The translations under genes and the position numbers were made by a program. Below, piece by piece: positions 1 through 64,000 of a DNA stretch of 64,000 nucleotides. The notes under the pieces were generated by a model. That model ran no database searches. It was not told where the DNA came from and saw only the letters and a list, made by a program, of their open reading frames with translations. Each line of letters begins with the position of its first letter. Positions within the stretch are counted from its first letter, which is position 1. This DNA is from Rubellimicrobium rubrum (GTDB lineage: Bacteria; Pseudomonadota; Alphaproteobacteria; Rhodobacterales; Rhodobacteraceae), in contig NZ_VDFU01000013.1 of the NCBI RefSeq assembly GCF_006152115.1, positions 1 through 64,000 on the forward strand. The letters run 5' to 3'.

Positions 1-454
1 CGCCGCCCATCTGGCCCAGGCCCGCCGTTCCCACGCCGCCCGACTGCGACATCGACCCGGTGTCGGCGTAGGCCGCCTGCTGGCGGGGAATGAACTCGGC
101 GTCGCTGTAGCGGGTGTCGAGTTCGTCGAGGTCATAGGCGTCCTCGGGACGACGCATCACGTCCTGAATGCGCGCAAGGTCGTCATTGTCGTCGGCATCG
201 ACAGAAACCACATAGTCCCCATTCTGAAGGGCTTGCTGGTAGGTACGGGCGTCCTCATCGGGGAGCCCGAGGTCATGGAGGCGATCCAGAAGGCCGTTGT
301 CATAGCCCTGATCGCTCGAGGTGGACAGACCGGCGTCGGTCGGGTCGGGGAGGATGGTGATGTTGTGGCGACCGACGCCGAGTTGCTCGAGATCCCTCCG
401 GACCAGGTCGGCGACTTCGGCGGTTCGGTAGATGGCTGTCACAGCACGTTGCAT
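1..454 (-). CDS. GSP17M-type general stress domain protein (3' end cut by window)
   Basis: Reading leftward from an ATG at 454 gives an open frame that runs off the window edge after about 151 codons. The first 120 residues fit the general-stress-protein-17M fold: a short beta strand (QRAVTAIYRT), a helix rich in Glu/Asp/Leu, then acidic segments and the strand GDYVVSVDAD. The visible end turns Gly/Ser/Gln/Met-rich, a low-complexity tail common in alphaproteobacterial members of the family. Such proteins are small, cytosolic and stress-induced, with no known enzymatic activity. The gene is divergent from the small membrane protein at 755, with 300 bases between them. The family call is from fold-like sequence features only, and the missing C-terminus prevents a length check. 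Confidence 0.7.
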   Translation of the reverse strand, partial: MQRAVTAIYRTAEVADLVRRDLEQLGVGRHNITILPDPTDAGLSTSSDQGYDNGLLDRLHDLGLPDEDARTYQQALQNGDYVVSVDADDNDDLARIQDVMRRPEDAYDLDELDTRYSDAEFIPRQQAAYADTGSMSQSGGVGTAGLGQMGG

Positions 455-754
455 GGTGTGGCTCCTGTAAGGTCCGGCAGGCCAGGCTGTCGGGACAAAT
501 GTCCCTGCCTCCCGCAAGAGTGTCATTCGCGGGCACAACACCTAGACCGCCGGGCGGTTTCATCGGCCGGTGCGATTACGTTCAGGCAAGGCATGGCGGA
601 ACGCCGGCCTAGGCCTGTCTCCGCCGACGGCATGGCCGGTTTCACCGCGCTGCGGCCCTGCCCCATGCAACTGATCCGGAACCTGGGGCCACGGACGACA
701 TTGTGCGTCCGTGAGGCCGGAGCATGCAGTTCCGGCGATAGAAGGAGATCGACC
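455..754. other. divergent intergenic region
   Basis: About 300 bases between two divergent genes, so promoters for both must lie here. I looked for a GGAAC/CGTT general-stress sigma motif with standard spacing and found none on either strand. No gene is evident. A strong Shine-Dalgarno (GAAGGAG, 741-747) belongs to the rightward gene. Confidence 0.5.
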
Positions 755-1135
755 TTGGCAAACGGACCGCAAGACTACCGCGACCCGAAGGTGACCACGA
801 CGGAGCGGAGCAGCTCCATGGGCTGGCTCTGGTGGGTGCTCGGAGCGATCGTCCTGCTGCTCCTGTTGGGATGGCTTCTTGGCCTGTTCGGCGCCGATGA
901 CGAAGCTGCAGCTGTGACCGACCCCGCTGCTGCGACCGAGGAAACCACCACGACCGGAGGAGCGACGGCGACCGACGGGGCCGCCACGACCGGTGCAGCG
1001 ACCCCGACCGACGGAGCGGCTGCCACGGACGGGGCGACAGCCACGGACGGCGCGACCGCCACCGATGGAGCCGCCACCACCGGTACGGCGACCGATGGCA
1101 CCGCCACCGGTACCGCCACCGACGCGACCGAATAA
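755..1135 (+). CDS. small membrane-anchored Ala/Thr/Asp/Gly repeat protein
   Basis: The 126-residue protein has a hydrophilic N-terminus of about 26 residues, one strong transmembrane segment (WLWWVLGAIVLLLLLGWLLGL, roughly residues 27-47, split here only for description), then an acidic stretch and about 70 residues of degenerate ATDGA/TTGA hexad-like repeats to the stop. The start is inferred to be TTG at 755. It lies 7 bases after a perfect GAAGGAG, whereas the longer open frame upstream has no ribosome site and would run through the divergent promoter region. The C-terminal repeat is low complexity and probably disordered. Topology is likely a single-pass anchor with the repeat in the periplasm. 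No function is recognised. It resembles in composition the secreted protein at 63285-63938. Confidence 0.6.
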   Translation: MANGPQDYRDPKVTTTERSSSMGWLWWVLGAIVLLLLLGWLLGLFGADDEAAAVTDPAAATEETTTTGGATATDGAATTGAATPTDGAAATDGATATDGATATDGAATTGTATDGTATGTATDATE

Positions 1136-1148
1136 GCGATCACGGTCA

Positions 1149-1196
1149 GGGGTTCCACGAACCCCCCAACCGCGCCATCATTTCCGATGGCGCGGT
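1149..1196 (+). terminator. double hairpin terminator
   Basis: Two stem-loops follow the stop at 1135. The first is GGGGTTC/GAACCCC (1149-1155 with 1159-1165). The second has perfect 11-base arms ACCGCGCCATC (1169-1179) and GATGGCGCGGT (1186-1196) around a 6-base loop. There is no long T-run after the second, only TCATG, so intrinsic termination is probable rather than certain. Confidence 0.6.
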
Positions 1197-2092
1197 CATG
1201 TCCACGGATGCCCGACCCGTCCGGCGAGGCAGGCCTCCCGCGGGGTCGGACACGAACCATCGAACCAAGGCCACGACGTATGCGTCCGCGGCCGCTTGGC
1301 GAACGGGTTCGGAAACCTGTAGAAAACTCAGCGAGCGACCTTGGCCCGGTCACGCGGCGTCAGAGCGCCTCAGGCGTGGCGCGCGGCCGATCGGGGGAAC
1401 TCGAGTAGCGGCGGAGACGTCCTCCGAGGCGTCCCCGGATGGCGAGCTGACTAAGCCCCTATCCTTGGGCCGACATAGCTTCGATCCCACTCATCGCGTC
1501 GCGTTCGTCGGCGATCTTCATCCCGAGCCGTGCGCCGTCCAGCACAATAGGGACACTAGGCGGCTGCCGATCAATCAGACGAGCGTCGTCCGGCTGGAGA
1601 GCAGGAATATGGGCTCAACCTTCGAGTTTAACGTGAAATCGCACGATGTTTGCCGGATGGCCATGTCAGAATTCCCCGCCAACTCAGGTGACGGCAAAGC
1701 CCTGCCTGCCTCCGTCTGGAACAAGACGGCCCGCTATGCGCTTACAGCCCGGTGACCAGCCCTAGCGTCGCCATGAGGGCTGATCATCGTTGGGACCGAC
1801 ATGGACCCCGGCATCCGAGACGGAGAGTGGGCGCCTGCCTCCCGTGGGTCGAGGCGGCCAGCTTTCGAGTGTGTTGACCACAAATCCCGAGAGGGTCCAT
1901 GACCGTTTTGCACGACTGTCCCCACTTTGAGCAGCTTGCCTCGGTCATGCGACCGCGCATCATTCCCCGGATGAGGCTCGTCAAGGCCGGGGGGGCTGGT
2001 ACCTGGTCCGCGTCGGGCGCCGGGACGCAGACGTCAGCCTCTGCAGACGGCATGCCCTTTCCCGAGTCCGCTAGCGTCGAGGAGTTCCCGGC
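1197..2092. other. intergenic stretch without a recognised gene
   Basis: About 900 bases between the terminator and the oxidoreductase operon. Open frames here have no recognisable domain and irregular composition. One short frame (1899-2096, 65 codons) ends in a 4-base ATGA overlap with the next gene and is preceded by GAGAGGG. It could be a leader peptide but may be chance. The promoter of the 2093-5918 operon should lie in this stretch. Confidence 0.5.
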
Positions 2093-2629
2093 ATGAGCGG
2101 GGCCGCCCTGTCCCTTGAAAACGACCCGGGCCCAGTGGTCGCTTCGACGCCTATCGGCACGGTGCCGGTCGCGATCACCATCAACGGCGAGCAGCACCGG
2201 CTGTCGCTGGAACCCTGGGTGACGCTTCTCGATCTCCTGCGCGAGCGGCTTCACCTCACGGGGAGCAAGAAGGGCTGCGACCACGGCCAGTGCGGGGCCT
2301 GCACGGTGCTGATCGACGGCCGGCGGATGAACTCCTGCCTCAAGCTCGCAGTGACGCTGGACGGGTCCGAGATCACCACCATCGAGGGGCTGGGCCAGCC
2401 GGGAAACCTTCACCCTCTTCAGGCAGCCTTCATCGAGCACGACGCCTTCCAGTGCGGCTACTGCACGCCGGGTCAGATCTGTTCAGCCGAAGGCCTGATC
2501 CGAGAGGGACACGCCCGCACGCGCGACGAGGTCCGCGAACAGATGAGCGGCAATCTCTGCCGCTGCGGTGCCTACACCAACATCGCGGACGCGATCCTCG
2601 AGATTCTGGAAACGGAGGAGCGGGCATGA
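2093..2629 (+). CDS. aldehyde/xanthine dehydrogenase [2Fe-2S] subunit (PaoA/YagT-like)
   Basis: This 178-residue protein is the electron-transfer subunit of a molybdenum hydroxylase. It has the plant-ferredoxin-type cluster ligands C62, C67, C70 and C82 (GCDHGQCGAC...C) and the second cluster ligands C121, C124, C156 and C158 (CGYC...CRC) in the helical domain. The sequence closely follows E. coli PaoA, including GCDHGQCGACTVL and MSGNLCRCGAY. PaoA carries a Tat signal with twin arginine; here the start has GAGGAG 8 bases upstream and an in-frame TAG seven codons before it, so no Tat leader can be encoded. The complex may therefore be cytoplasmic, or the leader was lost. It overlaps the next gene by ATGA. 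Confidence 0.93.
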   Translation: MSGAALSLENDPGPVVASTPIGTVPVAITINGEQHRLSLEPWVTLLDLLRERLHLTGSKKGCDHGQCGACTVLIDGRRMNSCLKLAVTLDGSEITTIEGLGQPGNLHPLQAAFIEHDAFQCGYCTPGQICSAEGLIREGHARTRDEVREQMSGNLCRCGAYTNIADAILEILETEERA

Positions 2630-3639
2630 TCCGTTTCGACTATGCCCGCCCGACCGACTTGGCCGAGGCGGTGCGAGAGGGTTCGGGCGAGCAGGTAGCC
2701 TACCTTGCTGGCGGCACCAACCTCGTGGACCTCATGAAGGAGAATGTCGCGAGGCCGACCCGCGTGGTGGACATCACCCGTCTGCCCCTGGCCGACATCC
2801 AAGAGACCGAGGCGGGCGGCCTCCGGCTTGGCGCTCTCGCGACCAACACCGAGACGGCTTACGACGAACGAGTTCGGGCCCGCTATCCGCTGCTGTCCTC
2901 CGCAATCCTGGCGGGGGCGACGGCGCAGTTGCGCAACGCCGCCACCAATGGGGGCAACATCAACCAAAGGACGCGGTGCTACTACTTCTATGACGTCGGC
3001 ACCCCTTGCAACAAGCGGGCCCCCGGTCAGGGCTGCGGCGCGTTGGGCGAGGTGAACCGCATCCATGCGATCCTGGGCACCAGCCCCCAATGCATTGCGA
3101 CGCACCCGTCCGACATGGCCGTGGCCTTGGCCGCCCTCAAGGCCGAGGTCCGGGTGACTGGCGCCGAAGGGGATCGCGTCATTCCCTTCTCGGACTATCA
3201 CCGTCTACCCAGCGATGAGCCCTGGCGCGACAATACGCTTCGACCCGGCGAGTTGGTGACGGGCATCGACCTCCCACCGGAGGAGTTCAGCACGAACTAC
3301 AGCTACCTCAAGCTGCGCGACCGCTTGTCCTACGCGTTTGCGCTGGTCTCGGTCGCCGTCGCCATGCGACTGGAAGAGAACCGGATCGCCGAGGTGCGCA
3401 TCGCCCTCGGGGGCGTCGCGCACAAGCCTTGGCGCCGCGAGGAGGCCGAGGACATCCTCCTGGGCGTCTCGCCGGACCGGGAAGCCTTTGGTCGGGCGGC
3501 GGAGGTGCTGCTCGACGGCGCGAAGGGCCAAGGCGCAAACGACTTCAAGATCCCGATGGCGCGCAAGGCAATCGTTCGCGCGCTGGAGCAGGCGGCCGCG
3601 GGCACGCCACAATCCCAGACCGACAAGCGCATCGCCTGA
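2626..3639 (+). CDS. aldehyde/xanthine dehydrogenase FAD-binding subunit (PaoB/YagS-like)
   Basis: The 337-residue middle subunit of the molybdenum hydroxylase transfers electrons from the iron-sulfur clusters to FAD. The FAD-binding N-terminal region shows AGGTN (28-32) and TNGGNINQRTR (from residue 108). Four extra cysteines, C118, C128, C137 and C156, match the additional [4Fe-4S] cluster that distinguishes the PaoB type from ordinary xanthine dehydrogenase FAD subunits. The C-terminal CO-dehydrogenase-flavoprotein domain follows. The start ATG at 2626 overlaps the stop of the 2Fe-2S gene, which implies translational coupling. The electron acceptor is not evident from sequence. Confidence 0.92.
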   Translation: MIRFDYARPTDLAEAVREGSGEQVAYLAGGTNLVDLMKENVARPTRVVDITRLPLADIQETEAGGLRLGALATNTETAYDERVRARYPLLSSAILAGATAQLRNAATNGGNINQRTRCYYFYDVGTPCNKRAPGQGCGALGEVNRIHAILGTSPQCIATHPSDMAVALAALKAEVRVTGAEGDRVIPFSDYHRLPSDEPWRDNTLRPGELVTGIDLPPEEFSTNYSYLKLRDRLSYAFALVSVAVAMRLEENRIAEVRIALGGVAHKPWRREEAEDILLGVSPDREAFGRAAEVLLDGAKGQGANDFKIPMARKAIVRALEQAAAGTPQSQTDKRIA

Positions 3640-3653
3640 GAAGGAGCGGACCC

Positions 3654-5918
3654 ATGCCCGACACCCGCCACGAACCCATCCGGGTCGGCATCGGCACCCC
3701 GCTCGACCGGGTGGACGGCCCTGACAAGGTCACGGGTCAGGCCCATTATGCGGCCGAATACGCGGTTCCGAACATGCTCTATGGGGTGATCGTCTCGGGC
3801 CGGATCGCACGCGGCCGGATCACCGGCATCGACGAGACGGCCGCGAGGGCCGTGCCGGGCGTGGTCGAGGTGCTGACCCATCGCAACCGCCCGAGCACCC
3901 CCTGGCTCGACCGCAACTACAAGGACGAGCTCAACATCCCCGGCGATCCCTTCCGGGCCTTGGAAAGCGAGCATATCCTGTTCAGTGGCCAGCCCGTCGC
4001 GCTGGTCCTCGCCGAAACCTTCGAAGCCGCCCGCTTCGCGGCGAGCCTCGTGGATGTCAGCTATGAGGCCGCCGCGCACAATATCGACTTTGAGGCGTCC
4101 CTGGCCGAACGGTTTCTCCCGTCGAAGAAGCGCAACAGCTATCACCCGCCCAAGAACCATGGTGACGCCGATGCAGCCTTCGCGGCGGCCGAGCTGAAAC
4201 ACGAAGCCCGCTATCACCTCGCCACCGAGCATCACAATCCCATGGAGATGCACGCGACGACGGTGGACTGGCACGGCGACGGCACGCTCACGGTTTATGA
4301 CAAGAACCAGGGCTCGCAGGGGGTCCAGAGCTACCTGTGCAACATCTTCGGGTTCTCGAAGAAGGAGCTGCGGGTGGTGAACGCCTTTGTCGGCGGCGCC
4401 TTCGGCTCGGGCCTGCGCCCGCAGTATCAGGTCTACCTTGCGGTGATGGCGGCCAAGCACACGCAACGCTCGGTCCGGGTGGTCATGACCCGCCAGCAGA
4501 TGTTCACGCATGCCCACCGCCCCGAAGCCGATTACACCATCCGGCTGGGGGCCGAGGCGACGGGCAAGCTGACCTCGATCGACGGAGACGCGACCACCTC
4601 CACCTCGCGCTTCGAGAACAACATGGAAGACATCGTGATCTGGGGCATGATCAACTACGCCAGCCCCAACATGAAGGGCGAATACTGCGTCGCCCCACGC
4701 GACACCTACACCTCGGCTGACATGCGCGCACCCGGCGCCGCGACCGGCATGACGCTGTTCGAGATCGCGATGGATGAGCTGGCCTACAAGGCCAAGGTCG
4801 ATCCGCTCGACTTCCGGCTGCTCAACTACTCGGACATCGATGCGATGTACCGGACGCCGTTCACCAGCAAGGCGCTCCGCGAGGCCTATCGCGACGGCGC
4901 CGCCGCCTTTGGATGGGACAGCCGCTCGCCCGAGCCTCGGTCGATGAAGGAAGGACGGGAACTGATCGGCTGGGGGATGGCAACCGGCCTCTGGACCGCG
5001 GAGTTCGTCAAGACCAGCGCCAAGGCCAAGCTGACGGCTGATGGCCGGCTGGAGATCACGAGCGCGACCTCGGATATTGGCACCGGCACCGGGACAGTCC
5101 TGGTGCTGGTGGCGGCCGACACCCTCGGCCTGCCGCCGGACCGCATCAGCGTGAGGATCGGCGACAGCGACCTGCCGCACTCACCGGTTCAGGGCGGCTC
5201 CCGCGCAGCAGCCTCGGGTGGGGCGGCGGTGCAGCTGGCCTGCGAGGCCGTAGGCAAGCGCCTCCTGAAGGCCGCCGAAAAGGTGGACGGCCAGCCTCTG
5301 CACGCGGCGCGGTCTATCGAGGACGTGATCTTCGCGGACGGACGCATGATCCTGAAGAGCGACCCGTCCAAGGCGGTCAGCTGTGCCGATGCGATGCAGG
5401 CGGCCGGGCTTGAGGTCATCGAGGAGGAGCAGACAGCCCAACCGGGCTTGGCCGACCGCATCAGCCAGATGACCCGCTCGCGCAACGTCCACAGCGCCGT
5501 CTTCGCCGAGGTCCGCGTGGACGAGGAACTGGGCCAGATCCGCGTCACCCGCATCGTGAACGCGGTGGCGGCGGGACGGATCATCAACCCCAAGACGGCT
5601 CGCAGCCAGATCCTGGGGGGTGTCGTGATGGGCATGGGCATGGCCCTGCACGAAGAGACGCTGGGTGACAACAGGCTTGGGCGGTGGATGAACCACAACC
5701 TGGCCGAATACCACATCCCCGTGAACGCCGACGTGCATGACATCCAAGTCATCTTCGTGGACGAGCCGGACCCGGATGTGACGCCCTTGGGTGTCAAGGG
5801 CGTGGGCGAGATCGGGATCGTGAGCACCGCTGCGGCCATCGCCAACGCGATCTTCCACGCTACGGGCCAGCGGCATCGCAGCCTGCCGATCACGATCGAC
5901 AAGCTGATCGGGACCTGA
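3654..5918 (+). CDS. aldehyde/xanthine dehydrogenase molybdopterin-binding subunit (PaoC/YagR-like)
   Basis: The large catalytic subunit, 754 residues, carries the molybdenum cofactor and oxidises aldehydes or N-heterocycles to acids or hydroxylated products. It has the N-terminal a/b hammerhead domain (from about residue 20) followed by the Moco-binding domains. The Moco region QGGSR with a small-residue stretch follows the middle of the protein. The catalytic base Glu of the family is in GVKGVGEIG near residue 719. The start at 3654 follows GAAGGAG by a short spacer and 14 bases after the FAD subunit stop, so the three genes form one operon. No XdhC/PaoD-type cofactor chaperone lies next to it, so one must act from elsewhere if needed. 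The true substrate cannot be read from sequence. Confidence 0.93.
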   Translation: MPDTRHEPIRVGIGTPLDRVDGPDKVTGQAHYAAEYAVPNMLYGVIVSGRIARGRITGIDETAARAVPGVVEVLTHRNRPSTPWLDRNYKDELNIPGDPFRALESEHILFSGQPVALVLAETFEAARFAASLVDVSYEAAAHNIDFEASLAERFLPSKKRNSYHPPKNHGDADAAFAAAELKHEARYHLATEHHNPMEMHATTVDWHGDGTLTVYDKNQGSQGVQSYLCNIFGFSKKELRVVNAFVGGAFGSGLRPQYQVYLAVMAAKHTQRSVRVVMTRQQMFTHAHRPEADYTIRLGAEATGKLTSIDGDATTSTSRFENNMEDIVIWGMINYASPNMKGEYCVAPRDTYTSADMRAPGAATGMTLFEIAMDELAYKAKVDPLDFRLLNYSDIDAMYRTPFTSKALREAYRDGAAAFGWDSRSPEPRSMKEGRELIGWGMATGLWTAEFVKTSAKAKLTADGRLEITSATSDIGTGTGTVLVLVAADTLGLPPDRISVRIGDSDLPHSPVQGGSRAAASGGAAVQLACEAVGKRLLKAAEKVDGQPLHAARSIEDVIFADGRMILKSDPSKAVSCADAMQAAGLEVIEEEQTAQPGLADRISQMTRSRNVHSAVFAEVRVDEELGQIRVTRIVNAVAAGRIINPKTARSQILGGVVMGMGMALHEETLGDNRLGRWMNHNLAEYHIPVNADVHDIQVIFVDEPDPDVTPLGVKGVGEIGIVSTAAAIANAIFHATGQRHRSLPITIDKLIGT

Positions 5919-6024
5919 CCTAGGGGTACGGCAGGCGGGTGCCCTGCGCCTTCCAGGGAACGGCCCATTGCAGATCAGGGCAAGACATCTGGGCCGCGCC
6001 ATTGCAGCGCTGACGAACACTCCT

Positions 6025-6042
6025 GCCGGAACCTTTTCCGGC
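6025..6042. terminator. hairpin between oxidoreductase operon and DUF808 gene
   Basis: Perfect 7-base arms GCCGGAA and TTCCGGC separated by CCTT. The T residues lie inside the loop side rather than after the stem, so this may be a weak terminator or only a structured leader of the next gene. Confidence 0.35.
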
Positions 6043-6086
6043 GGACGCGCTTGGCGCAGGAACGACTCTGGGACGGGAAAGCAACG

Positions 6087-7004
6087 ATGGCATCGGGTCT
6101 GGTGGCCTTGCTGGACGACGTGGCGACCATCGCAAAGACAGCGGCGGCCAGCCTCGACGACGTCGCGGCGCAGGCCACCAAGGCCGGGGCCAAGGCGGCC
6201 GGGGTGGTCATCGACGACACCGCGGTCACGCCCCGCTACGTTACCGGCTTTTCCGCGGAACGGGAGTTGGCGGTCATCTGGCGGATCGCGATGGGATCGC
6301 TCCGCAACAAGATCGTCTTCCTGCTTCCCGGCGTGCTTCTCCTGAGCGAGTTCTGGCCCTGGCTCATCACGCCGCTCCTGATGCTGGGCGGAGCGTATCT
6401 ATGCTTCGAAGGGGCGGAAAAGGTGGCCGATCTGCTGCGGCCCAAGGCCAAAGCCCATCGGCACGCGGCTGTCCAAGGCTCCACCTCCCAGGACATTGAG
6501 GACCAGATGGTCGCGGGCGCCGTCCGCACCGACCTGATCCTGTCGGCCGAGATCATGGTCATCTCCCTGTCGGCTATCCAGGCCCCGGATCTGCTGACGC
6601 GGGCCCTTGCGCTGGCGGCGGCCGGGCTGGCGATCACGGCCGGAGTCTATGGCGCGGTGGCCCTGATCGTGAAGGCTGACGACATCGGGGCGGCGCTGGC
6701 GCGTGGGCGGACCGGCTTGCTGCACCGCGTCGGCTGCGGGCTCGTGCGCGGGATGCCCAAGGTGCTGGCCGTCCTGAGCACGGCCGGCGTCCTCGCCATG
6801 CTCTGGGTAGGAGGAGGCTTTCTCATTCACGGGCTGGCAGAGTTCGGGATCGAGCGGCCCGACGAAGCCATCGAATTCGCGGCGGGTGCAGTGTCCGGTT
6901 CGGCAGCCCTGCACTGGATCGTCGTAGCCCTCGCCTCGGCGGTGGTGGGGCTAGCGACCGGGCTGCTGCTGCTTGCCGCAGTCAGGATCGTCCGGCCTGC
7001 GTGA
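6087..7004 (+). CDS. DUF808 (YedI-like) inner-membrane protein
   Basis: The 305-residue protein begins MASGLVALLDDVATIAK, the hallmark start of the DUF808/YedI family (E. coli YedI starts MASGFLALLDDIA). That fixes the ATG at 6087 rather than the upstream in-frame ATG at 6051. An amphipathic N-terminal third is followed by paired hydrophobic segments near residues 75-105, 155-200 and 225-300, with a charged middle segment (FEGAEKVADLL, KAKAHRH, SQDIEDQMVAGAVRTD), all typical of the family. The function of the family is unknown. It stands alone, after a small hairpin, and points away from the next gene region. Confidence 0.88.
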   Translation: MASGLVALLDDVATIAKTAAASLDDVAAQATKAGAKAAGVVIDDTAVTPRYVTGFSAERELAVIWRIAMGSLRNKIVFLLPGVLLLSEFWPWLITPLLMLGGAYLCFEGAEKVADLLRPKAKAHRHAAVQGSTSQDIEDQMVAGAVRTDLILSAEIMVISLSAIQAPDLLTRALALAAAGLAITAGVYGAVALIVKADDIGAALARGRTGLLHRVGCGLVRGMPKVLAVLSTAGVLAMLWVGGGFLIHGLAEFGIERPDEAIEFAAGAVSGSAALHWIVVALASAVVGLATGLLLLAAVRIVRPA

Positions 7005-7603
7005 GATGCGAGGCCGCGACAAGAATGACCGATGGTCCGAGGCCACCGAATTGCCTTGTCGAAGGACCGGGAGAGATGAGATCTGGGAGGCTCGCCGCCG
7101 CTCATGTTTGGTCGGTCGCCTTATGCTGTTAGTTTTCAATGAGCTTGGCGGTGGGCTGGTTCGCGGATGTTTGGGGGCTTGCGTGGTGCCATGGCCGCAG
7201 GGTGGGACATCGGGGGTTCCCTTGGCCAGGGCTCATGACTGCGACCAACTCCCGGCAGCACGCAGCAAAAACCCAGAAGCGGCCGGCGCGTCAGCCGAAC
7301 CGCTTTCCGCCCTGGGAGCCCGGCCGACCGGCTAACTGGAAACCGAGTTCAGCGCAGGAACGTCGTGGAGCAGCGAGAACCGCCGAGATCGTTGGTTTGG
7401 AGCGTATCCTTCCTGCATAACCCATGCTCCTGGAGGATCGGCGCATAGCGCACTGGCCTAGTGGAACGCGTCTGGCACCGCATCACAGCTTGGGCAGACC
7501 TGACCGATTGCGTTCAGCGCCTTTCCTGTTGATCCTGCCCAAGGGAACCTCGGCGCATTCCGCCGAACCCCAACGCTACCAGCCATGCTGAAAAGGATCT
7601 CCG
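7005..7603. other. intergenic region, nothing recognised
   Basis: About 600 bases with only short frames of unconvincing composition. A weak 6-base hairpin (CGGCCT/AGGCCG) lies just after the DUF808 stop. The sirtuin start at 7604 is preceded by AAAAGGATC. I see no RNA gene or mobile-element end. Confidence 0.5.
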
Positions 7604-8362
7604 ATGCCCCATGAACGCCATCTGGTGGTCTTCTCCGGAGCCGGTCTGTCGGCAGACAGCGGGATCGCGACGTTTCGTGGGTCCGATGGCTTGTGGGAGA
7701 ACCACCGGATCGACGAGGTCTGCAACTACCTGACCTGGGAACGCCACCGCGACAGCGTACACCGCTTCTACAACGCCCGCCGCGTGGCCTTGGCCGAGGT
7801 GCAGCCGCATGCGATGCATCGGCTCTTGGCAAGCTGGCAGTCACGCTTCAAGACGACCCTCATCACCCAGAACATCGACGACCTGCTGGAGCGGGCGGGC
7901 GCCAGTGACGTGCTTCACGTCCACGGAGTGCTCACCCGGATGAGGTGCGAGGCCTGCGAGACCGTATGGGATATCGGGACGACAGCGTGGGATCCCTCAA
8001 TGGACTGCTGCCCAGCCTGCGGATCGAAGGACAAGGTCAAGCCCGACGTGGTTTTCTTCAACGAGCCTGCCCCCCTTTACGAGCCCATGTGGGAGGTGTT
8101 GGGCTCCCTGCGCCGCGACGACGTTCTGGTCGTGATCGGAACGGACGGAGCCGTCGTCCCGATCGGCGGCATCGCCGAGCAGCTGAAATGCCGCAAGGTT
8201 CTCAACAACCTCGAGCCGGTCGCGCCCGAGAACTTCGTTCGCGGGATGGTCGCGCCGCGGCAGTTCGACCGCACGTTGTACAAGCCGGCCGCCAAGGCGG
8301 CGGGCGAGTTGGACGAGATCGTAACGGCTTGGATGGCGGCGTGGTCCGGGTCAGGGCTCTGA
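7604..8362 (+). CDS. Sir2-family NAD-dependent protein deacylase (class III-type)
   Basis: The 252-residue sirtuin removes acyl groups from lysines using NAD. The NAD-binding motifs GAGLSADSGIATFR (12-25) and TQNID (88-92), the catalytic H107 in HVHG, and a zinc ribbon with C115, C118, C135/C136 and C139 are all present. YNAR at 56-59 provides the Tyr-X2-Arg pair that in CobB and SIRT5 binds the carboxylate of succinyl or malonyl lysine, so desuccinylase activity is expected. The C-terminal Rossmann motifs GTDGAVVP and NNLEP complete the fold. It precedes a GNAT acetyltransferase on the same strand with a 280-base gap. The length is normal for a bacterial CobB type. Confidence 0.95.
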   Translation: MPHERHLVVFSGAGLSADSGIATFRGSDGLWENHRIDEVCNYLTWERHRDSVHRFYNARRVALAEVQPHAMHRLLASWQSRFKTTLITQNIDDLLERAGASDVLHVHGVLTRMRCEACETVWDIGTTAWDPSMDCCPACGSKDKVKPDVVFFNEPAPLYEPMWEVLGSLRRDDVLVVIGTDGAVVPIGGIAEQLKCRKVLNNLEPVAPENFVRGMVAPRQFDRTLYKPAAKAAGELDEIVTAWMAAWSGSGL

Positions 8363-8642
8363 GTCCACCAACCGACTGATAGGCTCGGTAGGGCTTGGGA
8401 ATCTGCTCGGGAACACCCCTGATCTGCTGAACGCTGCAGTTTCCGCTGGCCCCCGCCCACGCCGAGGCTGATTTCCCTACTCATTGCCTGAGCGGACGGG
8501 ACACCACTGGATATTCGGTTAGCTGCAGGACCCAGCTATCCACCCAGATCAATGCTGCATTGCAGAAACAGGGCTTTCGCTGCCCCATTTCGGCCACATC
8601 TGGAGATCAAGTCTTCGCCCCGAACTTCCATCGGAACAGGTC

Positions 8643-9185
8643 ATGCCTGGCATCCTGCCACCCGCCCGACGTCCTTGCCCTTTGCTCCTTTTGGGAGAGT
8701 CCGAGGACCTGACCGTCATTCGCTCGCACTTGCGCGGCCATTACCGCAGCCTTGGCGCCCGCTCGCGACGGCTCAGGTTCATGAGCGAGTTGTCGACCGA
8801 GGCCTTGGACCGCCTGGCCGACCGTGCCGAACCCGAGTTGCTGCTGGAACTGGTGGAGGATGGGTCCGTTCGGGCCGTGCTCGAAGCCTATGCGACCTCG
8901 CCGGGCCATGTCGAAGTCGCCATCTCCGTCGAGGACCCCTATCAGGGTCAGGGACTGGGACGAGCACTGTTCGAGGAAGGACTGGTGGTCCTGGCCGAGA
9001 GAGGCTTCAAGACCGCCGATCTGGTCTGCCTGCGGGAAAACACGGCTCTTTTGCGCCTTGTGTCCCAGGCGGGCGCCCGGATGCGCACCGAGGACGGCGA
9101 GGTGTACTCCGAGATCGAGCTTCACCGGGCTCTCGACCAGGTGCGTACTCCCGAGCCGCAGGTTCTGACGCCTGCCGTGCAGTGA
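8643..9185 (+). CDS. GNAT-family N-acetyltransferase
   Basis: The 180-residue protein has the acetyl-CoA binding motif A of the GNAT fold, with a strand VEVAISV followed by the loop QGQGLGRALF (about residues 100-109), and the later strand-turn ENTALLRLVSQAGA typical of motif B. The N-terminal segment with SRRLRFMSELS resembles the start of many alphaproteobacterial GNAT proteins, which supports the ATG at 8643 over the internal Met 47. The substrate is unknown. The gene follows a sirtuin in the same direction; an acylase/deacylase pairing is possible but not shown. Confidence 0.75.
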   Translation: MPGILPPARRPCPLLLLGESEDLTVIRSHLRGHYRSLGARSRRLRFMSELSTEALDRLADRAEPELLLELVEDGSVRAVLEAYATSPGHVEVAISVEDPYQGQGLGRALFEEGLVVLAERGFKTADLVCLRENTALLRLVSQAGARMRTEDGEVYSEIELHRALDQVRTPEPQVLTPAVQ

Positions 9186-9256
9186 CGCGTACCCATTGCC
9201 CGACGCTGTCGGAAGGCTAACGGCCGAGTCGTCCAGGTCGCCGCGGCAGCTGTGGC

Positions 9257-9928
9257 TCAGGTCAGCGTAACGGCGTTGCCCAGCACAAGGCCGGGCAGAT
9301 CCGCGAAGTCGTCAAAGTGGGCCGTGTGGAACAGTTCGCCTACGGGACGGCGCCTGTAGCCTCCGGTGAACAGCAGCAAGGGCAGACCGGCGGCCCGTGC
9401 CGTCTCCGCATCCACCTCTCCGTCGCCGACCGAAACGCAAGGTCCGCCACCCAGCCGCCGGCAGGCGAGCAGGAGTGGCGCCGGATCGGGTTTTCTTACT
9501 GCGAGGCTATCGCCGCCGACGATGGTGTCGAAGACGTCGATCAGCCCAAGGCTGTTCAGGATATCCCGCGCCGGGGCCTCCGACTTGTTGGTGCAAAGCG
9601 CAATGGCGCAGCCAGCCTTGCGGAGACGGTGCACCGCGGGGATGGCTCCCGGCATGGGCTGCGTCAGGGCCACGGGATCGGCGGCATAGTCGGCCTCGAA
9701 GGCTTCCGTCAGCCGCCTGTGCAACGCGGCGTCCGCCGGAAGGCCAACCGCTTCCATGATGCGGGACACCAGCGTGGGCACCCCGTTGCCGATGAAGCCG
9801 CGGACCGTGGCCAGAGGCAGTGGCTCGATGCCTTCGGCGCCGAGGAGCCGCGTGGCAACGGCGTGGAGGGCCGGTGCGCTGTCGATCAGCGTGCCATCCA
9901 AGTCGAAGATGATTGAAGGCGGGGTCAT
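9257..9928 (-). CDS. gph: phosphoglycolate phosphatase-like HAD hydrolase
   Basis: The 223-residue protein is a HAD-superfamily hydrolase: motif I DLDGTLIDS (9-17), motif II at the serine/threonine region CTNKSE, motif III at the RKPDPAPL lysine, and motif IV VGDGEVDAETARAAG. The cap domain in the N-terminal third is the helical type found in Gph, which removes 2-phosphoglycolate. Its start overlaps the stop of the epimerase gene by ATGA, matching the common rpe-gph order in photosynthetic and related bacteria. Gph is the likeliest assignment; other HAD phosphatases of the same subfamily cannot be ruled out by sequence alone. Confidence 0.85.
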   Translation of the reverse strand: MTPPSIIFDLDGTLIDSAPALHAVATRLLGAEGIEPLPLATVRGFIGNGVPTLVSRIMEAVGLPADAALHRRLTEAFEADYAADPVALTQPMPGAIPAVHRLRKAGCAIALCTNKSEAPARDILNSLGLIDVFDTIVGGDSLAVRKPDPAPLLLACRRLGGGPCVSVGDGEVDAETARAAGLPLLLFTGGYRRRPVGELFHTAHFDDFADLPGLVLGNAVTLT

Positions 9929-10623
9929 GTGGCGGTCCGAGCCCCCTCGGCGGCGGCGCGGATGGCGCGGATGTTGGTCCCATAAGGGGTCGGGTCCGCG
10001 ACCGAGCCGCCCTTGAACACCGCCGATCCCGCCACCAGCACGTCCGCCCCGGCCCGCGCGACGAGAGGCGCCGTCACCGCGTCCACGCCACCATCCACCT
10101 CGATATGGATGGGGCGGTCGCCGATCATGGCCCGCAGGGCTTGGATCTTGGCCAGTTGGGACTGGATGAACCTCTGGCCCCCAAAGCCGGGATTCACGGT
10201 CATGACGCACACAAGGTCGACGTCATCGAGAAGATGACCCAGGGCATCGATTCCCGTGCCGGGATTGAGAGCGAGCCCGGCCTTGCAGCCGGCCGCCCGG
10301 ACGGCCTGCAGGGTGCGGTGGACATGGGGGCCGGCCTCCAGATGCGTCGTGATGATGTCCGCTCCTGCCGTGGCGAAGGCGTCGATGTAGGCGTCCACGG
10401 GCGCGATCATCAGATGGACGTCCATGGTCCCCCGGATGTGAGGACGAAGGGCCCTGCACATCTGTGGTCCGAAGGTGATGTTGGGAACGAAATGTCCGTC
10501 CATCACGTCCACATGAACCCAGTCCGCACCCTGCCCTTCGACCGCCTCGCACTCCGCCCCGAAAGCGGCAAAGTCGGCGGCCAGGATCGAAGGGGCGATC
10601 TTGATGGATCGATCGAAGGTCAT
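9925..10623 (-). CDS. rpe: ribulose-phosphate 3-epimerase
   Basis: The 232-residue TIM-barrel epimerase interconverts ribulose-5-phosphate and xylulose-5-phosphate. It shows APSILAADF near the N-terminus, HVDVMDGHFVPNITFG with the metal-binding His/Asp, DVHLMI, VNPGFGGQ and EVDGGV, plus the final phosphate-binding GSAVF. All are diagnostic of Rpe. The ATG at 10623 is preceded by GAAGGAG with a 6-base spacer, whereas the earlier in-frame Met at 10653 lacks one. It is the first gene of a two-gene leftward operon with the phosphatase. Confidence 0.97.
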   Translation of the reverse strand: MTFDRSIKIAPSILAADFAAFGAECEAVEGQGADWVHVDVMDGHFVPNITFGPQMCRALRPHIRGTMDVHLMIAPVDAYIDAFATAGADIITTHLEAGPHVHRTLQAVRAAGCKAGLALNPGTGIDALGHLLDDVDLVCVMTVNPGFGGQRFIQSQLAKIQALRAMIGDRPIHIEVDGGVDAVTAPLVARAGADVLVAGSAVFKGGSVADPTPYGTNIRAIRAAAEGARTAT

Positions 10624-11716
10624 GGCATCTCCTTCAGGCTGTCCGGCCTGCACATCGGTCGGGTCCTGGAACGCCCAACGGCTTCTCAGGTCCCACCCTT
10701 GATGCCGCTCAGGGCGGCGGCGTCAAGCTGTCGATCCTGCGGCCGCGGAGCGTCCGCCCCGGCATGCATCGCATCGAGCGGCCTTGGTTGAAGGCGTGGC
10801 ACCCTCGGCGTCGACCATGCGCGTCCGTTCACAAAGCGAAGGTCCGGCCAGATCATCCCTGTCACTCCGCGAAGCAGATCGAGCGATGTCGGGACAGAGC
10901 GTGCCTCTATCAAGAACAAGGCGCACAGGAACTAGGCAGCAGCCCGGACTGCTCATGCATTCTTGGCATCGCAGCATTGCGCGATGGCTGGGTTGTGCAA
11001 CTGCAGCATCGAGACGATGTTCTACTCAACGACGGGCCATCCTCCTCCCGGCCTAGTCGCAACCTAATCGGAACGGCACCCCTACCTCCTCCCAGGGTGT
11101 GCTCATGCCGGACGGCGGCGACCCTCCTCCCTGGGAAGCCGCCGTTTCTTTTTGGCCGGGTCCGGTACAGGTCAGACGACCTGAAACGAGGCAGCCAACG
11201 GATCAAGTCCTCCCCGCAGGCGTCCGCGCCGAGCAAGCTTTTGGCCAACCCGATGCAGATTCGTCGAGTGCGTGCCGGGCACATCAGCGCCACGCCTTGA
11301 CCGATCAAGCGGGCTGGCCAGTGTCCCAGCCCGGCCGCAGCTTCCTTCCCCAAGAATGGAGCAGACAGCGCTCTCCCCGCGCCAGAGACCAAGCATTGAC
11401 GTCTCACCATCTCGGAGCCGACCGGAGGATGGTCCACCTGCAACGACACGGCATAACCCTGACTGCGTACGGTCAGGCTTGATCGTAGCTGTTTCGGGAC
11501 GCTCAGGTCAGGCCGAGCACACGTCAGTGACGCGCAGGGCGGGGCATGCCAAGCTCAACGGAGTCCTACCTAGGGCGACGTGATCGGCGGGGGAGATCAG
11601 CGACAACTGCACACCCAGATGGCCCAGCCATCTCTGATTGCGGGAACCCTGCGCAGAACCAAGGGCGGTCCTGCGCAGGCTATAGCTTCTCAGTGGCACT
11701 GGCTGACCAGGTTCCC
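10624..11716. other. 1.1-kb intergenic region
   Basis: No frame in this stretch has a recognisable domain or a good ribosome site. Its only clear feature is a rightward hairpin with a T-rich tail near 11112-11153, listed separately, which may end an unrecognised small transcript. The rpe promoter must be at its left edge. Confidence 0.45.
11112..11153 (+). terminator. intrinsic terminator with T-rich tail, orphan
   Basis: Perfect 8-base arms ACGGCGGC (11112-11119) and GCCGCCGT (11138-11145), followed directly by TTCTTTTT. This is the most classical Rho-independent signal of the window, yet no annotated rightward gene lies upstream within 1.9 kb. It may terminate a small RNA transcribed from about 10.9-11.1 kb. 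Confidence 0.6.
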
Positions 11717-12826
11717 TTAACGGATCGCGTCGAGTGGCAGGTCGAACGGGTTGGGGAGCGGCGTCTCATCGGTCCGAGGGGGCAGCACCGGATGCGCGAC
11801 CTGCGGCTGCTCTCCGGTAAGGCCGTTCAAGAAGGCAGTGATTGCGGCGATATCGGCCTCTGCCAGTTCAGTGCCGAGTTGCGCAGTGGCCATGATGTCC
11901 ACGGCCTCCTCCAGCGACCAGACGGCACCCGAATGGAAGTAGGGCGGCGTAAGCGCCACGTTCCTGAGAGGGGCGGCCCTGAACACGTAGTCGTCCGCTG
12001 CTGTTTCGGTGACCTGGAATCGGCCTCGGTCACCTTCGGGGAGCACCTCGGCCCCAGGCCGCTCGACGACGCCGAAGGGGTAATAGTCGTGGCCGCCTAC
12101 GTTGATACCGTTGTGGCAGGACGCGCAGCCTGCATCCATGAACAGACCGAGCCCCTGCTTCTGCTCGGCAGAAAGCGCCGCATCGTCGCCATTGAGCCAG
12201 CGGTCGAAAGCTGCCCCGGGCGTGACCAGGGTTTCCTCGAAGGCGGCGATGGCCGTCGCGAAGTTGGCAAAGCTTACCGGATCGACCTCGCCCGGGAAGG
12301 CTTGGATGAAGTGTTCCCGGTAGGCTTCCATCGAGTTCAGGGTGGCCACCACTTGGTCGGGAGTGTTGTTCATCTCGACCGCGGCCTGGACCGGCCCCAT
12401 GGCCTGCTCCGCGAGGTCAGCGGCGCGCCCGTCCCAGAACTGGGCACCATTGAACAGCGCGTTGTAGACCGTGGGCGCGTTCCGCGGGCCCTTCTGCCAG
12501 CCATGCCCCACGGACGTCGGGAGCGCGTCCACACCACCCAAGCCTACGTTGTGACAGCTTTGGCAGGAGAACAGGCCCGAGGACGACATACGCGGATCGA
12601 AGAACAGCTTGGCCCCCAGTTCGCGCCGGGCGGCCTCTGCCTCATCAGCGGGCGGCGCGGCTGGGAGAACGACATCGAAGAGGTCCTGCGCGGCACGGCG
12701 CAGATCCTCGTCGGTTCCATAAGCCGGCACGACGTCATCGGAAGGGGTCGTCTCCTGACCTTGGGCGAATGCAACGCCAAACGACAAAACCAGCAAGGCC
12801 CCAAGGGGCACAGCGATTCTGGACAT
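11717..12826 (-). CDS. di-haem cytochrome c peroxidase family protein
   Basis: The 369-residue periplasmic protein has a signal peptide (cut after about AFA, residue 21) and two haem-attachment motifs, CQSCH (88-92) and CASCH (234-238), the two-domain layout of CcpA/MauG peroxidases that reduce hydrogen peroxide with cytochrome c electrons. Family sequences RNAPTVYNALF, WDGRA and PPYFHSGAVWSLEEAV are all present. The start is taken at 12826 because the longer frame adds 17 residues with no signal-peptide features, while MSRIAVPLGALLVL is a clean one. It is isolated, flanked by 1.1 kb on one side and RecX on the other. Confidence 0.92.
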   Translation of the reverse strand: MSRIAVPLGALLVLSFGVAFAQGQETTPSDDVVPAYGTDEDLRRAAQDLFDVVLPAAPPADEAEAARRELGAKLFFDPRMSSSGLFSCQSCHNVGLGGVDALPTSVGHGWQKGPRNAPTVYNALFNGAQFWDGRAADLAEQAMGPVQAAVEMNNTPDQVVATLNSMEAYREHFIQAFPGEVDPVSFANFATAIAAFEETLVTPGAAFDRWLNGDDAALSAEQKQGLGLFMDAGCASCHNGINVGGHDYYPFGVVERPGAEVLPEGDRGRFQVTETAADDYVFRAAPLRNVALTPPYFHSGAVWSLEEAVDIMATAQLGTELAEADIAAITAFLNGLTGEQPQVAHPVLPPRTDETPLPNPFDLPLDAIR

Positions 12827-13068
12827 GATGAGACCTTTCCATGGCCGCCGGATATGCTGGTTCCAGTCGGCCTTCACGGTAATGCGATCAAACCTCCGGC
12901 CTATCTTCCAGTCAAGCGAAGCGACGCAACGTCACCCCGTGGGCTTCCCTGGACGTTAGTGAAGCTTGGCACTGGCTGCCAGCTCAGGAGATCGCAGGCC
13001 AAGTAAGCGACCGGCGCTCGGTCCTCCGTGCCTCGGCGCTTGGCCGACATGTCTCCAGGCCTACAAAC

Positions 13069-13740
13069 TCATTCCTCGTCGGGGGCGCGGTCCAGCACGC
13101 GGCGGATGGTGTCCGCTCCGAAGCCCGCGCGCACCATCGCAGCCGCCTCCTTGCGCCAAAGCTTGGACCGCTCGGACCAGTCCTCCGGGACGGCCCTGGT
13201 CCGGTAGGGACCGAACCTCCGCTTTCGGGCAAAGACGTCGGCCGCCTCCGCCTCTGCCGCCCGGAGCAGGTCGCTTCCCTCCGGGTCTGTCTCCTCGGGG
13301 TCTACCATCTCACGGGCCGCTTCGAGAAGAGCGCCGCGCGCGGTATCCTGCTCCACGCCCTTCCGCGCGAGATCCTGGAGAATGCGCCGTGCCCCCCGAC
13401 CCGAGGACAGGGCCGTTCGCGCCTTCATCTCGGCGTATCGGGCATCCTGGATGATGCCCGCCTCCTGCAGGCGCGCGATCTCTGCATCGATCAAGGCAAG
13501 GGCCGTGGCGCGTTCCTCGGCGGCTACCTCGGGGGCGAGCGACCGCAGCCGGCGCAGGAGCCTGCGTTCGAGCACGTCCCGGAGCATCTGGGCGCTGCTT
13601 TCGCGCTGGCCCACGTAGTGTTCGGCTATGTTCCTGATCCGCGCCGCGGTGAGTGGCTTGGCCGCCGCAGGCCCTTGCGACGGCTTGGTTGCGTCGCGTG
13701 GATCGGGCTGATCGCCGCGTGGTGGGAAGCGAGGAGCCAT
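13069..13740 (-). CDS. recX: RecX family regulatory protein
   Basis: The 223-residue, helix-rich, strongly charged protein has the RecX pattern of three-helix repeats: LLRRLRSL with an acidic spacer, a middle repeat GIIQDARYAEMKARTALSSG, then GARRILQDLARKGV, and a final WRKEAAAMVRAGFGADTIRRVL. RecX inhibits RecA filament assembly. Compared with the usual 150-200 residues it is longer, owing to a Pro-rich N-terminal tail and acidic insert (residues 150-165). The chosen ATG at 13740 removes an unsupported extension. RecA is not in the window. Confidence 0.85.
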   Translation of the reverse strand: MAPRFPPRGDQPDPRDATKPSQGPAAAKPLTAARIRNIAEHYVGQRESSAQMLRDVLERRLLRRLRSLAPEVAAEERATALALIDAEIARLQEAGIIQDARYAEMKARTALSSGRGARRILQDLARKGVEQDTARGALLEAAREMVDPEETDPEGSDLLRAAEAEAADVFARKRRFGPYRTRAVPEDWSERSKLWRKEAAAMVRAGFGADTIRRVLDRAPDEE

Positions 13741-13763
13741 GGGAATAGGCGCCGTCGCGACCG

Positions 13764-14132
13764 CTAGGACCGATCCATCCTGTGCAGGCCCGGTGGCGAC
13801 CCCGCGGCTCCCCTGCCTGCGATGTCCTCGATCCAAGTCAGGCCCTTTGCAGCCTGCGGGAGGCCGACCGTCGGAATAGCAAGGATGGCGACATGCCTCA
13901 GCTCCTCGGGATGCAGCCCATCGGCCAGCGCGCGGCGGACATGAGAGTGCACCGCGCCCTCGGACTGGGCACCAACGGCAAGCGCAAGCTTGACCAGCCG
14001 GGCCGTGCGCCGATCAAGCGGACCAGCCTCGGCACAAGCCTTGCCCAGCGCGGCGTAAGCAGCCCACACTTCCGGAAACGCCTGCGCCACTTCGCTGGCG
14101 CCTGAGGGAAGCTCTTCAGGAGCGATGGTCAT
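13764..14132 (-). CDS. carboxymuconolactone decarboxylase (AhpD-like) family protein lacking the CxxC
   Basis: This 122-residue all-helical protein matches the CMD domain pattern: LDRRTARLVKLALAVGAQSEGAVHSHVRRALADGLHPEEL in outline, with a conserved HSH and Glu-rich loop followed by ILAIPTVGLP. In AhpD-type alkylhydroperoxidases a CxxC sits just before the His; here the sequence is SEGAVHSHV with no cysteine anywhere in the protein. It is therefore not a thiol peroxidase of the usual kind and may be a structural or lactone-binding homologue. The start ATG at 14132 has GGAGG upstream. It lies leftward of RecX on the same strand, 24 bases apart. Confidence 0.75.
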   Translation of the reverse strand: MTIAPEELPSGASEVAQAFPEVWAAYAALGKACAEAGPLDRRTARLVKLALAVGAQSEGAVHSHVRRALADGLHPEELRHVAILAIPTVGLPQAAKGLTWIEDIAGRGAAGSPPGLHRMDRS

Positions 14133-14535
14133 TGGAGGGCCTCCGTTGCTGTCGGCCAAGGCAGCCGACCCGACCTGCGGCAGCAACCGTGACGGGCGAG
14201 GTGTGGTTCCGGCCGAACGGCGGGAGGCCCCGGCAAGGACTGGGGACGCAGCGGATCATTCTGCAGACCGGTCCTGCTTGTCCGGGCCGCTGGATGGACT
14301 GCGATCTTACCGGGCGGACGGCGTGGGCCCCGAAAGGCCCGGGGATAGCTGCACTATCCGCACCCTCAGCCTGAGGTACAACCCACTCACCCTAACCAAC
14401 AGGCTGATCAAGCAGGGTCAAGTTGTCACACGGTTGTAACGGAAGCTACTCGATCAGGCAAAACCTCTTGTCGATGCTGTTTCTGTCCGAGATGGTCGCG
14501 AAGAAGCCCCTGACATCTCCCGTGAGACCATCACC
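14133..14535. other. divergent control region for the acid-sugar kinase
   Basis: About 400 bases between the CMD-like gene and the kinase. A TTGTCAC element at 14423-14429 in an A+T-richer patch recalls TTGTCAA elements in the other control region of the island (20540 and 20661, reverse). No gene is evident. Confidence 0.4.
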
Positions 14536-15573
14536 GTGTCCCCATTGCTCGCCATCCTGGCCGACGACTTGACCGGGGCGCTCGACTCCGCGGCTCCCTT
14601 CGCTGGGCGCGGGATGCGGGTCATGGTCGCCCTCTCGCCAGCCGCGACCGCGGCGGCCTGCGCGCAAGGTTGTCCTGTGGTGGCGATCAGCACCCAGTCG
14701 CGCGAGTTGTCACCAGTGGACGCCCAGTCAGCAGTGGCCAGGGCCGTTGCGACGCTCCCGCCGGGAACCCGCCTTTTCAAGAAGATCGACTCGCGCCTTA
14801 AGGGCCATATCGAGGCCGAGCTTTCGGCGCTTGACGTTACACGCGCGTTGGTCATTCCAGCGATCGTGGACTTCGGTCGGGTCGTTAAGGACGGGGCCGT
14901 GACGGGGTTCGGCGTCACGGAGGCCATTCCCATCGCACCGCTGCTGGGCCGCTTCGCGGAGCGCAGCCGCATCCCGGATGTCGTCAGCCATGAGGCGATG
15001 CGGGCCGAATTGGACAAGGCCGACACAGGGGACCTGCTGGTCGGCGCGCGCGGGCTCGCAGAAGCCCTGTCGCGCCGGATGACGGGACGCGAGGAGGCGA
15101 CCGCGCCCCCACTGGCCGGTCCGTCCGGCCTTATGGTGGTCGGGTCCCGCGACCCGATCACTCTGTCGCAGGTCGATGCCCTGCGATCCCTCGACGGCGT
15201 CCTTCACGTGCCGGCCCCGAACGGGACCTTCGATCCGCAGCAGGCCCTCGGATCGGCGGCCGACATCATTGTCGTTCAGGCGGTGCCGGGCGACCGTCCT
15301 CTCGCGCCCCATGTGGTCGCGGCCAACCTCGCGAAGCATCTCGCCCCGCTGGTGCCTGGGCGGTGCGACACGCTGGTCGTGACCGGTGGCGCGACGGCCG
15401 AGGCGGTCCTTGGGGTCATAGCAATCGACAGTCTGGAACTTCTGGGCGAATGCCTTCCAGGGCTCGCCGTCGGACGCGCGCTGGGACTGACCATCGTCGC
15501 CAAGTCCGGGGGCTTCGGCGAGGCCGGTGTGTTGGCCCGGGTTGCAGGCATGATCAGGGGGACACGCGAATGA
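14536..15573 (+). CDS. four-carbon acid sugar kinase (DUF1537; DtnK/DenK-like)
   Basis: The 345-residue protein begins with LLAILADDLTGALD (4-17), the N-terminal motif of the DUF1537 kinase family, which phosphorylates D-threonate, D-erythronate or 3-oxo-tetronate at O4. A GSRDP substrate/nucleotide motif appears at about residue 200 and VVTGGATAEAVL with SGGFGEAG near the C-terminus form the ATP-binding domain. The protein is shorter than many family members (about 400-420 residues). It starts with GTG at 14536, 14 bases after the last obvious AC-rich leader, and is translationally coupled by ATGA to the GntR regulator. With PdxA2 in the same island the established route is acid sugar 4-phosphate to DHAP plus CO2. 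Confidence 0.88.
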   Translation: MSPLLAILADDLTGALDSAAPFAGRGMRVMVALSPAATAAACAQGCPVVAISTQSRELSPVDAQSAVARAVATLPPGTRLFKKIDSRLKGHIEAELSALDVTRALVIPAIVDFGRVVKDGAVTGFGVTEAIPIAPLLGRFAERSRIPDVVSHEAMRAELDKADTGDLLVGARGLAEALSRRMTGREEATAPPLAGPSGLMVVGSRDPITLSQVDALRSLDGVLHVPAPNGTFDPQQALGSAADIIVVQAVPGDRPLAPHVVAANLAKHLAPLVPGRCDTLVVTGGATAEAVLGVIAIDSLELLGECLPGLAVGRALGLTIVAKSGGFGEAGVLARVAGMIRGTRE

Positions 15574-16322
15574 GTTCGGCAACCGACGGCCTGGGACGCA
15601 AGAGCCTGGCCGACGTCGTCTTCGAGCGGATGCACAGGGCCATCAAGTCCGGAGCCTACAAGCCCGACGAACGCCTGCCGACCGAGCACGCCCTTTCGGC
15701 CGAGTTCGAGGTCTCACGCCCGATCGTGCGCGAGGCGCTGCGACGCCTGAGGGAACAGGGCCTGATCTATTCACGACAAGGCGCGGGCAGCTTCGTCAGG
15801 TCTATCGGGCTCAAGCAGCCTTTGGGCTTCGGCCAGCTCGAGAACGTGTCCGATCTGCTCAACTGCTACGAGTTCCGGCTCACCCTTGAACCCGAAGGGG
15901 CGGCCCTAGCGGCCGAACGGCACCGGCCCGCGACCCTGGCCGCCATCGAAGCGGCGCTCGAGCTTCTGCGCGATGCCACCAACCGGCAGTCGCACCGCGA
16001 GGATGCTGATTTCGAGTTCCATCTGGCCATCGCGATTGCGGCCGAGAACACGTATTTCTCGACCGCGCTCGAAGCGCTCAAGGACCACATCGCTGTGGGG
16101 ATGCGGTTCCACGGCATCTCGGTCAAGCGGGACGCCGCAGGACTGTCCCGGGTCTTCGGCGAACATGCTGCCATCCACGCCGCGATTCATGCCCGCGATG
16201 GCACCCGCGCGCGCGAGTTGATGCGCGAGCACTTGGCCGGCTCGCGCGAGCGACTGTTCGAGCGTCGTCGGCCCGCCGAAGGCGAACCGGTCGCCGAGGA
16301 GGCTCAGAAGGCGGCCTTGTAG
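15570..16322 (+). CDS. FadR/GntR-family transcriptional regulator
   Basis: The 250-residue protein has an N-terminal winged helix-turn-helix (LPTEHALSAEFEVSRPIVREALRRLREQGLI, about residues 30-62, quoted as motif fragments) and a C-terminal all-helical FCD ligand-binding domain with its metal-site His residues in FEFHLAI and HAAIHAR. Its position directly coupled to the kinase, and convergent with a catabolic operon, makes it the probable local regulator responding to an acid-sugar ligand. Its stop lies 19 bases inside the convergent dehydrogenase gene. TTGTCA elements near 14423, 20540 and 20661 are candidate operators. Confidence 0.92.
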   Translation: MSSATDGLGRKSLADVVFERMHRAIKSGAYKPDERLPTEHALSAEFEVSRPIVREALRRLREQGLIYSRQGAGSFVRSIGLKQPLGFGQLENVSDLLNCYEFRLTLEPEGAALAAERHRPATLAAIEAALELLRDATNRQSHREDADFEFHLAIAIAAENTYFSTALEALKDHIAVGMRFHGISVKRDAAGLSRVFGEHAAIHAAIHARDGTRARELMREHLAGSRERLFERRRPAEGEPVAEEAQKAAL

Positions 16323-17425
16323 ATGGCGAGGACGTCGCCTTCGGTCATCTCGCGCGGATTGTTGTTCATCAGGCGACGGATCCCATGGGCGTCGTGGGCA
16401 AAGCGGGACAGTTGATCCTGGGTGGCACCGTGGGCCCCAAGGCTCATCTCCACGCCCAATCGGGCGCAAAAGCCATGAGCAGCCTTGAGCAGATCGCCGT
16501 CCCTGGTCTGCTCCACAAGCCCGAGCGCCCTGACGACCTCGGCGGTCTTCTCGGCAGCCACGGGCTGGTTGTAGGCCAACACATGCGGGAAGATGATCGC
16601 GTTGGCGAGGCCATGCGGCAGGTGCAGCAGCGTCCCGAGCGGGTAGGCCAAGGCGTGACCGGCGGCGGTATTGACCGGGCCTAGGCAGATCCCGCCGTAG
16701 AAGGAGGCGAGCATCATCCCCTCCCGTGCCTCGGTGTCCGATCCGTCCGCGACGGCACGGGCAAGATAACGCCCCACAAGATCGATCCCCATGCGCGCGA
16801 AGCCGTCGATCACGGGATGGGCGTTCAGGTTGGTGAAGGCCTCTACGCAGTGGGCCATGGCGTCGATCCCGGTCGCCGCCGTCACTGCTGAAGGGACGGA
16901 GTAGGTCAGCTCCGGATCCAGCACGGCGATATCCGCGATGAGATGGGGGCTTTCCACCGCGATCTTGGCGCCGACGCCAGGATCGGTGATCAGGGAACGG
17001 ATGCCCGCCTCGGAGCCCGTCCCGGCGGTCGTGGCCACCTGCGCCAGCCGGGTCCGCCGCCCCGCCACACGGTTCGGCCCCGCCACGTCCCGGAGGGTCT
17101 GCTCGCCGTCCCAGAGCGCCGCGACCAGCTTGGCCACGTCGAGGACCGAACCCCCGCCAAGCCCGACGACGAGGTCGGGTCGCGCCTCCCGCGCGGCAGC
17201 CAAGGCGGCCTCGAAGGTCGGGATGTCGGGCTCACCGGGAATGGCGTCGAAGACAGAGACCTGCCCCTTGAGGCCAAGCCGGTCAACGAAGCCCGAGGTG
17301 TGCGGGGTCGCCAGGACGAAGATGCGCTGCGCATCCTCGGCCCAGGCCCCGACGCGCCCCGAAGCTCCTGCGCCGATCTCGAGCCGCTTGGGCTGGTGCA
17401 GGGTGATGATGCGGGATTGGGACAT
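16304..17425 (-). CDS. iron-containing alcohol dehydrogenase (maleylacetate reductase/Fe-ADH family)
   Basis: The 373-residue enzyme shows the NAD(P)-binding GLGGGSVLDVAK (88-99), TTAGTGSEA (132-140), and metal ligands D188, H192, H257 and H271 with H281 nearby (HLPHGLANAIIFPH). It reduces or oxidises a hydroxy/oxo acid or aldehyde; the substrate is unknown. It is the last gene of the leftward four-gene operon: 14 bases after the lyase stop with GGGGGAG upstream. Its C-terminus overlaps the convergent GntR gene by 19 bases. A fermentative lactaldehyde-type role is possible in an acid-sugar pathway that releases an aldehyde. Confidence 0.92.
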   Translation of the reverse strand: MSQSRIITLHQPKRLEIGAGASGRVGAWAEDAQRIFVLATPHTSGFVDRLGLKGQVSVFDAIPGEPDIPTFEAALAAAREARPDLVVGLGGGSVLDVAKLVAALWDGEQTLRDVAGPNRVAGRRTRLAQVATTAGTGSEAGIRSLITDPGVGAKIAVESPHLIADIAVLDPELTYSVPSAVTAATGIDAMAHCVEAFTNLNAHPVIDGFARMGIDLVGRYLARAVADGSDTEAREGMMLASFYGGICLGPVNTAAGHALAYPLGTLLHLPHGLANAIIFPHVLAYNQPVAAEKTAEVVRALGLVEQTRDGDLLKAAHGFCARLGVEMSLGAHGATQDQLSRFAHDAHGIRRLMNNNPREMTEGDVLAIYKAAF

Positions 17426-17439
17426 CGCGGGCTCCCCCT

Positions 17440-18348
17440 TCAGAGCGCTTCGAGACGGGCCATCTCGGCCCAGACCTTCTCGCGCTCGGGTTCGGAGAGC
17501 GGCGTGAAGGGCGGATGGATGTTGAGCCAGCCCAGGTCGTCGCGCCGCCGGGCGAGCATCGCCTTGACGGTGGGCAGCTGGACATAGGCGTTGGTCAGGT
17601 TGCGCCAAGCTACGATGGTGTCCTGCGCGGCCTTGACCTCCTCGGCCTTGGAGGGGTCGTTCCAGTGGTCGTAGACGATCCGCAACTCGCGCGCGACGAC
17701 GTTGGACGAGGCGGTGATGCACCCTGCCCCGCCCGACTGGAGCACCGGCAGGAGAAGCGGGTCCGCCCCGGCCAGCACACCGAACCCCGGAAAACGGGCC
17801 GACATGGCTTGCATGTTCTCGATCTTACCGTCGCTGTCCTTGATGCCGACGACCGTGTCGGGGAACGCCTCGAGCAGCATGGCGATCAGCGAATGGCTGA
17901 TCGGAACGCCGGTCAGCATGGGGATGTGGTAGAGCAGGACCCGAAGCCGGTCGTCCGCTACCCCCTCGATGACGCGGGCGTAGAAGCGGAACAGCCCTTC
18001 GTCCGAAAAGGCCGTGTAGTAGAAAGGCGGCAGCATCACGACGCCCTTGACGCCCGCCTGCACGGCATGGCGGGTCAGTTCGATCGCATCCGTCACCGCG
18101 TTGGTCGAGGTGCCCGGAAGGAGCGCCTCGCCTGGCACGCCGGCCTCCAGCGCAGCCTCCAGCAGGTCCATCCGCTCGCGGAGGCCGAAGCTGCTGGCTT
18201 CGCCGGTGGAGCCGAGGAGCGCGACGCCGTGGCAACCCTCCTCCAGCAGCGCCCTGGCATGGGCGCCGAACAGGCGGAGATCCGGGGTGCCGTCCTCCTT
18301 GAGCGGCGTGGCGGCGGCGCAGTAGACGCCCTGGATGGCAAAGCTCAT
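17440..18348 (-). CDS. DHDPS/NAL-family lyase or aldolase
   Basis: The 302-residue TIM-barrel protein of the dihydrodipicolinate synthase/N-acetylneuraminate lyase family has the GSTGE loop (46-50), the Tyr Y140 in LLYHIP, and Schiff-base lysine K170 in GIKDSDG. The family condenses or splits pyruvate-containing acids (KDG aldolase, NanA, DapA and others). DapA-specific residues are not clear, and the operon context with a BNR sialidase-like gene and PdxA2 argues for a catabolic aldolase releasing pyruvate. It starts with an ATGA overlap of the pdxA2 stop. Confidence 0.9.
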
Positions 18349-19298
18349 TGGGCGCGTCCTCCGCTGACCAGCCTGCGGGCGTAGGCGATGGCCGAGTTCA
18401 TGTTGCCGTGGTTGGCGATGCCCTTGCCCGCGATGTCGAAGGCCGTGCCGTGATCGACAGAGGTGCGGTCAATCGGCAGCTCCACCGAGACGTTCACCGC
18501 CGTGTCGAAGGCCACCAGCTTGATCGGGATGTGCCCCTGGTCGTGGTACTGCGCGACCACGAGGTCGAAACCGCCGCCATAGGCGCGATGGAACACCGTA
18601 TCGGCCGAGATCGGGCCCGCTGCGTCGATCCCTTCGGCCCGTGCCGCCGCGACCGCCGGGGCGATGCGCTCGTCGTCCTCGGTCCCGAACAGGCCATTCT
18701 CGCCGCAATGGGGATTGATCCCCGCGACGGCGATGCGAGGCGCAGGGATGCCGATGCGCTTGAGATGCGCGTTCCCGGCGCGGATCGTGGCCAGCACCCG
18801 CTCGGTCGTGGATCGCTCGATGGCGTCCTTGAGCGAGACATGGGTGGACACGTGGATGACCTTGAGCCGCTCGGAGGCCAGCAGCATGTAGGCGGCTTTG
18901 GACCCGGTCAGCGACCGCAGCATCCCCGTGTGGCCGTCGTAGTGGTGGCCGGCGGCGTTCAGCGCCTCCTTGTTGATGGGGGCGGTGACGATGCAGCCGA
19001 TGACGCCCGCCTCCGCATCGCGCACGGCCTTTTCGATGAAGCGGAAGGCTGCGTCGCCCGCCACGGGAGAGAGTTGGCCCCAAGGCAGGGGTGCGCCCTC
19101 GACCGCCAGGTCGACCACATGCCCAGTCAGGTCGATGTCGATCCCCAGGGCCGTCCGGGCGGCCTCGAGGGTGGGCAGGTTGCCGTAGATCCGGGTCCGG
19201 GCGCGGTCGCCCTCGCCCATCTCGGCCAGCGCTCTGACGCAGATTTCGGGGCCGACCCCGGCCGGGTCGCCCATGGTGATGCCGATGACGTCGCTCAT
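18345..19298 (-). CDS. PdxA2-type 4-phosphohydroxy-acid dehydrogenase
   Basis: The 317-residue protein is a PdxA-family NAD-dependent dehydrogenase: [13 protein letters not shown] (6-18), metal ligands H153, H197 and H252 (YHDQGH), and [24 protein letters not shown]-like residues near the end. In the biosynthetic PdxA role the gene lies near ksgA/pdxJ; here it is with a DUF1537 kinase, the combination proven for PdxA2 (D-threonate/D-erythronate 4-phosphate to DHAP). So the catabolic role is inferred. Start at 19298, coupled by overlap at both ends of the reading frame. Confidence 0.92.
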
Positions 19299-20488
19299 GA
19301 CAAGCCTCCGGTTGCGTGCTGCCATCCGGGCGCGAGGCGGACGTATTTGATCGCGCGGCGGTGGTAGGTGTAGGCGATGTGAAGCGTCCCATCCGGCCCT
19401 TCGAGGAGCCAGGGATAGGACATCTCCTTGTTCCGGCCATCGGTGGAGTCGTTCGAGGTGCAGGTGCCGGGACCATCCTCGATCACGATCCGCCGCGGAA
19501 AGCTGCGCCCCCCGTCCGTGGACAGGCAGACCGCGACCGGCGCGCGCGGCACGCCCCAGACGGGCACGCAGCCGCCGGTCGGGTCGGCGTCCGGCCGGGC
19601 GTCGTCCTCGCCCAACTCGTCATAGAGCGAGGCCCGCCGGTCCGACGACGTCGCGGCTGACGACGGATTGCAGATCATAGCAACCTCGCCCGAGGCGAGC
19701 CGGATGGCCGCAATGGACGAGTTGTTGTTGGGAACGTCGGTCAGCTCGGGCGCCGACCAGCGACGCCCGCCATCCAAGCTCTCGGACCGGTGGACGAAGT
19801 CGGCCTGGCGGCGGCGGTAGAAGGCGGCGTAACGGCCCTCCCCCAGCGCCACGGGGCTCATATGGACCGAACCGATGGAGTCGGGCACCTCCTCCAGCGC
19901 CCAGGTCTCTCCCCCATCGGTCGAGACCCCGACCGCTGCGACGTCATGGCTGCCGTTCCACTTCTGCCCTGGCCGCTGGATGCAGCGGAAGATGGGCAGG
20001 AGCCAAGCGCCATCCGCCCTCACCACCACCGGGGCGCGGATGAAGCAGCCAAGCGGCAGGTCGAGGAAACGTCCCTCCTGCGACGAGATCAGCGTCGGGT
20101 CAGCCGGATCGCGGGTCAGGCGGGCCATGCGGATCTGGCACTCGTCCTGATTGCCCGAGGGCTGGGCCGTGTGGAACAGCCACATCCCGCCGTCGGGCGC
20201 GGTGAAGATCACCGGGTTCTGCTCGGACCGATGCGGGTCGCCGCTGAGCGGCTGGGCCGGCCCCCAGGTTATGGCTCCTTCGGGCAGGATGGATGCGTGA
20301 ACCGAGATATCGGATTTGCCCTCCAGCGTGCCACCGAACCAGGCGCAGATCAGGGCGCCGTCGGGCAGTTGGGAAAGGAAGGCGGCATGGTTCTGGATCT
20401 TTGACGAGGGCAGGAAGGCCTCATGCCGACTAGGCGCGGTTTCGCGGAGGTCGCCGGTCATCGCTGTGGCGATAGCCTCTGGGTCCAT
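19295..20488 (-). CDS. BNR-repeat exo-alpha-sialidase-like protein (cytoplasmic)
   Basis: The 397-residue protein has Asp-box repeats STDGGETW (189-196), SLDGGRRW (237-244) and STDGGRSF (323-330), the mark of the six-bladed sialidase fold (BNR_2-like). The N-terminus ([19 protein letters not shown]) is typical of cytosolic members of this family. There is no signal peptide. The full arginine triad of true sialidases cannot be located with confidence, so it may act on another sugar acid glycoside or be non-hydrolytic. It is the first gene of the leftward operon with AGGAGG upstream of the ATG at 20488, and the next gene overlaps it by 4 bases. Confidence 0.8.
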
Positions 20489-21308
20489 AGCCGTCTCCTC
20501 CTACGCTGGACAGGACCCACGATCACGTCGCTTGCTATGTTGTCAAGTTGAACTTTGGAAGTTTCGCAGCGCTACAGAAGCTCCACGAACGATTATCAGA
20601 ACGAATTCAGTGTTTTATTATCCAACCTCTAGAAAGACCAGGCCATGCAAGGCGAATGCGTTGACAAGATAACCTTACTGCCTCATGGTTGGACTGCCGG
20701 GCATGGAGGATGACCGGAGCGGAGGAGCATGTGACCGGAGACTTCGGACGATCTGCGCCGATGGCCCTTGCTCTGGGCTGGAACGCCGCCGTCGCGAAGC
20801 ACGCGGCCGAGGCCGCTGGCGTGGTCCGGGCGCCCGCTCAGGCCCTCCGGCCCCTCGTCATCGGCTTCTCCAGTCAGTCGAGGGGTGTCCTGGGCGTTCT
20901 GCCTTGGATCGTGCTCTGGCCATGCGGGCTGCGGTTGGCCGGACCGTCGCACCTGCAGCGTCCTGAAGCCGCTCCGACACCCGCAGCCCACCACTCAGGC
21001 GCCCCCGCTTTCTGCCCTGCAACCCTGGAACGCACCAGAGCTGTGGTCACAAACCCTGCCCTTCGTGCAAGCGCCTTTCGGCGTGGACGGAATGGCACCG
21101 CGGCCCCGGCGTCCAGCTGGCCCAAGTCGCGCATGCAGGCGCGCATGGACGTCCAGCCGCTTTCCCGCGCACCTGTCCCGGGCTGTGTCAACGACAGCAT
21201 GGTGGCCGGATCCAGCATCTGGCCAGGCGGGACCGTGAACGGCGCTCGTGGCCTCGCGGACCACCGCGCCCAACAATGAGCTTCAATCGTCAACTGGGAG
21301 GAAGACAC
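20489..21308. other. control region between sialidase operon and ABC importer
   Basis: About 820 bases. The A+T-rich part 20530-20690 contains TTGTCAA at 20540-20546 and its inverted copy TTGACAA at 20661-20667. Read leftward, the first gives a TTGACA -35-like box for the sialidase operon; rightward, the second gives TTGACA toward the importer 650 bases away. The -10 boxes are weak. The rest, 20700-21300, is G+C-rich with no convincing gene. Confidence 0.4.
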
Positions 21309-22817
21309 ATGTTCGGAAAGGTGATGACCTGGGGGGCCCTGCTGCTCGCCACAAGCCTGACGCCCGCCTGGGCACAGGACGACAAGGCCGTGACCATCGT
21401 TCTCAACGAGGAAGTGGACGTGATGGAGCCGTGCATGGCCACGCGCTCCAACATCGGCCGGGTGATCCTGGGCAACATCAACGAGACCCTGACCGAGCTC
21501 GACGTGCGCGGTGACCAGGGCCTGATGCCCAAGCTCGCCGAATCCTGGGAGCAGATGGAGGACGGCAGCTGGCGTTTCAACCTGCGCCAAGGCGTCACCT
21601 TCTCGGACGGCAGCACCTTCGACGCGCAGGATGTGAAGCACTCGTTCGACCGGGTCTTCGACCCCTCCATTACCTGCGAGGCAGCCCGTTACTTCGGCGG
21701 CATGACGGTCACGGCCAATGTCGTGGATGATCAGACCATCGACTTCGTGGTGGACCCGGTCCAGCCGATCCTGCCGCTGCTGCTGTCGCTCATCACCATC
21801 GTTCCGGCGGAGACCCCCATCGAGTTCGTGCGCGACCCGATCGGCACCGGCCCCTACGCCCTGACCGAATGGAGCCCCGGCCAGCAGATCGTTCTGACCC
21901 GCCGCGACGACTACTGGGGCGAGGCTCCAGAGGTGACGCAGGCGACCTACGTGGTCCGCACGGACCCCGCCGTGCGCGCGGCTATGGTCGATGCGGGCGA
22001 GGCCGACATCGCGCCCACCATCTCGCAGGATGACGCTACTAACGCGGCCACGGATTTCTCCTACCTGAACTCCGAAACCGTCTATCTCCGGCTCGACGCC
22101 TCCCAGGCGCCGATCGACGACATCCGGGTCCGTCGGGCGTTGAACATGGCCATCGACCGCGAGGCCTTCATCGGCACCCTGGTCCCGGAGAACGCGCTTC
22201 TGGCCACCGCGATCTACCCGCCGACGACCCAGGGCTGGAACCCGGACGTGCCTGTGCCGACCTACGATCCCGAAGGCGCCCAGGCGCTCCTCGAGGAGGC
22301 GCGCGCCGACGGCGTCCTGGTGGATACGCCGATCACCATCTTCGCCCGCACCGCGAACTTCCCGAACGTCACCGAGGTGATGGAAGCGATCCAGCAGATG
22401 CTGCAGGAGGCGGGCTTCACCGTCGAGCTACAGATGGTCGAGGTGGCCGAGCACGAGGTCTACTACTCCAAGCCTTACCCGACCGACCGCGGCGTCTATA
22501 TCATCGCCGCGATGCACGACAACCGCATGGGCGACCCGAGCTTCTCGGCCTACTTCAAGTACCATTCCGAAGGCCGCCAGTCCGGCATCGCCGACCCCAA
22601 GGTGGACGACCTGATCACCCGCGCGTCGGCCGCCACGGGCGAGGAGCGCAACAAGCTCTGGTCCGAGCTGCAGGCCTATGTCCACGACGAGGTCGCGGCG
22701 GACATCCTGCTGTTCCACATGGTGGGCTTCGCCCGCGTGGCCGAGCGCATCGACTGGACGCCCACCATCGCGACCAACTCGCAGCTCCAGCTGTCCGAGA
22801 TCGGCTTCAAGGAATGA
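21309..22817 (+). CDS. ABC importer, family-5 (DppA/OppA-type) solute-binding protein
   Basis: The 502-residue periplasmic protein has a signal peptide (cleavage after about AWA, residue 22) and the SBP_bac_5 layout: PKLAESWEQMEDGSWRFNLRQGVTFSDG-type N-terminal region (quoted in part), GTGPYAL near residue 175, and VRRALNMAIDR near residue 280. Family-5 proteins bind oligopeptides but also nickel, oligosaccharides and glycosides. In this context a sugar-acid or glycoside ligand is likelier than peptides. The start at 21309 has GGGAGGAA upstream. It heads a four-gene importer operon. Confidence 0.93.
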   Translation: MFGKVMTWGALLLATSLTPAWAQDDKAVTIVLNEEVDVMEPCMATRSNIGRVILGNINETLTELDVRGDQGLMPKLAESWEQMEDGSWRFNLRQGVTFSDGSTFDAQDVKHSFDRVFDPSITCEAARYFGGMTVTANVVDDQTIDFVVDPVQPILPLLLSLITIVPAETPIEFVRDPIGTGPYALTEWSPGQQIVLTRRDDYWGEAPEVTQATYVVRTDPAVRAAMVDAGEADIAPTISQDDATNAATDFSYLNSETVYLRLDASQAPIDDIRVRRALNMAIDREAFIGTLVPENALLATAIYPPTTQGWNPDVPVPTYDPEGAQALLEEARADGVLVDTPITIFARTANFPNVTEVMEAIQQMLQEAGFTVELQMVEVAEHEVYYSKPYPTDRGVYIIAAMHDNRMGDPSFSAYFKYHSEGRQSGIADPKVDDLITRASAATGEERNKLWSELQAYVHDEVAADILLFHMVGFARVAERIDWTPTIATNSQLQLSEIGFKE

Positions 22818-22875
22818 CGCCCAAGGCGCGGGGGGAGCGTCCCCCCGCGCCACCTTATGCTAGGGACGCCCCACC

Positions 22876-23790
22876 ATGCTGACGTTCATCCGAAAGCGCT
22901 CCATGGCCAGCCTCATCTCGCTGGTGGGGCTCGTCGTTCTGGTGTTCTTCCTGTCGCGGCTGACGGGCGATCCCACCGACCTTTACCTGCCCATCGACGC
23001 CAGCGACGAGATGCGGGCCCAGTTCCGCGAGCTTTACGGCCTGGACGATCCGCTGATCGTGCAGTTCGGCCGCTACGTGGGTAACCTGGTCCAGCTCGAC
23101 TTCGGCGAGTCCATCCGCAAGGCCCGCCCGGCCATCGACGTGGTGCTCGAGGCCTTCGTCTGGACGCTCCAGCTCGCGCTCATCACCATGGCGCTCGTGA
23201 CCGTGGCGGCCGTGGTCGTGGGCTCGCTCGCCGCCTTCCGCGTCGGGGGCTTCTTCGACCGGGTCTCGGGCATCCTGTCCCTGGTCGCGGCCTCGGCGCC
23301 CGATTTCTGGATCGCCATCGTCGCGATCGTCGTCTTCGCCGTGGGCCTGGGCTGGCTGCCGACCTCGGGCACCGGCACGGTCTGGCACTGGATCCTGCCC
23401 ATCGCCGTCCTGTTCATCCGGCCCTTCGGGCTGATCGTGCAGGTCGTGCGCGGGTCGATGATCAGCACCCTCTCCTCGGCCTATGTGAAGACGGCCCGCG
23501 CCAAGGGCGTGCGGACCCGGTCGATCATCTTCGTCCACGCGCTGCGGAACGCCATGCTGCCCGTCATCACCGTCATCGGCGACCAGGCGGCCTCGCTCCT
23601 GAACGGCGCGGTCGTGATCGAGACGATTTTCGGCTTCCCGGGCGTGGGCAAGCTCATGATCGACTCCATCCTCCAGCGCGACTTCACCGTGGTGCTCGCC
23701 TCGATCATCGTGACGGCCCTGGCGATCTTCGTGATGAACCTCCTGATCGACCTGGCCTACGCGGCCCTCGATCCCCGCATCCGCCATTAG
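22876..23790 (+). CDS. ABC importer inner-membrane permease (DppB-type)
   Basis: The 304-residue protein has six predicted membrane segments, the first at residues 8-30 (MASLISLVGLVVLVFFLSRL), and the cytoplasmic coupling loop of the DppB/OppB type near residue 200: YVKTARAKGVRTRSIIFVHALRN, with the EAA-like A-x3-G. A large periplasmic loop follows the first helix, typical of B-type permeases. It lies 58 bases after the binding protein and 11 bases before its C-type partner. Confidence 0.93.
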   Translation: MLTFIRKRSMASLISLVGLVVLVFFLSRLTGDPTDLYLPIDASDEMRAQFRELYGLDDPLIVQFGRYVGNLVQLDFGESIRKARPAIDVVLEAFVWTLQLALITMALVTVAAVVVGSLAAFRVGGFFDRVSGILSLVAASAPDFWIAIVAIVVFAVGLGWLPTSGTGTVWHWILPIAVLFIRPFGLIVQVVRGSMISTLSSAYVKTARAKGVRTRSIIFVHALRNAMLPVITVIGDQAASLLNGAVVIETIFGFPGVGKLMIDSILQRDFTVVLASIIVTALAIFVMNLLIDLAYAALDPRIRH

Positions 23791-23801
23791 GGAGCATCGC
23801 G

Positions 23802-24734
23802 ATGAGCAACGTGCCCGCCATGACCGAGGCGACGCCCCTTCCCGACGAGCCGAGCGCGCTGCGCCGGTTCCTGCGGATGCTCTGGGCCGACAAGTTCGCC
23901 CTCGCCGCCCTGATCTTCCTTGTCGTCGTCGTCCTCATGGCGCTGCTCGGGCCGGTCCTCCTGGGAGACGTCGCGCAGAAGCAGAACCTGCGCGGGCGCA
24001 ACGCGCCGCCCTTTGAATGGGACCGCGGCTGGCTCTGGTGGATGGGGGCGGACTCCCTGGGGCGGCCGCTGCTGGCCCGGATCATCGTGGCGGCGCGCAA
24101 CACCATGACGGTGGCCGCCGGGGCCGTGATCTTCTCGGCGCTGATCGGCACGACGCTGGGCCTGATCGCCGGCTATGCCTCCCGCCGGGTCGGCGAGGCC
24201 ATCATGCGGGTCGCGGACGTCATCATGTCGTTCCCCTCGCTCCTCTTGGCCGTCATCGTCCTCTACATTCTTGGGCCATCGGTCACCAATGTGGTGATCG
24301 TGCTCGCGATCACCCGCATCCCCGTCTACCTGCGCACCACCCGGGCCGAGGTGCTGGAGATCCGCGAGCGGATGTTCGTCTCGGCCGCGCGCGTCATGGG
24401 CGCCTCGCCGCGCCGGATCGTCCTGCGCCACATCCTGCCCGTGGTGCTGCCCACGCTGATGACCATCGCGACGCTCGACTTTGCCTATGTGATGCTCGCC
24501 GAAAGCGCGCTGTCCTTCCTGGGCATCGGCATCCAGCCGCCCGAGATCACCTGGGGCCTGATGATCGCCCAGGGCAAGGAACACCTGACTCGCGCCTGGT
24601 GGCTGTCCTTCTGGCCGGGGCTGGCCATCATCCTGACCACGCTGTCGCTGAACTTGCTGTCGAACTGGATGCGTATCGCTCTCGATCCGACGCAGCGGTG
24701 GCGCCTTGAAATGAGGGGACGCTCCCATGGCTGA
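23802..24734 (+). CDS. ABC importer inner-membrane permease (DppC-type)
   Basis: The 310-residue partner permease has a cytoplasmic N-terminus with Pro/Asp residues, a first helix at about 30-50, and the DppC-type periplasmic segment WDRGWLWWMGADSLGRPLLARI. Its coupling loop carries FVSAARVMGASPRRIVLRHILP near residue 195. It overlaps the start of the ATPase gene by 8 bases. Together with the preceding permease it forms the heterodimeric channel. Confidence 0.93.
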   Translation: MSNVPAMTEATPLPDEPSALRRFLRMLWADKFALAALIFLVVVVLMALLGPVLLGDVAQKQNLRGRNAPPFEWDRGWLWWMGADSLGRPLLARIIVAARNTMTVAAGAVIFSALIGTTLGLIAGYASRRVGEAIMRVADVIMSFPSLLLAVIVLYILGPSVTNVVIVLAITRIPVYLRTTRAEVLEIRERMFVSAARVMGASPRRIVLRHILPVVLPTLMTIATLDFAYVMLAESALSFLGIGIQPPEITWGLMIAQGKEHLTRAWWLSFWPGLAIILTTLSLNLLSNWMRIALDPTQRWRLEMRGRSHG

Positions 24735-26349
24735 CCACCTGCTCGAGGTCCGGAACCTTTCGGTCGAGTTCCACACGGCGGGCGGCGTCGTGAAAGCCGT
24801 CAAGAACGTGAGCTGGCACGTCGAGCGCGGCGAGACGCTGGCCATCCTGGGCGAGTCCGGCTCGGGCAAGTCAGTCTCGACCTCCGCGATCCTGGACCTG
24901 ATCGACATGCCGCCGGGGCGCATCACCTCGGGCGAGATCCGCTTCGATGGTCGCGACCTGCTCAAGCTCGGCTCGGCCGAGCGGCGCGACATCAATGGCC
25001 GCCGGATCGCGATGATCTTCCAGGACCCGCTCAGCCACCTGAACCCGGTCTACACGGTCGGCTGGCAGATCGTGGAGACCATGACGGCCCATGGCCTGCC
25101 CCGGTCCAAGGCCCAGTCCGAGGCGCTGCGGCTCGTCACGCGGGTCGGCATCCCCAACCCGTCGGACGCGTTGCGCAAGTATCCGCACGAGTTCTCGGGC
25201 GGGCAGCGCCAGCGCCTGATGATCGCCATGGCGCTGGCCATGAAGCCCGATGTCCTCATCGCCGACGAGCCCACCACCGCTCTCGACGTCACCGTGCAGG
25301 CCGAGGTGCTGGCCCTCCTCAAGGAACTTCAGCGCGAGACCGGGATGGGCGTGGTCATCATCACCCACGACTTGGGCGTCGTGGCCGAGATCGCCGACCG
25401 GGTCGTCGTGATGAACGCCGGCGAGATCGTAGAGGCCGGGATCGCGCGCGAGGTCTACCACAATCCCCGGCACCCCTACACGCGCAAGCTGATCGGCGCC
25501 GCGCCGGGCAAGGGCGAGATGCACGACCCGCTGCCGCGCGCGGAGCCGGTCCTCAAGGTTCGCGGCGTCGCAAAGACCTATGGAACCTTCAAGGCCCTCG
25601 ACGGCGTAGGCTTTGACCTCATGGCCGGGGAAACGCTGGCCATCGTGGGCGAAAGCGGATCGGGCAAGTCCACGCTGGCCCGCATCCTGCTTCGCCTGGA
25701 CGAACCCGACGCCGGTGAGGCGCTCTGGAAGGGCCGCGACCTGTTCCGCCTGTCCCCGGCCGAGTTGTTCGCCCTGCGGCGCGACCTCCAGATGGTGTTC
25801 CAAGACCCCACCCAGTCGCTCAACCCACGCATGACGGTGTTCCAGCTCATCACCGAGGCCTGGATCATCCACCCCGAGATCCTGCCCAAGGCCCAGTGGC
25901 GGACCCGGGTGGCCGATCTGCTGGCCCAGGTGGGGCTCCGGCCCGAGCATGCCAACCGCTACCCCCACCAGTTCTCGGGCGGTCAGCGCCAGCGCATCGC
26001 CATCGCCCGGGCCCTCGCGCTCGAGCCCGAGCTCATCATCTGCGACGAGGCGGTCTCGGCGCTCGACGTGTCCGTGCAGGCCCAGGTGATCGAACTGCTC
26101 AACAAGCTGCGCCGGGAGATGGGCATCGCGTTCATCTTCATCGCCCACGACCTGCCCGTCGTCCGCGACTTTGCCGACCATGTCATGGTCATGCAGAAGG
26201 GGCGCGTCGTGGAGTACGGAACGGTGCAGCAGGTGTTCGATGCGCCTCGACAGCCCTACACGCAGGCGCTGCTCGCGGCGGGCCTCGACCCTGATCCCGA
26301 CGTACAGGCCGCCCGACGGGCCGAGCGACTTGAACGTCGCCCGGCCTGA
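24727..26349 (+). CDS. ABC importer fused double ATPase (DppD-DppF/GsiA type)
   Basis: The 540-residue protein has two ATPase domains in tandem. The first has Walker A GESGSGKS (42-49), signature FSGGQRQRL (about 156), and Walker B region VLIADEPTTALD. The second has GESGSGKST near 308, signature FSGGQRQRI near 415 and LIICDEAVSALD. Each domain has the oligopeptide-specific C-terminal segment HPYTRKL or QPYTQALL. Fusion of D and F is common in this family (GsiA, DdpDF). It ends three bases before the convergent esterase gene. Confidence 0.95.
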   Translation: MADHLLEVRNLSVEFHTAGGVVKAVKNVSWHVERGETLAILGESGSGKSVSTSAILDLIDMPPGRITSGEIRFDGRDLLKLGSAERRDINGRRIAMIFQDPLSHLNPVYTVGWQIVETMTAHGLPRSKAQSEALRLVTRVGIPNPSDALRKYPHEFSGGQRQRLMIAMALAMKPDVLIADEPTTALDVTVQAEVLALLKELQRETGMGVVIITHDLGVVAEIADRVVVMNAGEIVEAGIAREVYHNPRHPYTRKLIGAAPGKGEMHDPLPRAEPVLKVRGVAKTYGTFKALDGVGFDLMAGETLAIVGESGSGKSTLARILLRLDEPDAGEALWKGRDLFRLSPAELFALRRDLQMVFQDPTQSLNPRMTVFQLITEAWIIHPEILPKAQWRTRVADLLAQVGLRPEHANRYPHQFSGGQRQRIAIARALALEPELIICDEAVSALDVSVQAQVIELLNKLRREMGIAFIFIAHDLPVVRDFADHVMVMQKGRVVEYGTVQQVFDAPRQPYTQALLAAGLDPDPDVQAARRAERLERRPA

Positions 26350-26352
26350 CGG

Positions 26353-27630
26353 TCAACCGACAGTCGCGGCTGGAACCCGGTGCTCCATGAAGAAGCGCGC
26401 CATCTCGCGACTCGCGTCCGGGCCGCGCGGATCGGTGTAGGACCCGACCGCGCTGCCGCCGGACCAGGCGTGGCCCGCCCCGTGCAGGACCCATTGCTCC
26501 AGCACGGCCTGTCCGCTGCCATCCCGGTGTGTCGTCTGGGTAAAGGCCATGCCGCCCGAAGATTTTCCCTGTGCAACCTCCGTGCGGTGCGCCGCTCCGG
26601 CTGCGGCCTGGGTCACCACCTGATCCCCATTCACCGGGTGCACGGTGGTGTCCCGGTCGCCGTGGAACACGATGCTGGGGATGCCGGCCTTGGCCAGCCC
26701 AGACCGGGTTCCGGCTACCGCCCCGCCCTGCTTCATTGCGGCGAAGGCCGAGCCCATGTCGCGCGCTGCTCCGCAGGCCAAGCCCGAATGGACGCCCACA
26801 GCGGCATAAAGATCGGGATACGTGGCCCCCATGATGGCCGCCTTGGCGCCCCCGGCAGACAAGCCCGCAATATAGACGCGTTCTTTGTCCACGGGGAACT
26901 CCCCCATGATCGTACGGGTCATCCCGGCGATGAGAGAGGGCTCGCCCTGGTCGCGCTGCTGGTCGGCGGCGTTGAACCAGTTCCAGCACCTGGACATGTT
27001 CGCCGCCTGGGTCTGACCTGGGTAGACCACGAAGAAGCCGAACTCCTCGGCCAATTCGTTCATGCGGGTGCCGGCGGCAAAGTCGTCGGGCGATTGCGTG
27101 CAGCCATGCAGCATGACCACGAGCGGCAGCGGATCGCCCGAGAACACCGCCGGGACGTAGAGCTTGTAGGGTCGGCTCCCGGCCGCATTGGCAAAGACGC
27201 GCTCCTCGAAGCTCGCTCCCGGGGGCACGCTGACGGCGGCATTCGCCGCGGCAAGACCGGACTGCCCCGGCAGACCGGACATGAGGCCCCCGTTCGCCCC
27301 GAGTCCGGCCATCCGGTCCATCAAGCCTTTCAGCGCTGGTGGCACCTCGCCGGACGGGCGGCCCGCCGGGTTGATTCCGGCTGGTCGGGCCGCGGCCCGG
27401 GGTGCGCTCCAGGCTCCTCCGGTCCGCGCCGAGGGAGGCTCCATGTCGATCATGGGCGCCATGGGCCGCGCCGCGCCGCCTTTTGCCGGCGCGTCAGGCA
27501 CGGTGCCACGACCGTCCGGGCTGGACGGCAGGGCACCACCCCCTTGCAGGAGCGCCATCGCTTCTTGAAGGCGCCCCTCGCGGGTCAGTCGGGTGGCTTC
27601 CATCATGTCGGCTTGCGAAATGGTCTGCAT
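26353..27630 (-). CDS. PHB-depolymerase-family (LpqC/Esterase_phd) alpha/beta hydrolase
   Basis: The 425-residue protein has an N-terminal 130-residue low-complexity Pro/Ala/Gly segment, then an esterase domain with VVMLHGCTQSPDDFA (oxyanion region), the lipase box GLSAGG with Ser258, an Asp near HGDRDTTVHP (325-331) and a His in GAGHAWSGG near residue 386. PHB depolymerase-family esterases of this layout in alphaproteobacteria sit beside a CopG-like gene exactly as here. There is no signal peptide, so an intracellular polyester or ester substrate is likely. The start at 27630 is chosen because the upstream extension is basic and has no family match. Confidence 0.9.
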   Translation of the reverse strand: MQTISQADMMEATRLTREGRLQEAMALLQGGGALPSSPDGRGTVPDAPAKGGAARPMAPMIDMEPPSARTGGAWSAPRAAARPAGINPAGRPSGEVPPALKGLMDRMAGLGANGGLMSGLPGQSGLAAANAAVSVPPGASFEERVFANAAGSRPYKLYVPAVFSGDPLPLVVMLHGCTQSPDDFAAGTRMNELAEEFGFFVVYPGQTQAANMSRCWNWFNAADQQRDQGEPSLIAGMTRTIMGEFPVDKERVYIAGLSAGGAKAAIMGATYPDLYAAVGVHSGLACGAARDMGSAFAAMKQGGAVAGTRSGLAKAGIPSIVFHGDRDTTVHPVNGDQVVTQAAAGAAHRTEVAQGKSSGGMAFTQTTHRDGSGQAVLEQWVLHGAGHAWSGGSAVGSYTDPRGPDASREMARFFMEHRVPAATVG

Positions 27631-27733
27631 AGGATCGGTTCCTTTCGGGATGGCCTTAGGCCAAGCGAATCCGGACCCCTCGGGATGAAGGGCGTGAAGG
27701 TGGGACATGATCCGGCCCTTGGGGCCGAAGGCG

Positions 27734-28153
27734 TCAGCGGATGCGGTCGGCGAGGGCGGCTTTGACGGCCGGGGCCGCCGACAGCGCGCCCAGCACATGG
27801 ATCGAGGCGATGGCCTCGCGCGCAAGGTCGGGCGACACGTCGGCCGCAATGACAGCCAGGCCGAGGACCTGGATGTGAAGCACCTCGCCTGCCGCCCTGA
27901 CCTGTTCGAGATCAGAACGGGTGTAATGGCGCAGGCCCAGATCCAGCTGGTGCCGGGCCACGGTCTTTTTCACGACCTCGTCATGGCGGTCGAGCTGGTT
28001 CCGGATCGCCGTGCGGATGAAGTCGGTCCGGTTGGAGTAGAACCCCTCCCGCACCAGAAGGTCGATCTGGCCCAGGTCCACGAAGCCGAGGTTGATGGTG
28101 ATCTTCTCGCTTTCCGGCAGCTTCGGCCGAAGCTCGTGCACGTTCCCGGCCAT
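27734..28153 (-). CDS. ribbon-helix-helix (CopG-like) protein linked to PHB esterase
   Basis: The 139-residue protein has an RHH fold at residues 16-60: strand KITINLGFVDLG, helix A QIDLLVREGFYSN, then RTDFIRTAIRNQLDRHDEVV. The C-terminal half is helical and unique to this family (VLHIQVLGLAVIAADVSPDLARE). It is 103 bases upstream of the esterase, on the same strand. It probably controls the esterase gene and itself; target sites are not evident. It is commonly annotated only as a CopG-family regulator or hypothetical protein. Confidence 0.85.
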   Translation of the reverse strand: MAGNVHELRPKLPESEKITINLGFVDLGQIDLLVREGFYSNRTDFIRTAIRNQLDRHDEVVKKTVARHQLDLGLRHYTRSDLEQVRAAGEVLHIQVLGLAVIAADVSPDLAREAIASIHVLGALSAAPAVKAALADRIR

Positions 28154-28560
28154 TCTTCCATCCTCTCACCATCCCTGTGGATGGTAGTTAGGAGGGGTGC
28201 TCGGCCGAAACAAGGCTTCGAGCGCACATCCGTAACCACCAAGAGCGTGTGCGGCAGATAGGGTGCTTATGACCTCTCGCGTGCTGGATGCCCGGTTGTC
28301 CTGATGTGTAGTACTCGCAGGAATTACCCGGTGGGTGGAGGGGGATCTAACCATGCGTCTCCGCTCCGAGAGACGCCGGGTGTCTGGATGCGTATCTGGA
28401 TAAAGCTTGCATTTCGGCTGCCCCGGCCTCATATGCCTCCTGCGAACGTTATTCTCCCTCGATCCACTGTCTCCGTCATCGGCTTCAGTTTCTCGTTGCG
28501 ACGCTGACCGAGCCGGGCTGCCGCATGTTGTGGGCAGCAGATCAGACAGGAGACAACACG
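28154..28560. other. divergent region upstream of cold-shock gene
   Basis: About 400 bases. It should contain the leftward promoter of the CopG-like gene and the promoter and leader of the rightward cold-shock gene, whose start is preceded by AGGAG with an 8-base spacer. A long leader is possible. No other gene is visible. Confidence 0.45.
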
Positions 28561-28767
28561 ATGGCCAATGGCACCGTGAAATGGTTCAACACCACCAAGG
28601 GTTTCGGTTTCATCGCCCCCGATGGCGGCCGCAAGGACGTGTTTGTGCACATCTCGGCCGTGGAGCGGGCGGGCCTGACCGGCCTGAGCGACAACCAGAA
28701 GGTCACCTTCGACATCGTCTCCGGCCGCGATGGCCGTGAAGCGGCGGAAAACCTGCAACTGGCGTAA
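28561..28767 (+). CDS. cold-shock domain protein (CspA family)
   Basis: The 68-residue protein is a single OB-fold cold-shock domain with RNP1 KGFGFI and RNP2 VFVHIS, plus GTVKWFN at the start and the final basic strand GREAAENLQL. It binds single-stranded RNA/DNA and acts as an RNA chaperone. The start is the ATG at 28561, not the upstream in-frame ATG at 28525, because the family begins MANGTVKWFN. A 13-base perfect hairpin follows. Confidence 0.97.
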   Translation: MANGTVKWFNTTKGFGFIAPDGGRKDVFVHISAVERAGLTGLSDNQKVTFDIVSGRDGREAAENLQLA

Positions 28768-28773
28768 GCCGGT

Positions 28774-28811
28774 GGAACAGGCCCGGTCGTGAAGCGATCC
28801 GGGCCTGTTCC
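28774..28811 (+). terminator. hairpin terminator after cold-shock gene
   Basis: Perfect 13-base arms GGAACAGGCCCGG (28774-28786) and CCGGGCCTGTTCC (28799-28811) with a 12-base loop, 6 bases after the stop codon. No T-run follows, but stem strength is high. It probably terminates and stabilises the cold-shock mRNA. Confidence 0.75.
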
Positions 28812-29113
28812 GTACACGACGGGGAGGATGATCCTCGTTATGTTGGGCGGCTGGCGACGAACGCCCGATGTCTTCGATGGACGCCCGTTCCCACCAGCAC
28901 AGGTGCGTTCGGCGTGACGGGCCCCGGTGCTCCGTCAGGATCGGGTGGACGATGGCCCTTGATCCCCATGGTGCGACGGGGAGCACCCGATGATACCATC
29001 GATCGCTCGCCTCTCCGTCATGGAATGATGTGCCACGCTGGCCCGATGACATTGGGGCCTTAAGTGATGACCGTCTTGACGCCGTCCCTTCGTCCAAACT
29101 GGAAGATCGCCCG
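28812..29113. other. intergenic region before desaturase
   Basis: About 300 bases with no gene. The desaturase promoter should be here. No clear operator is seen. Confidence 0.45.
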
Positions 29114-30154
29114 ATGAGCCTTGCAGCCCCGAGCCCCGCCACTGCAAGCCGCAGTTGGCCTCAACGGCTGGCTCGCTATCACCAGCCGAGCACATTCCGC
29201 AGCACCCTGGAGATCGTGATCACCGTGGTCCCATTCATGGCTCTTTGGGCCCTGACGGTCCTGGCGGTGATGAACGATCATTGGTGGGGACTGATCCTCA
29301 CGGTTCCGGCGGCCGGCTTTTTGGTACGGCTGTTCATCCTCCAGCACGACTGCGGGCACGGGTCGCTGTTCCCGAACCGCCGCGCCAACGACTGGACCGG
29401 TCGGGCGCTCGGGGTGCTCACGCTGACGCCTTACGACTATTGGCGACGCACCCATGCCATCCACCATGCTTCGGCCGGCAACCTCGACAAGCGAGGCATC
29501 GGCGACGTCCATACCCTTACGGTGGCCGAATATCGCGCCCTGCCCCGCGCCGGCCGCATTCGGTACAGGCTGTATCGCAACCCTGTTGTGATGTTCGGCC
29601 TTGGGCCCGCCTATCTCTTCTTGTGCCAGCACCGGTTGCCCATCGGCCTCATGCGCGCGGGCGTGCAGCCCTGGGCCTCCACGTTGGTGACGAGCCTCGG
29701 CGCAGCACTTCCGGCCGCAGCGCTGATCTGGTGGATGGGGGTCGGCCCCTTTCTCCTCGTGCAGCTGCCAATCACGCTGATGGCTGCGACGGCTGGGGTC
29801 TGGCTGTTCTATGTCCAGCATCAGTTCGACGAGACGCACTGGTCCCGTCCCCCCGAATGGACCTTTCAGCACGCCGCGCTTCACGGCAGCTCCCACTATG
29901 ACCTTCCGGCGGTGCTGCGCTGGTTCACCGGCAACATCGGGATCCACCATGTTCACCACCTGTCCAGCCGGGTACCCTTCTATCGGCTGCCTCAGGTTCT
30001 GGATGACAATCCCGAGCTTCGCGATGTCGGCCGCATCACATTTCTGGAAAGCCTCAGGGGCGTGAAGCTGGTCCTGTGGGACGAGGACTCCAAGCGGCTG
30101 GTCACTTTTCGGGAGGTCCGGGCGGCTGGCAAGGCTGCTTCGATCCCGGCCTGA
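29114..30154 (+). CDS. membrane fatty acid desaturase
   Basis: The 346-residue di-iron membrane desaturase has the three His clusters HDCGH (78-82), HAIHH (114-118) and HHVHH (278-282), and four hydrophobic segments at about 33-56, 57-75, 160-180 and 195-235. It introduces a double bond into acyl chains of lipids or acyl-carrier substrates and uses ferredoxin or cytochrome b5 electrons. HDCGH with HAIHH is the pattern of DesA/delta-12-like enzymes in Rhodobacterales. The true start ATG is at 29114; the 28-residue upstream in-frame extension has no hydrophobic or conserved features. It follows the cold-shock gene, a plausible pairing for cold adaptation, but is not in an operon with it. Confidence 0.93.
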   Translation: MSLAAPSPATASRSWPQRLARYHQPSTFRSTLEIVITVVPFMALWALTVLAVMNDHWWGLILTVPAAGFLVRLFILQHDCGHGSLFPNRRANDWTGRALGVLTLTPYDYWRRTHAIHHASAGNLDKRGIGDVHTLTVAEYRALPRAGRIRYRLYRNPVVMFGLGPAYLFLCQHRLPIGLMRAGVQPWASTLVTSLGAALPAAALIWWMGVGPFLLVQLPITLMAATAGVWLFYVQHQFDETHWSRPPEWTFQHAALHGSSHYDLPAVLRWFTGNIGIHHVHHLSSRVPFYRLPQVLDDNPELRDVGRITFLESLRGVKLVLWDEDSKRLVTFREVRAAGKAASIPA

Positions 30155-30248
30155 TCAAGACCATCGACGTTGTTCCATCTGCCGGACGCGGTCAGGGCGA
30201 TGGAACGAACCCGCCCCCTGACCGCAGCAAATTCTCGGGAGCAAAGCC

Positions 30249-30374
30249 ATGGCCAAGGGTCAGAAGCGGTCGAACAAGGAAATCAAGAAGCCGAAGCAGG
30301 AGAAGCCCAAGACGGTTGCCGCATCGCCCTTCTCCAAGGGAGTCGCGGCGCAGGATGCCCCCAAGAAGAAGTGA
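30249..30374 (+). CDS. small Lys-rich conserved protein (41 residues)
   Basis: The frame 30249-30374 begins MAKGQKRSNKEIKKPKQEK and ends in APKKK with about 30% Lys. GGGAGC lies upstream of the ATG. It matches the pattern of a tiny conserved alphaproteobacterial protein (MAKGQ...SNKE..KPK..KP) with a short Ala/Ser/Pro linker. The function is unknown; its very basic character suggests RNA or DNA contact. Confidence 0.75.
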   Translation: MAKGQKRSNKEIKKPKQEKPKTVAASPFSKGVAAQDAPKKK

Positions 30375-30953
30375 CGTCTGAGGCGAGGCGCCGGCCGAGC
30401 CTCGCCCGGGCACGAACCTCTTTCGGACAGATCGGGGCCTCACGCTCGATCGTTGCTGCGAACGACAGTGGTGACAGCGACCTCCACGGTCACGATCGGG
30501 AACGCCTCGGCACCGTCGACATAGCAGCCCGGTACTGGGCTGCCTTGCGCCATGTCGCGAAGCTCCGACACAGGGATCAGGTTTGCGTCACCCATGCTGC
30601 GGTTCGCGGGATCGAAGGTGATCGAACCCGCGCCCGGCACGAAGGCCTAAGCTTAAGTGTAGGTGCTGTCCGCACCTTGCGATTGGTTGACGTGCTGTCC
30701 TTGAGTCAGGTGATGAGTTCTGATGCGGGTCACACGACGCTATTCATGCCTCCTCGAACCCGAGGAGAGACAACGGGTGGTGAGCAGTCTGGCGCGGAAG
30801 GCGGCAGGCTCTCGCTCCCACATCCGGAGATGTGGCGCAATCGGATGAGGGGCGAGGATCTCATACGTCGAGGCACCGGCAGCCTACCGCGCACCAGCAA
30901 CCCTGGTCGGTGGAGCGTGAACTCCAACCGCGTTCCCGCTTCGGCCACAAACC
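30375..30953. other. intergenic region with a possible small leftward ORF
   Basis: About 580 bases. It contains one low-confidence short frame (30440-30640) listed separately. The rest shows no gene; it separates the desaturase region from the polysaccharide genes and likely contains the transcriptional ends of both converging units. Confidence 0.4.
30440..30640 (-). CDS. possible small protein, unrecognised
   Basis: A 66-codon frame with a GTG start at 30640. An in-frame TAG lies two codons upstream of that start. The predicted product (with SITFDPANRS and DANLIPVSELRDMA segments) has a natural-looking composition, but no strong ribosome site is visible and no family is recognised. It could be a remnant of a larger gene. 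Confidence 0.25.
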   Translation of the reverse strand: MPGAGSITFDPANRSMGDANLIPVSELRDMAQGSPVPGCYVDGAEAFPIVTVEVAVTTVVRSNDRA

Positions 30954-31943
30954 TCAAGGCACTATGGCCCTGCGGTCCTGATCGAGATCGGCCAAGCGCT
31001 GGCGGAAGAACGGCACGGTCCGTTCAAGCCCTTCATCGAGCGGGACCGTAGGGCTCCAGTTCAGGAGGGAGCGGGCGAGGGTGATGTCGGGACGCCGCTG
31101 CTTGGGATCGTCGATCGGCAGGGGGCGCCGCTCGATCCGCGAACGGCTTCCGGTCAGTGCGAGAACCTTTTCGGCGAGTTGAAGAATTGTGAACTCTCCC
31201 GGATTGCCGATGTTGATCGGGCCAGTCACCTGATCGTCCGATTCCATCAAACGCATCAGCCCGTCGACCAGATCGTCCACGTAGCAGAAGGATCGGGTCT
31301 GTCCGCCGTCCCCATAGACGGTAAGCGGCTCGCCCTGCAGCGCCTGCATGATGAAGCTCGATACGACCCGGCCATCGGCATGGTGCACCCGGGGACCGTA
31401 GGTATTGAAAATCCGCGCGACCTTGATCTGGAGGTCGTGCTGCCGATGGTAGTCGAAGAACAGCGTCTCTGCGCATCGTTTGCCTTCGTCATAGCACGAC
31501 CGCGGCCCGATCGGATTGACGTGGCCCCAATATCGCTCTTCCTGCGGATGAACCGTCGGGTCGCCATAGACCTCGGAGGTCGAGGCCTGCAGCACCTTGC
31601 AGCGCAACCGCTTTGCAAGGCCCAGGGCGTTCATCGCGCCAAGCACTGACGTCTTGGTGGTTTGAATCGGATCGAGTTGATAATGGATCGGCGATGCCGG
31701 ACAGGCGAGATTGTAGATCTCGTCGACTTCGACATAAAGCTGTTGCGTCATGTCGTGGCGAATGAACTCGAACCGTGGATGGCTATGGAGGTGATCGATG
31801 TTCCGCTTCGTACCCGTGAACAGATTGTCCACGCAGATGACCTCGTGACCCTGATCCAGCAATCGATCGATCAGATGTGAGCCGATGAACCCCGCCCCTC
31901 CCGTGACCAGGATGCGTTTACGGCTGTCATAAAGTCTGGCCAT
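30954..31943 (-). CDS. UDP-xylose synthase-like (UDP-glucuronate decarboxylase) SDR epimerase
   Basis: The 329-residue extended SDR has the NAD-binding GGAGFIGSH (15-23), the catalytic region STSEVYG (121-127) with E124, and active-site Y151-X3-K155 (YDEGK). [21 protein letters not shown] with [11 protein letters not shown] is the typical UXS pattern, and [13 protein letters not shown] and [12 protein letters not shown] follow the same family. It makes UDP-xylose from UDP-glucuronate for glycosylation. Start at 31943, because the preceding 45 residues have no conserved content. It is leftward, 247 bases after the GT61 gene, at the end of polysaccharide region I. Confidence 0.9.
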
Positions 31944-32190
31944 TCGTGAGAACTCTCTTGGAAATCGGCAGGGCTGGCGGGGAGGTCGACCGTCCAGAAT
32001 ATGCATCACGCATTCATTACAGGAGCCTAAAGACAGCTCATTGGTCTGTCGCGTCGGAAACCGTTGTGAGAAGGACACGGGCGATGAGGCCGGAACCGGT
32101 CCGGTTCATGGCATCGGTCGAAACCTGATGGACTTCGATGGGACCCGTGCGGCTCACGGACCAACCGTCCGGGTAGGCTTTCCCCCAACG

Positions 32191-33228
32191 TCAGATCAGA
32201 TCCAGTGTCTTTTGGACCTCGGCCGCGTTCACCTCGAACTCGGCAGAGCCTCCGGACCCGATGACATAGGCGTAGCGCTGGTCCTGCCGGTCGGTGAAGA
32301 TCTTGAGCTGGGCCACCACGCGCTCTGGCGGTTGCAGCACGAACAGAGTGGCTTTCGGTGGCATGAGCATAATGCCATGGGTGAGATGGCTGCCTTCGAC
32401 ACCGGCCACAACCTCGGCACCGCCACAATCCTCCAGAATGCGGGCGACGCTCGCCGTGGCTGGATCGAGAATGCGGAAGCCCCGCGTCCGCGCAAGCTCC
32501 TCGGCGATGGCAGCCTCGTTCCGGAGCAGACGCCGGTCTCCGGTCAACCCGCGCAGGATGAAAACCCCGGCGTGCGACGGAGGGGTTCGGCCCGCCAGCA
32601 CACGACGCCGGAGATCGGCAGCGCGGGCAGCGCGTCCCGCGTTGTTGGCAAGATCCTGAAAGAACACGAGGTCTTGGAAATGTACGGCGTCTGTCCGGTA
32701 AGGCTTCATGCCAAGAAGGGCCTCGTATTCGGGCATGTGCCCACCGGATGCCGTCCGTGACGTAACAGGTCGGCCGTGCGCCTCTGCCAGGCGGTAGGTC
32801 AGGCAGTCCTCGGCCAGCCAACTTGCGAACCAACGATTGCCCAGCCAGCTTTCGTACAACACGCCGTCCAGGCATTCCGTCGGCGGCGGATAGGCAAGCT
32901 GCTGCCATGGCCGGGCACGCAAGTGGCGAACCGAGCGGCGTCCATAGAGAACACCGCCCACCAGATCGACGTTCTTGACGCGGAAGCCCAGCGTCTCCCC
33001 TTCCACGATCTCGAAGTCGCCGGCAAAGCTGCGCTGGATATCGGCGGCGTCCGAGAACAGCGTTGCCCGCATCCGGTCCAACTGGCCGGGCAGGCAGATC
33101 GCGGGCGGAATATACGCGACAGAGGCCGGCATCTCGACCCAGCGTTCGACTGCCTCGGCCTCCAGATCGTGATAAGGACGCTTCGCCACCTTCCAAACCC
33201 GATCAAGGGCAGGCTTGAAGGAGATCAT
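32191..33228 (-). CDS. glycosyltransferase family 61 (DUF563-type)
   Basis: The 345-residue protein has the GT61 C-terminal half: GVFILRGLTGDRRLLRNEAAI (quoted in part), GFRILDPATASVARI, and the conserved nucleotide-sugar signature GVEGSHLTHGIML with MPPKATLFVLQPP. Bacterial GT61 members add xylose, arabinose or similar residues to capsule or lipooligosaccharide. There is a UDP-xylose synthase-like gene next door, which makes xylosyl transfer a reasonable inference. It is overlapped at its start by the Cys-rich gene (ATGA), so the pair is translationally coupled. Confidence 0.85.
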   Translation of the reverse strand: MISFKPALDRVWKVAKRPYHDLEAEAVERWVEMPASVAYIPPAICLPGQLDRMRATLFSDAADIQRSFAGDFEIVEGETLGFRVKNVDLVGGVLYGRRSVRHLRARPWQQLAYPPPTECLDGVLYESWLGNRWFASWLAEDCLTYRLAEAHGRPVTSRTASGGHMPEYEALLGMKPYRTDAVHFQDLVFFQDLANNAGRAARAADLRRRVLAGRTPPSHAGVFILRGLTGDRRLLRNEAAIAEELARTRGFRILDPATASVARILEDCGGAEVVAGVEGSHLTHGIMLMPPKATLFVLQPPERVVAQLKIFTDRQDQRYAYVIGSGGSAEFEVNAAEVQKTLDLI

Positions 33229-34028
33229 GGGGCGACTCCGCCCTCCGAAGCCACGGGCGAGGAGGTCCGCCCCAAGTCGAAGCCGGTGCCGTACCGTGCC
33301 TCGAACCGGTCGGCGAGAGCGCCCAGTTCCTGCGCAAGCGCGGGCTGGTCAAAGACCCGGCCTCGCAGGAACTGTCCCTCGAATAGGGCAAAGACGCTCT
33401 GCGACGGCTCGGTCCGCATCTCCCGCAGACGCCGGAAGGCATGGTCCTTGGCCACCCGATAGGCCTGCAGGTGGAACAGATGCAGCGGGCTGCTGGCAAT
33501 CGCGCCAACGAAGCGGATGAAAAGATCGAGCTGATCAAACGGGATGGACCGGACTTCGCAGACCCGGCCGATCCCTTCCAAGGCCTCCAACTCCTCATAG
33601 ACGCCGAACCGCTGATCGACCCCGGTCAGGCGCCCGTCGATGTCGAGGATGGGAAACAGCGGGTAAAGGCGGCAGACCGTCGGCCTGTGGCCATGGACGC
33701 AAGCGCATCCCGGGCGAAAGCTGACCACGGACTCGAGGGTGATCGCCCGATTGCCGGGCAAGATGAACTCGGACCGCTTGTGCTTGTATTCTCCGAACTG
33801 GTCCAGCCGCCCGGTGCGCTCGAGAAACTCGTACTCTCCCGGCAACAATGGAAGTTCCTGGAAGTGCTTCTTCCCCATGAGCATGAACCGGCTCTTGTGC
33901 CGAGAAAAGCTGCAGCAGTGGGCATCGCCGCACTTGGTCCAGCAATTCGCCTCATAGACGAGGTCCATTGCATAAAGTGCATCCCAATCGACCGCGGAGC
34001 CCCCATTCACGCTAAAACCACCATCCAT
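33225..34028 (-). CDS. Cys-rich YkgJ-like metal-binding protein of unknown function
   Basis: The 267-residue cytosolic protein has two cysteine clusters. The first is C29-X3-C33-X4-C38-C39 (CWTKCGDAHCCS). The second is C108-X-C110-X8-C119 in the pattern CACVHGHRP...CRLYP, with H112 close by. This resembles YkgJ-type proteins thought to bind zinc or iron clusters, with the diagnostic CR-YP. The rest is helical and uncharacterised. It overlaps the GT61 gene, so its role is linked to glycan assembly, perhaps as a metal-dependent modifying or regulatory protein. It could be a radical-type cofactor protein, but no CxxxCxxC is present. Confidence 0.65.
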   Translation of the reverse strand: MDGGFSVNGGSAVDWDALYAMDLVYEANCWTKCGDAHCCSFSRHKSRFMLMGKKHFQELPLLPGEYEFLERTGRLDQFGEYKHKRSEFILPGNRAITLESVVSFRPGCACVHGHRPTVCRLYPLFPILDIDGRLTGVDQRFGVYEELEALEGIGRVCEVRSIPFDQLDLFIRFVGAIASSPLHLFHLQAYRVAKDHAFRRLREMRTEPSQSVFALFEGQFLRGRVFDQPALAQELGALADRFEARYGTGFDLGRTSSPVASEGGVAP

Positions 34029-34153
34029 ACCAGAACCCCCAGCAAATCACACGGAATGGTTGCTTGTAGAAACTACGGAACTTGGATGACTATGCCCCGT
34101 GCAGGTACTTAGAGACAGCAGATTTTTGCGTTTCGGCATCCGTCTGCTTGGCG

Positions 34154-34181
34154 CGTCCGACAAAGCCGATAAAATCGGACG
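34154..34181. terminator. hairpin between the PLP gene and the Cys-rich gene
   Basis: Arms CGTCCGA (34154-34160) and TCGGACG (34175-34181) with a 14-base loop. Read leftward it follows the PLP decarboxylase stop (34258) by about 77 bases. It may partly end the four-gene module before the Cys-rich/GT61 pair; no T-run is present. Confidence 0.3.
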
Positions 34182-34257
34182 AACTTTGCCGTTTCAGGCA
34201 CCCGGCCTGTGGAACTACCAGCTTCGATGGACACACGGGGAACGAAGCAATCCGTAC

Positions 34258-35586
34258 TCAGTCCAAACCCACCGTTGCAACGTCGGAGGCTTGGTGCGTC
34301 TGCCCGGGGTCCTGAGCCGATCCGCGGTCGCTGTCTGCCTCTTGGCCCAGATACCAGCCGCGTGTCACGTCGCGGAACCGCGCGCCCTCGACCAGCACCT
34401 CATGGGGTGGGCCATGGCTTATGAAATGGAGCGGGCTTGCGGTCAGGCCATAGGCTCCGCTGGAATGCACCGCAACCAGATCCCCTTCTTCGATGCGCGG
34501 CATTGATACGCCCGTCGCCAACCGGTCGATCGAGGTGCAGAGCGGCCCGACGAGGTCGATCTTCTCGGCAGGCGCGCCACCGCCGACCCGGTGCATTCGG
34601 TAATTGCGGCGGATGACCATGCCGAAGTGACCCGAGGCGGGAAGATGGTTGTTCATGCCCCCGTCGCAGATGCCGATCCGCGTCCCGCGCGACTCCTTGA
34701 CCGAGGTGACCTGCGTCAGGAAGTACCCGGCCTCCCCGACCAGATACCGTCCCAATTCGAGCACGAGGCGCGTGTCCCGAAACCTCGGTTCAGCTTTCAG
34801 GGCATCGAGATCGGGGCCAGCGCCGTCGGCCACTGCCATGAGATCGAGCGGGTTGTCCTGGTCGTGATAGGGAATGCCCAAGCCCGATCCGAAGACCAAC
34901 GTCTCGGGGCGGAGATCCAGGTCCTCGCAGACGCTGCGGAAGACCTCGATGAAGATGCGGTAGTTCTCGCATATGGCTTCGGGCCTCAGGGATTGAGTGC
35001 CCGAGTAGATGTGCAGCCCGACAACCCGAAGATGCCGCAACGCCATGATCCGCCGCAGATCGTCACCTGCCGTCTCGACATCCAGGCCAAACGGGCTGGG
35101 CCGGCCGGCCATGTGGTCGCCGAACCCCTTCGGCACTCGGGCAGGTGACAGGCGGATCAGAACGTCCTGCCGCCGCCCCAGACTTTGGGCCACACGGTCC
35201 ACGGCCACGGCCTCGCGAAGGCTTTCAAGGACCATCTCCCCGACACCGCCGGACACCGCATCGACGATCTCGGCCGTCCGCTTGCCGGGCCCGGTGAAAC
35301 TGGCCCGGTCCGCGCCCCAGCCCGCAGCCTGGGCCAGCCTGAACTCCCCGATGGAGGACACGTCCACGCGCTCCACTCGATCGGCGAGCCACCGCAGCAA
35401 TTCGGGATTGGGATTGCACTTGGCTGCATAGCTGAAGCTGAACCAAGGCCCGAGCGCGGCACGAAGTTCGGACAGGCGACGTTCGATGGCGTCGGTCAGA
35501 TAGACATAGGCGGGCGTGCCAATCGCATCGGCTACCTCGCGCAGCAGATCATCGAGGGCGGTCGCATCAGAGCCGGGAAGTGACAT
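34258..35586 (-). CDS. PLP-dependent decarboxylase, type III fold (exosortase-A-associated type)
   Basis: The 442-residue fold-III PLP protein is like diaminopimelate/ornithine decarboxylases. The PLP lysine is K56 in YAAKCN. GLHIYSGTQ (191-199) gives the His stacking on the ring. ELGRYLVGEAG (277-287) and GPLCTSID (347-354) supply the dimer-interface Cys/Asp, and SSGAYG (375-380) the Tyr. Sequence pattern and gene order match the exosortase-A-associated family (TIGR03099). It follows an ACP gene with a 20-base overlap. It probably decarboxylates an amino acid on or for the carrier protein, but the substrate is unknown. Confidence 0.88.
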   Translation of the reverse strand: MSLPGSDATALDDLLREVADAIGTPAYVYLTDAIERRLSELRAALGPWFSFSYAAKCNPNPELLRWLADRVERVDVSSIGEFRLAQAAGWGADRASFTGPGKRTAEIVDAVSGGVGEMVLESLREAVAVDRVAQSLGRRQDVLIRLSPARVPKGFGDHMAGRPSPFGLDVETAGDDLRRIMALRHLRVVGLHIYSGTQSLRPEAICENYRIFIEVFRSVCEDLDLRPETLVFGSGLGIPYHDQDNPLDLMAVADGAGPDLDALKAEPRFRDTRLVLELGRYLVGEAGYFLTQVTSVKESRGTRIGICDGGMNNHLPASGHFGMVIRRNYRMHRVGGGAPAEKIDLVGPLCTSIDRLATGVSMPRIEEGDLVAVHSSGAYGLTASPLHFISHGPPHEVLVEGARFRDVTRGWYLGQEADSDRGSAQDPGQTHQASDVATVGLD

Positions 35587-35803
35587 ACGCCTCGATCCTC
35601 TGGGCGGTGTCAAAGTTCTCCAGCGTGACGTCGCTCGCCCGGACCTCGATCTTGGCGTTCTCCTCGACGAAGCCGATCAGGTTCAGCATGGCGACGGAGT
35701 CCAGCACCCCTGTCGAGAACAGCGCGCTTTCGGGGTCGATCGGCTCGTCCACGTTGAGCTCGCCCTTGAGGAACTCGATCACGTCGTGGCTAGTCAGGGA
35801 CAT
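35567..35803 (-). CDS. acyl/aminoacyl carrier protein
   Basis: The 78-residue protein has the ACP four-helix pattern with the phosphopantetheine Ser at S36 in GVLDSVAMLNLI (the DSV motif). It is short and acidic, FSTGVLDSV being typical for standalone carrier proteins of amino-acid activation modules. The start at 35803 is 10 bases inside the ligase gene, and the stop is 20 bases inside the decarboxylase gene, so the three are co-translated. A phosphopantetheinyl transferase must come from elsewhere. Confidence 0.85.
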   Translation of the reverse strand: MSLTSHDVIEFLKGELNVDEPIDPESALFSTGVLDSVAMLNLIGFVEENAKIEVRASDVTLENFDTAQRIEAYVTSRL

Positions 35804-37398
35804 CGAACATCTTCTCCAACAATGGCGGTCAGCCCGGCTTTCGAACGCGAGATCACCTGAGGTCGGTCCAGCTTTCCACTGGCGGTGCGCGGCATGGGCC
35901 CGGCCCATGGCTGGATGCGGCGCGGCACCATGTAGTGAGGCATCGCACGTCTGCAGTAGGCCATCATGGCCGCCCCGCTGAAGCCGTCGAGGGGCGTCAG
36001 GGCCACGTGCACCACCTGCCCCAGATCGTCGTCCTCGACGCCATAGGCCACGATGTCCGCCGCGAGCCCACTGCGCGACACCAGATCCTCGACCTCCGTC
36101 GGGCTCAGTCGGAAGCCGCTCGTCTTGATCATGTCGTCCATCCGCCCGACGAACCACAGGTCTCCATCCTCATCGACGCGGACGAGGTCGCCACTGTAGA
36201 CGACGGGCGCGTCGCCGATCAGGTCGGAGAGTTCCGGACAGGGCCGGATCTTCTGGGTGGTCAGATCAGGCCTCTGCCAATACCCCAGGCTGACCAGCGG
36301 CCCAGCGTGTACGAGTTCCCCCTGCTCCCCCGGGCCCGCAAGGCCCGCACCGTGCTTCACGACGAAAACTTGGGCGTTCGGAACAGCTTGTCCGATGGAG
36401 CCCATCTTCTGGCTGAACTTCTCGGGCGGCAGAAAGGTGGATCGGAACGCCTCGGTCAGCCCGTACATCAGATAGATGTCCACGCCCGGAAAGACGGCCG
36501 GCATAAGCTCCAGGATATTGGGCGGCAGTTTGCCCCCCGTGTTGGTGATCCGCCGCAGCGACGGCATCGTCGCGCGAGTCTCGTCCAAGTATCGAACGAC
36601 CTGATTCCAGAGTGGCGGGACACCGGCAAAGCCCGTGACCGCGTGGTCGCGCACCGTCCTGACCAGTTCCGACGGGATCGCGACCGGTTGGTGGACCACC
36701 GATCCGCCGACCCGGAGCATCGTGGTAAGCTGGTTCAGCCCCGCGTCGAAGCTGTAGGGCAGCACGCTGAGGAGCCGATCATCCTCGCCCAGGTGGAGGT
36801 AGTCGATCACCGTCTCCGCCCCGATGCAGATGTTCGCATGGGTCAGCATGACGCCCTTGGGCATTCCGGTCGATCCGGAGGTGTAGATGATCATGGCCAG
36901 GTCGCCTTCAGAGACCTTGACCTCTGAGCCTTGCGCCGGTCCAGCACCCATCCGGGCCACCGCGTCAAAGCCCGGCGGAAGCCCTTCGTCGGCTCCGGCG
37001 ACCAGCAGCCGCTGAAGCGTCGCGGGGCGGGACCAGCTGGACAAGGGGCGAAGCCCTTCGCGCCCGATGATCAGCGCCTTGGCTTCGCAGTCCGAGGCGA
37101 CGTAGCCCAGTTGTTCAGGGGTCCATTGAACGTTGACGTTTACGACGACCGCGCCGATCTTGGACGCGCCGAGCATGGCCGCGACCTCGGGAATGCCTTT
37201 GCGCACATGGACGATCACCCGGTCGCCCGGCAGGACCCCAATGCCCGCGAGGCTGGCCGCCACTCGGTCCACCTCTTCGGCGAGTCCGGCGTAGGTGATG
37301 CTACGGCCACCTGCGTCGCCATCGATGAGCGCGATCCTGTCCGCGTGGCCCGGAAGGTTGTCCCCCAGAAGGCGATAGATGCTGCGCCCCCCGCTCAC
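35794..37398 (-). CDS. AMP-forming acyl/aminoacyl ligase (exosortase-A-associated type)
   Basis: The 534-residue ANL-superfamily enzyme has the phosphate loop YTSGSTGMPKG (about 172-182), the YGLTEAF motif near 316, the SGDL...GR-DD-IK hinge near 410-435, and the C-terminal catalytic lysine in ASGKLDR. It adenylates a carboxylic or amino acid and loads it, most likely on the adjacent carrier protein. The start is GTG at 37398, because it overlaps the upstream stop as GTGA and has GGAGG with a 6-base spacer; the first GTG of the longer frame is too close. The match to TIGR03098-type ligases is by gene order and pattern. Confidence 0.88.
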   Translation of the reverse strand: MSGGRSIYRLLGDNLPGHADRIALIDGDAGGRSITYAGLAEEVDRVAASLAGIGVLPGDRVIVHVRKGIPEVAAMLGASKIGAVVVNVNVQWTPEQLGYVASDCEAKALIIGREGLRPLSSWSRPATLQRLLVAGADEGLPPGFDAVARMGAGPAQGSEVKVSEGDLAMIIYTSGSTGMPKGVMLTHANICIGAETVIDYLHLGEDDRLLSVLPYSFDAGLNQLTTMLRVGGSVVHQPVAIPSELVRTVRDHAVTGFAGVPPLWNQVVRYLDETRATMPSLRRITNTGGKLPPNILELMPAVFPGVDIYLMYGLTEAFRSTFLPPEKFSQKMGSIGQAVPNAQVFVVKHGAGLAGPGEQGELVHAGPLVSLGYWQRPDLTTQKIRPCPELSDLIGDAPVVYSGDLVRVDEDGDLWFVGRMDDMIKTSGFRLSPTEVEDLVSRSGLAADIVAYGVEDDDLGQVVHVALTPLDGFSGAAMMAYCRRAMPHYMVPRRIQPWAGPMPRTASGKLDRPQVISRSKAGLTAIVGEDVRCP

Positions 37399-38012
37399 CA
37401 CGTCCCTCCGCTCCGGCCGGTGCCATTGTCGCCCTGGGATGCCCCTTTGGCAACGAACGGGGTCAGCCGCGCGAAGACCCGTCCGGGCGAGCCGATCACG
37501 ATGGAGTCCGAGGGCACGTTCCGCGTGACCGCCGTGTTGGCCCCAATGCGAACGCGGTCCCCGACCCGGATCGGTCCGAGCACGGCACTGTTCACGCCGA
37601 TGAAGACATCGTTCCCGATCACGGGAGCGCCAGGGCCCATGTTGGTCCCGATGGTCACGTTGTGCATCACCCCGACCCGGTCACCGATGACCACATCGGG
37701 GTGGATCGACAAGGAGCCCTCGGCATGGATGATGTGGAAATCCTCGCCAATGATCGCCTCGGGCGAGATCCAGACCTTGGTGATGTTGAGAACGAACAGC
37801 CTCAGGACTCCATAGCCCTTGCTGGCAACCCATCGCCCGACCGGGTTCCTGACTTTCAGGGCCCAATTCCCATACCGATAGATGAGGAGCGAGATCAGCG
37901 CGGGCTCCGCCAAGGACCGGCCATGACGCTCGTAATCCCCACGCACCACGGCGAACCAGGATGGCTTCTCGCGCGACCGCTCGTGTTTGGAACCAAGATC
38001 CTCAAGCAACAT
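37395..38012 (-). CDS. left-handed beta-helix acyltransferase (CysE/serine acetyltransferase-like)
   Basis: The 205-residue protein has an N-terminal amphipathic helix region with the CysE-like pattern YGNWALKV and a run of hexapeptide repeats from about residue 90 to 175: EGSLSIHPDVVIGDRVGVMHNVTIGTN (partial), then PVIGNDVFIGVNSAVLG and VGDRVRIGANTAV, ending NVPSDSIVIGSPGRV. It transfers acetyl or another acyl group from a CoA or a carrier protein. CysE in biosynthesis would be elsewhere; here the placement as first gene of the ligase-ACP-PLP module suggests O- or N-acylation of the glycan or transfer from the ACP. GTGA overlap with the ligase. The start is chosen at 38012, because the upstream part is Cys-rich without family match. 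Confidence 0.82.
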   Translation of the reverse strand: MLLEDLGSKHERSREKPSWFAVVRGDYERHGRSLAEPALISLLIYRYGNWALKVRNPVGRWVASKGYGVLRLFVLNITKVWISPEAIIGEDFHIIHAEGSLSIHPDVVIGDRVGVMHNVTIGTNMGPGAPVIGNDVFIGVNSAVLGPIRVGDRVRIGANTAVTRNVPSDSIVIGSPGRVFARLTPFVAKGASQGDNGTGRSGGTW

Positions 38013-38575
38013 GCCGATGGTCCCTGCTTCCAAACAATGCGTCGCGTTCAACTTCAGGCAGAACCAACCGCATCGCAAGCACATCGGCACCATGGCCCGA
38101 CGTCAACATGTAGTCCCGCCGGAGGCGATCCTGCAAGCACGCAGGCCCGAGGTTCGGACGGACCGGACACGTTTCCTTCCGATCCGAGAGGAAACGTGAT
38201 GCCTCCTGCTTACCCGAAATGTGCGGCAATTTGGTCTCCGATGCCACGGGAGGCTGAACGTCCTTCCTGAGTATCGAAAACGCCGTCGAGACACCAGACA
38301 GGTGACCTGACTTGCAAAAGCCATCGCTGGACGGCCAACCCAGGAGATCGGACGGCTGAAGCACCTGACATCCAGCAGCCAACCCTATCGGCAGACCGCT
38401 TGATAGTGCACCTGAAGGAGGATCTTGGGCCATCCCAAGACAGAACATATGGCCAGTTGCTTCCACGAACGGCACTCGTCACTACACAATGCACTGCGGC
38501 CACTCTCAGTATACAGGATCGCTTGTCGGAAGAAACGGGCCTTGTACCCGGATCCCGCAAGCTGGGACGTTGATC
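38013..38575. other. promoter region of the polysaccharide module
   Basis: About 560 bases between the beta-helix acyltransferase start and the SGNH esterase stop, both leftward. It should hold the promoter of the four-gene module. Only short, implausible frames are seen. No repeat is obvious. Confidence 0.4.
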
Positions 38576-39853
38576 CTAGGGACTTGGGTTTACAGCGTCG
38601 CCGCGGTCCTGCCGCCAAATGTCCGGCCGCCCTTCGACAAAGCGGATGATCTGGGCCGCTGCGGACCGGTGATCCTTCAGGGACGGATGCCAATCGCAGG
38701 CCGTGCGTTCCATCTCGGGCAGGGCGAGGAGTGCGACCCGCAAGTCGCCTGCCTCGCGAAGCGTTTGGACGATGGCCTCCTGAGCGGCCAGGTAGGTGGC
38801 ACCATAATCCCTCAGTGCGACAAGGAGGATGAACGCATCGGGGTTCCTCACCCTGAGATGACGGATGAAGGCGCGGTAATGGGCCTCAAAGTCCTGGCGC
38901 AGCGCAGTCTCGTCGGGCCACTGCTCCCCAAGCCCCAACGGCAGCGCGAAATCGTTCGATCCCAGCGCCAGCACGAGCAGATCCGGCCGCCAAGCCGCGC
39001 CACTCCAGGGCGATGGCTCGCCGAACACCACCCTAGGATAGAGGGACATCATCGTGTGGCCCGGATCGGGCGGACCGTAATTTCGAACAAGGCCGATACC
39101 GGAGGCGGCCATGATCTGGTAGTCGGCCCCGAAATGCCGCGCGATCTGGGGCGCGAACGACCTTGCGGTATCGGTCCACTGAAAGATCTCCTCGTCCGTG
39201 CAATCCCTGTGGGGGGCCATGTTTCCATAGCCCACGCTGTCAGAATCTCCGACGAACTCGATCTGCCGCCCCAAGGGTCGGGGGGGCGGAGCGGACAATC
39301 CACCGCGTGGAACATGGAAGCCCAGGAAGCTGCCGGGCTCGGAGGACTGGCTGACCTTGTCGAGCCGAACCTCGTGGCGCCCCGGCCCCAGGCCCGAGAT
39401 CAGGAAAGCGCGCCGCTCCGGTCGAGTGATCAGGACGACTGGACCTGCCCCATCGTCGACGGTGATCCTGTAGCGATTGATCGGGTCGTCGAAGGCCACG
39501 GCCAGCGCGTCGCCACCGAAGGCCGCCTCGGCGTAGATCCCCGGCCACTGGTGCCGGATCCCTGTTCCTGGAGTCTCCGACCGGACCTCGGCCACGCGGC
39601 CCATGACCCTGGACGGCAGCGCCCGACCGCCGGCGGCGACAAGGTCTTTCAGATTTGTCTCCGTTATCACGGGGGCGGCCGCTGAACCTGTCGTCTCGAT
39701 AAGAACGTGCTCGGCCGATGCACGGATCGGCTGCGGGAGGGCAGTGGCCCGAGCGATGACTCGGTCCTGCTGCCAAGCGATGGTGAAAAGGGACAGGACA
39801 AGGACCAGAAAGGTCGACATCGCTGTCAGCCGCGCCACAATGCGTCCCCACAA
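38576..39853 (-). CDS. SGNH-type carbohydrate esterase (CE2 family-like)
   Basis: The 425-residue protein has one signal-anchor at about residues 12-28, a beta-rich N-terminal domain (40-190) and an SGNH hydrolase domain with GDSDSVGYG (202-210; nucleophile S204), GSND (298-301) and D387-X-H389 in DWHPS. This two-domain layout fits CE2 acetyl-esterases that deacetylate polysaccharides. The start is ambiguous: TTG 39853 preserves positive charges before the anchor, GTG 39838 has GGGG upstream, and ATG 39820 is the plain option. It probably faces the periplasm. It is the counterpart of the acyltransferase upstream. Confidence 0.8.
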   Translation of the reverse strand: MWGRIVARLTAMSTFLVLVLSLFTIAWQQDRVIARATALPQPIRASAEHVLIETTGSAAAPVITETNLKDLVAAGGRALPSRVMGRVAEVRSETPGTGIRHQWPGIYAEAAFGGDALAVAFDDPINRYRITVDDGAGPVVLITRPERRAFLISGLGPGRHEVRLDKVSQSSEPGSFLGFHVPRGGLSAPPPRPLGRQIEFVGDSDSVGYGNMAPHRDCTDEEIFQWTDTARSFAPQIARHFGADYQIMAASGIGLVRNYGPPDPGHTMMSLYPRVVFGEPSPWSGAAWRPDLLVLALGSNDFALPLGLGEQWPDETALRQDFEAHYRAFIRHLRVRNPDAFILLVALRDYGATYLAAQEAIVQTLREAGDLRVALLALPEMERTACDWHPSLKDHRSAAAQIIRFVEGRPDIWRQDRGDAVNPSP

Positions 39854-40360
39854 AAAGGATCAGGCATCGGGCCCGATCCGCACATGCCCCCTGTATTTGG
39901 CCCGTCGCGATTGCACCGACGCCATCGCGGCTGTCCTTCGGAGAACCGACGCCACCAGTGTTCGCCAATCTGAGTGACGGAGCAAGGGGCTTGGCTCTGT
40001 TATGCCGTCTCCGGCGGCGCCAGCCGGTACCAGTGCCCGTGAGTGTCGTTGCCGCGCGGGCAAAACAAGCGAAACTGTCGGTCCGTCCTCTGGCACGACA
40101 CTGTTGGCGCACCCTGTCAGGGGGCCTACGCGCCATGAACCATTGCTGGCCCACCCGAGCCGAAGCAGGAGACGGATCCGCTCTGACCCCGGCCCTTCCG
40201 GCTCGGAGACCGTTCAGCGTCCTGACAGCGTTTCCTCTGGACCGGGAGGCAGCAGCGCCCTTGGGCGTTCGAGAGCCTCGGTCCCGGACCCCCTAAGCGG
40301 CTGCGCTATCGGGGCAGCAGGTGCAGTCAGGCGCGCAAGGGCATGCCTGACTGCAGACGC
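39854..40360. other. intergenic region between esterase and haem peroxidase
   Basis: About 500 bases with no convincing gene. A perfect 11-base hairpin (40322-40355) at the left end follows the peroxidase stop. The rest should contain the promoter of the esterase gene. Confidence 0.4.
40322..40355 (-). terminator. hairpin after haem peroxidase
   Basis: Perfect arms TGCAGTCAGGC (40322-40332) and GCCTGACTGCA (40345-40355), 12-base loop, 5 bases beyond the peroxidase stop on the leftward strand. No T-run follows. Confidence 0.6.
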
Positions 40361-41878
40361 TCACTGGGCCGGCACGGGCTGCGGCGTTCCGGCAGGCCTG
40401 CTCTCGGCCGTCTCGACAGCCTGCAGGTCCTCGTGCCCCAAGTTCGTGCCAAGGGTGAAGTTGACGAGGTCAGACACCGTGAACCGGCCCTCGACCGGTC
40501 CCAGGTGCGGCTGCCAGTCGGGCTCCTGAACCACGTAGGACGCCTTGTCGGCCTCGAGGATCGCGGCAAAGGTGCGGGCGACGATCTGCGCTCCGACCCC
40601 CGCCAGGCGCTGGCCGCCTGTCAGCACTTCGGCTTCCCGCAAGATGTAGAACCAGAGTGGCGCCGGACCTTCTCCGCCCGGCACAGCGTTCCAGATCTGG
40701 GCGTCGGTCAGCTTGCGTACGCCCCTAAAGTGCCGCGCCACATCCTGACCGCTAGGCAGCCGCGCATCCAAGCCGCGCTGGAGGTTGCGAGCCGCCAGGG
40801 ACCGGGTCGTCGCATCCGCGGAACCGACTTCGGCTGTGCTGGGATCGAGCACCGTGTTCGGCAGCCGCAGCAACGCCGTCGAGATACGGATATCGATGAG
40901 CTTGCCCGGCTGGGCGGTCGGACCGAAGAACGCCTCCCAGTCGATCCGGAGTTCGGGCGGAACCGCGCGGCGCCCTCGCAGGTCGCCCACGCTTTCGGGC
41001 GCGTCGGCGACATCCGGAAAGATCCCCGCGGCCCGAACCGGCTCGGCGCCCGGCGCGCTCAGCAGATAGCCCGGCCTTACCTGGCTGTGCCCGAATCGAT
41101 AAGCGGCCACGCTGAACTCGACCGGCATGAAGGCGCCGCGCTCGTCCGTGAAGCGGAACGGCATATGCTCCAGCGCCCGCCCGATCGCGCGCCGGCCGAC
41201 CGTTCGAGGCAGGAACTCGTTCACGACGATCCATTGATAATGCCAGCGCACGAGGTGCTGGGCCTCCTCGAAGCGCTCCTGAATGCCCATGGATGGGTCG
41301 GTGTGGTCGTCGAAGACCTTGTTGTGGAACATGAGCATCAGACGGTGGAACTGGGACACGACGATGTTCTCGTCGTTCCGTGGGTCACCGATCAGCGCGA
41401 TGCCCTCGCTGTTACGGGGGACGTCGGCGCCGTCGGGACCAAGCAGCAGCCGCCCCGGGTTGTTCTTCTCGTACAGATAGGGCTGCACCTTGGGGCCGAG
41501 GCCATAGACGCTGTCGAGTTCCAGCGCCGGTGTGCGGAAGTTGCGGGTCGCGTGCGGGTCGATCTGCTGCTCTAGCGTCGAGGTGGCATCGAGCGTCAGG
41601 TCGTGGTCGATGAACTGACCCAGAAAGGTATACCCGGCCTTGATCCGGGGATTGTTCTGCGTCGTATCTCGGGGGCCGGGTGAGTCGCCGTCCATGGGCC
41701 CCCCGACTTTTCCAAGCTCGGCAGGACCGGGCTTGAAGCTCTTGAGGGAGCGGAGATAGGGCAGCATGCGCCCGAAACGGCCGGTCTCGGCGAAACGGCC
41801 CCGCGGCACGTCGCCGCCACGATCAAACCTGGACGGGCCATAGCCGCCGCCATGAGCGGGATTGTACTTATAATCCAT
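40361..41878 (-). CDS. animal-type haem peroxidase (peroxidase superfamily)
   Basis: The 505-residue protein shows the animal-haem-peroxidase pattern: GYTFLGQFIDHDLT with the distal H92, GDPRNDEN (165-172) ahead of a helical FHRLMLMFHN, and proximal H264 in YRFGHSQVRPGY. No signal peptide is seen after the start at 41878, so secretion would need another route. Bacterial members oxidise halides or phenolic and lipid substrates with hydrogen peroxide. It is unusual inside a polysaccharide locus. The start MDYKYNP is favoured over an upstream extension of 19 hydrophobic-basic residues with no ribosome site. Confidence 0.85.
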   Translation of the reverse strand: MDYKYNPAHGGGYGPSRFDRGGDVPRGRFAETGRFGRMLPYLRSLKSFKPGPAELGKVGGPMDGDSPGPRDTTQNNPRIKAGYTFLGQFIDHDLTLDATSTLEQQIDPHATRNFRTPALELDSVYGLGPKVQPYLYEKNNPGRLLLGPDGADVPRNSEGIALIGDPRNDENIVVSQFHRLMLMFHNKVFDDHTDPSMGIQERFEEAQHLVRWHYQWIVVNEFLPRTVGRRAIGRALEHMPFRFTDERGAFMPVEFSVAAYRFGHSQVRPGYLLSAPGAEPVRAAGIFPDVADAPESVGDLRGRRAVPPELRIDWEAFFGPTAQPGKLIDIRISTALLRLPNTVLDPSTAEVGSADATTRSLAARNLQRGLDARLPSGQDVARHFRGVRKLTDAQIWNAVPGGEGPAPLWFYILREAEVLTGGQRLAGVGAQIVARTFAAILEADKASYVVQEPDWQPHLGPVEGRFTVSDLVNFTLGTNLGHEDLQAVETAESRPAGTPQPVPAQ

Positions 41879-42491
41879 TATCGTAACCCTCACTTTGAAA
41901 TCAACTGATCGAACCAAAAAAAGCCGAATAACCAAAAGGCTTGGGCCAGCTTCTCAGGCGGCCTTTAACTCCATACTGAATTGGATCCCCTGAGCAGGGA
42001 TCAGACGCTGTCATCCCGCATTTCGCAGGCTTTCGAGCGCGGTCGGCAAAATTCCGATCTGTCCCGATCATTACCACAAAATTCGCAACGTGAAAAACTG
42101 TTTCTGGCCCTTATTGTCGGCTTCGGCCGACCCGCGCTAAAGCTGAAGGCGAAACTGCCGTCGCCGGGAGTTGGCTCATTCCCCCCTTGCGGGATCCGGA
42201 CCCCCGCCCGGTTCTGAAGGACCGACCTGCGCCCGACAGTGCGGACCGGCTTGCCCAGGTGATCGCCGATCCAGCGGGTCCTCGCCCGCCCCCCTCTGGC
42301 ATCGCCGCCATTCAGGGCGCATCTTGGTCCTTCGACTAGCGTGTCGGAAATCGGGGCATGCCGGCGTCGGGTCCCCCGCATGCGACGTCGCACTGCTGCG
42401 AAGCCCTGGAACAGACTGGTACGATTCCGATGGGGGATGATGTTGACGACCCCTGATACCCACTCCTATGTGCCAAGTTGATGAGACTGAT
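41879..42491. other. divergent region between peroxidase and deacetylase
   Basis: About 610 bases. It should carry promoters for both divergent genes. The A+T-richer part is near 42040-42110. No RNA or repeat was identified. Confidence 0.4.
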
Positions 42492-43241
42492 ATGGGCCTG
42501 AGCCTCCTGCAGAGGATCGAGTACCGTGCAGGGACCGTGCTGCCACTCAGCGCGCGAACGGCACGGTCGAGGCGTGGCATTCTTAGTGTCACCTTCGACG
42601 ATTTTCCTCGCAGCGCGTGGCAGGTCGGCGGCGAGCTCTTGGGTGCCGTCGACGGCCGGGCCACCTACTATGTCGCTGGTCGGTTCCATGACACGGCCGT
42701 TGATGGCGCGCCGTACTTCACGTCCCGGGATCTGATTGACCTCGTGGCCGCCGGACACGAGCTCGGCTGCCATAGTTTCGATCATCAGAGCGCCCTGAAA
42801 GTACGGCTGTCCAGCTATATGGCCTCTGTGCGTCGGAATGCGGACTTCGTGTCGTCCATTCTGCCGGGCTATCACCTTCGCTCCCACGCGTTTCCATACG
42901 GGCAGGTCAGGGTGGCAAACCGTCTGGCGCTGCGAGGAAAGTTCGCGGCGCAGCGGGGGATCGAGACCCCTCGCAAGCTCGACCGCTTTGATCCGACCCA
43001 TCTGCGCGCCGGCGCGCTCGAGGCCCGGCGTGAAGGCCAAATCGACTGGCCGCGGCTCATCGAAGAAGCGGCTCGATCCGGTGGCTGGCTCGTCCTGTTC
43101 ACACATGGGCTGAGGAGCAGACCATCGCCCTACGACGCCCAACCCAAGGTGTTAGAGGGCATTCTTCGCCGCGCCCAAAATGAAGGGTTGGAAATCTTGC
43201 CGGTCGGGGAGGCCTTGGACCGGGTCCAGGCGGGCCCATAA
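42492..43241 (+). CDS. polysaccharide deacetylase (NodB homology domain)
   Basis: The 249-residue protein has the NodB pattern: LSVTFDDFP (31-39; catalytic D36, metal D37), H94-SFD-H98 metal ligands, and HAFPYG near residue 140, ending with LVLFTHG (motif 5). It deacetylates N-acetylated sugars in polysaccharide or removes O-linked groups. No signal peptide is present, so it may act at the cytosolic face on lipid-linked intermediates. The start 42492 has no ideal ribosome site; the upstream Met 42468 is a possible alternative. Confidence 0.88.
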   Translation: MGLSLLQRIEYRAGTVLPLSARTARSRRGILSVTFDDFPRSAWQVGGELLGAVDGRATYYVAGRFHDTAVDGAPYFTSRDLIDLVAAGHELGCHSFDHQSALKVRLSSYMASVRRNADFVSSILPGYHLRSHAFPYGQVRVANRLALRGKFAAQRGIETPRKLDRFDPTHLRAGALEARREGQIDWPRLIEEAARSGGWLVLFTHGLRSRPSPYDAQPKVLEGILRRAQNEGLEILPVGEALDRVQAGP

Positions 43242-43461
43242 GGTACCGCGGTCACTAGCCCACGTTCCGGATACCTCCAACCGGTCGTTGCGCCATGATT
43301 ACGCAAGGACCAAGTCCAACACGGACCGTTTGCCAAGTTGATGGCGTGCGTGCTCCACGGTTGATCGACCTCCTGAGATTGTGCCGGATTTCCCACATGA
43401 CAGCTCACGTCCGGAAGGATGCGCCGGTTGAGAGCGTCTGGGTCGCAGCAAGCGATCTTGG

Positions 43462-44778
43462 CTAGATCGTCGGCGAGGTTCCCTGAACCCGTCGCGCTGT
43501 CTCCCCCTTGAGGGCCGCTATCGCGGTCCGACGTTGCGGTGATGCGGCCCGCGCCTCGCTTCGGAAGCGAAGGCCAAAAATCAGGGCCGTGACGGACAGC
43601 ACCGTATCAGGCTGAAATTGTTGATACGCCACCACCTCGACGGAGCTCATGGTCGCCTGCTTGACCATGAACATGGCGAAGAACAAGGCAGTGGCGCTGG
43701 AGGCAGCGAGGGTCCATCGCCCAATGAGGACCAGAGTGGCCAAGAAGGCCGCAAGTTGAATGAGGATGCCGGCAATACCGATCTCCACGGCGTTCGAGAT
43801 CCAGGTGTTGTGGAAATGGAAGCCCGATTTGGTTGCAATGCCGAACTTCGCCCAAAGGGCTTCGGCCAAGGGGTGACCGGGAACCCAGAAGGCGCGGAAC
43901 CCTTGCCCAAGAACCGGCTGCCGGGCGATCTCGCCGAAGGCCACGGACCAAAGGTCGGTCCGGCCGGTCAGGGTCACGTCCTTACCAGTGGTTTCGAGGA
44001 AAAGAGCCGCAAGCTCGGTTCGGAATTCCCAGGCCACAAGACCACTGGCGGAGGCCCCGAGCAGGATCAGGAGCACCAAGAGGACTCGGAGGCCCGAGGT
44101 GAGGTAACGGGAGATAGCCAGCATCACCCCCAGTCCGGCGACAAGCATCGTGCTCACCAGCGCCCCCGTCGATTGCCCCATCACGATCAGGAACAAGCCA
44201 ACCAGCAGACCTGCGAGGCCGAACAGGCGGTCTTTTTGACTGCTCTGACGGCTCAGGACAAAGGCAAGGCCCATGAGGGTGAGCGTGGACATGGTATACG
44301 AAAGCTCGTTCTTGCTCCCAAAGATGCCGAGCCATCCCAAGCCGTCCGACCTAACCCGTCCGAACGCCAGGCTGCAAACCGCCGTGACGGCGTAGGCGCC
44401 AAAGGCTGCGCGAAGAAAGGTCCGGGGCGACAGCCGCGAGGCCATGACGATCGCGACGACAAAGGTCATGGCGAGCTGGATCCCGTATCTCAGCGTCACC
44501 GATGGGTAATTCGACCAGAACCAGCTCAGAAGGCACCAGCCCGGCACAAGGAGGACGGGCCAGAACCTGATGAGGTCCGTCGCGCTCTCGCGGGGCGAGC
44601 GGAGGATCAACAGCATCAACGTCGCCAAGAAGGCCAGGGCAGCCAGGGTCCCGAACCAGGCTGTGAACAGCAGAGACAGGAAGACGAAGGCCGAGAGGAT
44701 TGCGTTCGGACAGATTTGGATCTCTCGGGCGCGCTCGGCTGACCGGAATGATGGCGACGGAATTGGCCTGGCTGTCAT
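43462..44778 (-). CDS. O-antigen ligase/Wzy-type polymerase (ExoQ-like)
   Basis: The 438-residue multi-pass membrane protein has about 10-12 hydrophobic segments, and the Wzy_C-type periplasmic loop with TGRTDLW...QPVLGQGF and the FHFHNTW motif (near residue 315), the hallmark of O-antigen ligase/polymerase proteins. It would polymerise the repeat units flipped by the Wzx protein. It begins with an ATGA overlap at the end of the uncharacterised upstream frame (44775-45602). Confidence 0.88.
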   Translation of the reverse strand: MTARPIPSPSFRSAERAREIQICPNAILSAFVFLSLLFTAWFGTLAALAFLATLMLLILRSPRESATDLIRFWPVLLVPGWCLLSWFWSNYPSVTLRYGIQLAMTFVVAIVMASRLSPRTFLRAAFGAYAVTAVCSLAFGRVRSDGLGWLGIFGSKNELSYTMSTLTLMGLAFVLSRQSSQKDRLFGLAGLLVGLFLIVMGQSTGALVSTMLVAGLGVMLAISRYLTSGLRVLLVLLILLGASASGLVAWEFRTELAALFLETTGKDVTLTGRTDLWSVAFGEIARQPVLGQGFRAFWVPGHPLAEALWAKFGIATKSGFHFHNTWISNAVEIGIAGILIQLAAFLATLVLIGRWTLAASSATALFFAMFMVKQATMSSVEVVAYQQFQPDTVLSVTALIFGLRFRSEARAASPQRRTAIAALKGETARRVQGTSPTI

Positions 44779-45602
44779 TCGATGGTGTCCCGGGTGCAGA
44801 GGGCCGGCTCCGGCAGTTGCCCCTCGGCTCGGGGTGGGGCGCAGGCGACCCGGCCTATAGCAAGGGCCAGGGGCCGCCCCGAATCGGCGGACTTGCTTAG
44901 GCGGTTCCTAGTCTTCGTCGTGTTCCGGTGACCCAAGTTGATCGCCCGCGCCAGCTCAGGCACCTCCCCTTCGGCCAGCTCGTCCGCACGCGCTCTGTCG
45001 GTATATGAACGCGCGCGGTCAGGGTTCCCGGTGGAGGTGCAAGCCTGGCCCTCAATGCCCGGCTCTCCCCCATCCCGCAGACACATAACGCGGGAGCAGG
45101 TCGGCCAGTCCGGACTATCGAGGGCCGGCTGGACCTGTCGGGTGTCACGGGCGAGGTTCTCGACATCGACATCGCCGTGGGATGCGCCTCGGGCCGGACC
45201 GAAATAGGTGCCGAGGTTGGCATTGACGCCGCTGGCGAATTCGGTGCGCATACGGGCCTTGAACGAGCCTTGAAGGGAAGCTGCATGAGTCTGGGTTTCG
45301 GTGGACAGCCGGTCGTTCCCCTCCGGGTAAGCAGTCGAAAGCGTCAGACCCGACAGGTTGTCCCACATAGCGACCTTGCCGCGAAACCAGGCGCAGGCCT
45401 GCCTGTCGCCGTTCGACCCGCCGTCCAAGATGCACCGGGAATCATTGTCCAGACTGGTGGAACCCTTGCGGAATGCGACGCCCGGCTGGGCGGCCGGGCA
45501 CGGCGTGCCAAACGTCAGTCCGTTCCCACGGACCTGACCAAAAGCACCCGCCATCTGATGTCTCATAACCACGTCACCGTTCTCCGACCTGTCCGGCATC
45601 AT
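44775..45602 (-). CDS. uncharacterised frame translationally coupled to the O-antigen ligase
   Basis: The 275-codon frame ends in a 4-base ATGA overlap with the O-antigen-ligase gene, a sign that it may be translated. The predicted protein has Asn/Asp/Gly-rich patches (LDNDSRCILDGGSNGD, FASGVNANLGTYFGPA) in the middle but Arg- and Pro-rich ends. No signal peptide, membrane segment or known domain is recognised. It may be a diverged or decaying glycan-locus gene, or a chance frame; codon-position bias could not be computed. Confidence 0.35.
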   Translation of the reverse strand: MMPDRSENGDVVMRHQMAGAFGQVRGNGLTFGTPCPAAQPGVAFRKGSTSLDNDSRCILDGGSNGDRQACAWFRGKVAMWDNLSGLTLSTAYPEGNDRLSTETQTHAASLQGSFKARMRTEFASGVNANLGTYFGPARGASHGDVDVENLARDTRQVQPALDSPDWPTCSRVMCLRDGGEPGIEGQACTSTGNPDRARSYTDRARADELAEGEVPELARAINLGHRNTTKTRNRLSKSADSGRPLALAIGRVACAPPRAEGQLPEPALCTRDTIE

Positions 45603-45747
45603 AACCGCTATAATCCAGGATGCGAGGCAGAGCGTTCGGTCCCCCTAGCCGTTCAGTGGTTTACTGCCCGCCCGTGTCCCGGCTTCGCAGCAGCAGCCCC
45701 GACCCACGAACGATGCTCTACGAGGACCGCGGCCACCATAGGCGGCT

Positions 45748-47061
45748 ATGGTGACGCCAATGTCTGATACCATGCAAACCTTTCGAAATCCCTCTGATCG
45801 CCCGCGCGTTTCCGTGATCATGGCGAACTGGCAGGGCGAACGGTTCATTTCGGACGCCATCGCCTCGGTGCTTGCGCAAAGCATGGGCGACCTCGAGGTT
45901 CTGGTCGCCGACGATGCATCCACCGACCGGAGCACGGCTCTTGTGCAGGAGATGGCAGATCGCGACTCCAGGGTCCACCTCCTCGCGACAGAGGTGAACG
46001 GGGGCCCTTCGGCGGCCCGCAACCGCGCCCTGGCCGCCGCGCGGGGAGAGTGGATCGCCGTCATGGACAGCGACGACGTCCTGCATCCCAGGCGTCTCGA
46101 ACTGCTGCTGGAGGCAGCGACGCGGCACGAAGCCGACCTTGTGGCCGACGACATGGCCGCTTTCGGCGATGGACCGGGCCTAGGGGGCTGGACCTTGCTG
46201 GGTGTCCTGGGGCTCAGGGACGTCCTGACCGTTTCTCCTGCTTACTTCGTGGACTGCAACGGGACGGATAGAACGCTGCCGCAACTCGGCTACCTGAAGC
46301 CGCTCATCCGGCGATCGGCCCTCGGCGGTATTCGCTACGATCCCCGCATCCGCGTCGGAGAGGACTACGACCTCTACCTGCGCCTGCTTCTGCAAGGAGC
46401 GCGCTTCTGTATCCTGCCGCTGCCGCTGTACCTTTATCGCCGGCATGCCACGTCCCTGTCCCACCGCCTTTCCGTGAAGGTGCTGGAACCGCTCTTGGAC
46501 GCTCACAACGAACTTGTCCGGTCGCAGCCGACGGACTCCGAACTCGGTCGGGCGCTGGCCCAGCGGAGTCGTATGCTGGAACGAAGCCTTCGGTATGAAC
46601 GGCTGGTCGCTGCCATCAAGGCGAGGGCCGTCGGTCCGAGTGCGGGGTTGGTCCTGCGCGATCCGTTCCTGCTCCGCCTTCTTGCCCGAAGCCTGACCGA
46701 GCGCTGGACTCGGCCTACTAACCCGGGCGAACGCTCCGCCTCTGCAAGCCTCCGGGTTGCCTTGGTCCCCGAAGGTCGCGACGTCGGGACTGAAGGAACA
46801 TACGATGAGGTCCTGACCGTCTGGCCACTCGGGCCCGACCGGCTGGACGATGCCCCGCGAATTCAGGCCTTGGTCTGCCGCCTGACCGAACTGGCCTCCA
46901 ACAGCCCGATCGATGTCACTGCGGTCGGGCTGGCTGGCTTGGACTGCGTTGGTCTTGTACCGAACCCGGACCTCAGCCAAGTCATTCTGACTGAAGCGGA
47001 AGCGGAACGTCTCCCGACCCTGCTGCCGGCCCGAACAAGGCTGACTGTGGTCCGCAGCTAG
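45748..47061 (+). CDS. glycosyltransferase family 2 with C-terminal extension
   Basis: The 437-residue protein has a GT-A domain: VSVIMANWQGE (21-31), nucleotide-sugar binding VADDAST, and MDSDD (the DxD motif) near 111, followed by GEDYDLYLRLLLQGARF near 207. The C-terminal 120 residues are a separate, uncharacterised domain. It is highly similar in outline to the convergent gene 47058-48044. The two stops overlap by 4 bases. It acts in repeat-unit assembly; the sugar is unknown. Confidence 0.88.
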   Translation: MVTPMSDTMQTFRNPSDRPRVSVIMANWQGERFISDAIASVLAQSMGDLEVLVADDASTDRSTALVQEMADRDSRVHLLATEVNGGPSAARNRALAAARGEWIAVMDSDDVLHPRRLELLLEAATRHEADLVADDMAAFGDGPGLGGWTLLGVLGLRDVLTVSPAYFVDCNGTDRTLPQLGYLKPLIRRSALGGIRYDPRIRVGEDYDLYLRLLLQGARFCILPLPLYLYRRHATSLSHRLSVKVLEPLLDAHNELVRSQPTDSELGRALAQRSRMLERSLRYERLVAAIKARAVGPSAGLVLRDPFLLRLLARSLTERWTRPTNPGERSASASLRVALVPEGRDVGTEGTYDEVLTVWPLGPDRLDDAPRIQALVCRLTELASNSPIDVTAVGLAGLDCVGLVPNPDLSQVILTEAEAERLPTLLPARTRLTVVRS

Positions 47062-48044
47062 GTAGGAGTCATAGCCTCGACGCCGAGAAGAAGCCTGTAA
47101 CCTTCTTGGACCGGTTCGACATGGCGTGGCCGGAGCTTATCACGCAACACGCCGGAGAGGACCGGGGCTATCCACCCTGGGCGAGATAGCAGCGTGCGTG
47201 CCACTCCGGGCAGCCCCCGATGACCCTTGATGTCCAGAACAGCGCGGTGGGCATGGCGGCCAGCCATCTGGGCGAGGCCCTGTCGCAGGGCCGAGCGTTC
47301 CTCGTACGTCAAACCTGGCGCTTTGAGGTGAATTCGCATGGCCCGGATCAGGGCCTCGAGATCCTCGGTACGGTGATGCGAGCTCAACGAATCCGACCTC
47401 ACCTGCGCGAGGTATCCAGGGCGAGAGGTGAGCAGAAAGCGTGCGCCCGCCATCAAGGCACGGACGTAAAGATCGTAATCTTCTCCGAGCCTTAAGCCCG
47501 GATCGTATCGCAGGTCGTTTCGCAGCAGGAACTCGCGCGAGATCAGAGGCTTCAGGAACCCGAGTTCCCCTCGCGCCACACCGGAACGCCGAAGGTTGCC
47601 TTGGACGAATTCGGCCAGGGATAGGGTCTGGAAGGCAGCGGTGCGGCTCGGATCGACGAGCGAGTCGGGAAGAGCATAGTCCGGGTCGTTGACGAACACG
47701 ACGTTGTCCGCCACCAGATCCCAATCATTGCGCTGGATCAATGGCTCGAGCCGCCCTGGCAGGAACCGATCGTCGGCATCGAGGACCGCCAGGACGTCGG
47801 CTTGGGCCATGGCGATGGCCCGGTTCCGGGCCTCTGCGGGTCCGACATTCCGGGCCAGCGACAGAACGTGCAATCTGGCATCGCCAGCCGCCGCCCTGCG
47901 GGCCATCTCGGCGGTGCCGTCGGTTGATCCGTCGCTGACCACGATGACCTCGGTCACATGGTCACTCGCTAGGGCGGACCTCACGGCCGGGCCGATCGTG
48001 GCTTCAGCGTTACGGGCAGCTACAACGACTCCGACAGTGCGCAT
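47058..48044 (-). CDS. glycosyltransferase family 2
   Basis: The 328-residue GT-A enzyme has VVVAARNAEATIG (6-18), VSDGSTDGTAEMA, LDADD (DxD) near residue 93, and GEDYDLYVRALMAGARF near 206. It is a paralogue of the convergent gene to its left: both share LGFLKPLI-type and GEDYDLY segments and the Arg-Asn-rich ARNRA turn. The start at 48044 has GAGGAC upstream. It is leftward and 66 bases after the Wzc-like stop. Confidence 0.9.
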   Translation of the reverse strand: MRTVGVVVAARNAEATIGPAVRSALASDHVTEVIVVSDGSTDGTAEMARRAAAGDARLHVLSLARNVGPAEARNRAIAMAQADVLAVLDADDRFLPGRLEPLIQRNDWDLVADNVVFVNDPDYALPDSLVDPSRTAAFQTLSLAEFVQGNLRRSGVARGELGFLKPLISREFLLRNDLRYDPGLRLGEDYDLYVRALMAGARFLLTSRPGYLAQVRSDSLSSHHRTEDLEALIRAMRIHLKAPGLTYEERSALRQGLAQMAGRHAHRAVLDIKGHRGLPGVARTLLSRPGWIAPVLSGVLRDKLRPRHVEPVQEGYRLLLGVEAMTPT

Positions 48045-48110
48045 GGCTTTTGTCCTCGGTCCATTTCAGCACCACTCCCCGGTTCTCCAGGGAGCGACGA
48101 GCGTGCGTTC

Positions 48111-50486
48111 TCAGCCTCGTGTACCCGCCGCTTCCTGATAGTAGGCCGAATAGGCGGGCTGCATGTCCGTCGCAGAGTAGCGCGGCAGTGCCTTGAGATC
48201 GACAAGGTTCAGGACGATGCCGAGCAACCGGCTGCGGACCAGCGGGTCATGGGCCAGATTGTACGAGATCGCCTTGCGGGGTGTCTGCCCCCATGCTGCC
48301 ACCATGACGACCTGATCGACGAAGTTCAGGCAAAGACGGGCGTCGATCACGGGGCCGAGTGGGGCCAAATCCAGGACGATGAAGCGGAAGGTGTTCCGTG
48401 CCTCGGCCAGCATCCGTTCCAGGCTCGGAGAGCTCAGGACGTCGTAGGCCAGCGACCCGAGATTCGGTCCCTCGGACCCAATCACGTCGACCCCGGTACT
48501 GCCCATTTCGGTCATGGCATGTTCGACGGGAACTTGGTTCGTCGCAATCGAGGTCAGCCCGCTCCGCCCGGTGAGCCCCAGGCGAAGGCTCAGATCCGCC
48601 TTCCGCAGGTCGGCATCGATAAGGAGCGTCCTTTGCCCACCGGCCGCAAGAACGGCCGCCAAGTTCATGGCAACAGTGGTCTTTCCCTCACCAGGGTTCA
48701 GCGACGTCACGCCGATGATGCGGGCACCCTCGCCGGGCAGTGCCAGGTCGGACGCCAGGCGGATGCTGCGGAGGGTCTCCGTGAACTGGGACTGTGGCCA
48801 TCGCAGCACCGGGAGGTCCACGTCGGGAAGTCGGACAGGTTGGGGGGGCAGGGCCTCCGACTCAAGGAGGATGGTTTCCGGGCCGACCACCCTTCTGCGG
48901 CGCGGCCCCGGCAGGCCGCCGACAGCCGGCAGATACCCTAGGAAACGCTGGCCAAGCCGTTCCGTCACATCAGAGCCGGTCCGGACGAACCGCTCGCGCT
49001 GTTCCCGTAGGCCTGTATGGAGCGCCGCAGCCATAAGACCGAGGATCATTCCCAGACCCAGAGTTCTGACCGTGCTCGGCGAGCTGGGGTCCAGCGGCAC
49101 CGTCGCCAGCGACAGGACCCGCACGTTGGAGACCGGAAGCGTCCGCTGCTGGTTCGCGCGCTCGGCTTGGATGAGGAGCGCTTCGTAAAGGTTTGACACC
49201 GCTTCGGCCCGCTGCTCCAAGGCACGTAGTTCGATGAGGGCCTGACCTGCAACGGCGTTGGCCTCGACCAGCTTCGCCAAGGTCTCGCGCAGCGCCGTGA
49301 CCCGTTCGGAGGCCACGTCGAGGCTGCCCCGCGCCCGCGCCGCCGCCTGCTGCGTCTCGTTGTAAAGGCGGCTGGCGAGGTCATCGATCTGCGCCTCGAG
49401 CCTTACCAGTTCCGGGTTCTCCGCGCCGAAGTTCTCGAGCACCTCGTCGCGGCGGGCGAGGAACTGGTCGAACTCCTGCTGGAGGATGGAGACCGGCTCG
49501 TCATTGTTCGGAATCAGCACACGCGTGCCCCGATCCTTCAGGGCCTCGGGGCCCATGGCTAGGACGGATTCATAGGCGGCCACCAGAGCCCTGCCCCTCG
49601 CCTCATCGGCAAGCGCCACGGCGTATTCGTCATTGACGCGCCGGACGCTGTCGCTGCTGATCAGGCCTTCGGCCGACTCCACGAGGCCGTTCTGGACGCG
49701 GAACCGTTCGACGGCGGTGAGAGCCTCCCGCGCTTCGTCGCCCAACTCCGCGATCCGCAGGCTCAGCCATGTGGCGGTCTGCTCGTTGACGGCTTGGTTG
49801 GCTTCGACGATGTCCTCCGTGTAGCCTTGGACATAGGCGTTGGCGAGATCGGCCGACAGTTCCGGGGATTGGGTCTCGAAGATGATGGTCAGGGCGCTGC
49901 TTTGGCCGATCCGGTAGATGCGGACCCGCTGCTGCAATCGATCGGCGACGCCCTCGCGCAGACGTTCCTGCTCCATCTCGGGGGTCACGACGACCTCCGG
50001 CGTAGCTGCGGGCGCTTCGCCGCCCGTCAGGGGGCTCAGCAGGCTGCGGATCACGTTCTTGATTTGGCCGGTCATGAGGGCCAGTTGCGACTGTCGTTCG
50101 GAGAGATAGCGTTCGTCCTGGGTCAGGTCGAGTTGATCGACCACCCGGAGGGCCAGCCTCTGCGACTGCAGGACCTGCAGAGCGTTCTCGATGGTGATCT
50201 CCGACACGCTTTCGCCATCGACGAGTGTCACCTCGTCGATGTTCGTATTGGTCTGCCCGGTGAGGAGGAGCACGGCGCTTGCCTGGTAGCTCTTGGGCGT
50301 CGTGGCCAGATGTGCGATCCCGGCGACAAGGCCGAGCAGCACCCAGGCCACGAAGATCCATCTCTGCCGGCGGACGGCTGCGGCAATCTGGCCGAGGTCC
50401 AAGGTCGCCTCGCGGGTGTTATGGTCCGGAGCTTCGGAGTCCATGCGCCTGCTGCTGTCGGCGATGTTGAGAGCCATGCGCGTCAA
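48111..50486 (-). CDS. Wzc/ExoP-type polysaccharide co-polymerase and tyrosine autokinase
   Basis: The 791-residue protein has a Wzz-type N-terminal periplasmic domain between membrane segments (about 43-62 and 495-515), a long coiled-coil middle, and a C-terminal BY-kinase domain: Walker A LNPGEGKTT near 596, Walker A' TLLIDADLRK near 625, Walker B FIVLDLAP near 710, and a Tyr-rich tail with YSAYYQEA at 780-787. It controls chain length and export. Translation likely starts at TTG 50486: AGGAG lies 6 bases upstream, and TTGA overlaps the preceding gene's stop. The ATG at 50477 is the alternative. Confidence 0.92.
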   Translation of the reverse strand: MTRMALNIADSSRRMDSEAPDHNTREATLDLGQIAAAVRRQRWIFVAWVLLGLVAGIAHLATTPKSYQASAVLLLTGQTNTNIDEVTLVDGESVSEITIENALQVLQSQRLALRVVDQLDLTQDERYLSERQSQLALMTGQIKNVIRSLLSPLTGGEAPAATPEVVVTPEMEQERLREGVADRLQQRVRIYRIGQSSALTIIFETQSPELSADLANAYVQGYTEDIVEANQAVNEQTATWLSLRIAELGDEAREALTAVERFRVQNGLVESAEGLISSDSVRRVNDEYAVALADEARGRALVAAYESVLAMGPEALKDRGTRVLIPNNDEPVSILQQEFDQFLARRDEVLENFGAENPELVRLEAQIDDLASRLYNETQQAAARARGSLDVASERVTALRETLAKLVEANAVAGQALIELRALEQRAEAVSNLYEALLIQAERANQQRTLPVSNVRVLSLATVPLDPSSPSTVRTLGLGMILGLMAAALHTGLREQRERFVRTGSDVTERLGQRFLGYLPAVGGLPGPRRRRVVGPETILLESEALPPQPVRLPDVDLPVLRWPQSQFTETLRSIRLASDLALPGEGARIIGVTSLNPGEGKTTVAMNLAAVLAAGGQRTLLIDADLRKADLSLRLGLTGRSGLTSIATNQVPVEHAMTEMGSTGVDVIGSEGPNLGSLAYDVLSSPSLERMLAEARNTFRFIVLDLAPLGPVIDARLCLNFVDQVVMVAAWGQTPRKAISYNLAHDPLVRSRLLGIVLNLVDLKALPRYSATDMQPAYSAYYQEAAGTRG

Positions 50487-51457
50487 GAAGAACTCCTATC
50501 GGGAGGGGTCGCCGGGACGTCTGCCCCGGTGGCACCGCTCTCGTATCCGTAAAGCGTCAGTGAGCGAAGGCCGAGTAGGCTCGACGCGGCACCCACATGA
50601 AGGCAGCCCCGCAGCAGAGCGCGGTTCCGTCGTTCCCTGGAGTATGCGATTGGCACCGCCATGGCCAGACAGGCGCTGGCCTTGGCCGCCGCGACCGCCG
50701 CCAAGCCTGCGCGCCGGACCGGAGAGGCGTCGCGACCGATCAGCAGTCCATGTGTCTGTCCCATACGAAACCGGCGACGAAAGAGCCATCCTGCGTTCGC
50801 GCGGTCTGCGGGAACATGCTCCCAGGCGAGCGCCAAAGGCGCAGCCAGCAACACCGCCCCGGCGGCCTTGGCCGCGGCGAAGAACTCGGTGTCCTCGCCT
50901 CCCGATTGGCCGAACCGGAGGTCGAAGCGCCGCCCCGTGAAGGCGGGAGTCTTCAGTGCCACCATGGCGTTGCCAGTATGGCCCGTTCGGACCCGGCCGG
51001 CCAGGTCGATCTCGGGCTGCATGTCATGGAACCGTCCGGCCCGAATCCAACCCGGAGCCTCGTCCGAGTGGATGCCCGAAATGGGACCGAAGACGGCATC
51101 GGCTCCGGTGTGCTCCAGCGTCGCCAACAGGGTCGAGAACCAGTCCGGACCGACCCATTCGTCGTCGTCAAGAAACGCCAGGGCATCCGCGCCCAAAGCT
51201 TCGGCCTCGGCCAGAACTCCATTCCGGGCAATCGAGATGTTGCGAGCCGGACAGTGGAGATAGGTGATCGGCACCCCCGTCTGTTGTGCGACCCGTTCGA
51301 CCAAGGGCCTTGCACTGGGGGTGCCGTCGTTGTCCGCCACGACGATCGTGGTCTCGACCCCGACGGGCGTGACCTGCGCTATCAGCGAGACCAGCGTCCG
51401 TTCCAAACTCGCACGCCGGAAGGTGCACACCCCAAGGACCGCGCGCCGGACCTTCAT
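50483..51457 (-). CDS. glycosyltransferase family 2
   Basis: The 324-residue GT-A enzyme has VLGVCTFRRASLERTL (7-22), VVADNDGTPSA, and FLDDDEW (DxD-type) at 94-100, then a catalytic-side GGEDTEFF (about 186-193). The C-terminal part has hydrophobic segments. Its stop overlaps the TTG start of the co-polymerase gene and its own start overlaps the next gene by ATGA, so it is part of a long operon. The sugar specificity is unknown. Confidence 0.9.
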   Translation of the reverse strand: MKVRRAVLGVCTFRRASLERTLVSLIAQVTPVGVETTIVVADNDGTPSARPLVERVAQQTGVPITYLHCPARNISIARNGVLAEAEALGADALAFLDDDEWVGPDWFSTLLATLEHTGADAVFGPISGIHSDEAPGWIRAGRFHDMQPEIDLAGRVRTGHTGNAMVALKTPAFTGRRFDLRFGQSGGEDTEFFAAAKAAGAVLLAAPLALAWEHVPADRANAGWLFRRRFRMGQTHGLLIGRDASPVRRAGLAAVAAAKASACLAMAVPIAYSRERRNRALLRGCLHVGAASSLLGLRSLTLYGYESGATGADVPATPPDRSSS

Positions 51458-52482
51458 CGGGGGCTCCTTGCGGCAGTCCCGGCCAAGAGCCCACGCCAGA
51501 ATCCGAACGACCAGCTTGCCTGCATCAGACCGGCCATGACGCCCGCCGCAAGGCCACGCCAGTCACCCACGGCCATGGTGATGAGGAGGCCGGCCCCAAG
51601 GCACGCAAGCAGCCAAAGGCCGACCGGAACCAGAAAGACCGGACTGAGCGGCCAAAGGATGCCAAGCGCCAGGAGAGGGCCGAGGGCCAGCAGTACGGCT
51701 TGCCTCGCCCTGAGCCGCTGCCGGTGCTTGCGGAAGGTCCGCGCCCGGCCCTTGCCGAAGCGGAAGTATTGCACGGCGAGACGCTCAGGCGTCGCGCGCG
51801 GGACGTAGAGCACGCGTGTCAGACCGGTCAGCCAGATCCGCCGCCCGGCTTCGGCAAGTCGGAGGTCGAGTTCAGCATCCTCGTTGTGGCTGAACTCCGC
51901 ATCGTAGCCACCGACTGCATTAAAGGCCTGAAGGTCGAAAAGAGCATGGTGGCCATGCTCCACCCAGCGCCCGCCGCCGATCACCCGGTGCGCGGCTCCT
52001 CCGTTCCCGAAACGGGAGTTCTGGGCCAGCGCGATGGCACGCTGCCAGAAGCCTGTTCCGACGGCGGTCATGCCGACCACCACGCTGTCCGCGCCGTGGC
52101 GCTGCGCCTCCGCCAGGAGCACATCGCAGAAATCGGGTGGATAGGACGCATGGGCGTCGATCCGTATGAGCCAGCGCGTGCCCGCGCCGGCAAAACGCTC
52201 GACCGCCAGATTGACGCCGGCACCCTGCAACCGCCCGGGATTTGGCAACAGGACGACTCGGTCGCTTTGGCGCGCAAGGTCGGTGACGATCTCTCGGGTC
52301 CCGTCGGTTGAGCCGCCGTCCGCCACGACCAGACACGCCTCGAGCCGCTCCAGCATCGGCAGAAGCCACGAGATGAGCCCCCCAATATGGGCCGCCTCGT
52401 TGAGCGTCGGGATCACGATCAACACACTGGTCTGGGTGTCCTGCACGGGATGCGGCTCCCTGAAAGGGGTTTGCAGGCTCAC
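51454..52482 (-). CDS. ExoA-like glycosyltransferase family 2
   Basis: The 342-residue protein has IVIPTLNEAAHIGGLISWLL (quoted in part), ADGGSTDGT near 55, a DxD-type IDAHASYP (112-119) typical of ExoA, and GGYDAEFSHNEDAELDLRLAEAG with the HNEDAEL acceptor motif. Hydrophobic segments lie at the C-terminus (about 265-330). ExoA of S. meliloti adds a beta-1,3-glucose to lipid-linked galactose in succinoglycan. The name is by pattern similarity; the true sugar may differ. ATGA overlaps join it to both neighbours. Confidence 0.88.
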   Translation of the reverse strand: MSLQTPFREPHPVQDTQTSVLIVIPTLNEAAHIGGLISWLLPMLERLEACLVVADGGSTDGTREIVTDLARQSDRVVLLPNPGRLQGAGVNLAVERFAGAGTRWLIRIDAHASYPPDFCDVLLAEAQRHGADSVVVGMTAVGTGFWQRAIALAQNSRFGNGGAAHRVIGGGRWVEHGHHALFDLQAFNAVGGYDAEFSHNEDAELDLRLAEAGRRIWLTGLTRVLYVPRATPERLAVQYFRFGKGRARTFRKHRQRLRARQAVLLALGPLLALGILWPLSPVFLVPVGLWLLACLGAGLLITMAVGDWRGLAAGVMAGLMQASWSFGFWRGLLAGTAARSPR

Positions 52483-53735
52483 TCGGCCGCCTCTAGCTGT
52501 CTGGAATGACGTTCAGGGTCACCGACGATGTCAGCCAGCAGATCTTGGAAATCCGCCTCCGACGCGGCCCATGTGGAGGAGGGCACTTGACGCATGGCTA
52601 CACCCAGCCGTGCGACATCCTCCGGGCTGATGCCACTCAGGAGGGCTCGGACCGCCTCCTCATCGGGTCGGGGGAGCACCAGTCCTACTCCAAGCCGACG
52701 GAGGAAGGATGCGACCTCGGAGCCCTCAAGGGCTAGCGGAACCCGCCCCTGGAGACCCCCTTCGTAGAGGCGATTGGGCAGAAGCCAGTCCGAGTTCTGC
52801 CCAGGGTCGTAGCGGTCCACCATCCAAATAATCTGCACCTGTCCATAGATCGTAGCGAGGTCGTCCGGATAGACATAGGACCCGCCGAATGTCATGTCAG
52901 GGTTGGCGTCCATGACGGCGTGGAAATCGGGAAGCTTGTCGAGCGCGGGAATGCCGCGGGCGACGATCCGGAACCGGCCCGGCGCGGCCCGGGTCAGGGC
53001 ATCGAGCGTGCGCAGCGTCCAATCGCATCGAAGGATGCCGAACCAACCGATGGTCAGAATCTCCCCGGCCCCGACGGACACCGGCGACGCCTGTGTGACG
53101 GCCCCGGTCACCTTGTTCTCGATCAGGCGCATCGCCTCGGTCGGGAACCCGTGAGGTGCGAAATATTGCCGAACGAAGCCGGGAGAGGACACGAGGACGA
53201 GCGACACCGACCGGAACAGCCTGCGCTCCAACGACCGCAGGAGACGGGCCCGCAGGCTGTCACCCAGCATCATGCGATGGATGTCGAGCACCTCGTACAC
53301 AACCCTGACGGGCGGCCCTGGCCAAAGGCGGCGGGCCCGCATGGCTAGGGCCAGCATCTCGAGGTTGCGGGCCAGGATGACGTCCGGCTTCGACATGCCC
53401 TCGAGCTGCTTGCCGAGTCCTGGTGCCGCGCGGCCGACCGTGAGAACGCGCCGGAACAGCCGCCCGTCCTCGGTCGAGCCCAGCACGATCGCTGGACCGC
53501 GCAAAGGGCCTGCTCGGCGACGGAACCCGGCGACCGTGATCCTGGCGCCAGCCGTCATGAGCATATGGTGACGACGCCAGATGGCCGCGTCATTAAGGTC
53601 GTGGGCCAGGTAGAGGATGTGCGGCTCGGATCCCCTGCCCCGCCCCGTGGCCCGCTCATCGTGCGATCCGTCCTGCGGCCCATTCGAAATCGGCGGGGTC
53701 CCGGGCTGGACCGCAGCGGGAAAGTCGATCGTCAT
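52479..53735 (-). CDS. ExoL-like glycosyltransferase (GT-B type)
   Basis: The 418-residue protein has HILYLAHDLNDAAIWRR with GARITVAGFRRR, a start like that of ExoL-type transferases (SAHDL-DPA--RRV-ML--G). The C-terminal half has a GT-B nucleotide-binding region: YPNR-type LPNRLYEGG near 335 and a later E-x7-E-like pair EGSEVASFLRR. No signal peptide. The start is set at 53735, because the first 16 residues of the longer frame are unlikely. It is the first gene of the operon 48111-53735; the gene upstream is far (820 bases), so its promoter lies in the gap. Confidence 0.82.
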   Translation of the reverse strand: MTIDFPAAVQPGTPPISNGPQDGSHDERATGRGRGSEPHILYLAHDLNDAAIWRRHHMLMTAGARITVAGFRRRAGPLRGPAIVLGSTEDGRLFRRVLTVGRAAPGLGKQLEGMSKPDVILARNLEMLALAMRARRLWPGPPVRVVYEVLDIHRMMLGDSLRARLLRSLERRLFRSVSLVLVSSPGFVRQYFAPHGFPTEAMRLIENKVTGAVTQASPVSVGAGEILTIGWFGILRCDWTLRTLDALTRAAPGRFRIVARGIPALDKLPDFHAVMDANPDMTFGGSYVYPDDLATIYGQVQIIWMVDRYDPGQNSDWLLPNRLYEGGLQGRVPLALEGSEVASFLRRLGVGLVLPRPDEEAVRALLSGISPEDVARLGVAMRQVPSSTWAASEADFQDLLADIVGDPERHSRQLEAAE

Positions 53736-54558
53736 ACGGGCTCGCTCTCCAACCTGCTTTCGGACACATAACCAATACTGCAAGCAGGGCTGCAGGACCG
53801 CAATGCTGGCCGGACCGCGCTCCGCCCCCCTGCAATGGCCAACATGCTGCCCTGCAGCACGGCTGCCGTCAAGAAGTCGGGCCGCTGCACGGGCCGCGAA
53901 ACGCCCGAGGCGCTTACGGAAAGAACAATAGCGCCCATTCGTCGGGATCAGTGAGGAGGAGGAGGTTCTTCGAAAGACGGACCCTCGCCCGGTCCTGCAG
54001 GAACTGGACAGGAATCGGAAAGTCCATGAACAGTCGTGACCTCTCTCCGCTCAGGTCACCCAAGAGCACCAGAAACCCCGTGGGGTCCCCATCGGCTCTG
54101 AATTTTCGGCCCCGCTGAGTGCCGCAAGCGGGAAGCCGCCTCGCCGCTAACAACCCAGAGTTGTGCCGCCATCTCGCCAAGTTCTCGCCCCAAACCAAGG
54201 CGAGGCTACCGGTGGTTCGACAAGAAACCCCGGTGCGGCGGTGTGGCCAGGACAAGGTCGCGCCCTTTCACCGTGCATGACGTGGGACAGCCAGGAGATG
54301 TGCCTCATGCGACAGCTTTGACCTTACGACCCGAGGAGCTCGGCCCCCCCGTACGACGCGTGGCGCGCCTGAGCGCTCGCGGGCTGCCCGCCTCGAAGTG
54401 GACGTCCAGTGGTTCCGCACTGTTCGTTCCCCACCAACGCCGGGCGCGGCTGCCCTTGGCGCCTCCCTCCAAGCCAAGGCCAGCCAAAGCCGAGGCACCA
54501 TCACCGGTCGCACGACGACCATGACAGCGGCTTCGCAGTCGCATCCTCCATCAATCCG
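53736..54558. other. divergent control region of the glycosyltransferase operon and the GH16-RTX gene
   Basis: About 820 bases. Frames seen here (for example 53914-54255 leftward) have no recognisable domain. The promoters of the two divergent units should be here. No clean inverted repeat was found by eye. Confidence 0.45.
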
Positions 54559-56424
54559 ATGAGCGCATTCATGCCGACAATCGCCGAACCCCTCGATCTG
54601 TACCGACTGGGCGAATCCAGCACGACCTCGAGTTGGCTCGTGTCCGAGTGGGGTGCCGGGCAGACCAACATCATGGACTGGTCGGCCAACAACGTTCGCG
54701 TCGCAAGCGATGGCGCGATCGAACTCGTGCTCGACAACGCGCCGACCGGCACCACCGATCCGTTCATGGGCGGAGAGATCCAGTCGACGGCCGTCGCGAC
54801 GACTGGCACCTGGAGTTGGACCGCTCAGGCGCCCCGCATGGTGGATGGCGCCGTGTTCGGCATGTTCCTGTATCAGGCGGATTGGGCCAAGGATCCTTGG
54901 CTCGAGTTCGACTTCGAGTTCGTCGGCGCCGACACGACCAAGGTTCAACTGGCCGTGCACATGGTGGACGCCGCCGGCCAGCACATCACCAACCTGACCA
55001 AGATGGTGGTGGATCTCGGTTTCGACGCCGCGCTTGACTTCCACACCTACGAGATCGTGCTGGACGGCACCTCGGCCAATTTCATGGTCGATGGCCGCCT
55101 GCTCGAAACCATGGACGGATCCGACATGCCAGGGGGCGTCTGGAACACCGGCGCCCTGAAAAGCTACGTTGATCTCTGGGCTGCGGATTCGCGCTATGAC
55201 TCCTGGACCGGCGCCTGGGTCGATCCGGACGGGCCGCTGGTCGCCCGGCTGGCGAACGCCACCGTCCAGCCCGGTGTTCTTCCTCCCGCACAACCTGTCA
55301 TCACGCCCCCCCCGCAGCCGGTCATCACCCCCACCGTGCAGCCCATCGTCGGCACGGCGCTAGACAACACTCTCAAGGGAACCGACAACGGCGAGGTCAT
55401 CGATGGGCAAGGCGGGCATGACACGCTCCTGGGCGAGGGCGGCAGCGACACGCTCCTGGGCGGGACCGGCGACGATCGTCTGGATGGCGGGATCGGCAAC
55501 GACCTCCTGCAGGGCGGCGATGGTCAGGACCGGCTTGTTCTGGACGCCGGCAGTGACCGGCTCGACGGCGGAGCCGGCTTGGACTGGGTCGTCGTGACCG
55601 GCACGACCAACGCGACGATCAACCTGGGAGCCACGGCCGCGCAGGACACCGGAGCGGGTCTCGACACGCTGGTGGGGATTGAGAATGCCTTGGGCGGGGT
55701 GGGGAATGACCGGTTGACCGGATCGGCGGGGGCGAACACCCTGCAGGGCGGAGCCGGGGCCGATACGCTGGACGGCGGCCTGGGTGTCGATCGGATGGAA
55801 GGTGGCACGGGCGACGACACCTACCTGCTGTCCGAGGCCGCCGACCTGATCGTCGAGCTTGCAGGCGCAGGCACCGACACGGTCCAGTCCGCCATCGCTA
55901 CGACCCTCGGGGCGACCCTAGAGAACCTGATCCTGACGGGAGCGTCCGCGATCGGCGGCACGGGCAACACGGGAGCGAACAGGCTGACCGGCAACAACGC
56001 CGCGAACATGCTGTCGGGGTTGGCCGGGGCGGATGTGCTGGTCGGCAACGGTGGCAACGACCGTCTCATTGGTGGGGCCGGGGCGGATACGGTGTCGGGC
56101 GGAGCGGGCGACGACGTGTTCCGGTTCGCGACAATGAGCGAGCGAGGGGATGTCATCACCGACTTCCGCAACCAGGCGGGCAACAACGACCGCTTCGAGT
56201 TCAGCGCTGCGGGCTTTGGCATGGCGGTCGGCACCCTGTCCGCGTCGCGCCTTCAGATCCGGGCCGACAACGTGGCGCAGGACGGCGACGACCGGTTCAT
56301 CTTCCGCACCACCGACCAGACCTTGTGGTACGACAACAACGGCAAGGATCCGAGCGGCCTGACTCTGCTCGCCGATCTCGACAGCGGCGCGATGATCACG
56401 GCTTCGGACTTCATCTTCGTCTGA
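54559..56424 (+). CDS. GH16 beta-glycanase with RTX calcium-binding repeats (ExsH-like, secreted)
   Basis: The 621-residue protein has an N-terminal GH16 jelly-roll catalytic domain (about 20-225) with the motif E116-F-D118-F-E120 (nucleophile E116, acid/base E120), a Pro-rich linker (235-262) with repeated QPVITP, and RTX nonapeptides (GGxGxDxLx) from about 280. The C-terminal 60 residues (GDVITDFRNQAGNNDRFEF...) are the type-I-secretion signal region. S. meliloti ExsH, with the same architecture, cuts succinoglycan; this one probably depolymerises the local polysaccharide. No N-terminal signal peptide is present, as expected for type I export. The start ATG (54559) lacks a clear ribosome site; 54571 is an alternative. 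Confidence 0.9.
   Translation: MSAFMPTIAEPLDLYRLGESSTTSSWLVSEWGAGQTNIMDWSANNVRVASDGAIELVLDNAPTGTTDPFMGGEIQSTAVATTGTWSWTAQAPRMVDGAVFGMFLYQADWAKDPWLEFDFEFVGADTTKVQLAVHMVDAAGQHITNLTKMVVDLGFDAALDFHTYEIVLDGTSANFMVDGRLLETMDGSDMPGGVWNTGALKSYVDLWAADSRYDSWTGAWVDPDGPLVARLANATVQPGVLPPAQPVITPPPQPVITPTVQPIVGTALDNTLKGTDNGEVIDGQGGHDTLLGEGGSDTLLGGTGDDRLDGGIGNDLLQGGDGQDRLVLDAGSDRLDGGAGLDWVVVTGTTNATINLGATAAQDTGAGLDTLVGIENALGGVGNDRLTGSAGANTLQGGAGADTLDGGLGVDRMEGGTGDDTYLLSEAADLIVELAGAGTDTVQSAIATTLGATLENLILTGASAIGGTGNTGANRLTGNNAANMLSGLAGADVLVGNGGNDRLIGGAGADTVSGGAGDDVFRFATMSERGDVITDFRNQAGNNDRFEFSAAGFGMAVGTLSASRLQIRADNVAQDGDDRFIFRTTDQTLWYDNNGKDPSGLTLLADLDSGAMITASDFIFV
55399..56121 (+). repeat. RTX nonapeptide coding repeats
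   Basis: Two blocks of GGxGxDxLx-type repeats encoded within the GH16-RTX gene (about residues 281-345 and 380-425), plus a third short block near 495-520 (GGNDRLIGGAGADTVSGGAGDD). These bind calcium to fold the protein after export. The DNA shows matching GGCGG/GATGG-rich near-repeats. Confidence 0.85.
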
Positions 56425-57039
56425 CGCCCGTCCTGCCTCGACGCAAGCCGAAGCAGGTCTTCGTCACGCTGCAGCGGGCCGGCATCGTTCCCTACGGAGC
56501 GAGCCGGCTCGCAACCATGTCGCGGTTTCGGACGTGGGGCTTGGACGATACCTTGAAGATAAACAATAACTTGGGGTCGTACAACCGGGTTCCGGCTGCT
56601 GGTCATGGTCACGGCATGCGAGTACCCGGATGTATCGCATCGCTGGTGATGCGACACAATGAATCGCAGGTCGATCTGCAGGCTGTAAGCGGGCGCAAGC
56701 CAAGGAATTCAGTATACTGCGTGCTGAAATAGAGCCCGCGATCAAGCACGGACGGACCTGCCAGACGTCGCCTGCGCAGCGCCCAGACCTGAGTATCCCG
56801 GCAGGTCTGCCCGACAAGTGCCAGCCAAGGTCATGCCTTCATCCAGCTAAAACCAGCCCTGAGTCGGTCACGGCCATTCCGCCGCGGTGGTAGGAGAGCG
56901 GCCGTTCATGCGTGGCCTTTGGGGTGTCAGGCGGGTCTGTAACAATCTCCGAAAGCGACGGGCGAAAGCCCGTGCCCTTTGGGCCGTAAGCACGTTTTCG
57001 TCCGACCAACTGCCTCAGCCGCATGGCCTGCAAACTTTA
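56425..57039. other. region between the RTX gene and a degraded glycosyltransferase
   Basis: About 600 bases. It includes an inverted repeat at 56632-56659 and an A+T-rich box TATACT near 56712. No gene is convincing. Confidence 0.4.
56632..56659. terminator. 11-base inverted repeat (one mismatch)
   Basis: TGTATCGCATC (56632-56642) and GATGCGACACA (56649-56659) pair over 10 of 11 positions with a 6-base spacer. It lies 208 bases after the RTX stop. It may be a terminator or an operator for a promoter that would read right into the degraded gene. Confidence 0.4.
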
Positions 57040-57690
57040 CGGGCAATCAGCCTGATCTCCTCCCCTCCCTGGTTCCCAACCTTGGCACTGACCCTGCGTA
57101 GCCTTCAGGACCAGACGACCAAGCCAGACCACGTGATCCTGAGACTCACGGCAGAGGACCGCGAGAGCCTGCCAGACGAGGGTGCCGCTCTTGTCGATCA
57201 GAGGCGCGAGTGTGAAGTCGCGGAGGACGTCCGCTCTTTCAAGAAGCTCATCCCGGCGCTTCGGACCTTTCCCGACAGCATCATCGTGACCGCAAGCGAC
57301 GTCTCTTACCAGCCGGACTGGCTTATCAGTTCGTGTTTCACGCCAAGGCCACACTGGACGCCATTGTCGGCCTGAGATGCCACATAGCCCGGATCGGTCC
57401 CGAGGGGGCACTCCTGCCCTATGGAGATTGGGAGTACGAGACCACCGCTCGTGAGACGCGGAGCACGGCGGAGCGCCTCATCCCGACCGGCAACGCCGGA
57501 GTCCTCTGTCCCCCTCGCATCTTTCCGAGCCTGACGCTCGGTGCGACTATGTTCATGGTGCTCTGCCCGAAGGCCAACGACCTCTGGTCCTGCTGGATGT
57601 CGCGGGTGGCTGGGATCCAGCGTGTGCAGGGTGCGTACTATCCCTTGATCGTGACGAGCCTCACGCCTGCGCTCTGCGAAACCGCGTTGC
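57040..57690 (+). pseudogene. frameshifted glycosyltransferase pseudogene
   Basis: Two overlapping rightward frames give two halves of one glycosyltransferase. The first (about 57040-57335) has SLISSPPWFPTLALTLRSL and VTASDVSYQPDW, the place where family members carry ADDDxYY; the catalytic DDD is replaced. The second (from 57333, shifted by one frame) continues IVGLRCHIARIGPEGALLPYGDWE, LIPTGNAGVLCPP and CPKANDLWSCWM. Together they follow an intact family pattern except for a frameshift near 57330 and the lost acidic motif. The 3' end enters the convergent flippase gene. The frameshift could be a sequencing error, but the lost acidic residues argue for real decay. Confidence 0.8.
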
Positions 57691-59157
57691 CAACTGGCGC
57701 AGTAGTGCACCGGCTTCGCGCAGAGTGGACCGACCTGACGAGAACGGGAGGATCAGCAGGATGAAAACGATATAGCATAGTGCCAGAGCCAGGGTCAGCG
57801 TCTGGAGTGGCCCGTCGCCCAGATCGGACTTGATCCACCAAGCCGCAGCAAGGCTGCCATACGCGGCCAGCATCATCGGGCCGCAAGATCTGACGACATC
57901 GCCCAGACGGATCGGTCCCTTGCGACAGGCGACGACCCACAGGATGGGAGACTTGAGCGTTTCGGATACAGCATAGGCAACAGCCACCCCGAAAGCTCCG
58001 TAAGGTAGCCCAAGCAGAAAGGACCCTACCGCGATCACGGCCGAGACCAATCCCCAGGTGGCGTAATCGCCCGATCGACCCTGGCTGATGAACAGCCAGC
58101 CGGTCGGATTACTGAGGGTCTGAACCAGGCCGGCAAAGCCCAAGGCCGCGAAGATCATTGCGCTCGGCTCCCACTTCGGGCCGAGCATGAAGGGGATCAG
58201 CACATCCGCCATGGCGGTCATGAAGGCGACGCCGGGCAGGCTGGCCAGCAGGGATAGGTTCTGCACTCTCAGGAACGCGTGCCGATAACGGTCGGGCTCT
58301 CCTTCGAGCCGCGACAGGGCCGGCACCATGACCTTGGAGAGCGGGTTCGCGATCTGCTGGAGCGGGAACAGCAGCAGCTTGTAGGCCCGGTCGTAGAAGC
58401 CCAACTGCAGCTCGCCCCAGGCGCGACCGATCAGGACATTATCGCCGTTCCGGGCTACGAAGTTGGCCAGGTTGAAGCCGGTGATGCCCGCCCCGAACTT
58501 CAGGAGGTTTCCCGCCCCTTCGACCCGGCGCGGCATAGTCGGCCTCCACCGCGAAAAGATCCAGGCCAGCGCCGTGGAGAGAACGAGCCCCAGCAGGGTC
58601 CCGAAGAACAGCGCCCAGTAGCTTGGACTGACCAGGGACCATGCAACCGCCCCCACCAGCGCCATTCCCGAGTTGACCACCGACACGATCGCAAGCTGCC
58701 CGAACGCCATGCGACGGTTGAGAAGCGCAACGTGCTGCGCCCCCGACCCGGCCAACAGGACGGTGACCGAGGTCGCGGCGATCAGAGGTCCGATCCGCGG
58801 CTCTTGGTAGAACGACGCAATCAGCGGAGAGGCCAGGGCCAACAGCAGGGCCAAACCGGCGCTGACAGCCAAGTTGATCCAGAACAGGACGTTCACTTCC
58901 GATCGAGTCAGGCCCTTCTTCTGCACCGTCGCCTGAACCAGGCCGAAATCCTGGAGCATCATCAACAACGAGATGATGGGGGCGCACATGGCGATCAGAC
59001 CGAAATCCTCGGGAGAGAGGAGCCGAGCAAGCAAAAGCACGGAGGTGAACTGAATCACCATCTGCGCGGCCTGAGACAGGCCAGTCACGGCGGCGCCCCG
59101 TCCTACCAAACGGCGAAGCGAGGCCTCCGGCGGGTCGAATTCGCTCATCGGGGTCAT
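57661..59157 (-). CDS. Wzx/ExoT-type lipid-linked oligosaccharide flippase
   Basis: The 498-residue protein of the MOP superfamily has about 12-14 membrane segments, beginning with GLSQAAQMVIQFTSVLLLARLLSPEDFGLIAM, a typical polysaccharide-synthesis (PST) start. Conserved patterns include LNRRMAF and NGDNVLIGR with YDRAYKLLLFPLQQI. It flips undecaprenyl-PP-linked repeat units for polymerisation by the O-antigen-ligase-like protein. It is leftward, 47 bases after the export protein gene. The start may be 59157 or 59148; the difference is three residues. Confidence 0.92.
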   Translation of the reverse strand: MTPMSEFDPPEASLRRLVGRGAAVTGLSQAAQMVIQFTSVLLLARLLSPEDFGLIAMCAPIISLLMMLQDFGLVQATVQKKGLTRSEVNVLFWINLAVSAGLALLLALASPLIASFYQEPRIGPLIAATSVTVLLAGSGAQHVALLNRRMAFGQLAIVSVVNSGMALVGAVAWSLVSPSYWALFFGTLLGLVLSTALAWIFSRWRPTMPRRVEGAGNLLKFGAGITGFNLANFVARNGDNVLIGRAWGELQLGFYDRAYKLLLFPLQQIANPLSKVMVPALSRLEGEPDRYRHAFLRVQNLSLLASLPGVAFMTAMADVLIPFMLGPKWEPSAMIFAALGFAGLVQTLSNPTGWLFISQGRSGDYATWGLVSAVIAVGSFLLGLPYGAFGVAVAYAVSETLKSPILWVVACRKGPIRLGDVVRSCGPMMLAAYGSLAAAWWIKSDLGDGPLQTLTLALALCYIVFILLILPFSSGRSTLREAGALLRQLATRFRRAQA

Positions 59158-59204
59158 GGGTTGGCAACCCGGCCGATCTGGTCATCGTTGTGCATCAGCA
59201 TCGC

Positions 59205-60668
59205 TCAGTCTGGCCGGCTCATCGGGCTTACCCGGGGACGGTCCATCGCCAAGGCATCTTCGTCCGGTTCTGGGGGCGGCTCGGCACTTTGGGCCGGCAC
59301 GGCTTGGCCACCCGATCTCGTCGAGGGCTGGGGCGCGGGCGGAGGCACCGTCGCGGAAAGCGGCTCGGGGTCCGTCAGAGAGGGTGTGGACTGCTCCGTG
59401 GTCGGGGCCGACCGCTGGACAGGAGCGGGAAGATCCGGCTGCTCGAGCCCCACGAGACCCAAGTCCGGCTCGGCTCCGAGCGGAAGGGGCTGGATGACCT
59501 CCACGATGTCGCCGGGCCGGAGCGGCACCAGCGAGGCATCCGTGATCCGTCGAAGCTCGCCAGCCTCGAGCCGGAGGACCGACACGTCAGGCTCCAGCGA
59601 GGATGATGCATCGCCTGCGGCCCCCAACTCCCGCAGGAGAGCCCCCTGCCCGGCGATGCGCTTGCGTGTCTCCGCCAGCTGGCCCTCGACCTCCTGAAGC
59701 GCCTCGACGACCTCCGCCGTTCTGGTGTCCTGAAGGCTGATCCGTTCGCGCTCTGCCGATGCGAGGTTCTGACGAGCCGCCAGCATGGCTGTGGAAACGT
59801 CCAGAAGCTGGCTCTCGATGTCGGCGAGAATCCGGGCCGTGTCGAACACGCGCTGGTTTCCCACCAAGCCGCGCTCGGCCAGATCGCCTGCGTTCGCGGC
59901 TTCCTCGTTGGCCAGAGAAAGCTGGCGATTCAGGGCGTCGAGCTTCTGCTCCAAGGCAGCGATCTCGGCGGTGTAGAGTTCCGCCTCGCTGTCTATCGCG
60001 CTCAGCTCGCGGGCCAAGCGGTCACGCCGGATCTCGAGGAGTTGTTCCTCGGATCGGATCACGTCGGCCCATGCAGGGTCGCGCGGCTCTGCCAGTTGCA
60101 GTTCTGTTTGACCGCCCAGCTCTGCCCGCAGACGAGCCCAGCGCCCCACCAGACGCATCTGTTCGTCCTGCAGAACTGCCAGTGCCGTCTGCTGCGCCAC
60201 GGTATCCCGCCGCAATGACGAGTCGTCGTCGAGCGGGGCACCGGTTCCCCCTGCAAGACCCGCCGCCTGGATCGCGACCATCCCGGGCCTGAACTCGTAG
60301 GGGCCCGGCGCCCGGATGTCCCCCGTCACGATGACCGGGGACCAGGCCACGATCTCGACAGTGACGTCCAAGCCATCCACCAAAGCAAGCCTGTCCCGCA
60401 GACGTTCGGCGATCTCGCTTTCCAGGTCCTCGGGAGAGCGTCCGGCCGCCTCGACCCGACCGGCGAAGGGCACCACGACCATGCCATCAGGTCCGACGCG
60501 ATACTCCCCGGTCACGGCAGGCCATTCCTGCACGGTGCGCGACAGGTCATCCCAATTGACCACACGGAGGCTGAGGACGTCATTGGCCGCCATGGGATAA
60601 TCCTGGGCCATGGACATCGTGGCCGTCGATGCCATCAGGCCGGCGTATGTCAGCAATCGCTTCAGCAT
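59205..60668 (-). CDS. polysaccharide export protein (ExoF/Wza-like, SLBB)
   Basis: The 487-residue protein has an N-terminal signal peptide (to about AQ, residue 21), a Poly_export domain near residues 25-110 (YPMAANDVLSLRVVNWDD, GEYRVGPDGMVVVPFAGRVEAAG), a SLBB-like segment (VIVTGDIRAPGPYEFRPGM), a long coiled coil (about 170-345), and a C-terminal Pro/Ala-rich tail. The pattern of export domain plus coiled coil is that of ExoF, the outer-membrane secretin-like partner of ExoP/Wzc. It follows ExoY in order. The start at 60668 is chosen because the 21 extra upstream residues lack signal features. Confidence 0.9.
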   Translation of the reverse strand: MLKRLLTYAGLMASTATMSMAQDYPMAANDVLSLRVVNWDDLSRTVQEWPAVTGEYRVGPDGMVVVPFAGRVEAAGRSPEDLESEIAERLRDRLALVDGLDVTVEIVAWSPVIVTGDIRAPGPYEFRPGMVAIQAAGLAGGTGAPLDDDSSLRRDTVAQQTALAVLQDEQMRLVGRWARLRAELGGQTELQLAEPRDPAWADVIRSEEQLLEIRRDRLARELSAIDSEAELYTAEIAALEQKLDALNRQLSLANEEAANAGDLAERGLVGNQRVFDTARILADIESQLLDVSTAMLAARQNLASAERERISLQDTRTAEVVEALQEVEGQLAETRKRIAGQGALLRELGAAGDASSSLEPDVSVLRLEAGELRRITDASLVPLRPGDIVEVIQPLPLGAEPDLGLVGLEQPDLPAPVQRSAPTTEQSTPSLTDPEPLSATVPPPAPQPSTRSGGQAVPAQSAEPPPEPDEDALAMDRPRVSPMSRPD

Positions 60669-60871
60669 CGGGAATCCAGGCGTCGGGATAGGACGAAGTC
60701 GGTCCTGCAGGGCGTCACAGCATGGTTTCATCCCGTTCCGGGAAAGGGAAGCCCAAGCTTAGCGACAAAGGTAATTCTGCAACGCTTCACTGGCGCCATG
60801 GGGCCGCCAGAAACGATGGGCGGCCCAGCTTGCAGATGTATCGAAATCAAGCGGGATGGATCGGGTCTGAT

Positions 60872-60936
60872 GGCTCGGCCACGCCTGTTGGGCGTGGGCC
60901 GAGCCGGGTCGATTCTCAAGGCTCCGCCCTGAGCCT
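60872..60936 (-). terminator. double hairpin after ExoY-like gene
   Basis: Two stems read leftward after the stop at 60954. The first is AGGCTC/GAGCCT (60919-60936). The second has long arms GGCTCGGCCACGCC (60872-60885) and GGCGTGGGCCGAGCC (60891-60905) with one bulged base and a 5-base loop. No T-run follows. They likely separate ExoY from the export gene. Confidence 0.6.
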
Positions 60937-60953
60937 CCGATCTTCGGCTCTGG

Positions 60954-61616
60954 TCAGTGGCCCGTCCTTTTCAGGACCGCCCCCACGGTCAGGAAAAGGA
61001 TGTGAACGTCCGTGCGCAAGGAGCAGAGCCTCGCGTAGCGGCTCTCCAGTTGCACGCGCGCGGAGTATTCGAGGTTGTTCCGGCCGGACACCTGCCAGAG
61101 CCCGGTGAGACCGGGCGGGCTCACCATGTAGACCCGCTCGAAACCTTCGAACCGCTCCAGCTCCTTTGTTGTGACCGGGCGGGGACCGACAAGACTCATG
61201 TCCCCGCAAAGCACGTTCCAAAGCTGCGGCAACTCATCAAGACTCGTGGCCCGCAGAAATGCTCCCAGCCTCGTCACCCGAGGATCGTTCACCAGCTTGA
61301 AATTGTCTGCCCACTCCTGCCGGGCCTGGGGATCATTCGCGAGGTGACGACGGAGGATCTCGTCGGCATTGGGGACCATCGTGCGGATCTTCCAGCAACT
61401 GAACACCCGCCCATGCAGACCCACACGTTGATGGCCATAGAACGCGCTGCCCCCGCCCAACCGGACCAGCCCGGCCAGCAGCAGGACGACAAGCACCCAG
61501 ACCGGCGCGAAAGCCAAGATCAGGGCCAGATCAAGGGCCCTCTTTCCGTAGCAACGATAGAACCCATTGTATCCACCCTCTTGGGGATCATTGGCAAAAC
61601 GGTCGACAGACGACAC
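60954..61616 (-). CDS. exoY: ExoY-like initiating sugar-phosphate transferase
   Basis: The 220-residue protein has one membrane helix (about 29-52) and the Bac_transf catalytic domain: WKIRTMVPNAD (basic-acidic pattern, about 75-85), DPRVTRLGAFLRATSLDELPQLWNVLCGDMSLVGPRP (quoted in part), and GLTGLWQVSGRN near 169. It transfers hexose-1-phosphate, probably galactose-1-P, to undecaprenyl phosphate, the first step of the repeat unit. The start is GTG at 61616 with GGGAG 6 bases upstream. It is preceded by a complex A+T-rich regulatory region and is the natural promoter-proximal gene of the export/flippase unit. Confidence 0.93.
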   Translation of the reverse strand: MSSVDRFANDPQEGGYNGFYRCYGKRALDLALILAFAPVWVLVVLLLAGLVRLGGGSAFYGHQRVGLHGRVFSCWKIRTMVPNADEILRRHLANDPQARQEWADNFKLVNDPRVTRLGAFLRATSLDELPQLWNVLCGDMSLVGPRPVTTKELERFEGFERVYMVSPPGLTGLWQVSGRNNLEYSARVQLESRYARLCSLRTDVHILFLTVGAVLKRTGH

Positions 61617-62020
61617 GGACAGCTCCCAATATCAGGCACAAAACCAGGTGCACGGGATCAACAAGTGAACGCCAACATGTTGCCACAATCATCTGGAGCA
61701 AACAAATGCACTTGACCAGCACTTGCCACCACACCGGGACGTTTACAACCGCTTTGACTAGAGTTGTCCGAAATTTTGGGCATAATGCAGCTCATGGTTG
61801 CGCAAACTGCCGACTTTTCACGCACTTTCGCTTGGAACCCGCATTCCCTTAGGGCGAGCATTAATCGCCTCAGAGTTGAATGATCTACGAAGCCAAGCCG
61901 CAAGCGGTTCTCGCTGGAAACAACTCAGAGGCAATTGATTCATTGGTTCTACAATTGCCTTATTTAACCAGCTCTAGGTTAATTTTATGCCACTTTCATG
62001 ACAGGATTTTGAAAGTGAGC
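61617..62020. promoter_or_regulatory. A+T-rich region with nested inverted repeats upstream of ExoY gene
   Basis: Four inverted repeats are visible. GCCTCAGAGTTG (61867-61878) pairs with CAACTCAGAGGC (61921-61932) at 11 of 12 positions. AGGCAATTG (61929-61937) pairs perfectly with CAATTGCCT (61952-61960). TTAACC (61964-61969) pairs with GGTTAA (61977-61982). CACTTTCA (61991-61998) pairs with TGAAAGTG (62010-62017). The region is the most A+T-rich of the window. It probably binds one or more regulators of polysaccharide synthesis and may include the ExoY promoter; no exact -10/-35 pair is assigned. Confidence 0.5.
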
Positions 62021-63233
62021 AATAACAGGGCAGCCTGACCGATTCCTGAGTCCGACACGAAGGCCGAGATCAAGGACCTGAGCCAAGGGCGCGGGCCGAG
62101 GCTTCGTCTCGCCGCCCGCTTGCAGAGCGGGCGCAAGCCGACGCTGACTGTTCGGCAGGAGCTTTCCATGCTGCAGCAGACCAATGAGACGCTCGGCCAC
62201 TCATCCATTGGGCTGGATGCAGACGGTACAAAGCGACGCGGGTCAGTCACTTCGACCCGCAGACAGCAACTGTGGCGTTGACCCGTTTTGCAGCCATCTC
62301 TGACCAACGCAGCGTCGAGACCACGGCCAGACGGCAACACCATGGCCGGCTGATTTCCGCTACTTAAGCGATGAGGTTGTCGCCGTTCGTTAACTGAAGT
62401 TGACGTCTCGGGAGCACCAGCGCGACCCGTCTGCCGGCATGGTTGCCATATCTGACCAACTACAGCGCGGCAGCGCTGGGTGTTCATAGAAGACCTTCGT
62501 TGCGGTCGTTCATGGTCCGCGCTCGGAGAGACTCGGGCGAGAGCGCCACTCCCACTGGGCCGACGCCCAAGCCCGCATCGTTGACCCGGATGCGTTCGTC
62601 GATATGGGCTTGGAAGGCGAAAGCATCGGAGTTCCTGCCTCCGCAGAGGATGATGGCACTACGTCCTTGCGGGCTGATCTCGCCCATTCCAGCACCTTTC
62701 GCACCGAGGTTGGGCGCTCCATCAGCGCCAACGCCAAAGTCGGGAGGCGGCGGCGTCCAGCCTTTCGGCCGCAGCCCTGGCCAAGGCCGCGGTTCTGCTC
62801 CGGGATCCACATGGCTAAGGGACGGCATGACTGCCAATCAAGTCGTCTGGATGGCCTGATGATCAGCCCTGCTCTCAGCAATCCTGGAGAAGGCTGCCGC
62901 TGCACCGTTTGGCAGCCCAGTGGCAGCATTTCGCCCTCTGGACCACTCATACGAGTTTAGTTCAGCCCCCGACGGCGCAGCGTAGCCCCATCGGCTTGAA
63001 GCCGAGCGGGTCAGCCGGGGGGCCTCACCGCCGAAAGCTGTGGTGTGCGTGATAGTTGGAACCGATGGGCTGAGGTTCAGCCAACACTGGCCAGGACGCA
63101 GCAGGCTTGGTGAGCCGGGCCGGTCGCTGGGCGGGGTCGTCGGAAGCCCGTTCCTCAGTCGGTATCATCGTCCATCCCGAGGCATCCCCCCAATGTCGCG
63201 CGGGGGAGCTTCCGGGGGGTGGGACGGCCTGAT
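62021..63233. other. 1.2-kb region without a recognised gene
   Basis: Several frames of 60-160 codons on both strands have no recognisable domain and mutually exclusive overlaps. The stretch 62500-62960 contains long open frames on both strands, possibly a decayed gene. No RNA gene or insertion-sequence end was recognised. Confidence 0.4.
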
Positions 63234-63264
63234 GGAAGACGCGGCTCCAAGAGCCGCGCCTTCC
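63234..63264 (-). terminator. hairpin after the last gene
   Basis: Read leftward, GGAAGGCGCGGCTC and GAGCCGCGTCTTCC pair over 14 positions (one G-T wobble) with a TTG loop, 21 bases after the stop at 63285. No T-run follows. Confidence 0.65.
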
Positions 63265-63284
63265 CGTGCCGTCGGGTTGCTGGG

Positions 63285-63938
63285 TCAACCCCCAGCGGTT
63301 TCACCCGTAGCCGCGATGCCGTACTGGACCGCTGTGGCCTGATCGATCTCGCAGACCGCGGTGGGCATCGCCGCGTCGCCGCCTGCGGTGGCTTCTGTGC
63401 TGGCGTCAGCCGTCTCCGTCTGGGCCTCCATGGCCATGTCGGCGGCCACGCCGGCGCTGCCCGGCTCGGCGGCGCCAGTTGCGGCATCGGGTGCCATGCC
63501 GGCATCGGCGGTCGCGGCATCGGCCGTGCCCTCGGATACCGTGCCCTCGCTGGTCGCGGTCGTGGCGGCCCCCGCCCCGACAGCCGCTTCGGTCGTGGGC
63601 TCGGTCGACGCCGTGTCGGAACCGGCATCAGCCGCCGCCGCGGCATCGGCCGGGGCAGCACCGCCTGCCGCGGCATCAGTCGTCGCGCCATCGGCACTGG
63701 GATCGGCGGCCACCATGTCGGCGCCCTTGGCATCGCTGTTCATCATGCCTGCGGCCTCAACCACCGCGGCCGCGTCCATGCCGCAGGCTTCGGCCGCCAG
63801 CGCCACCGGAACCTGCACCATGGAGCCGCCGACGTTCACCATGACCAAGCCATCGGTCATCGTTTCCTGGGCCAGCGATGCTCCGGACGACGCGATCAGG
63901 GCCGCCGCAGACACGGCGGCGAGAGTGCGGATACGCAT
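63285..63938 (-). CDS. secreted Ala/Thr/Asp-rich protein of unknown function
   Basis: The 217-residue protein has a signal peptide (MRIRTLAAVSAAALIASSGASLAQ, cut near residue 23, quoted as a description of the pattern), a short conserved-looking segment with VNVGGSMVQVPVALAAEACGM (about 33-53), then about 110 residues of Ala/Thr/Gly/Asp/Glu-rich low complexity, and a final segment AVCEIDQATAVQYGIA. Two cysteines (one in each terminal segment) might pair. The start at 63938 has GGGAGG 7 bases upstream. The role is not known. A similar low-complexity domain follows the membrane anchor in the protein at 755-1135. Confidence 0.8.
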   Translation of the reverse strand: MRIRTLAAVSAAALIASSGASLAQETMTDGLVMVNVGGSMVQVPVALAAEACGMDAAAVVEAAGMMNSDAKGADMVAADPSADGATTDAAAGGAAPADAAAAADAGSDTASTEPTTEAAVGAGAATTATSEGTVSEGTADAATADAGMAPDAATGAAEPGSAGVAADMAMEAQTETADASTEATAGGDAAMPTAVCEIDQATAVQYGIAATGETAGG

Positions 63939-64000
63939 GAAAGTCCTCCCTTGAGTGAGCCGAGGTTCAGCCTTTGGCCATGGCCCCGGCGCGGGAGTTG

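Follow-up and report, generated by a model that had tools for sequence, protein, structure and literature searches.

In D-alanylation (DltA/DltC), an amino-acid ligase and a small carrier protein serve a cell-surface polymer; to our knowledge, the Dlt module works without a decarboxylase. In the butirosin pathway, the substrate of the decarboxylase BtrK is linked to the carrier protein BtrI via its side-chain carboxyl. We know of no left-handed beta-helix (LbH) enzyme or GT61 glycosyltransferase in that pathway, and its BtrJ is, as far as we know, not an adenylate-forming (ANL) ligase. The aminoglycoside is reported to receive the aminobutyryl-type group on one of its amino groups (PMC11405602). 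For vicenistatin, VinN is reported to load 3-methylaspartate on VinL, the thioester being needed before VinO decarboxylates (PMC11284099). Finally, NCBIfam names a ligase and a decarboxylase found beside exosortase A (XrtA) by co-occurrence, as "exosortase A system-associated".

Here we analyzed a window of 64,000 nucleotides from Rubellimicrobium rubrum. At positions 34258-38012, a reverse-strand run of four genes encodes an LbH acyltransferase, an ANL ligase, a carrier protein (ACP) and a fold-III PLP decarboxylase. Together with a GT61 gene, these form a separate five-gene cassette, which has its own decarboxylase clade and of which GT61 is a core member. The cassette resembles BtrI/BtrK in pairing a carrier protein with a fold-III decarboxylase that is predicted here to act on a carrier-bound acidic amino acid. 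However, butirosin is a small antibiotic, and BtrK branches outside the cassette and XrtA decarboxylase clades. With VinN/VinL/VinO it has in common an ANL ligase with a pocket Asp and Arg, a stand-alone ACP and a PLP decarboxylase. The vicenistatin product, in contrast, primes a polyketide synthase, and two VinN residues (F231 and K330) are absent from the cassette ligase. DltA/DltC likewise pairs an amino-acid ligase with a small carrier protein, but the cassette ACP matches DltC below the cut-off. The XrtA-associated ligase, ACP and decarboxylase share with it the two enzyme families matched best in NCBIfam, the ligase pocket Asp/Arg and the LCT motif. The cassette differs from them in scoring below both cut-offs, in its separate clade, in having GT61 and LbH enzymes in place of hydrolases 1 and 2, and in the absence of XrtA.

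Gene arrangement and distribution

The earlier note had described four overlapping leftward genes, and both coordinates and overlaps are correct on the sequence. The acyltransferase and ligase genes share the four bases GTGA, ligase and ACP overlap by 10 bases, and ACP and decarboxylase by 20. The features are listed in Table 1. An alternative in-frame ATG for the acyltransferase lies at 38093.

Table 1. Features in and around the cassette of the window.
Feature	Coordinates	Strand	Start/stop	Length	Domains and remarks
NAD-dependent sugar epimerase/dehydratase	30954..32078	-			PF01370
GT61 glycosyltransferase	32191..33228	-			PF04577; fifth core gene
Cysteine-rich protein	33225..34028	-		267 aa	Between decarboxylase and GT61
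Fold-III PLP decarboxylase	34258..35586	-	ATG 35586	442 aa	Orn_Arg_deC_N PF02784 + PF00278
Stand-alone acyl/aminoacyl carrier protein (ACP)	35567..35803	-	ATG 35803	78 aa	PP-binding PF00550
ANL amino-acid:carrier-protein ligase (putative)	35794..37398	-	GTG 37398 (or 37401)		PF00501 + PF13193
LbH acyltransferase	37395..38012	-	ATG 38012, stop 37395	205 aa	Hexapep PF00132
CE2-type SGNH esterase	38576..39853	-			PF17996 + PF00657

With the decarboxylase alone as query, 46 related loci were found. In 42 of them, acyltransferase, ligase, ACP and decarboxylase follow one another as they do here, all on a single strand, and since this order recurs so often, the arrangement is beyond chance. Of the remaining four, L006 and L032 yielded fewer genes, L010 has an acyltransferase ORF that is fused in the gene call and was not counted, and L050 has a distant decarboxylase only. 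Relatives of the acyltransferase are present in 42 of the 46 loci and of GT61 in 39; an ACP relative stands beside the decarboxylase in 44, and in 39 of these 44 the two genes overlap. The order GT61-LbH-LIG-ACP-DEC on one strand was observed in 35/45 loci. GT61 lies downstream of the other core genes here and upstream in most relatives. No sixth family is conserved across the cassette loci, and therefore no dedicated exporter is seen.

The remaining neighbors are less constant. The cysteine-rich protein, which has no Pfam or NCBIfam match and no relative in the 46 loci, stands outside the conserved cassette. Relatives of the SGNH esterase occur in 8/46 loci; it is an optional cassette neighbor in Rhodobacterales. 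The epimerase/dehydratase has a relative in 1/46 loci and is not conserved with the cassette. Its reading as a UDP-xylose synthase in the earlier note is not established, because the NCBIfam matches listed for it are all below cut-off, the best of them being dTDP-glucose 4,6-dehydratase (132 bits, cut-off 365). A defense system was also considered, and a PADLOC search of the five cassette proteins gave no match.

The cassette is sporadic among scattered soil and water bacteria, including Hyphomicrobium, Neorhizobium, Paracoccus, Gemmobacter and Novosphingobium. A family survey covered 198 genomes, among them that of the window, and found the acyltransferase in three. The same three also hold GT61 (4/198 in total) and the decarboxylase (5/198 in total).

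The cassette of the window is embedded among polysaccharide genes, as the earlier note had said, but this does not hold in general. At least two of six EPS gene groups were found near 21 of 42 loci, versus none of 20 control stretches, which came from five genomes different from those of the loci. Near 19 of the 42 loci the 15-query survey found no EPS gene. Seven of its queries came from two surveyed loci (L023 and L049), so that the survey is biased towards Rhizobiaceae and sphingomonads and has little sensitivity in other groups. The query from positions 51454-52482 of the window was used without a separate family scan, and L008 was scored EPS-empty despite a GT2-like ORF (61 bits). From these 19 loci it follows that the cassette may be self-contained. 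Thirty flanking proteins from seven of these loci belong mostly to unrelated families or to no known family. Because of these proteins and the 19 loci without a match, a polysaccharide acceptor is not general.

The five encoded proteins

The best NCBIfam match of the ligase is TIGR03098, at 509 bits (cut-off 592). When the pocket fragment was searched, VinN was the top match. In the ungapped alignment, VinN D230 corresponds to D219 and R331 to R320 (numbered from GTG 37401), and the shortened loop is also ungapped. D219 and R320 are kept in all 43 cassette ligases, the window ligase, seven XrtA ligases and seven other ligases. Both were again kept in 36/36 ligase pieces of a second set, taken from 36 of 38 loci and having some genes in common with the first. 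In VinN, R331 presumably acts at the substrate carboxylate. CmiS6 loads a beta-amino acid, a substrate without a second carboxyl, and has Ala in the R320 column. In VinN, D230 is reported to coordinate the amino group, and K330 and R331 to be key residues on the shortened beta13-beta14 loop (PMC11253843). Thus the Asp230, Arg331 and short-loop features of a VinN-type enzyme for acidic substrates are present in the cassette ligase, and Phe231 and Lys330 are not: F231 is replaced by A220 in the window and 16/43 cassette ligases and by Y220 in 27/43, and K330 by F319 in 43/43.

Whole-length comparisons rank the ligase's relatives in another order. The whole ligase as query found a linear gramicidin synthetase A-domain first, with VinN eighth in one search and seventh in another. 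In the fold search, CoA ligases and A-domains rank alike, 4-coumarate-CoA ligases are on top, and VinN is absent from the best 50 matches. The substrate is most likely an acidic amino acid, attached via its side-chain carboxyl.

The decarboxylase matches TIGR03099 best in NCBIfam (358 bits, below the cut-off of 478). Among solved structures BtrK, named L-glutamyl-[BtrI acyl-carrier protein] decarboxylase in the PDB, is closest, with 221 bits versus 147 for the best diaminopimelate decarboxylase. The catalytic-Cys motif GPLCT is present in 46/46 rows (window and 45 loci) and in BtrK. A second motif, HxY(S/T)GTQ, is also common to the cassette enzymes and BtrK, with 8/46 rows departing from it as written. 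In a quick-method tree of 21 of the 45 cassette rows (L105 and L117-L120 were omitted as duplicates of cassette rows), the cassette enzymes form their own clade apart from the XrtA-side clade, and BtrK is a long branch. By its closest solved relative and active-site motifs, the decarboxylase is of BtrK type, and carrier dependence is predicted. No residue of it convincingly tracks both ligase pocket types across cassette and XrtA systems. A diaminopimelate decarboxylase (DapDC/LysA) orthologue is ruled out by score (228.5 bits to TIGR01048, cut-off 297.9) and by motif. A better lysA candidate exists in this genome (L003, at C10); its motif is GPVCET, unlike the cassette GPLCT, and in LysA the Glu after the catalytic Cys has a functional role.

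The ACP matches PF00550 at 23.0 bits, barely above the cut-off of 20.8. Its phosphopantetheine site is LDS, with Asp-Ser invariant in 21 aligned rows, window included. It weakly matches DltC (32 bits, cut-off 68), and ornithine-lipid and cispentacin carrier proteins were rejected with scores far below cut-offs.

The LbH acyltransferase has EpsC as its best NCBIfam match (89.5 bits, cut-off 150) and scores 75.9 bits to the CysE profile (cut-off 210.65). The Asp of VDIHP and the His of DHATG, which we take to be the catalytic pair in CysE/EpsC, align with W81 and H96, the latter being Asn in 2/19 aligned relatives. With scores below both cut-offs and W81 at the Asp position, the enzyme is not a member of the serine acetyltransferases. 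It resembles them and therefore may use acetyl-CoA. Its AlphaFold model (pLDDT 60.5) was too poor for a fold search. GT61 membership is supported by PF04577 (44.0 bits, cut-off 27).

Relation to the exosortase A system

The kinship of ligase and decarboxylase with XrtA-associated enzymes, proposed in the earlier note, is borne out by their best matches to TIGR03098 and TIGR03099, yet both lie under the cut-offs. It is also true that no exosortase is present at the locus. The genome's one exosortase is of XrtE/VPEID type (TIGR04162, 494 bits, cut-off 150) and lies on another contig, and the best match to XrtA (TIGR03109) reaches 29.8 bits against a cut-off of 208. Neither of the readings that the note had set against its own holds: the pair is not an ordinary CoA ligase with a DapDC orthologue, and the lone exosortase, elsewhere in the genome, is XrtE.

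A standard XrtA trio whose sortase is elsewhere or lost would explain the family matches, and XrtA is over cut-off in 8 of the 42 cassette genomes searched (those of the 46 loci except L006, L007, L029 and L050). In 34/42 the cassette occurs without XrtA; besides the eight, seven of the searched genomes have other exosortases, below the XrtA cut-off. In the survey, XrtA is over cut-off in 26/29 genomes with a decarboxylase over its cut-off and in 0/33 others (hand count). In each of the eight XrtA-bearing cassette genomes, a second decarboxylase gene scores over the TIGR03099 cut-off and lies close to XrtA, no more than about 11 kb away in seven and 58 kb away in one. The cassette copy is distant, on another contig in seven and about 450 kb off in one, and the two decarboxylases fall into separate clades. 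Among eight XrtA loci inspected, six carry hydrolase 1 and five hydrolase 2, whereas blastp found no relative of either in the 46 cassette loci; in this genome the hydrolase 1 profile gives only 25.3 bits (cut-off 168). Contradicted by the XrtA-side copy, the clades and the missing hydrolases, and with XrtE alone in this genome, a standard trio is most improbable. The cassette is independent of XrtA. The reading in the earlier note is thus supported as to kinship and the absence of XrtA, but the cassette is not a trio that lost its sortase.

Proposed pathway and alternatives

We consider it fairly probable that the five genes encode a self-contained pathway that attaches an omega-aminoacyl group to a glycan or glycoconjugate. 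The ligase would adenylate the side-chain carboxyl of an aspartate- or glutamate-like amino acid and load it on the ACP. The decarboxylase would then strip the free alpha-carboxyl on the carrier, leaving a beta-alanyl-, GABA- or similar aminoacyl-ACP. The LbH enzyme may move the acyl group from the ACP onto a sugar hydroxyl or amine, and GT61 may supply or extend the sugar concerned. The analysis establishes the families, gene order, linkage, conserved residues and independence from XrtA, while the chemistry of all the steps, the substrate and the acceptor are inferred. The pathway is weakest at transfer and above all at the GT61 step. The logic of loading, decarboxylation and transfer suggested earlier is supported, and loading first has biochemical precedents in BtrK and VinN/VinL/VinO (PMC11284099).

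The order could be reversed, with a free acidic amino acid decarboxylated and the omega-amino acid then loaded, the rest unchanged. IdnL3, which is reported to act on free beta-glutamate (PMC11284099), is a precedent, and the missing VinN F231 and K330 fit this order. We regard it as rather unlikely: the closest solved decarboxylase, BtrK, is ACP-dependent, and the Arg at R320 is invariant here and lacking in CmiS6. The amino acid might instead be loaded and transferred intact, in a Dlt-like or peptide-like use, with the decarboxylase serving another purpose or substrate. The weak DltC match of the ACP and the likeness of the ligase to NRPS A-domains agree with this, but a thioester at the alpha-carboxyl leaves no carboxyl for the decarboxylase, whose gene adjoins, and mostly overlaps, that of the ACP (44/46 and 39/44). 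Intact transfer is improbable.

As to the product, the five genes may be a miniature natural-product cluster for a small glycoside, secreted or intracellular, and not for a surface polysaccharide. The cassette stands alone most clearly in Hyphomicrobium (L014, L037), Amaricoccus (L030) and Novosphingobium (L034), a single glycosyltransferase suffices for a small glycoside, and both precedents, butirosin and vicenistatin, belong to the small molecules. However, half of the loci sit among EPS genes and no exporter is seen, and we judge a small glycoside unlikely, although it deserves some weight. More broadly, we tentatively suggest that the cassette builds an omega-aminoacylated (beta-alanyl-, GABA-like) glycoconjugate, surface or small-molecule, undescribed in the literature searched, and that the XrtA-associated trio would, by kinship, consist of glycan-decoration enzymes and not serve protein sorting.

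The cassette is a genetically small system. Occurring without XrtA (34/42) or beside a separate XrtA copy (8), it separates chemistry from sorting and makes both testable. The prediction is an acidic amino acid, a side-chain thioester, decarboxylation on the carrier and an amine-bearing acyl group on a glycan. If this is true, amine decoration would alter the charge of the cell surface.

Four overlapping genes and their surroundings

The earlier note described four overlapping leftward genes in the window, encoding an acyltransferase, a ligase, an ACP and a decarboxylase. Their coordinates were read on the sequence, as were their overlaps (GTGA, 10 and 20 bases), and all four families were confirmed by Pfam. 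The polysaccharide region proposed around them was borne out for this window. A Wzz/kinase-type protein, a Wzy-like protein and two GT2 enzymes are among the surrounding genes and, with flippase and export-type matches below cut-off, place the four genes within such a region. G+C per 2 kb is 61-67% across 28001-64000 versus 65-69% in the first 28 kb, with minima of 60.7% at 60-62 kb and 61.2% at 30-32 kb.

Features of the cassette region in the window
Feature	Coordinates	Strand	Remarks
LbH acyltransferase	38012-37395	minus	Pfam
Ligase	37398-35794	minus	Pfam
ACP	35803-35567	minus	Pfam
Decarboxylase	35586-34258	minus	Pfam
Cysteine-rich 267-aa protein	33225-34028	minus	CWTKCGDAHCC and CACVHGHRPTVC; overlaps GT61 gene
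GT61	33228-32191		Beyond one other gene from decarboxylase
Sugar epimerase/dehydratase	32078-30954		
CE2-type esterase	38576-39853	minus	Upstream of cassette; near it in 8/46 cassette loci, all Rhodobacterales
Animal haem peroxidase domain protein	40361-41935	minus	PF03098; amid polysaccharide region
Wzy-like protein	43462-44778		
Second GH16-like protein	44775-45602		
Wzz/kinase-type protein	48111-50486		
Glycanase-like protein	54409-56424	plus	Beta-glucanase and ExoK matches; fused to RTX-type calcium-binding-like part (all matches below cut-off)
Flippase, export-type protein, sugar phosphotransferase	57661-61616		NCBIfam, below cut-off

A recurring cassette separate from the exosortase A trio

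Using the decarboxylase as query, we scanned a named genome collection with exact peptide patterns, which reach close relatives only, and obtained 46 loci (L-numbers below) in Rhodobacterales, Rhizobiales and Sphingomonadales, with a few more in MAGs from other groups. Among these, relatives of the ACP were found in 44, the ligase in 43, the acyltransferase in 42 and GT61 in 39. No other family recurred as widely; the next one reaches 7 genera, and the cysteine-rich protein had neither a Pfam or NCBIfam match nor a relative in the 46 loci. Several contigs are cut, and L050, with distant decarboxylases only, was excluded from later counts. The order GT61-LbH-ligase-ACP-decarboxylase on one strand was seen in 35/45 loci. 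GT61 lies downstream, as in the window, in three further loci (L018 and L025 on the same strand, L029 on the opposite one) and likewise, on the opposite strand, in L010, whose acyltransferase is uncounted because its ORF was fused in the gene call. L006 and L032 have fewer cassette genes, and GT61 was not found in L007 (a short contig), L011, L031 and L033. We surveyed 198 genomes of the family to which the window belongs, its own genome among them: the decarboxylase was present in 5 (E 1e-80), GT61 in 4 (1e-30) and the acyltransferase in 3 (1e-40). All three were present in the same 3 genomes, as neighbouring genes in both of the others.

The earlier note likened the ligase, ACP and decarboxylase to the trio accompanying exosortase A (XrtA), here without an exosortase. 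The absence stood for this locus and, as regards XrtA, for the genome. At 99.98% completeness, the assembly spans 4.6 Mb in 104 contigs. Its single exosortase match scores 494 bits with TIGR04162 (cut-off 150), making it a VPEID-CTERM-type XrtE; it lies on contig 47 and the cassette on contig 5. Nothing in the genome passed the cut-off of TIGR03098 or TIGR03099, the ligase and decarboxylase families of the trio.

Identity with the trio did not stand. Among 398 genomes of the phylum, TIGR03099 was matched in 62 with an E-value no higher than 1e-85, and over its cut-off in 29 of these. By hand count, XrtA over cut-off occurred in 26/29 of the latter versus 0/33 of the others (Fisher p 1.7e-14, a value too small since the genomes are related). 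The 33 are a mixed set: of 12 neighbourhoods read (L097-L108), only L105 has the cassette. XrtA over cut-off was found in 8/42 cassette-bearing genomes, all sphingomonads, and other exosortases, below the XrtA cut-off, in 7/42. In a search of 12 genomes, all 8 with XrtA had an extra decarboxylase over the TIGR03099 cut-off besides the cassette copy, ~11 kb or less from XrtA in 7 genomes and 58 kb from it in the eighth. When 74 decarboxylases were placed in a maximum-likelihood tree by a quick method, a branch with SH-aLRT 99 set apart all 37 XrtA-type rows, and another branch (95) the 22 cassette rows, the window's among them; BtrK and two lysA-like rows are long branches of unsure placement. 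We read eight XrtA loci: the ligase and decarboxylase are adjacent in 6, hydrolase 1 is present in 6 and hydrolase 2 in 5. GT61 is missing from all eight, and LbH is matched in just one, weakly (44 bits). Neither hydrolase was found in any cassette locus. The separate branches, the second decarboxylase near XrtA and GT61 in place of the hydrolases led us to reject the trio identity; the cassette is separate from the XrtA trio.

L006 and L007 are 4-kb contigs from bins assigned to Ramlibacter and Fimbriimonadaceae. Their closely related decarboxylases share 381 of 422 and 431 residues and, in the tree, are sisters of those of the window and L005, which may reflect mis-binning or a recent transfer.

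The individual pieces of the cassette are already known. Its five-gene combination, independence from XrtA and stand-alone spread were not found in the literature searched, mostly without subscription papers.

Predicted activation and decarboxylation

With a fragment covering the ligase pocket as query, VinN of vicenistatin biosynthesis was the first match; with the whole ligase, the LgrA A-domain was first and VinN eighth or seventh. D219 and R320 align with VinN D230 and R331. Both are invariant in 43/43 cassette ligases and the window, 7/7 XrtA and 7/7 other ligases, and also in 36/36 pieces from 38 loci (some XrtA genes are counted in both sets). Residues 220, 260 and 288 (ligase, 35794-37401) form two fully linked sets in 44 cassette ligases: A220/G260/T288 in 17 rows, window included, and Y220/A260/S288 in 27. 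XrtA ligases mostly have Y220, with position 260 unlinked. The two sets may mark two substrates; no matching change was found in the decarboxylase.

In fold-III decarboxylases, the residue following the catalytic Cys is typically an acid, which binds the distal amine when the substrate is diaminopimelate or ornithine. This residue is Thr in 46/46 cassette decarboxylases, in 37 XrtA-type enzymes and in BtrK (butirosin), the nearest solved structure; it is Glu in L003, the lysA candidate of the window's genome. Thr in place of the acid suits a substrate without a distal amine, and would be consistent with, for example, a carrier-bound acidic amino acid.

BtrK, by its PDB name, acts on a carrier-bound amino acid. 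In PMC11284099, VinN/VinL/VinO offer a precedent for loading on the carrier before decarboxylation. If loading comes first here, a thioester at the side chain would follow from the chemistry and these precedents, since the decarboxylase needs a free alpha-carboxyl, which such a thioester would leave.

Predicted transfer and likely acceptor

The LbH enzyme is the sole acyltransferase tied to the cassette. Serine acetyltransferases have an Asp with a catalytic role; it is absent here, an invariant W81 standing in its place. LbH enzymes that use acyl-ACP exist, namely LpxA and LpxD. A possible role of GT61 is to add the sugar acting as acceptor or carrier of the acyl group.

Of six EPS gene groups, two or more were found near 21/42 cassette loci (at least 13 kb) versus 0/20 control stretches of 20 kb each, one of which had one group. 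None of the six was found near 19/42 loci. Thus the polysaccharide setting, true of the window, does not hold as a general rule. Thirty flanking proteins, part of the genes in seven loci (L008, L009, L013, L014, L030, L034, L037), belong mostly to unrelated or no families; notable exceptions are ABC transporters (L008, L030), a GT2-like ORF of 61 bits (L008) and a carbamoyltransferase (L009). The cassette of L009, from Fertoeibacter, has the carbamoyltransferase before it (L009:520-2388) and a carbohydrate kinase as well as a short-chain dehydrogenase after it (L009:11277-13678). L014, L030, L034 and L037 are the clearest cases of the cassette standing alone. EPS genes were not found near many loci and the flanks are mostly unrelated, so the acceptor should be a commonly made one, such as LPS core or lipid-linked sugars, or a small molecule; a glycan-type acceptor is likely.
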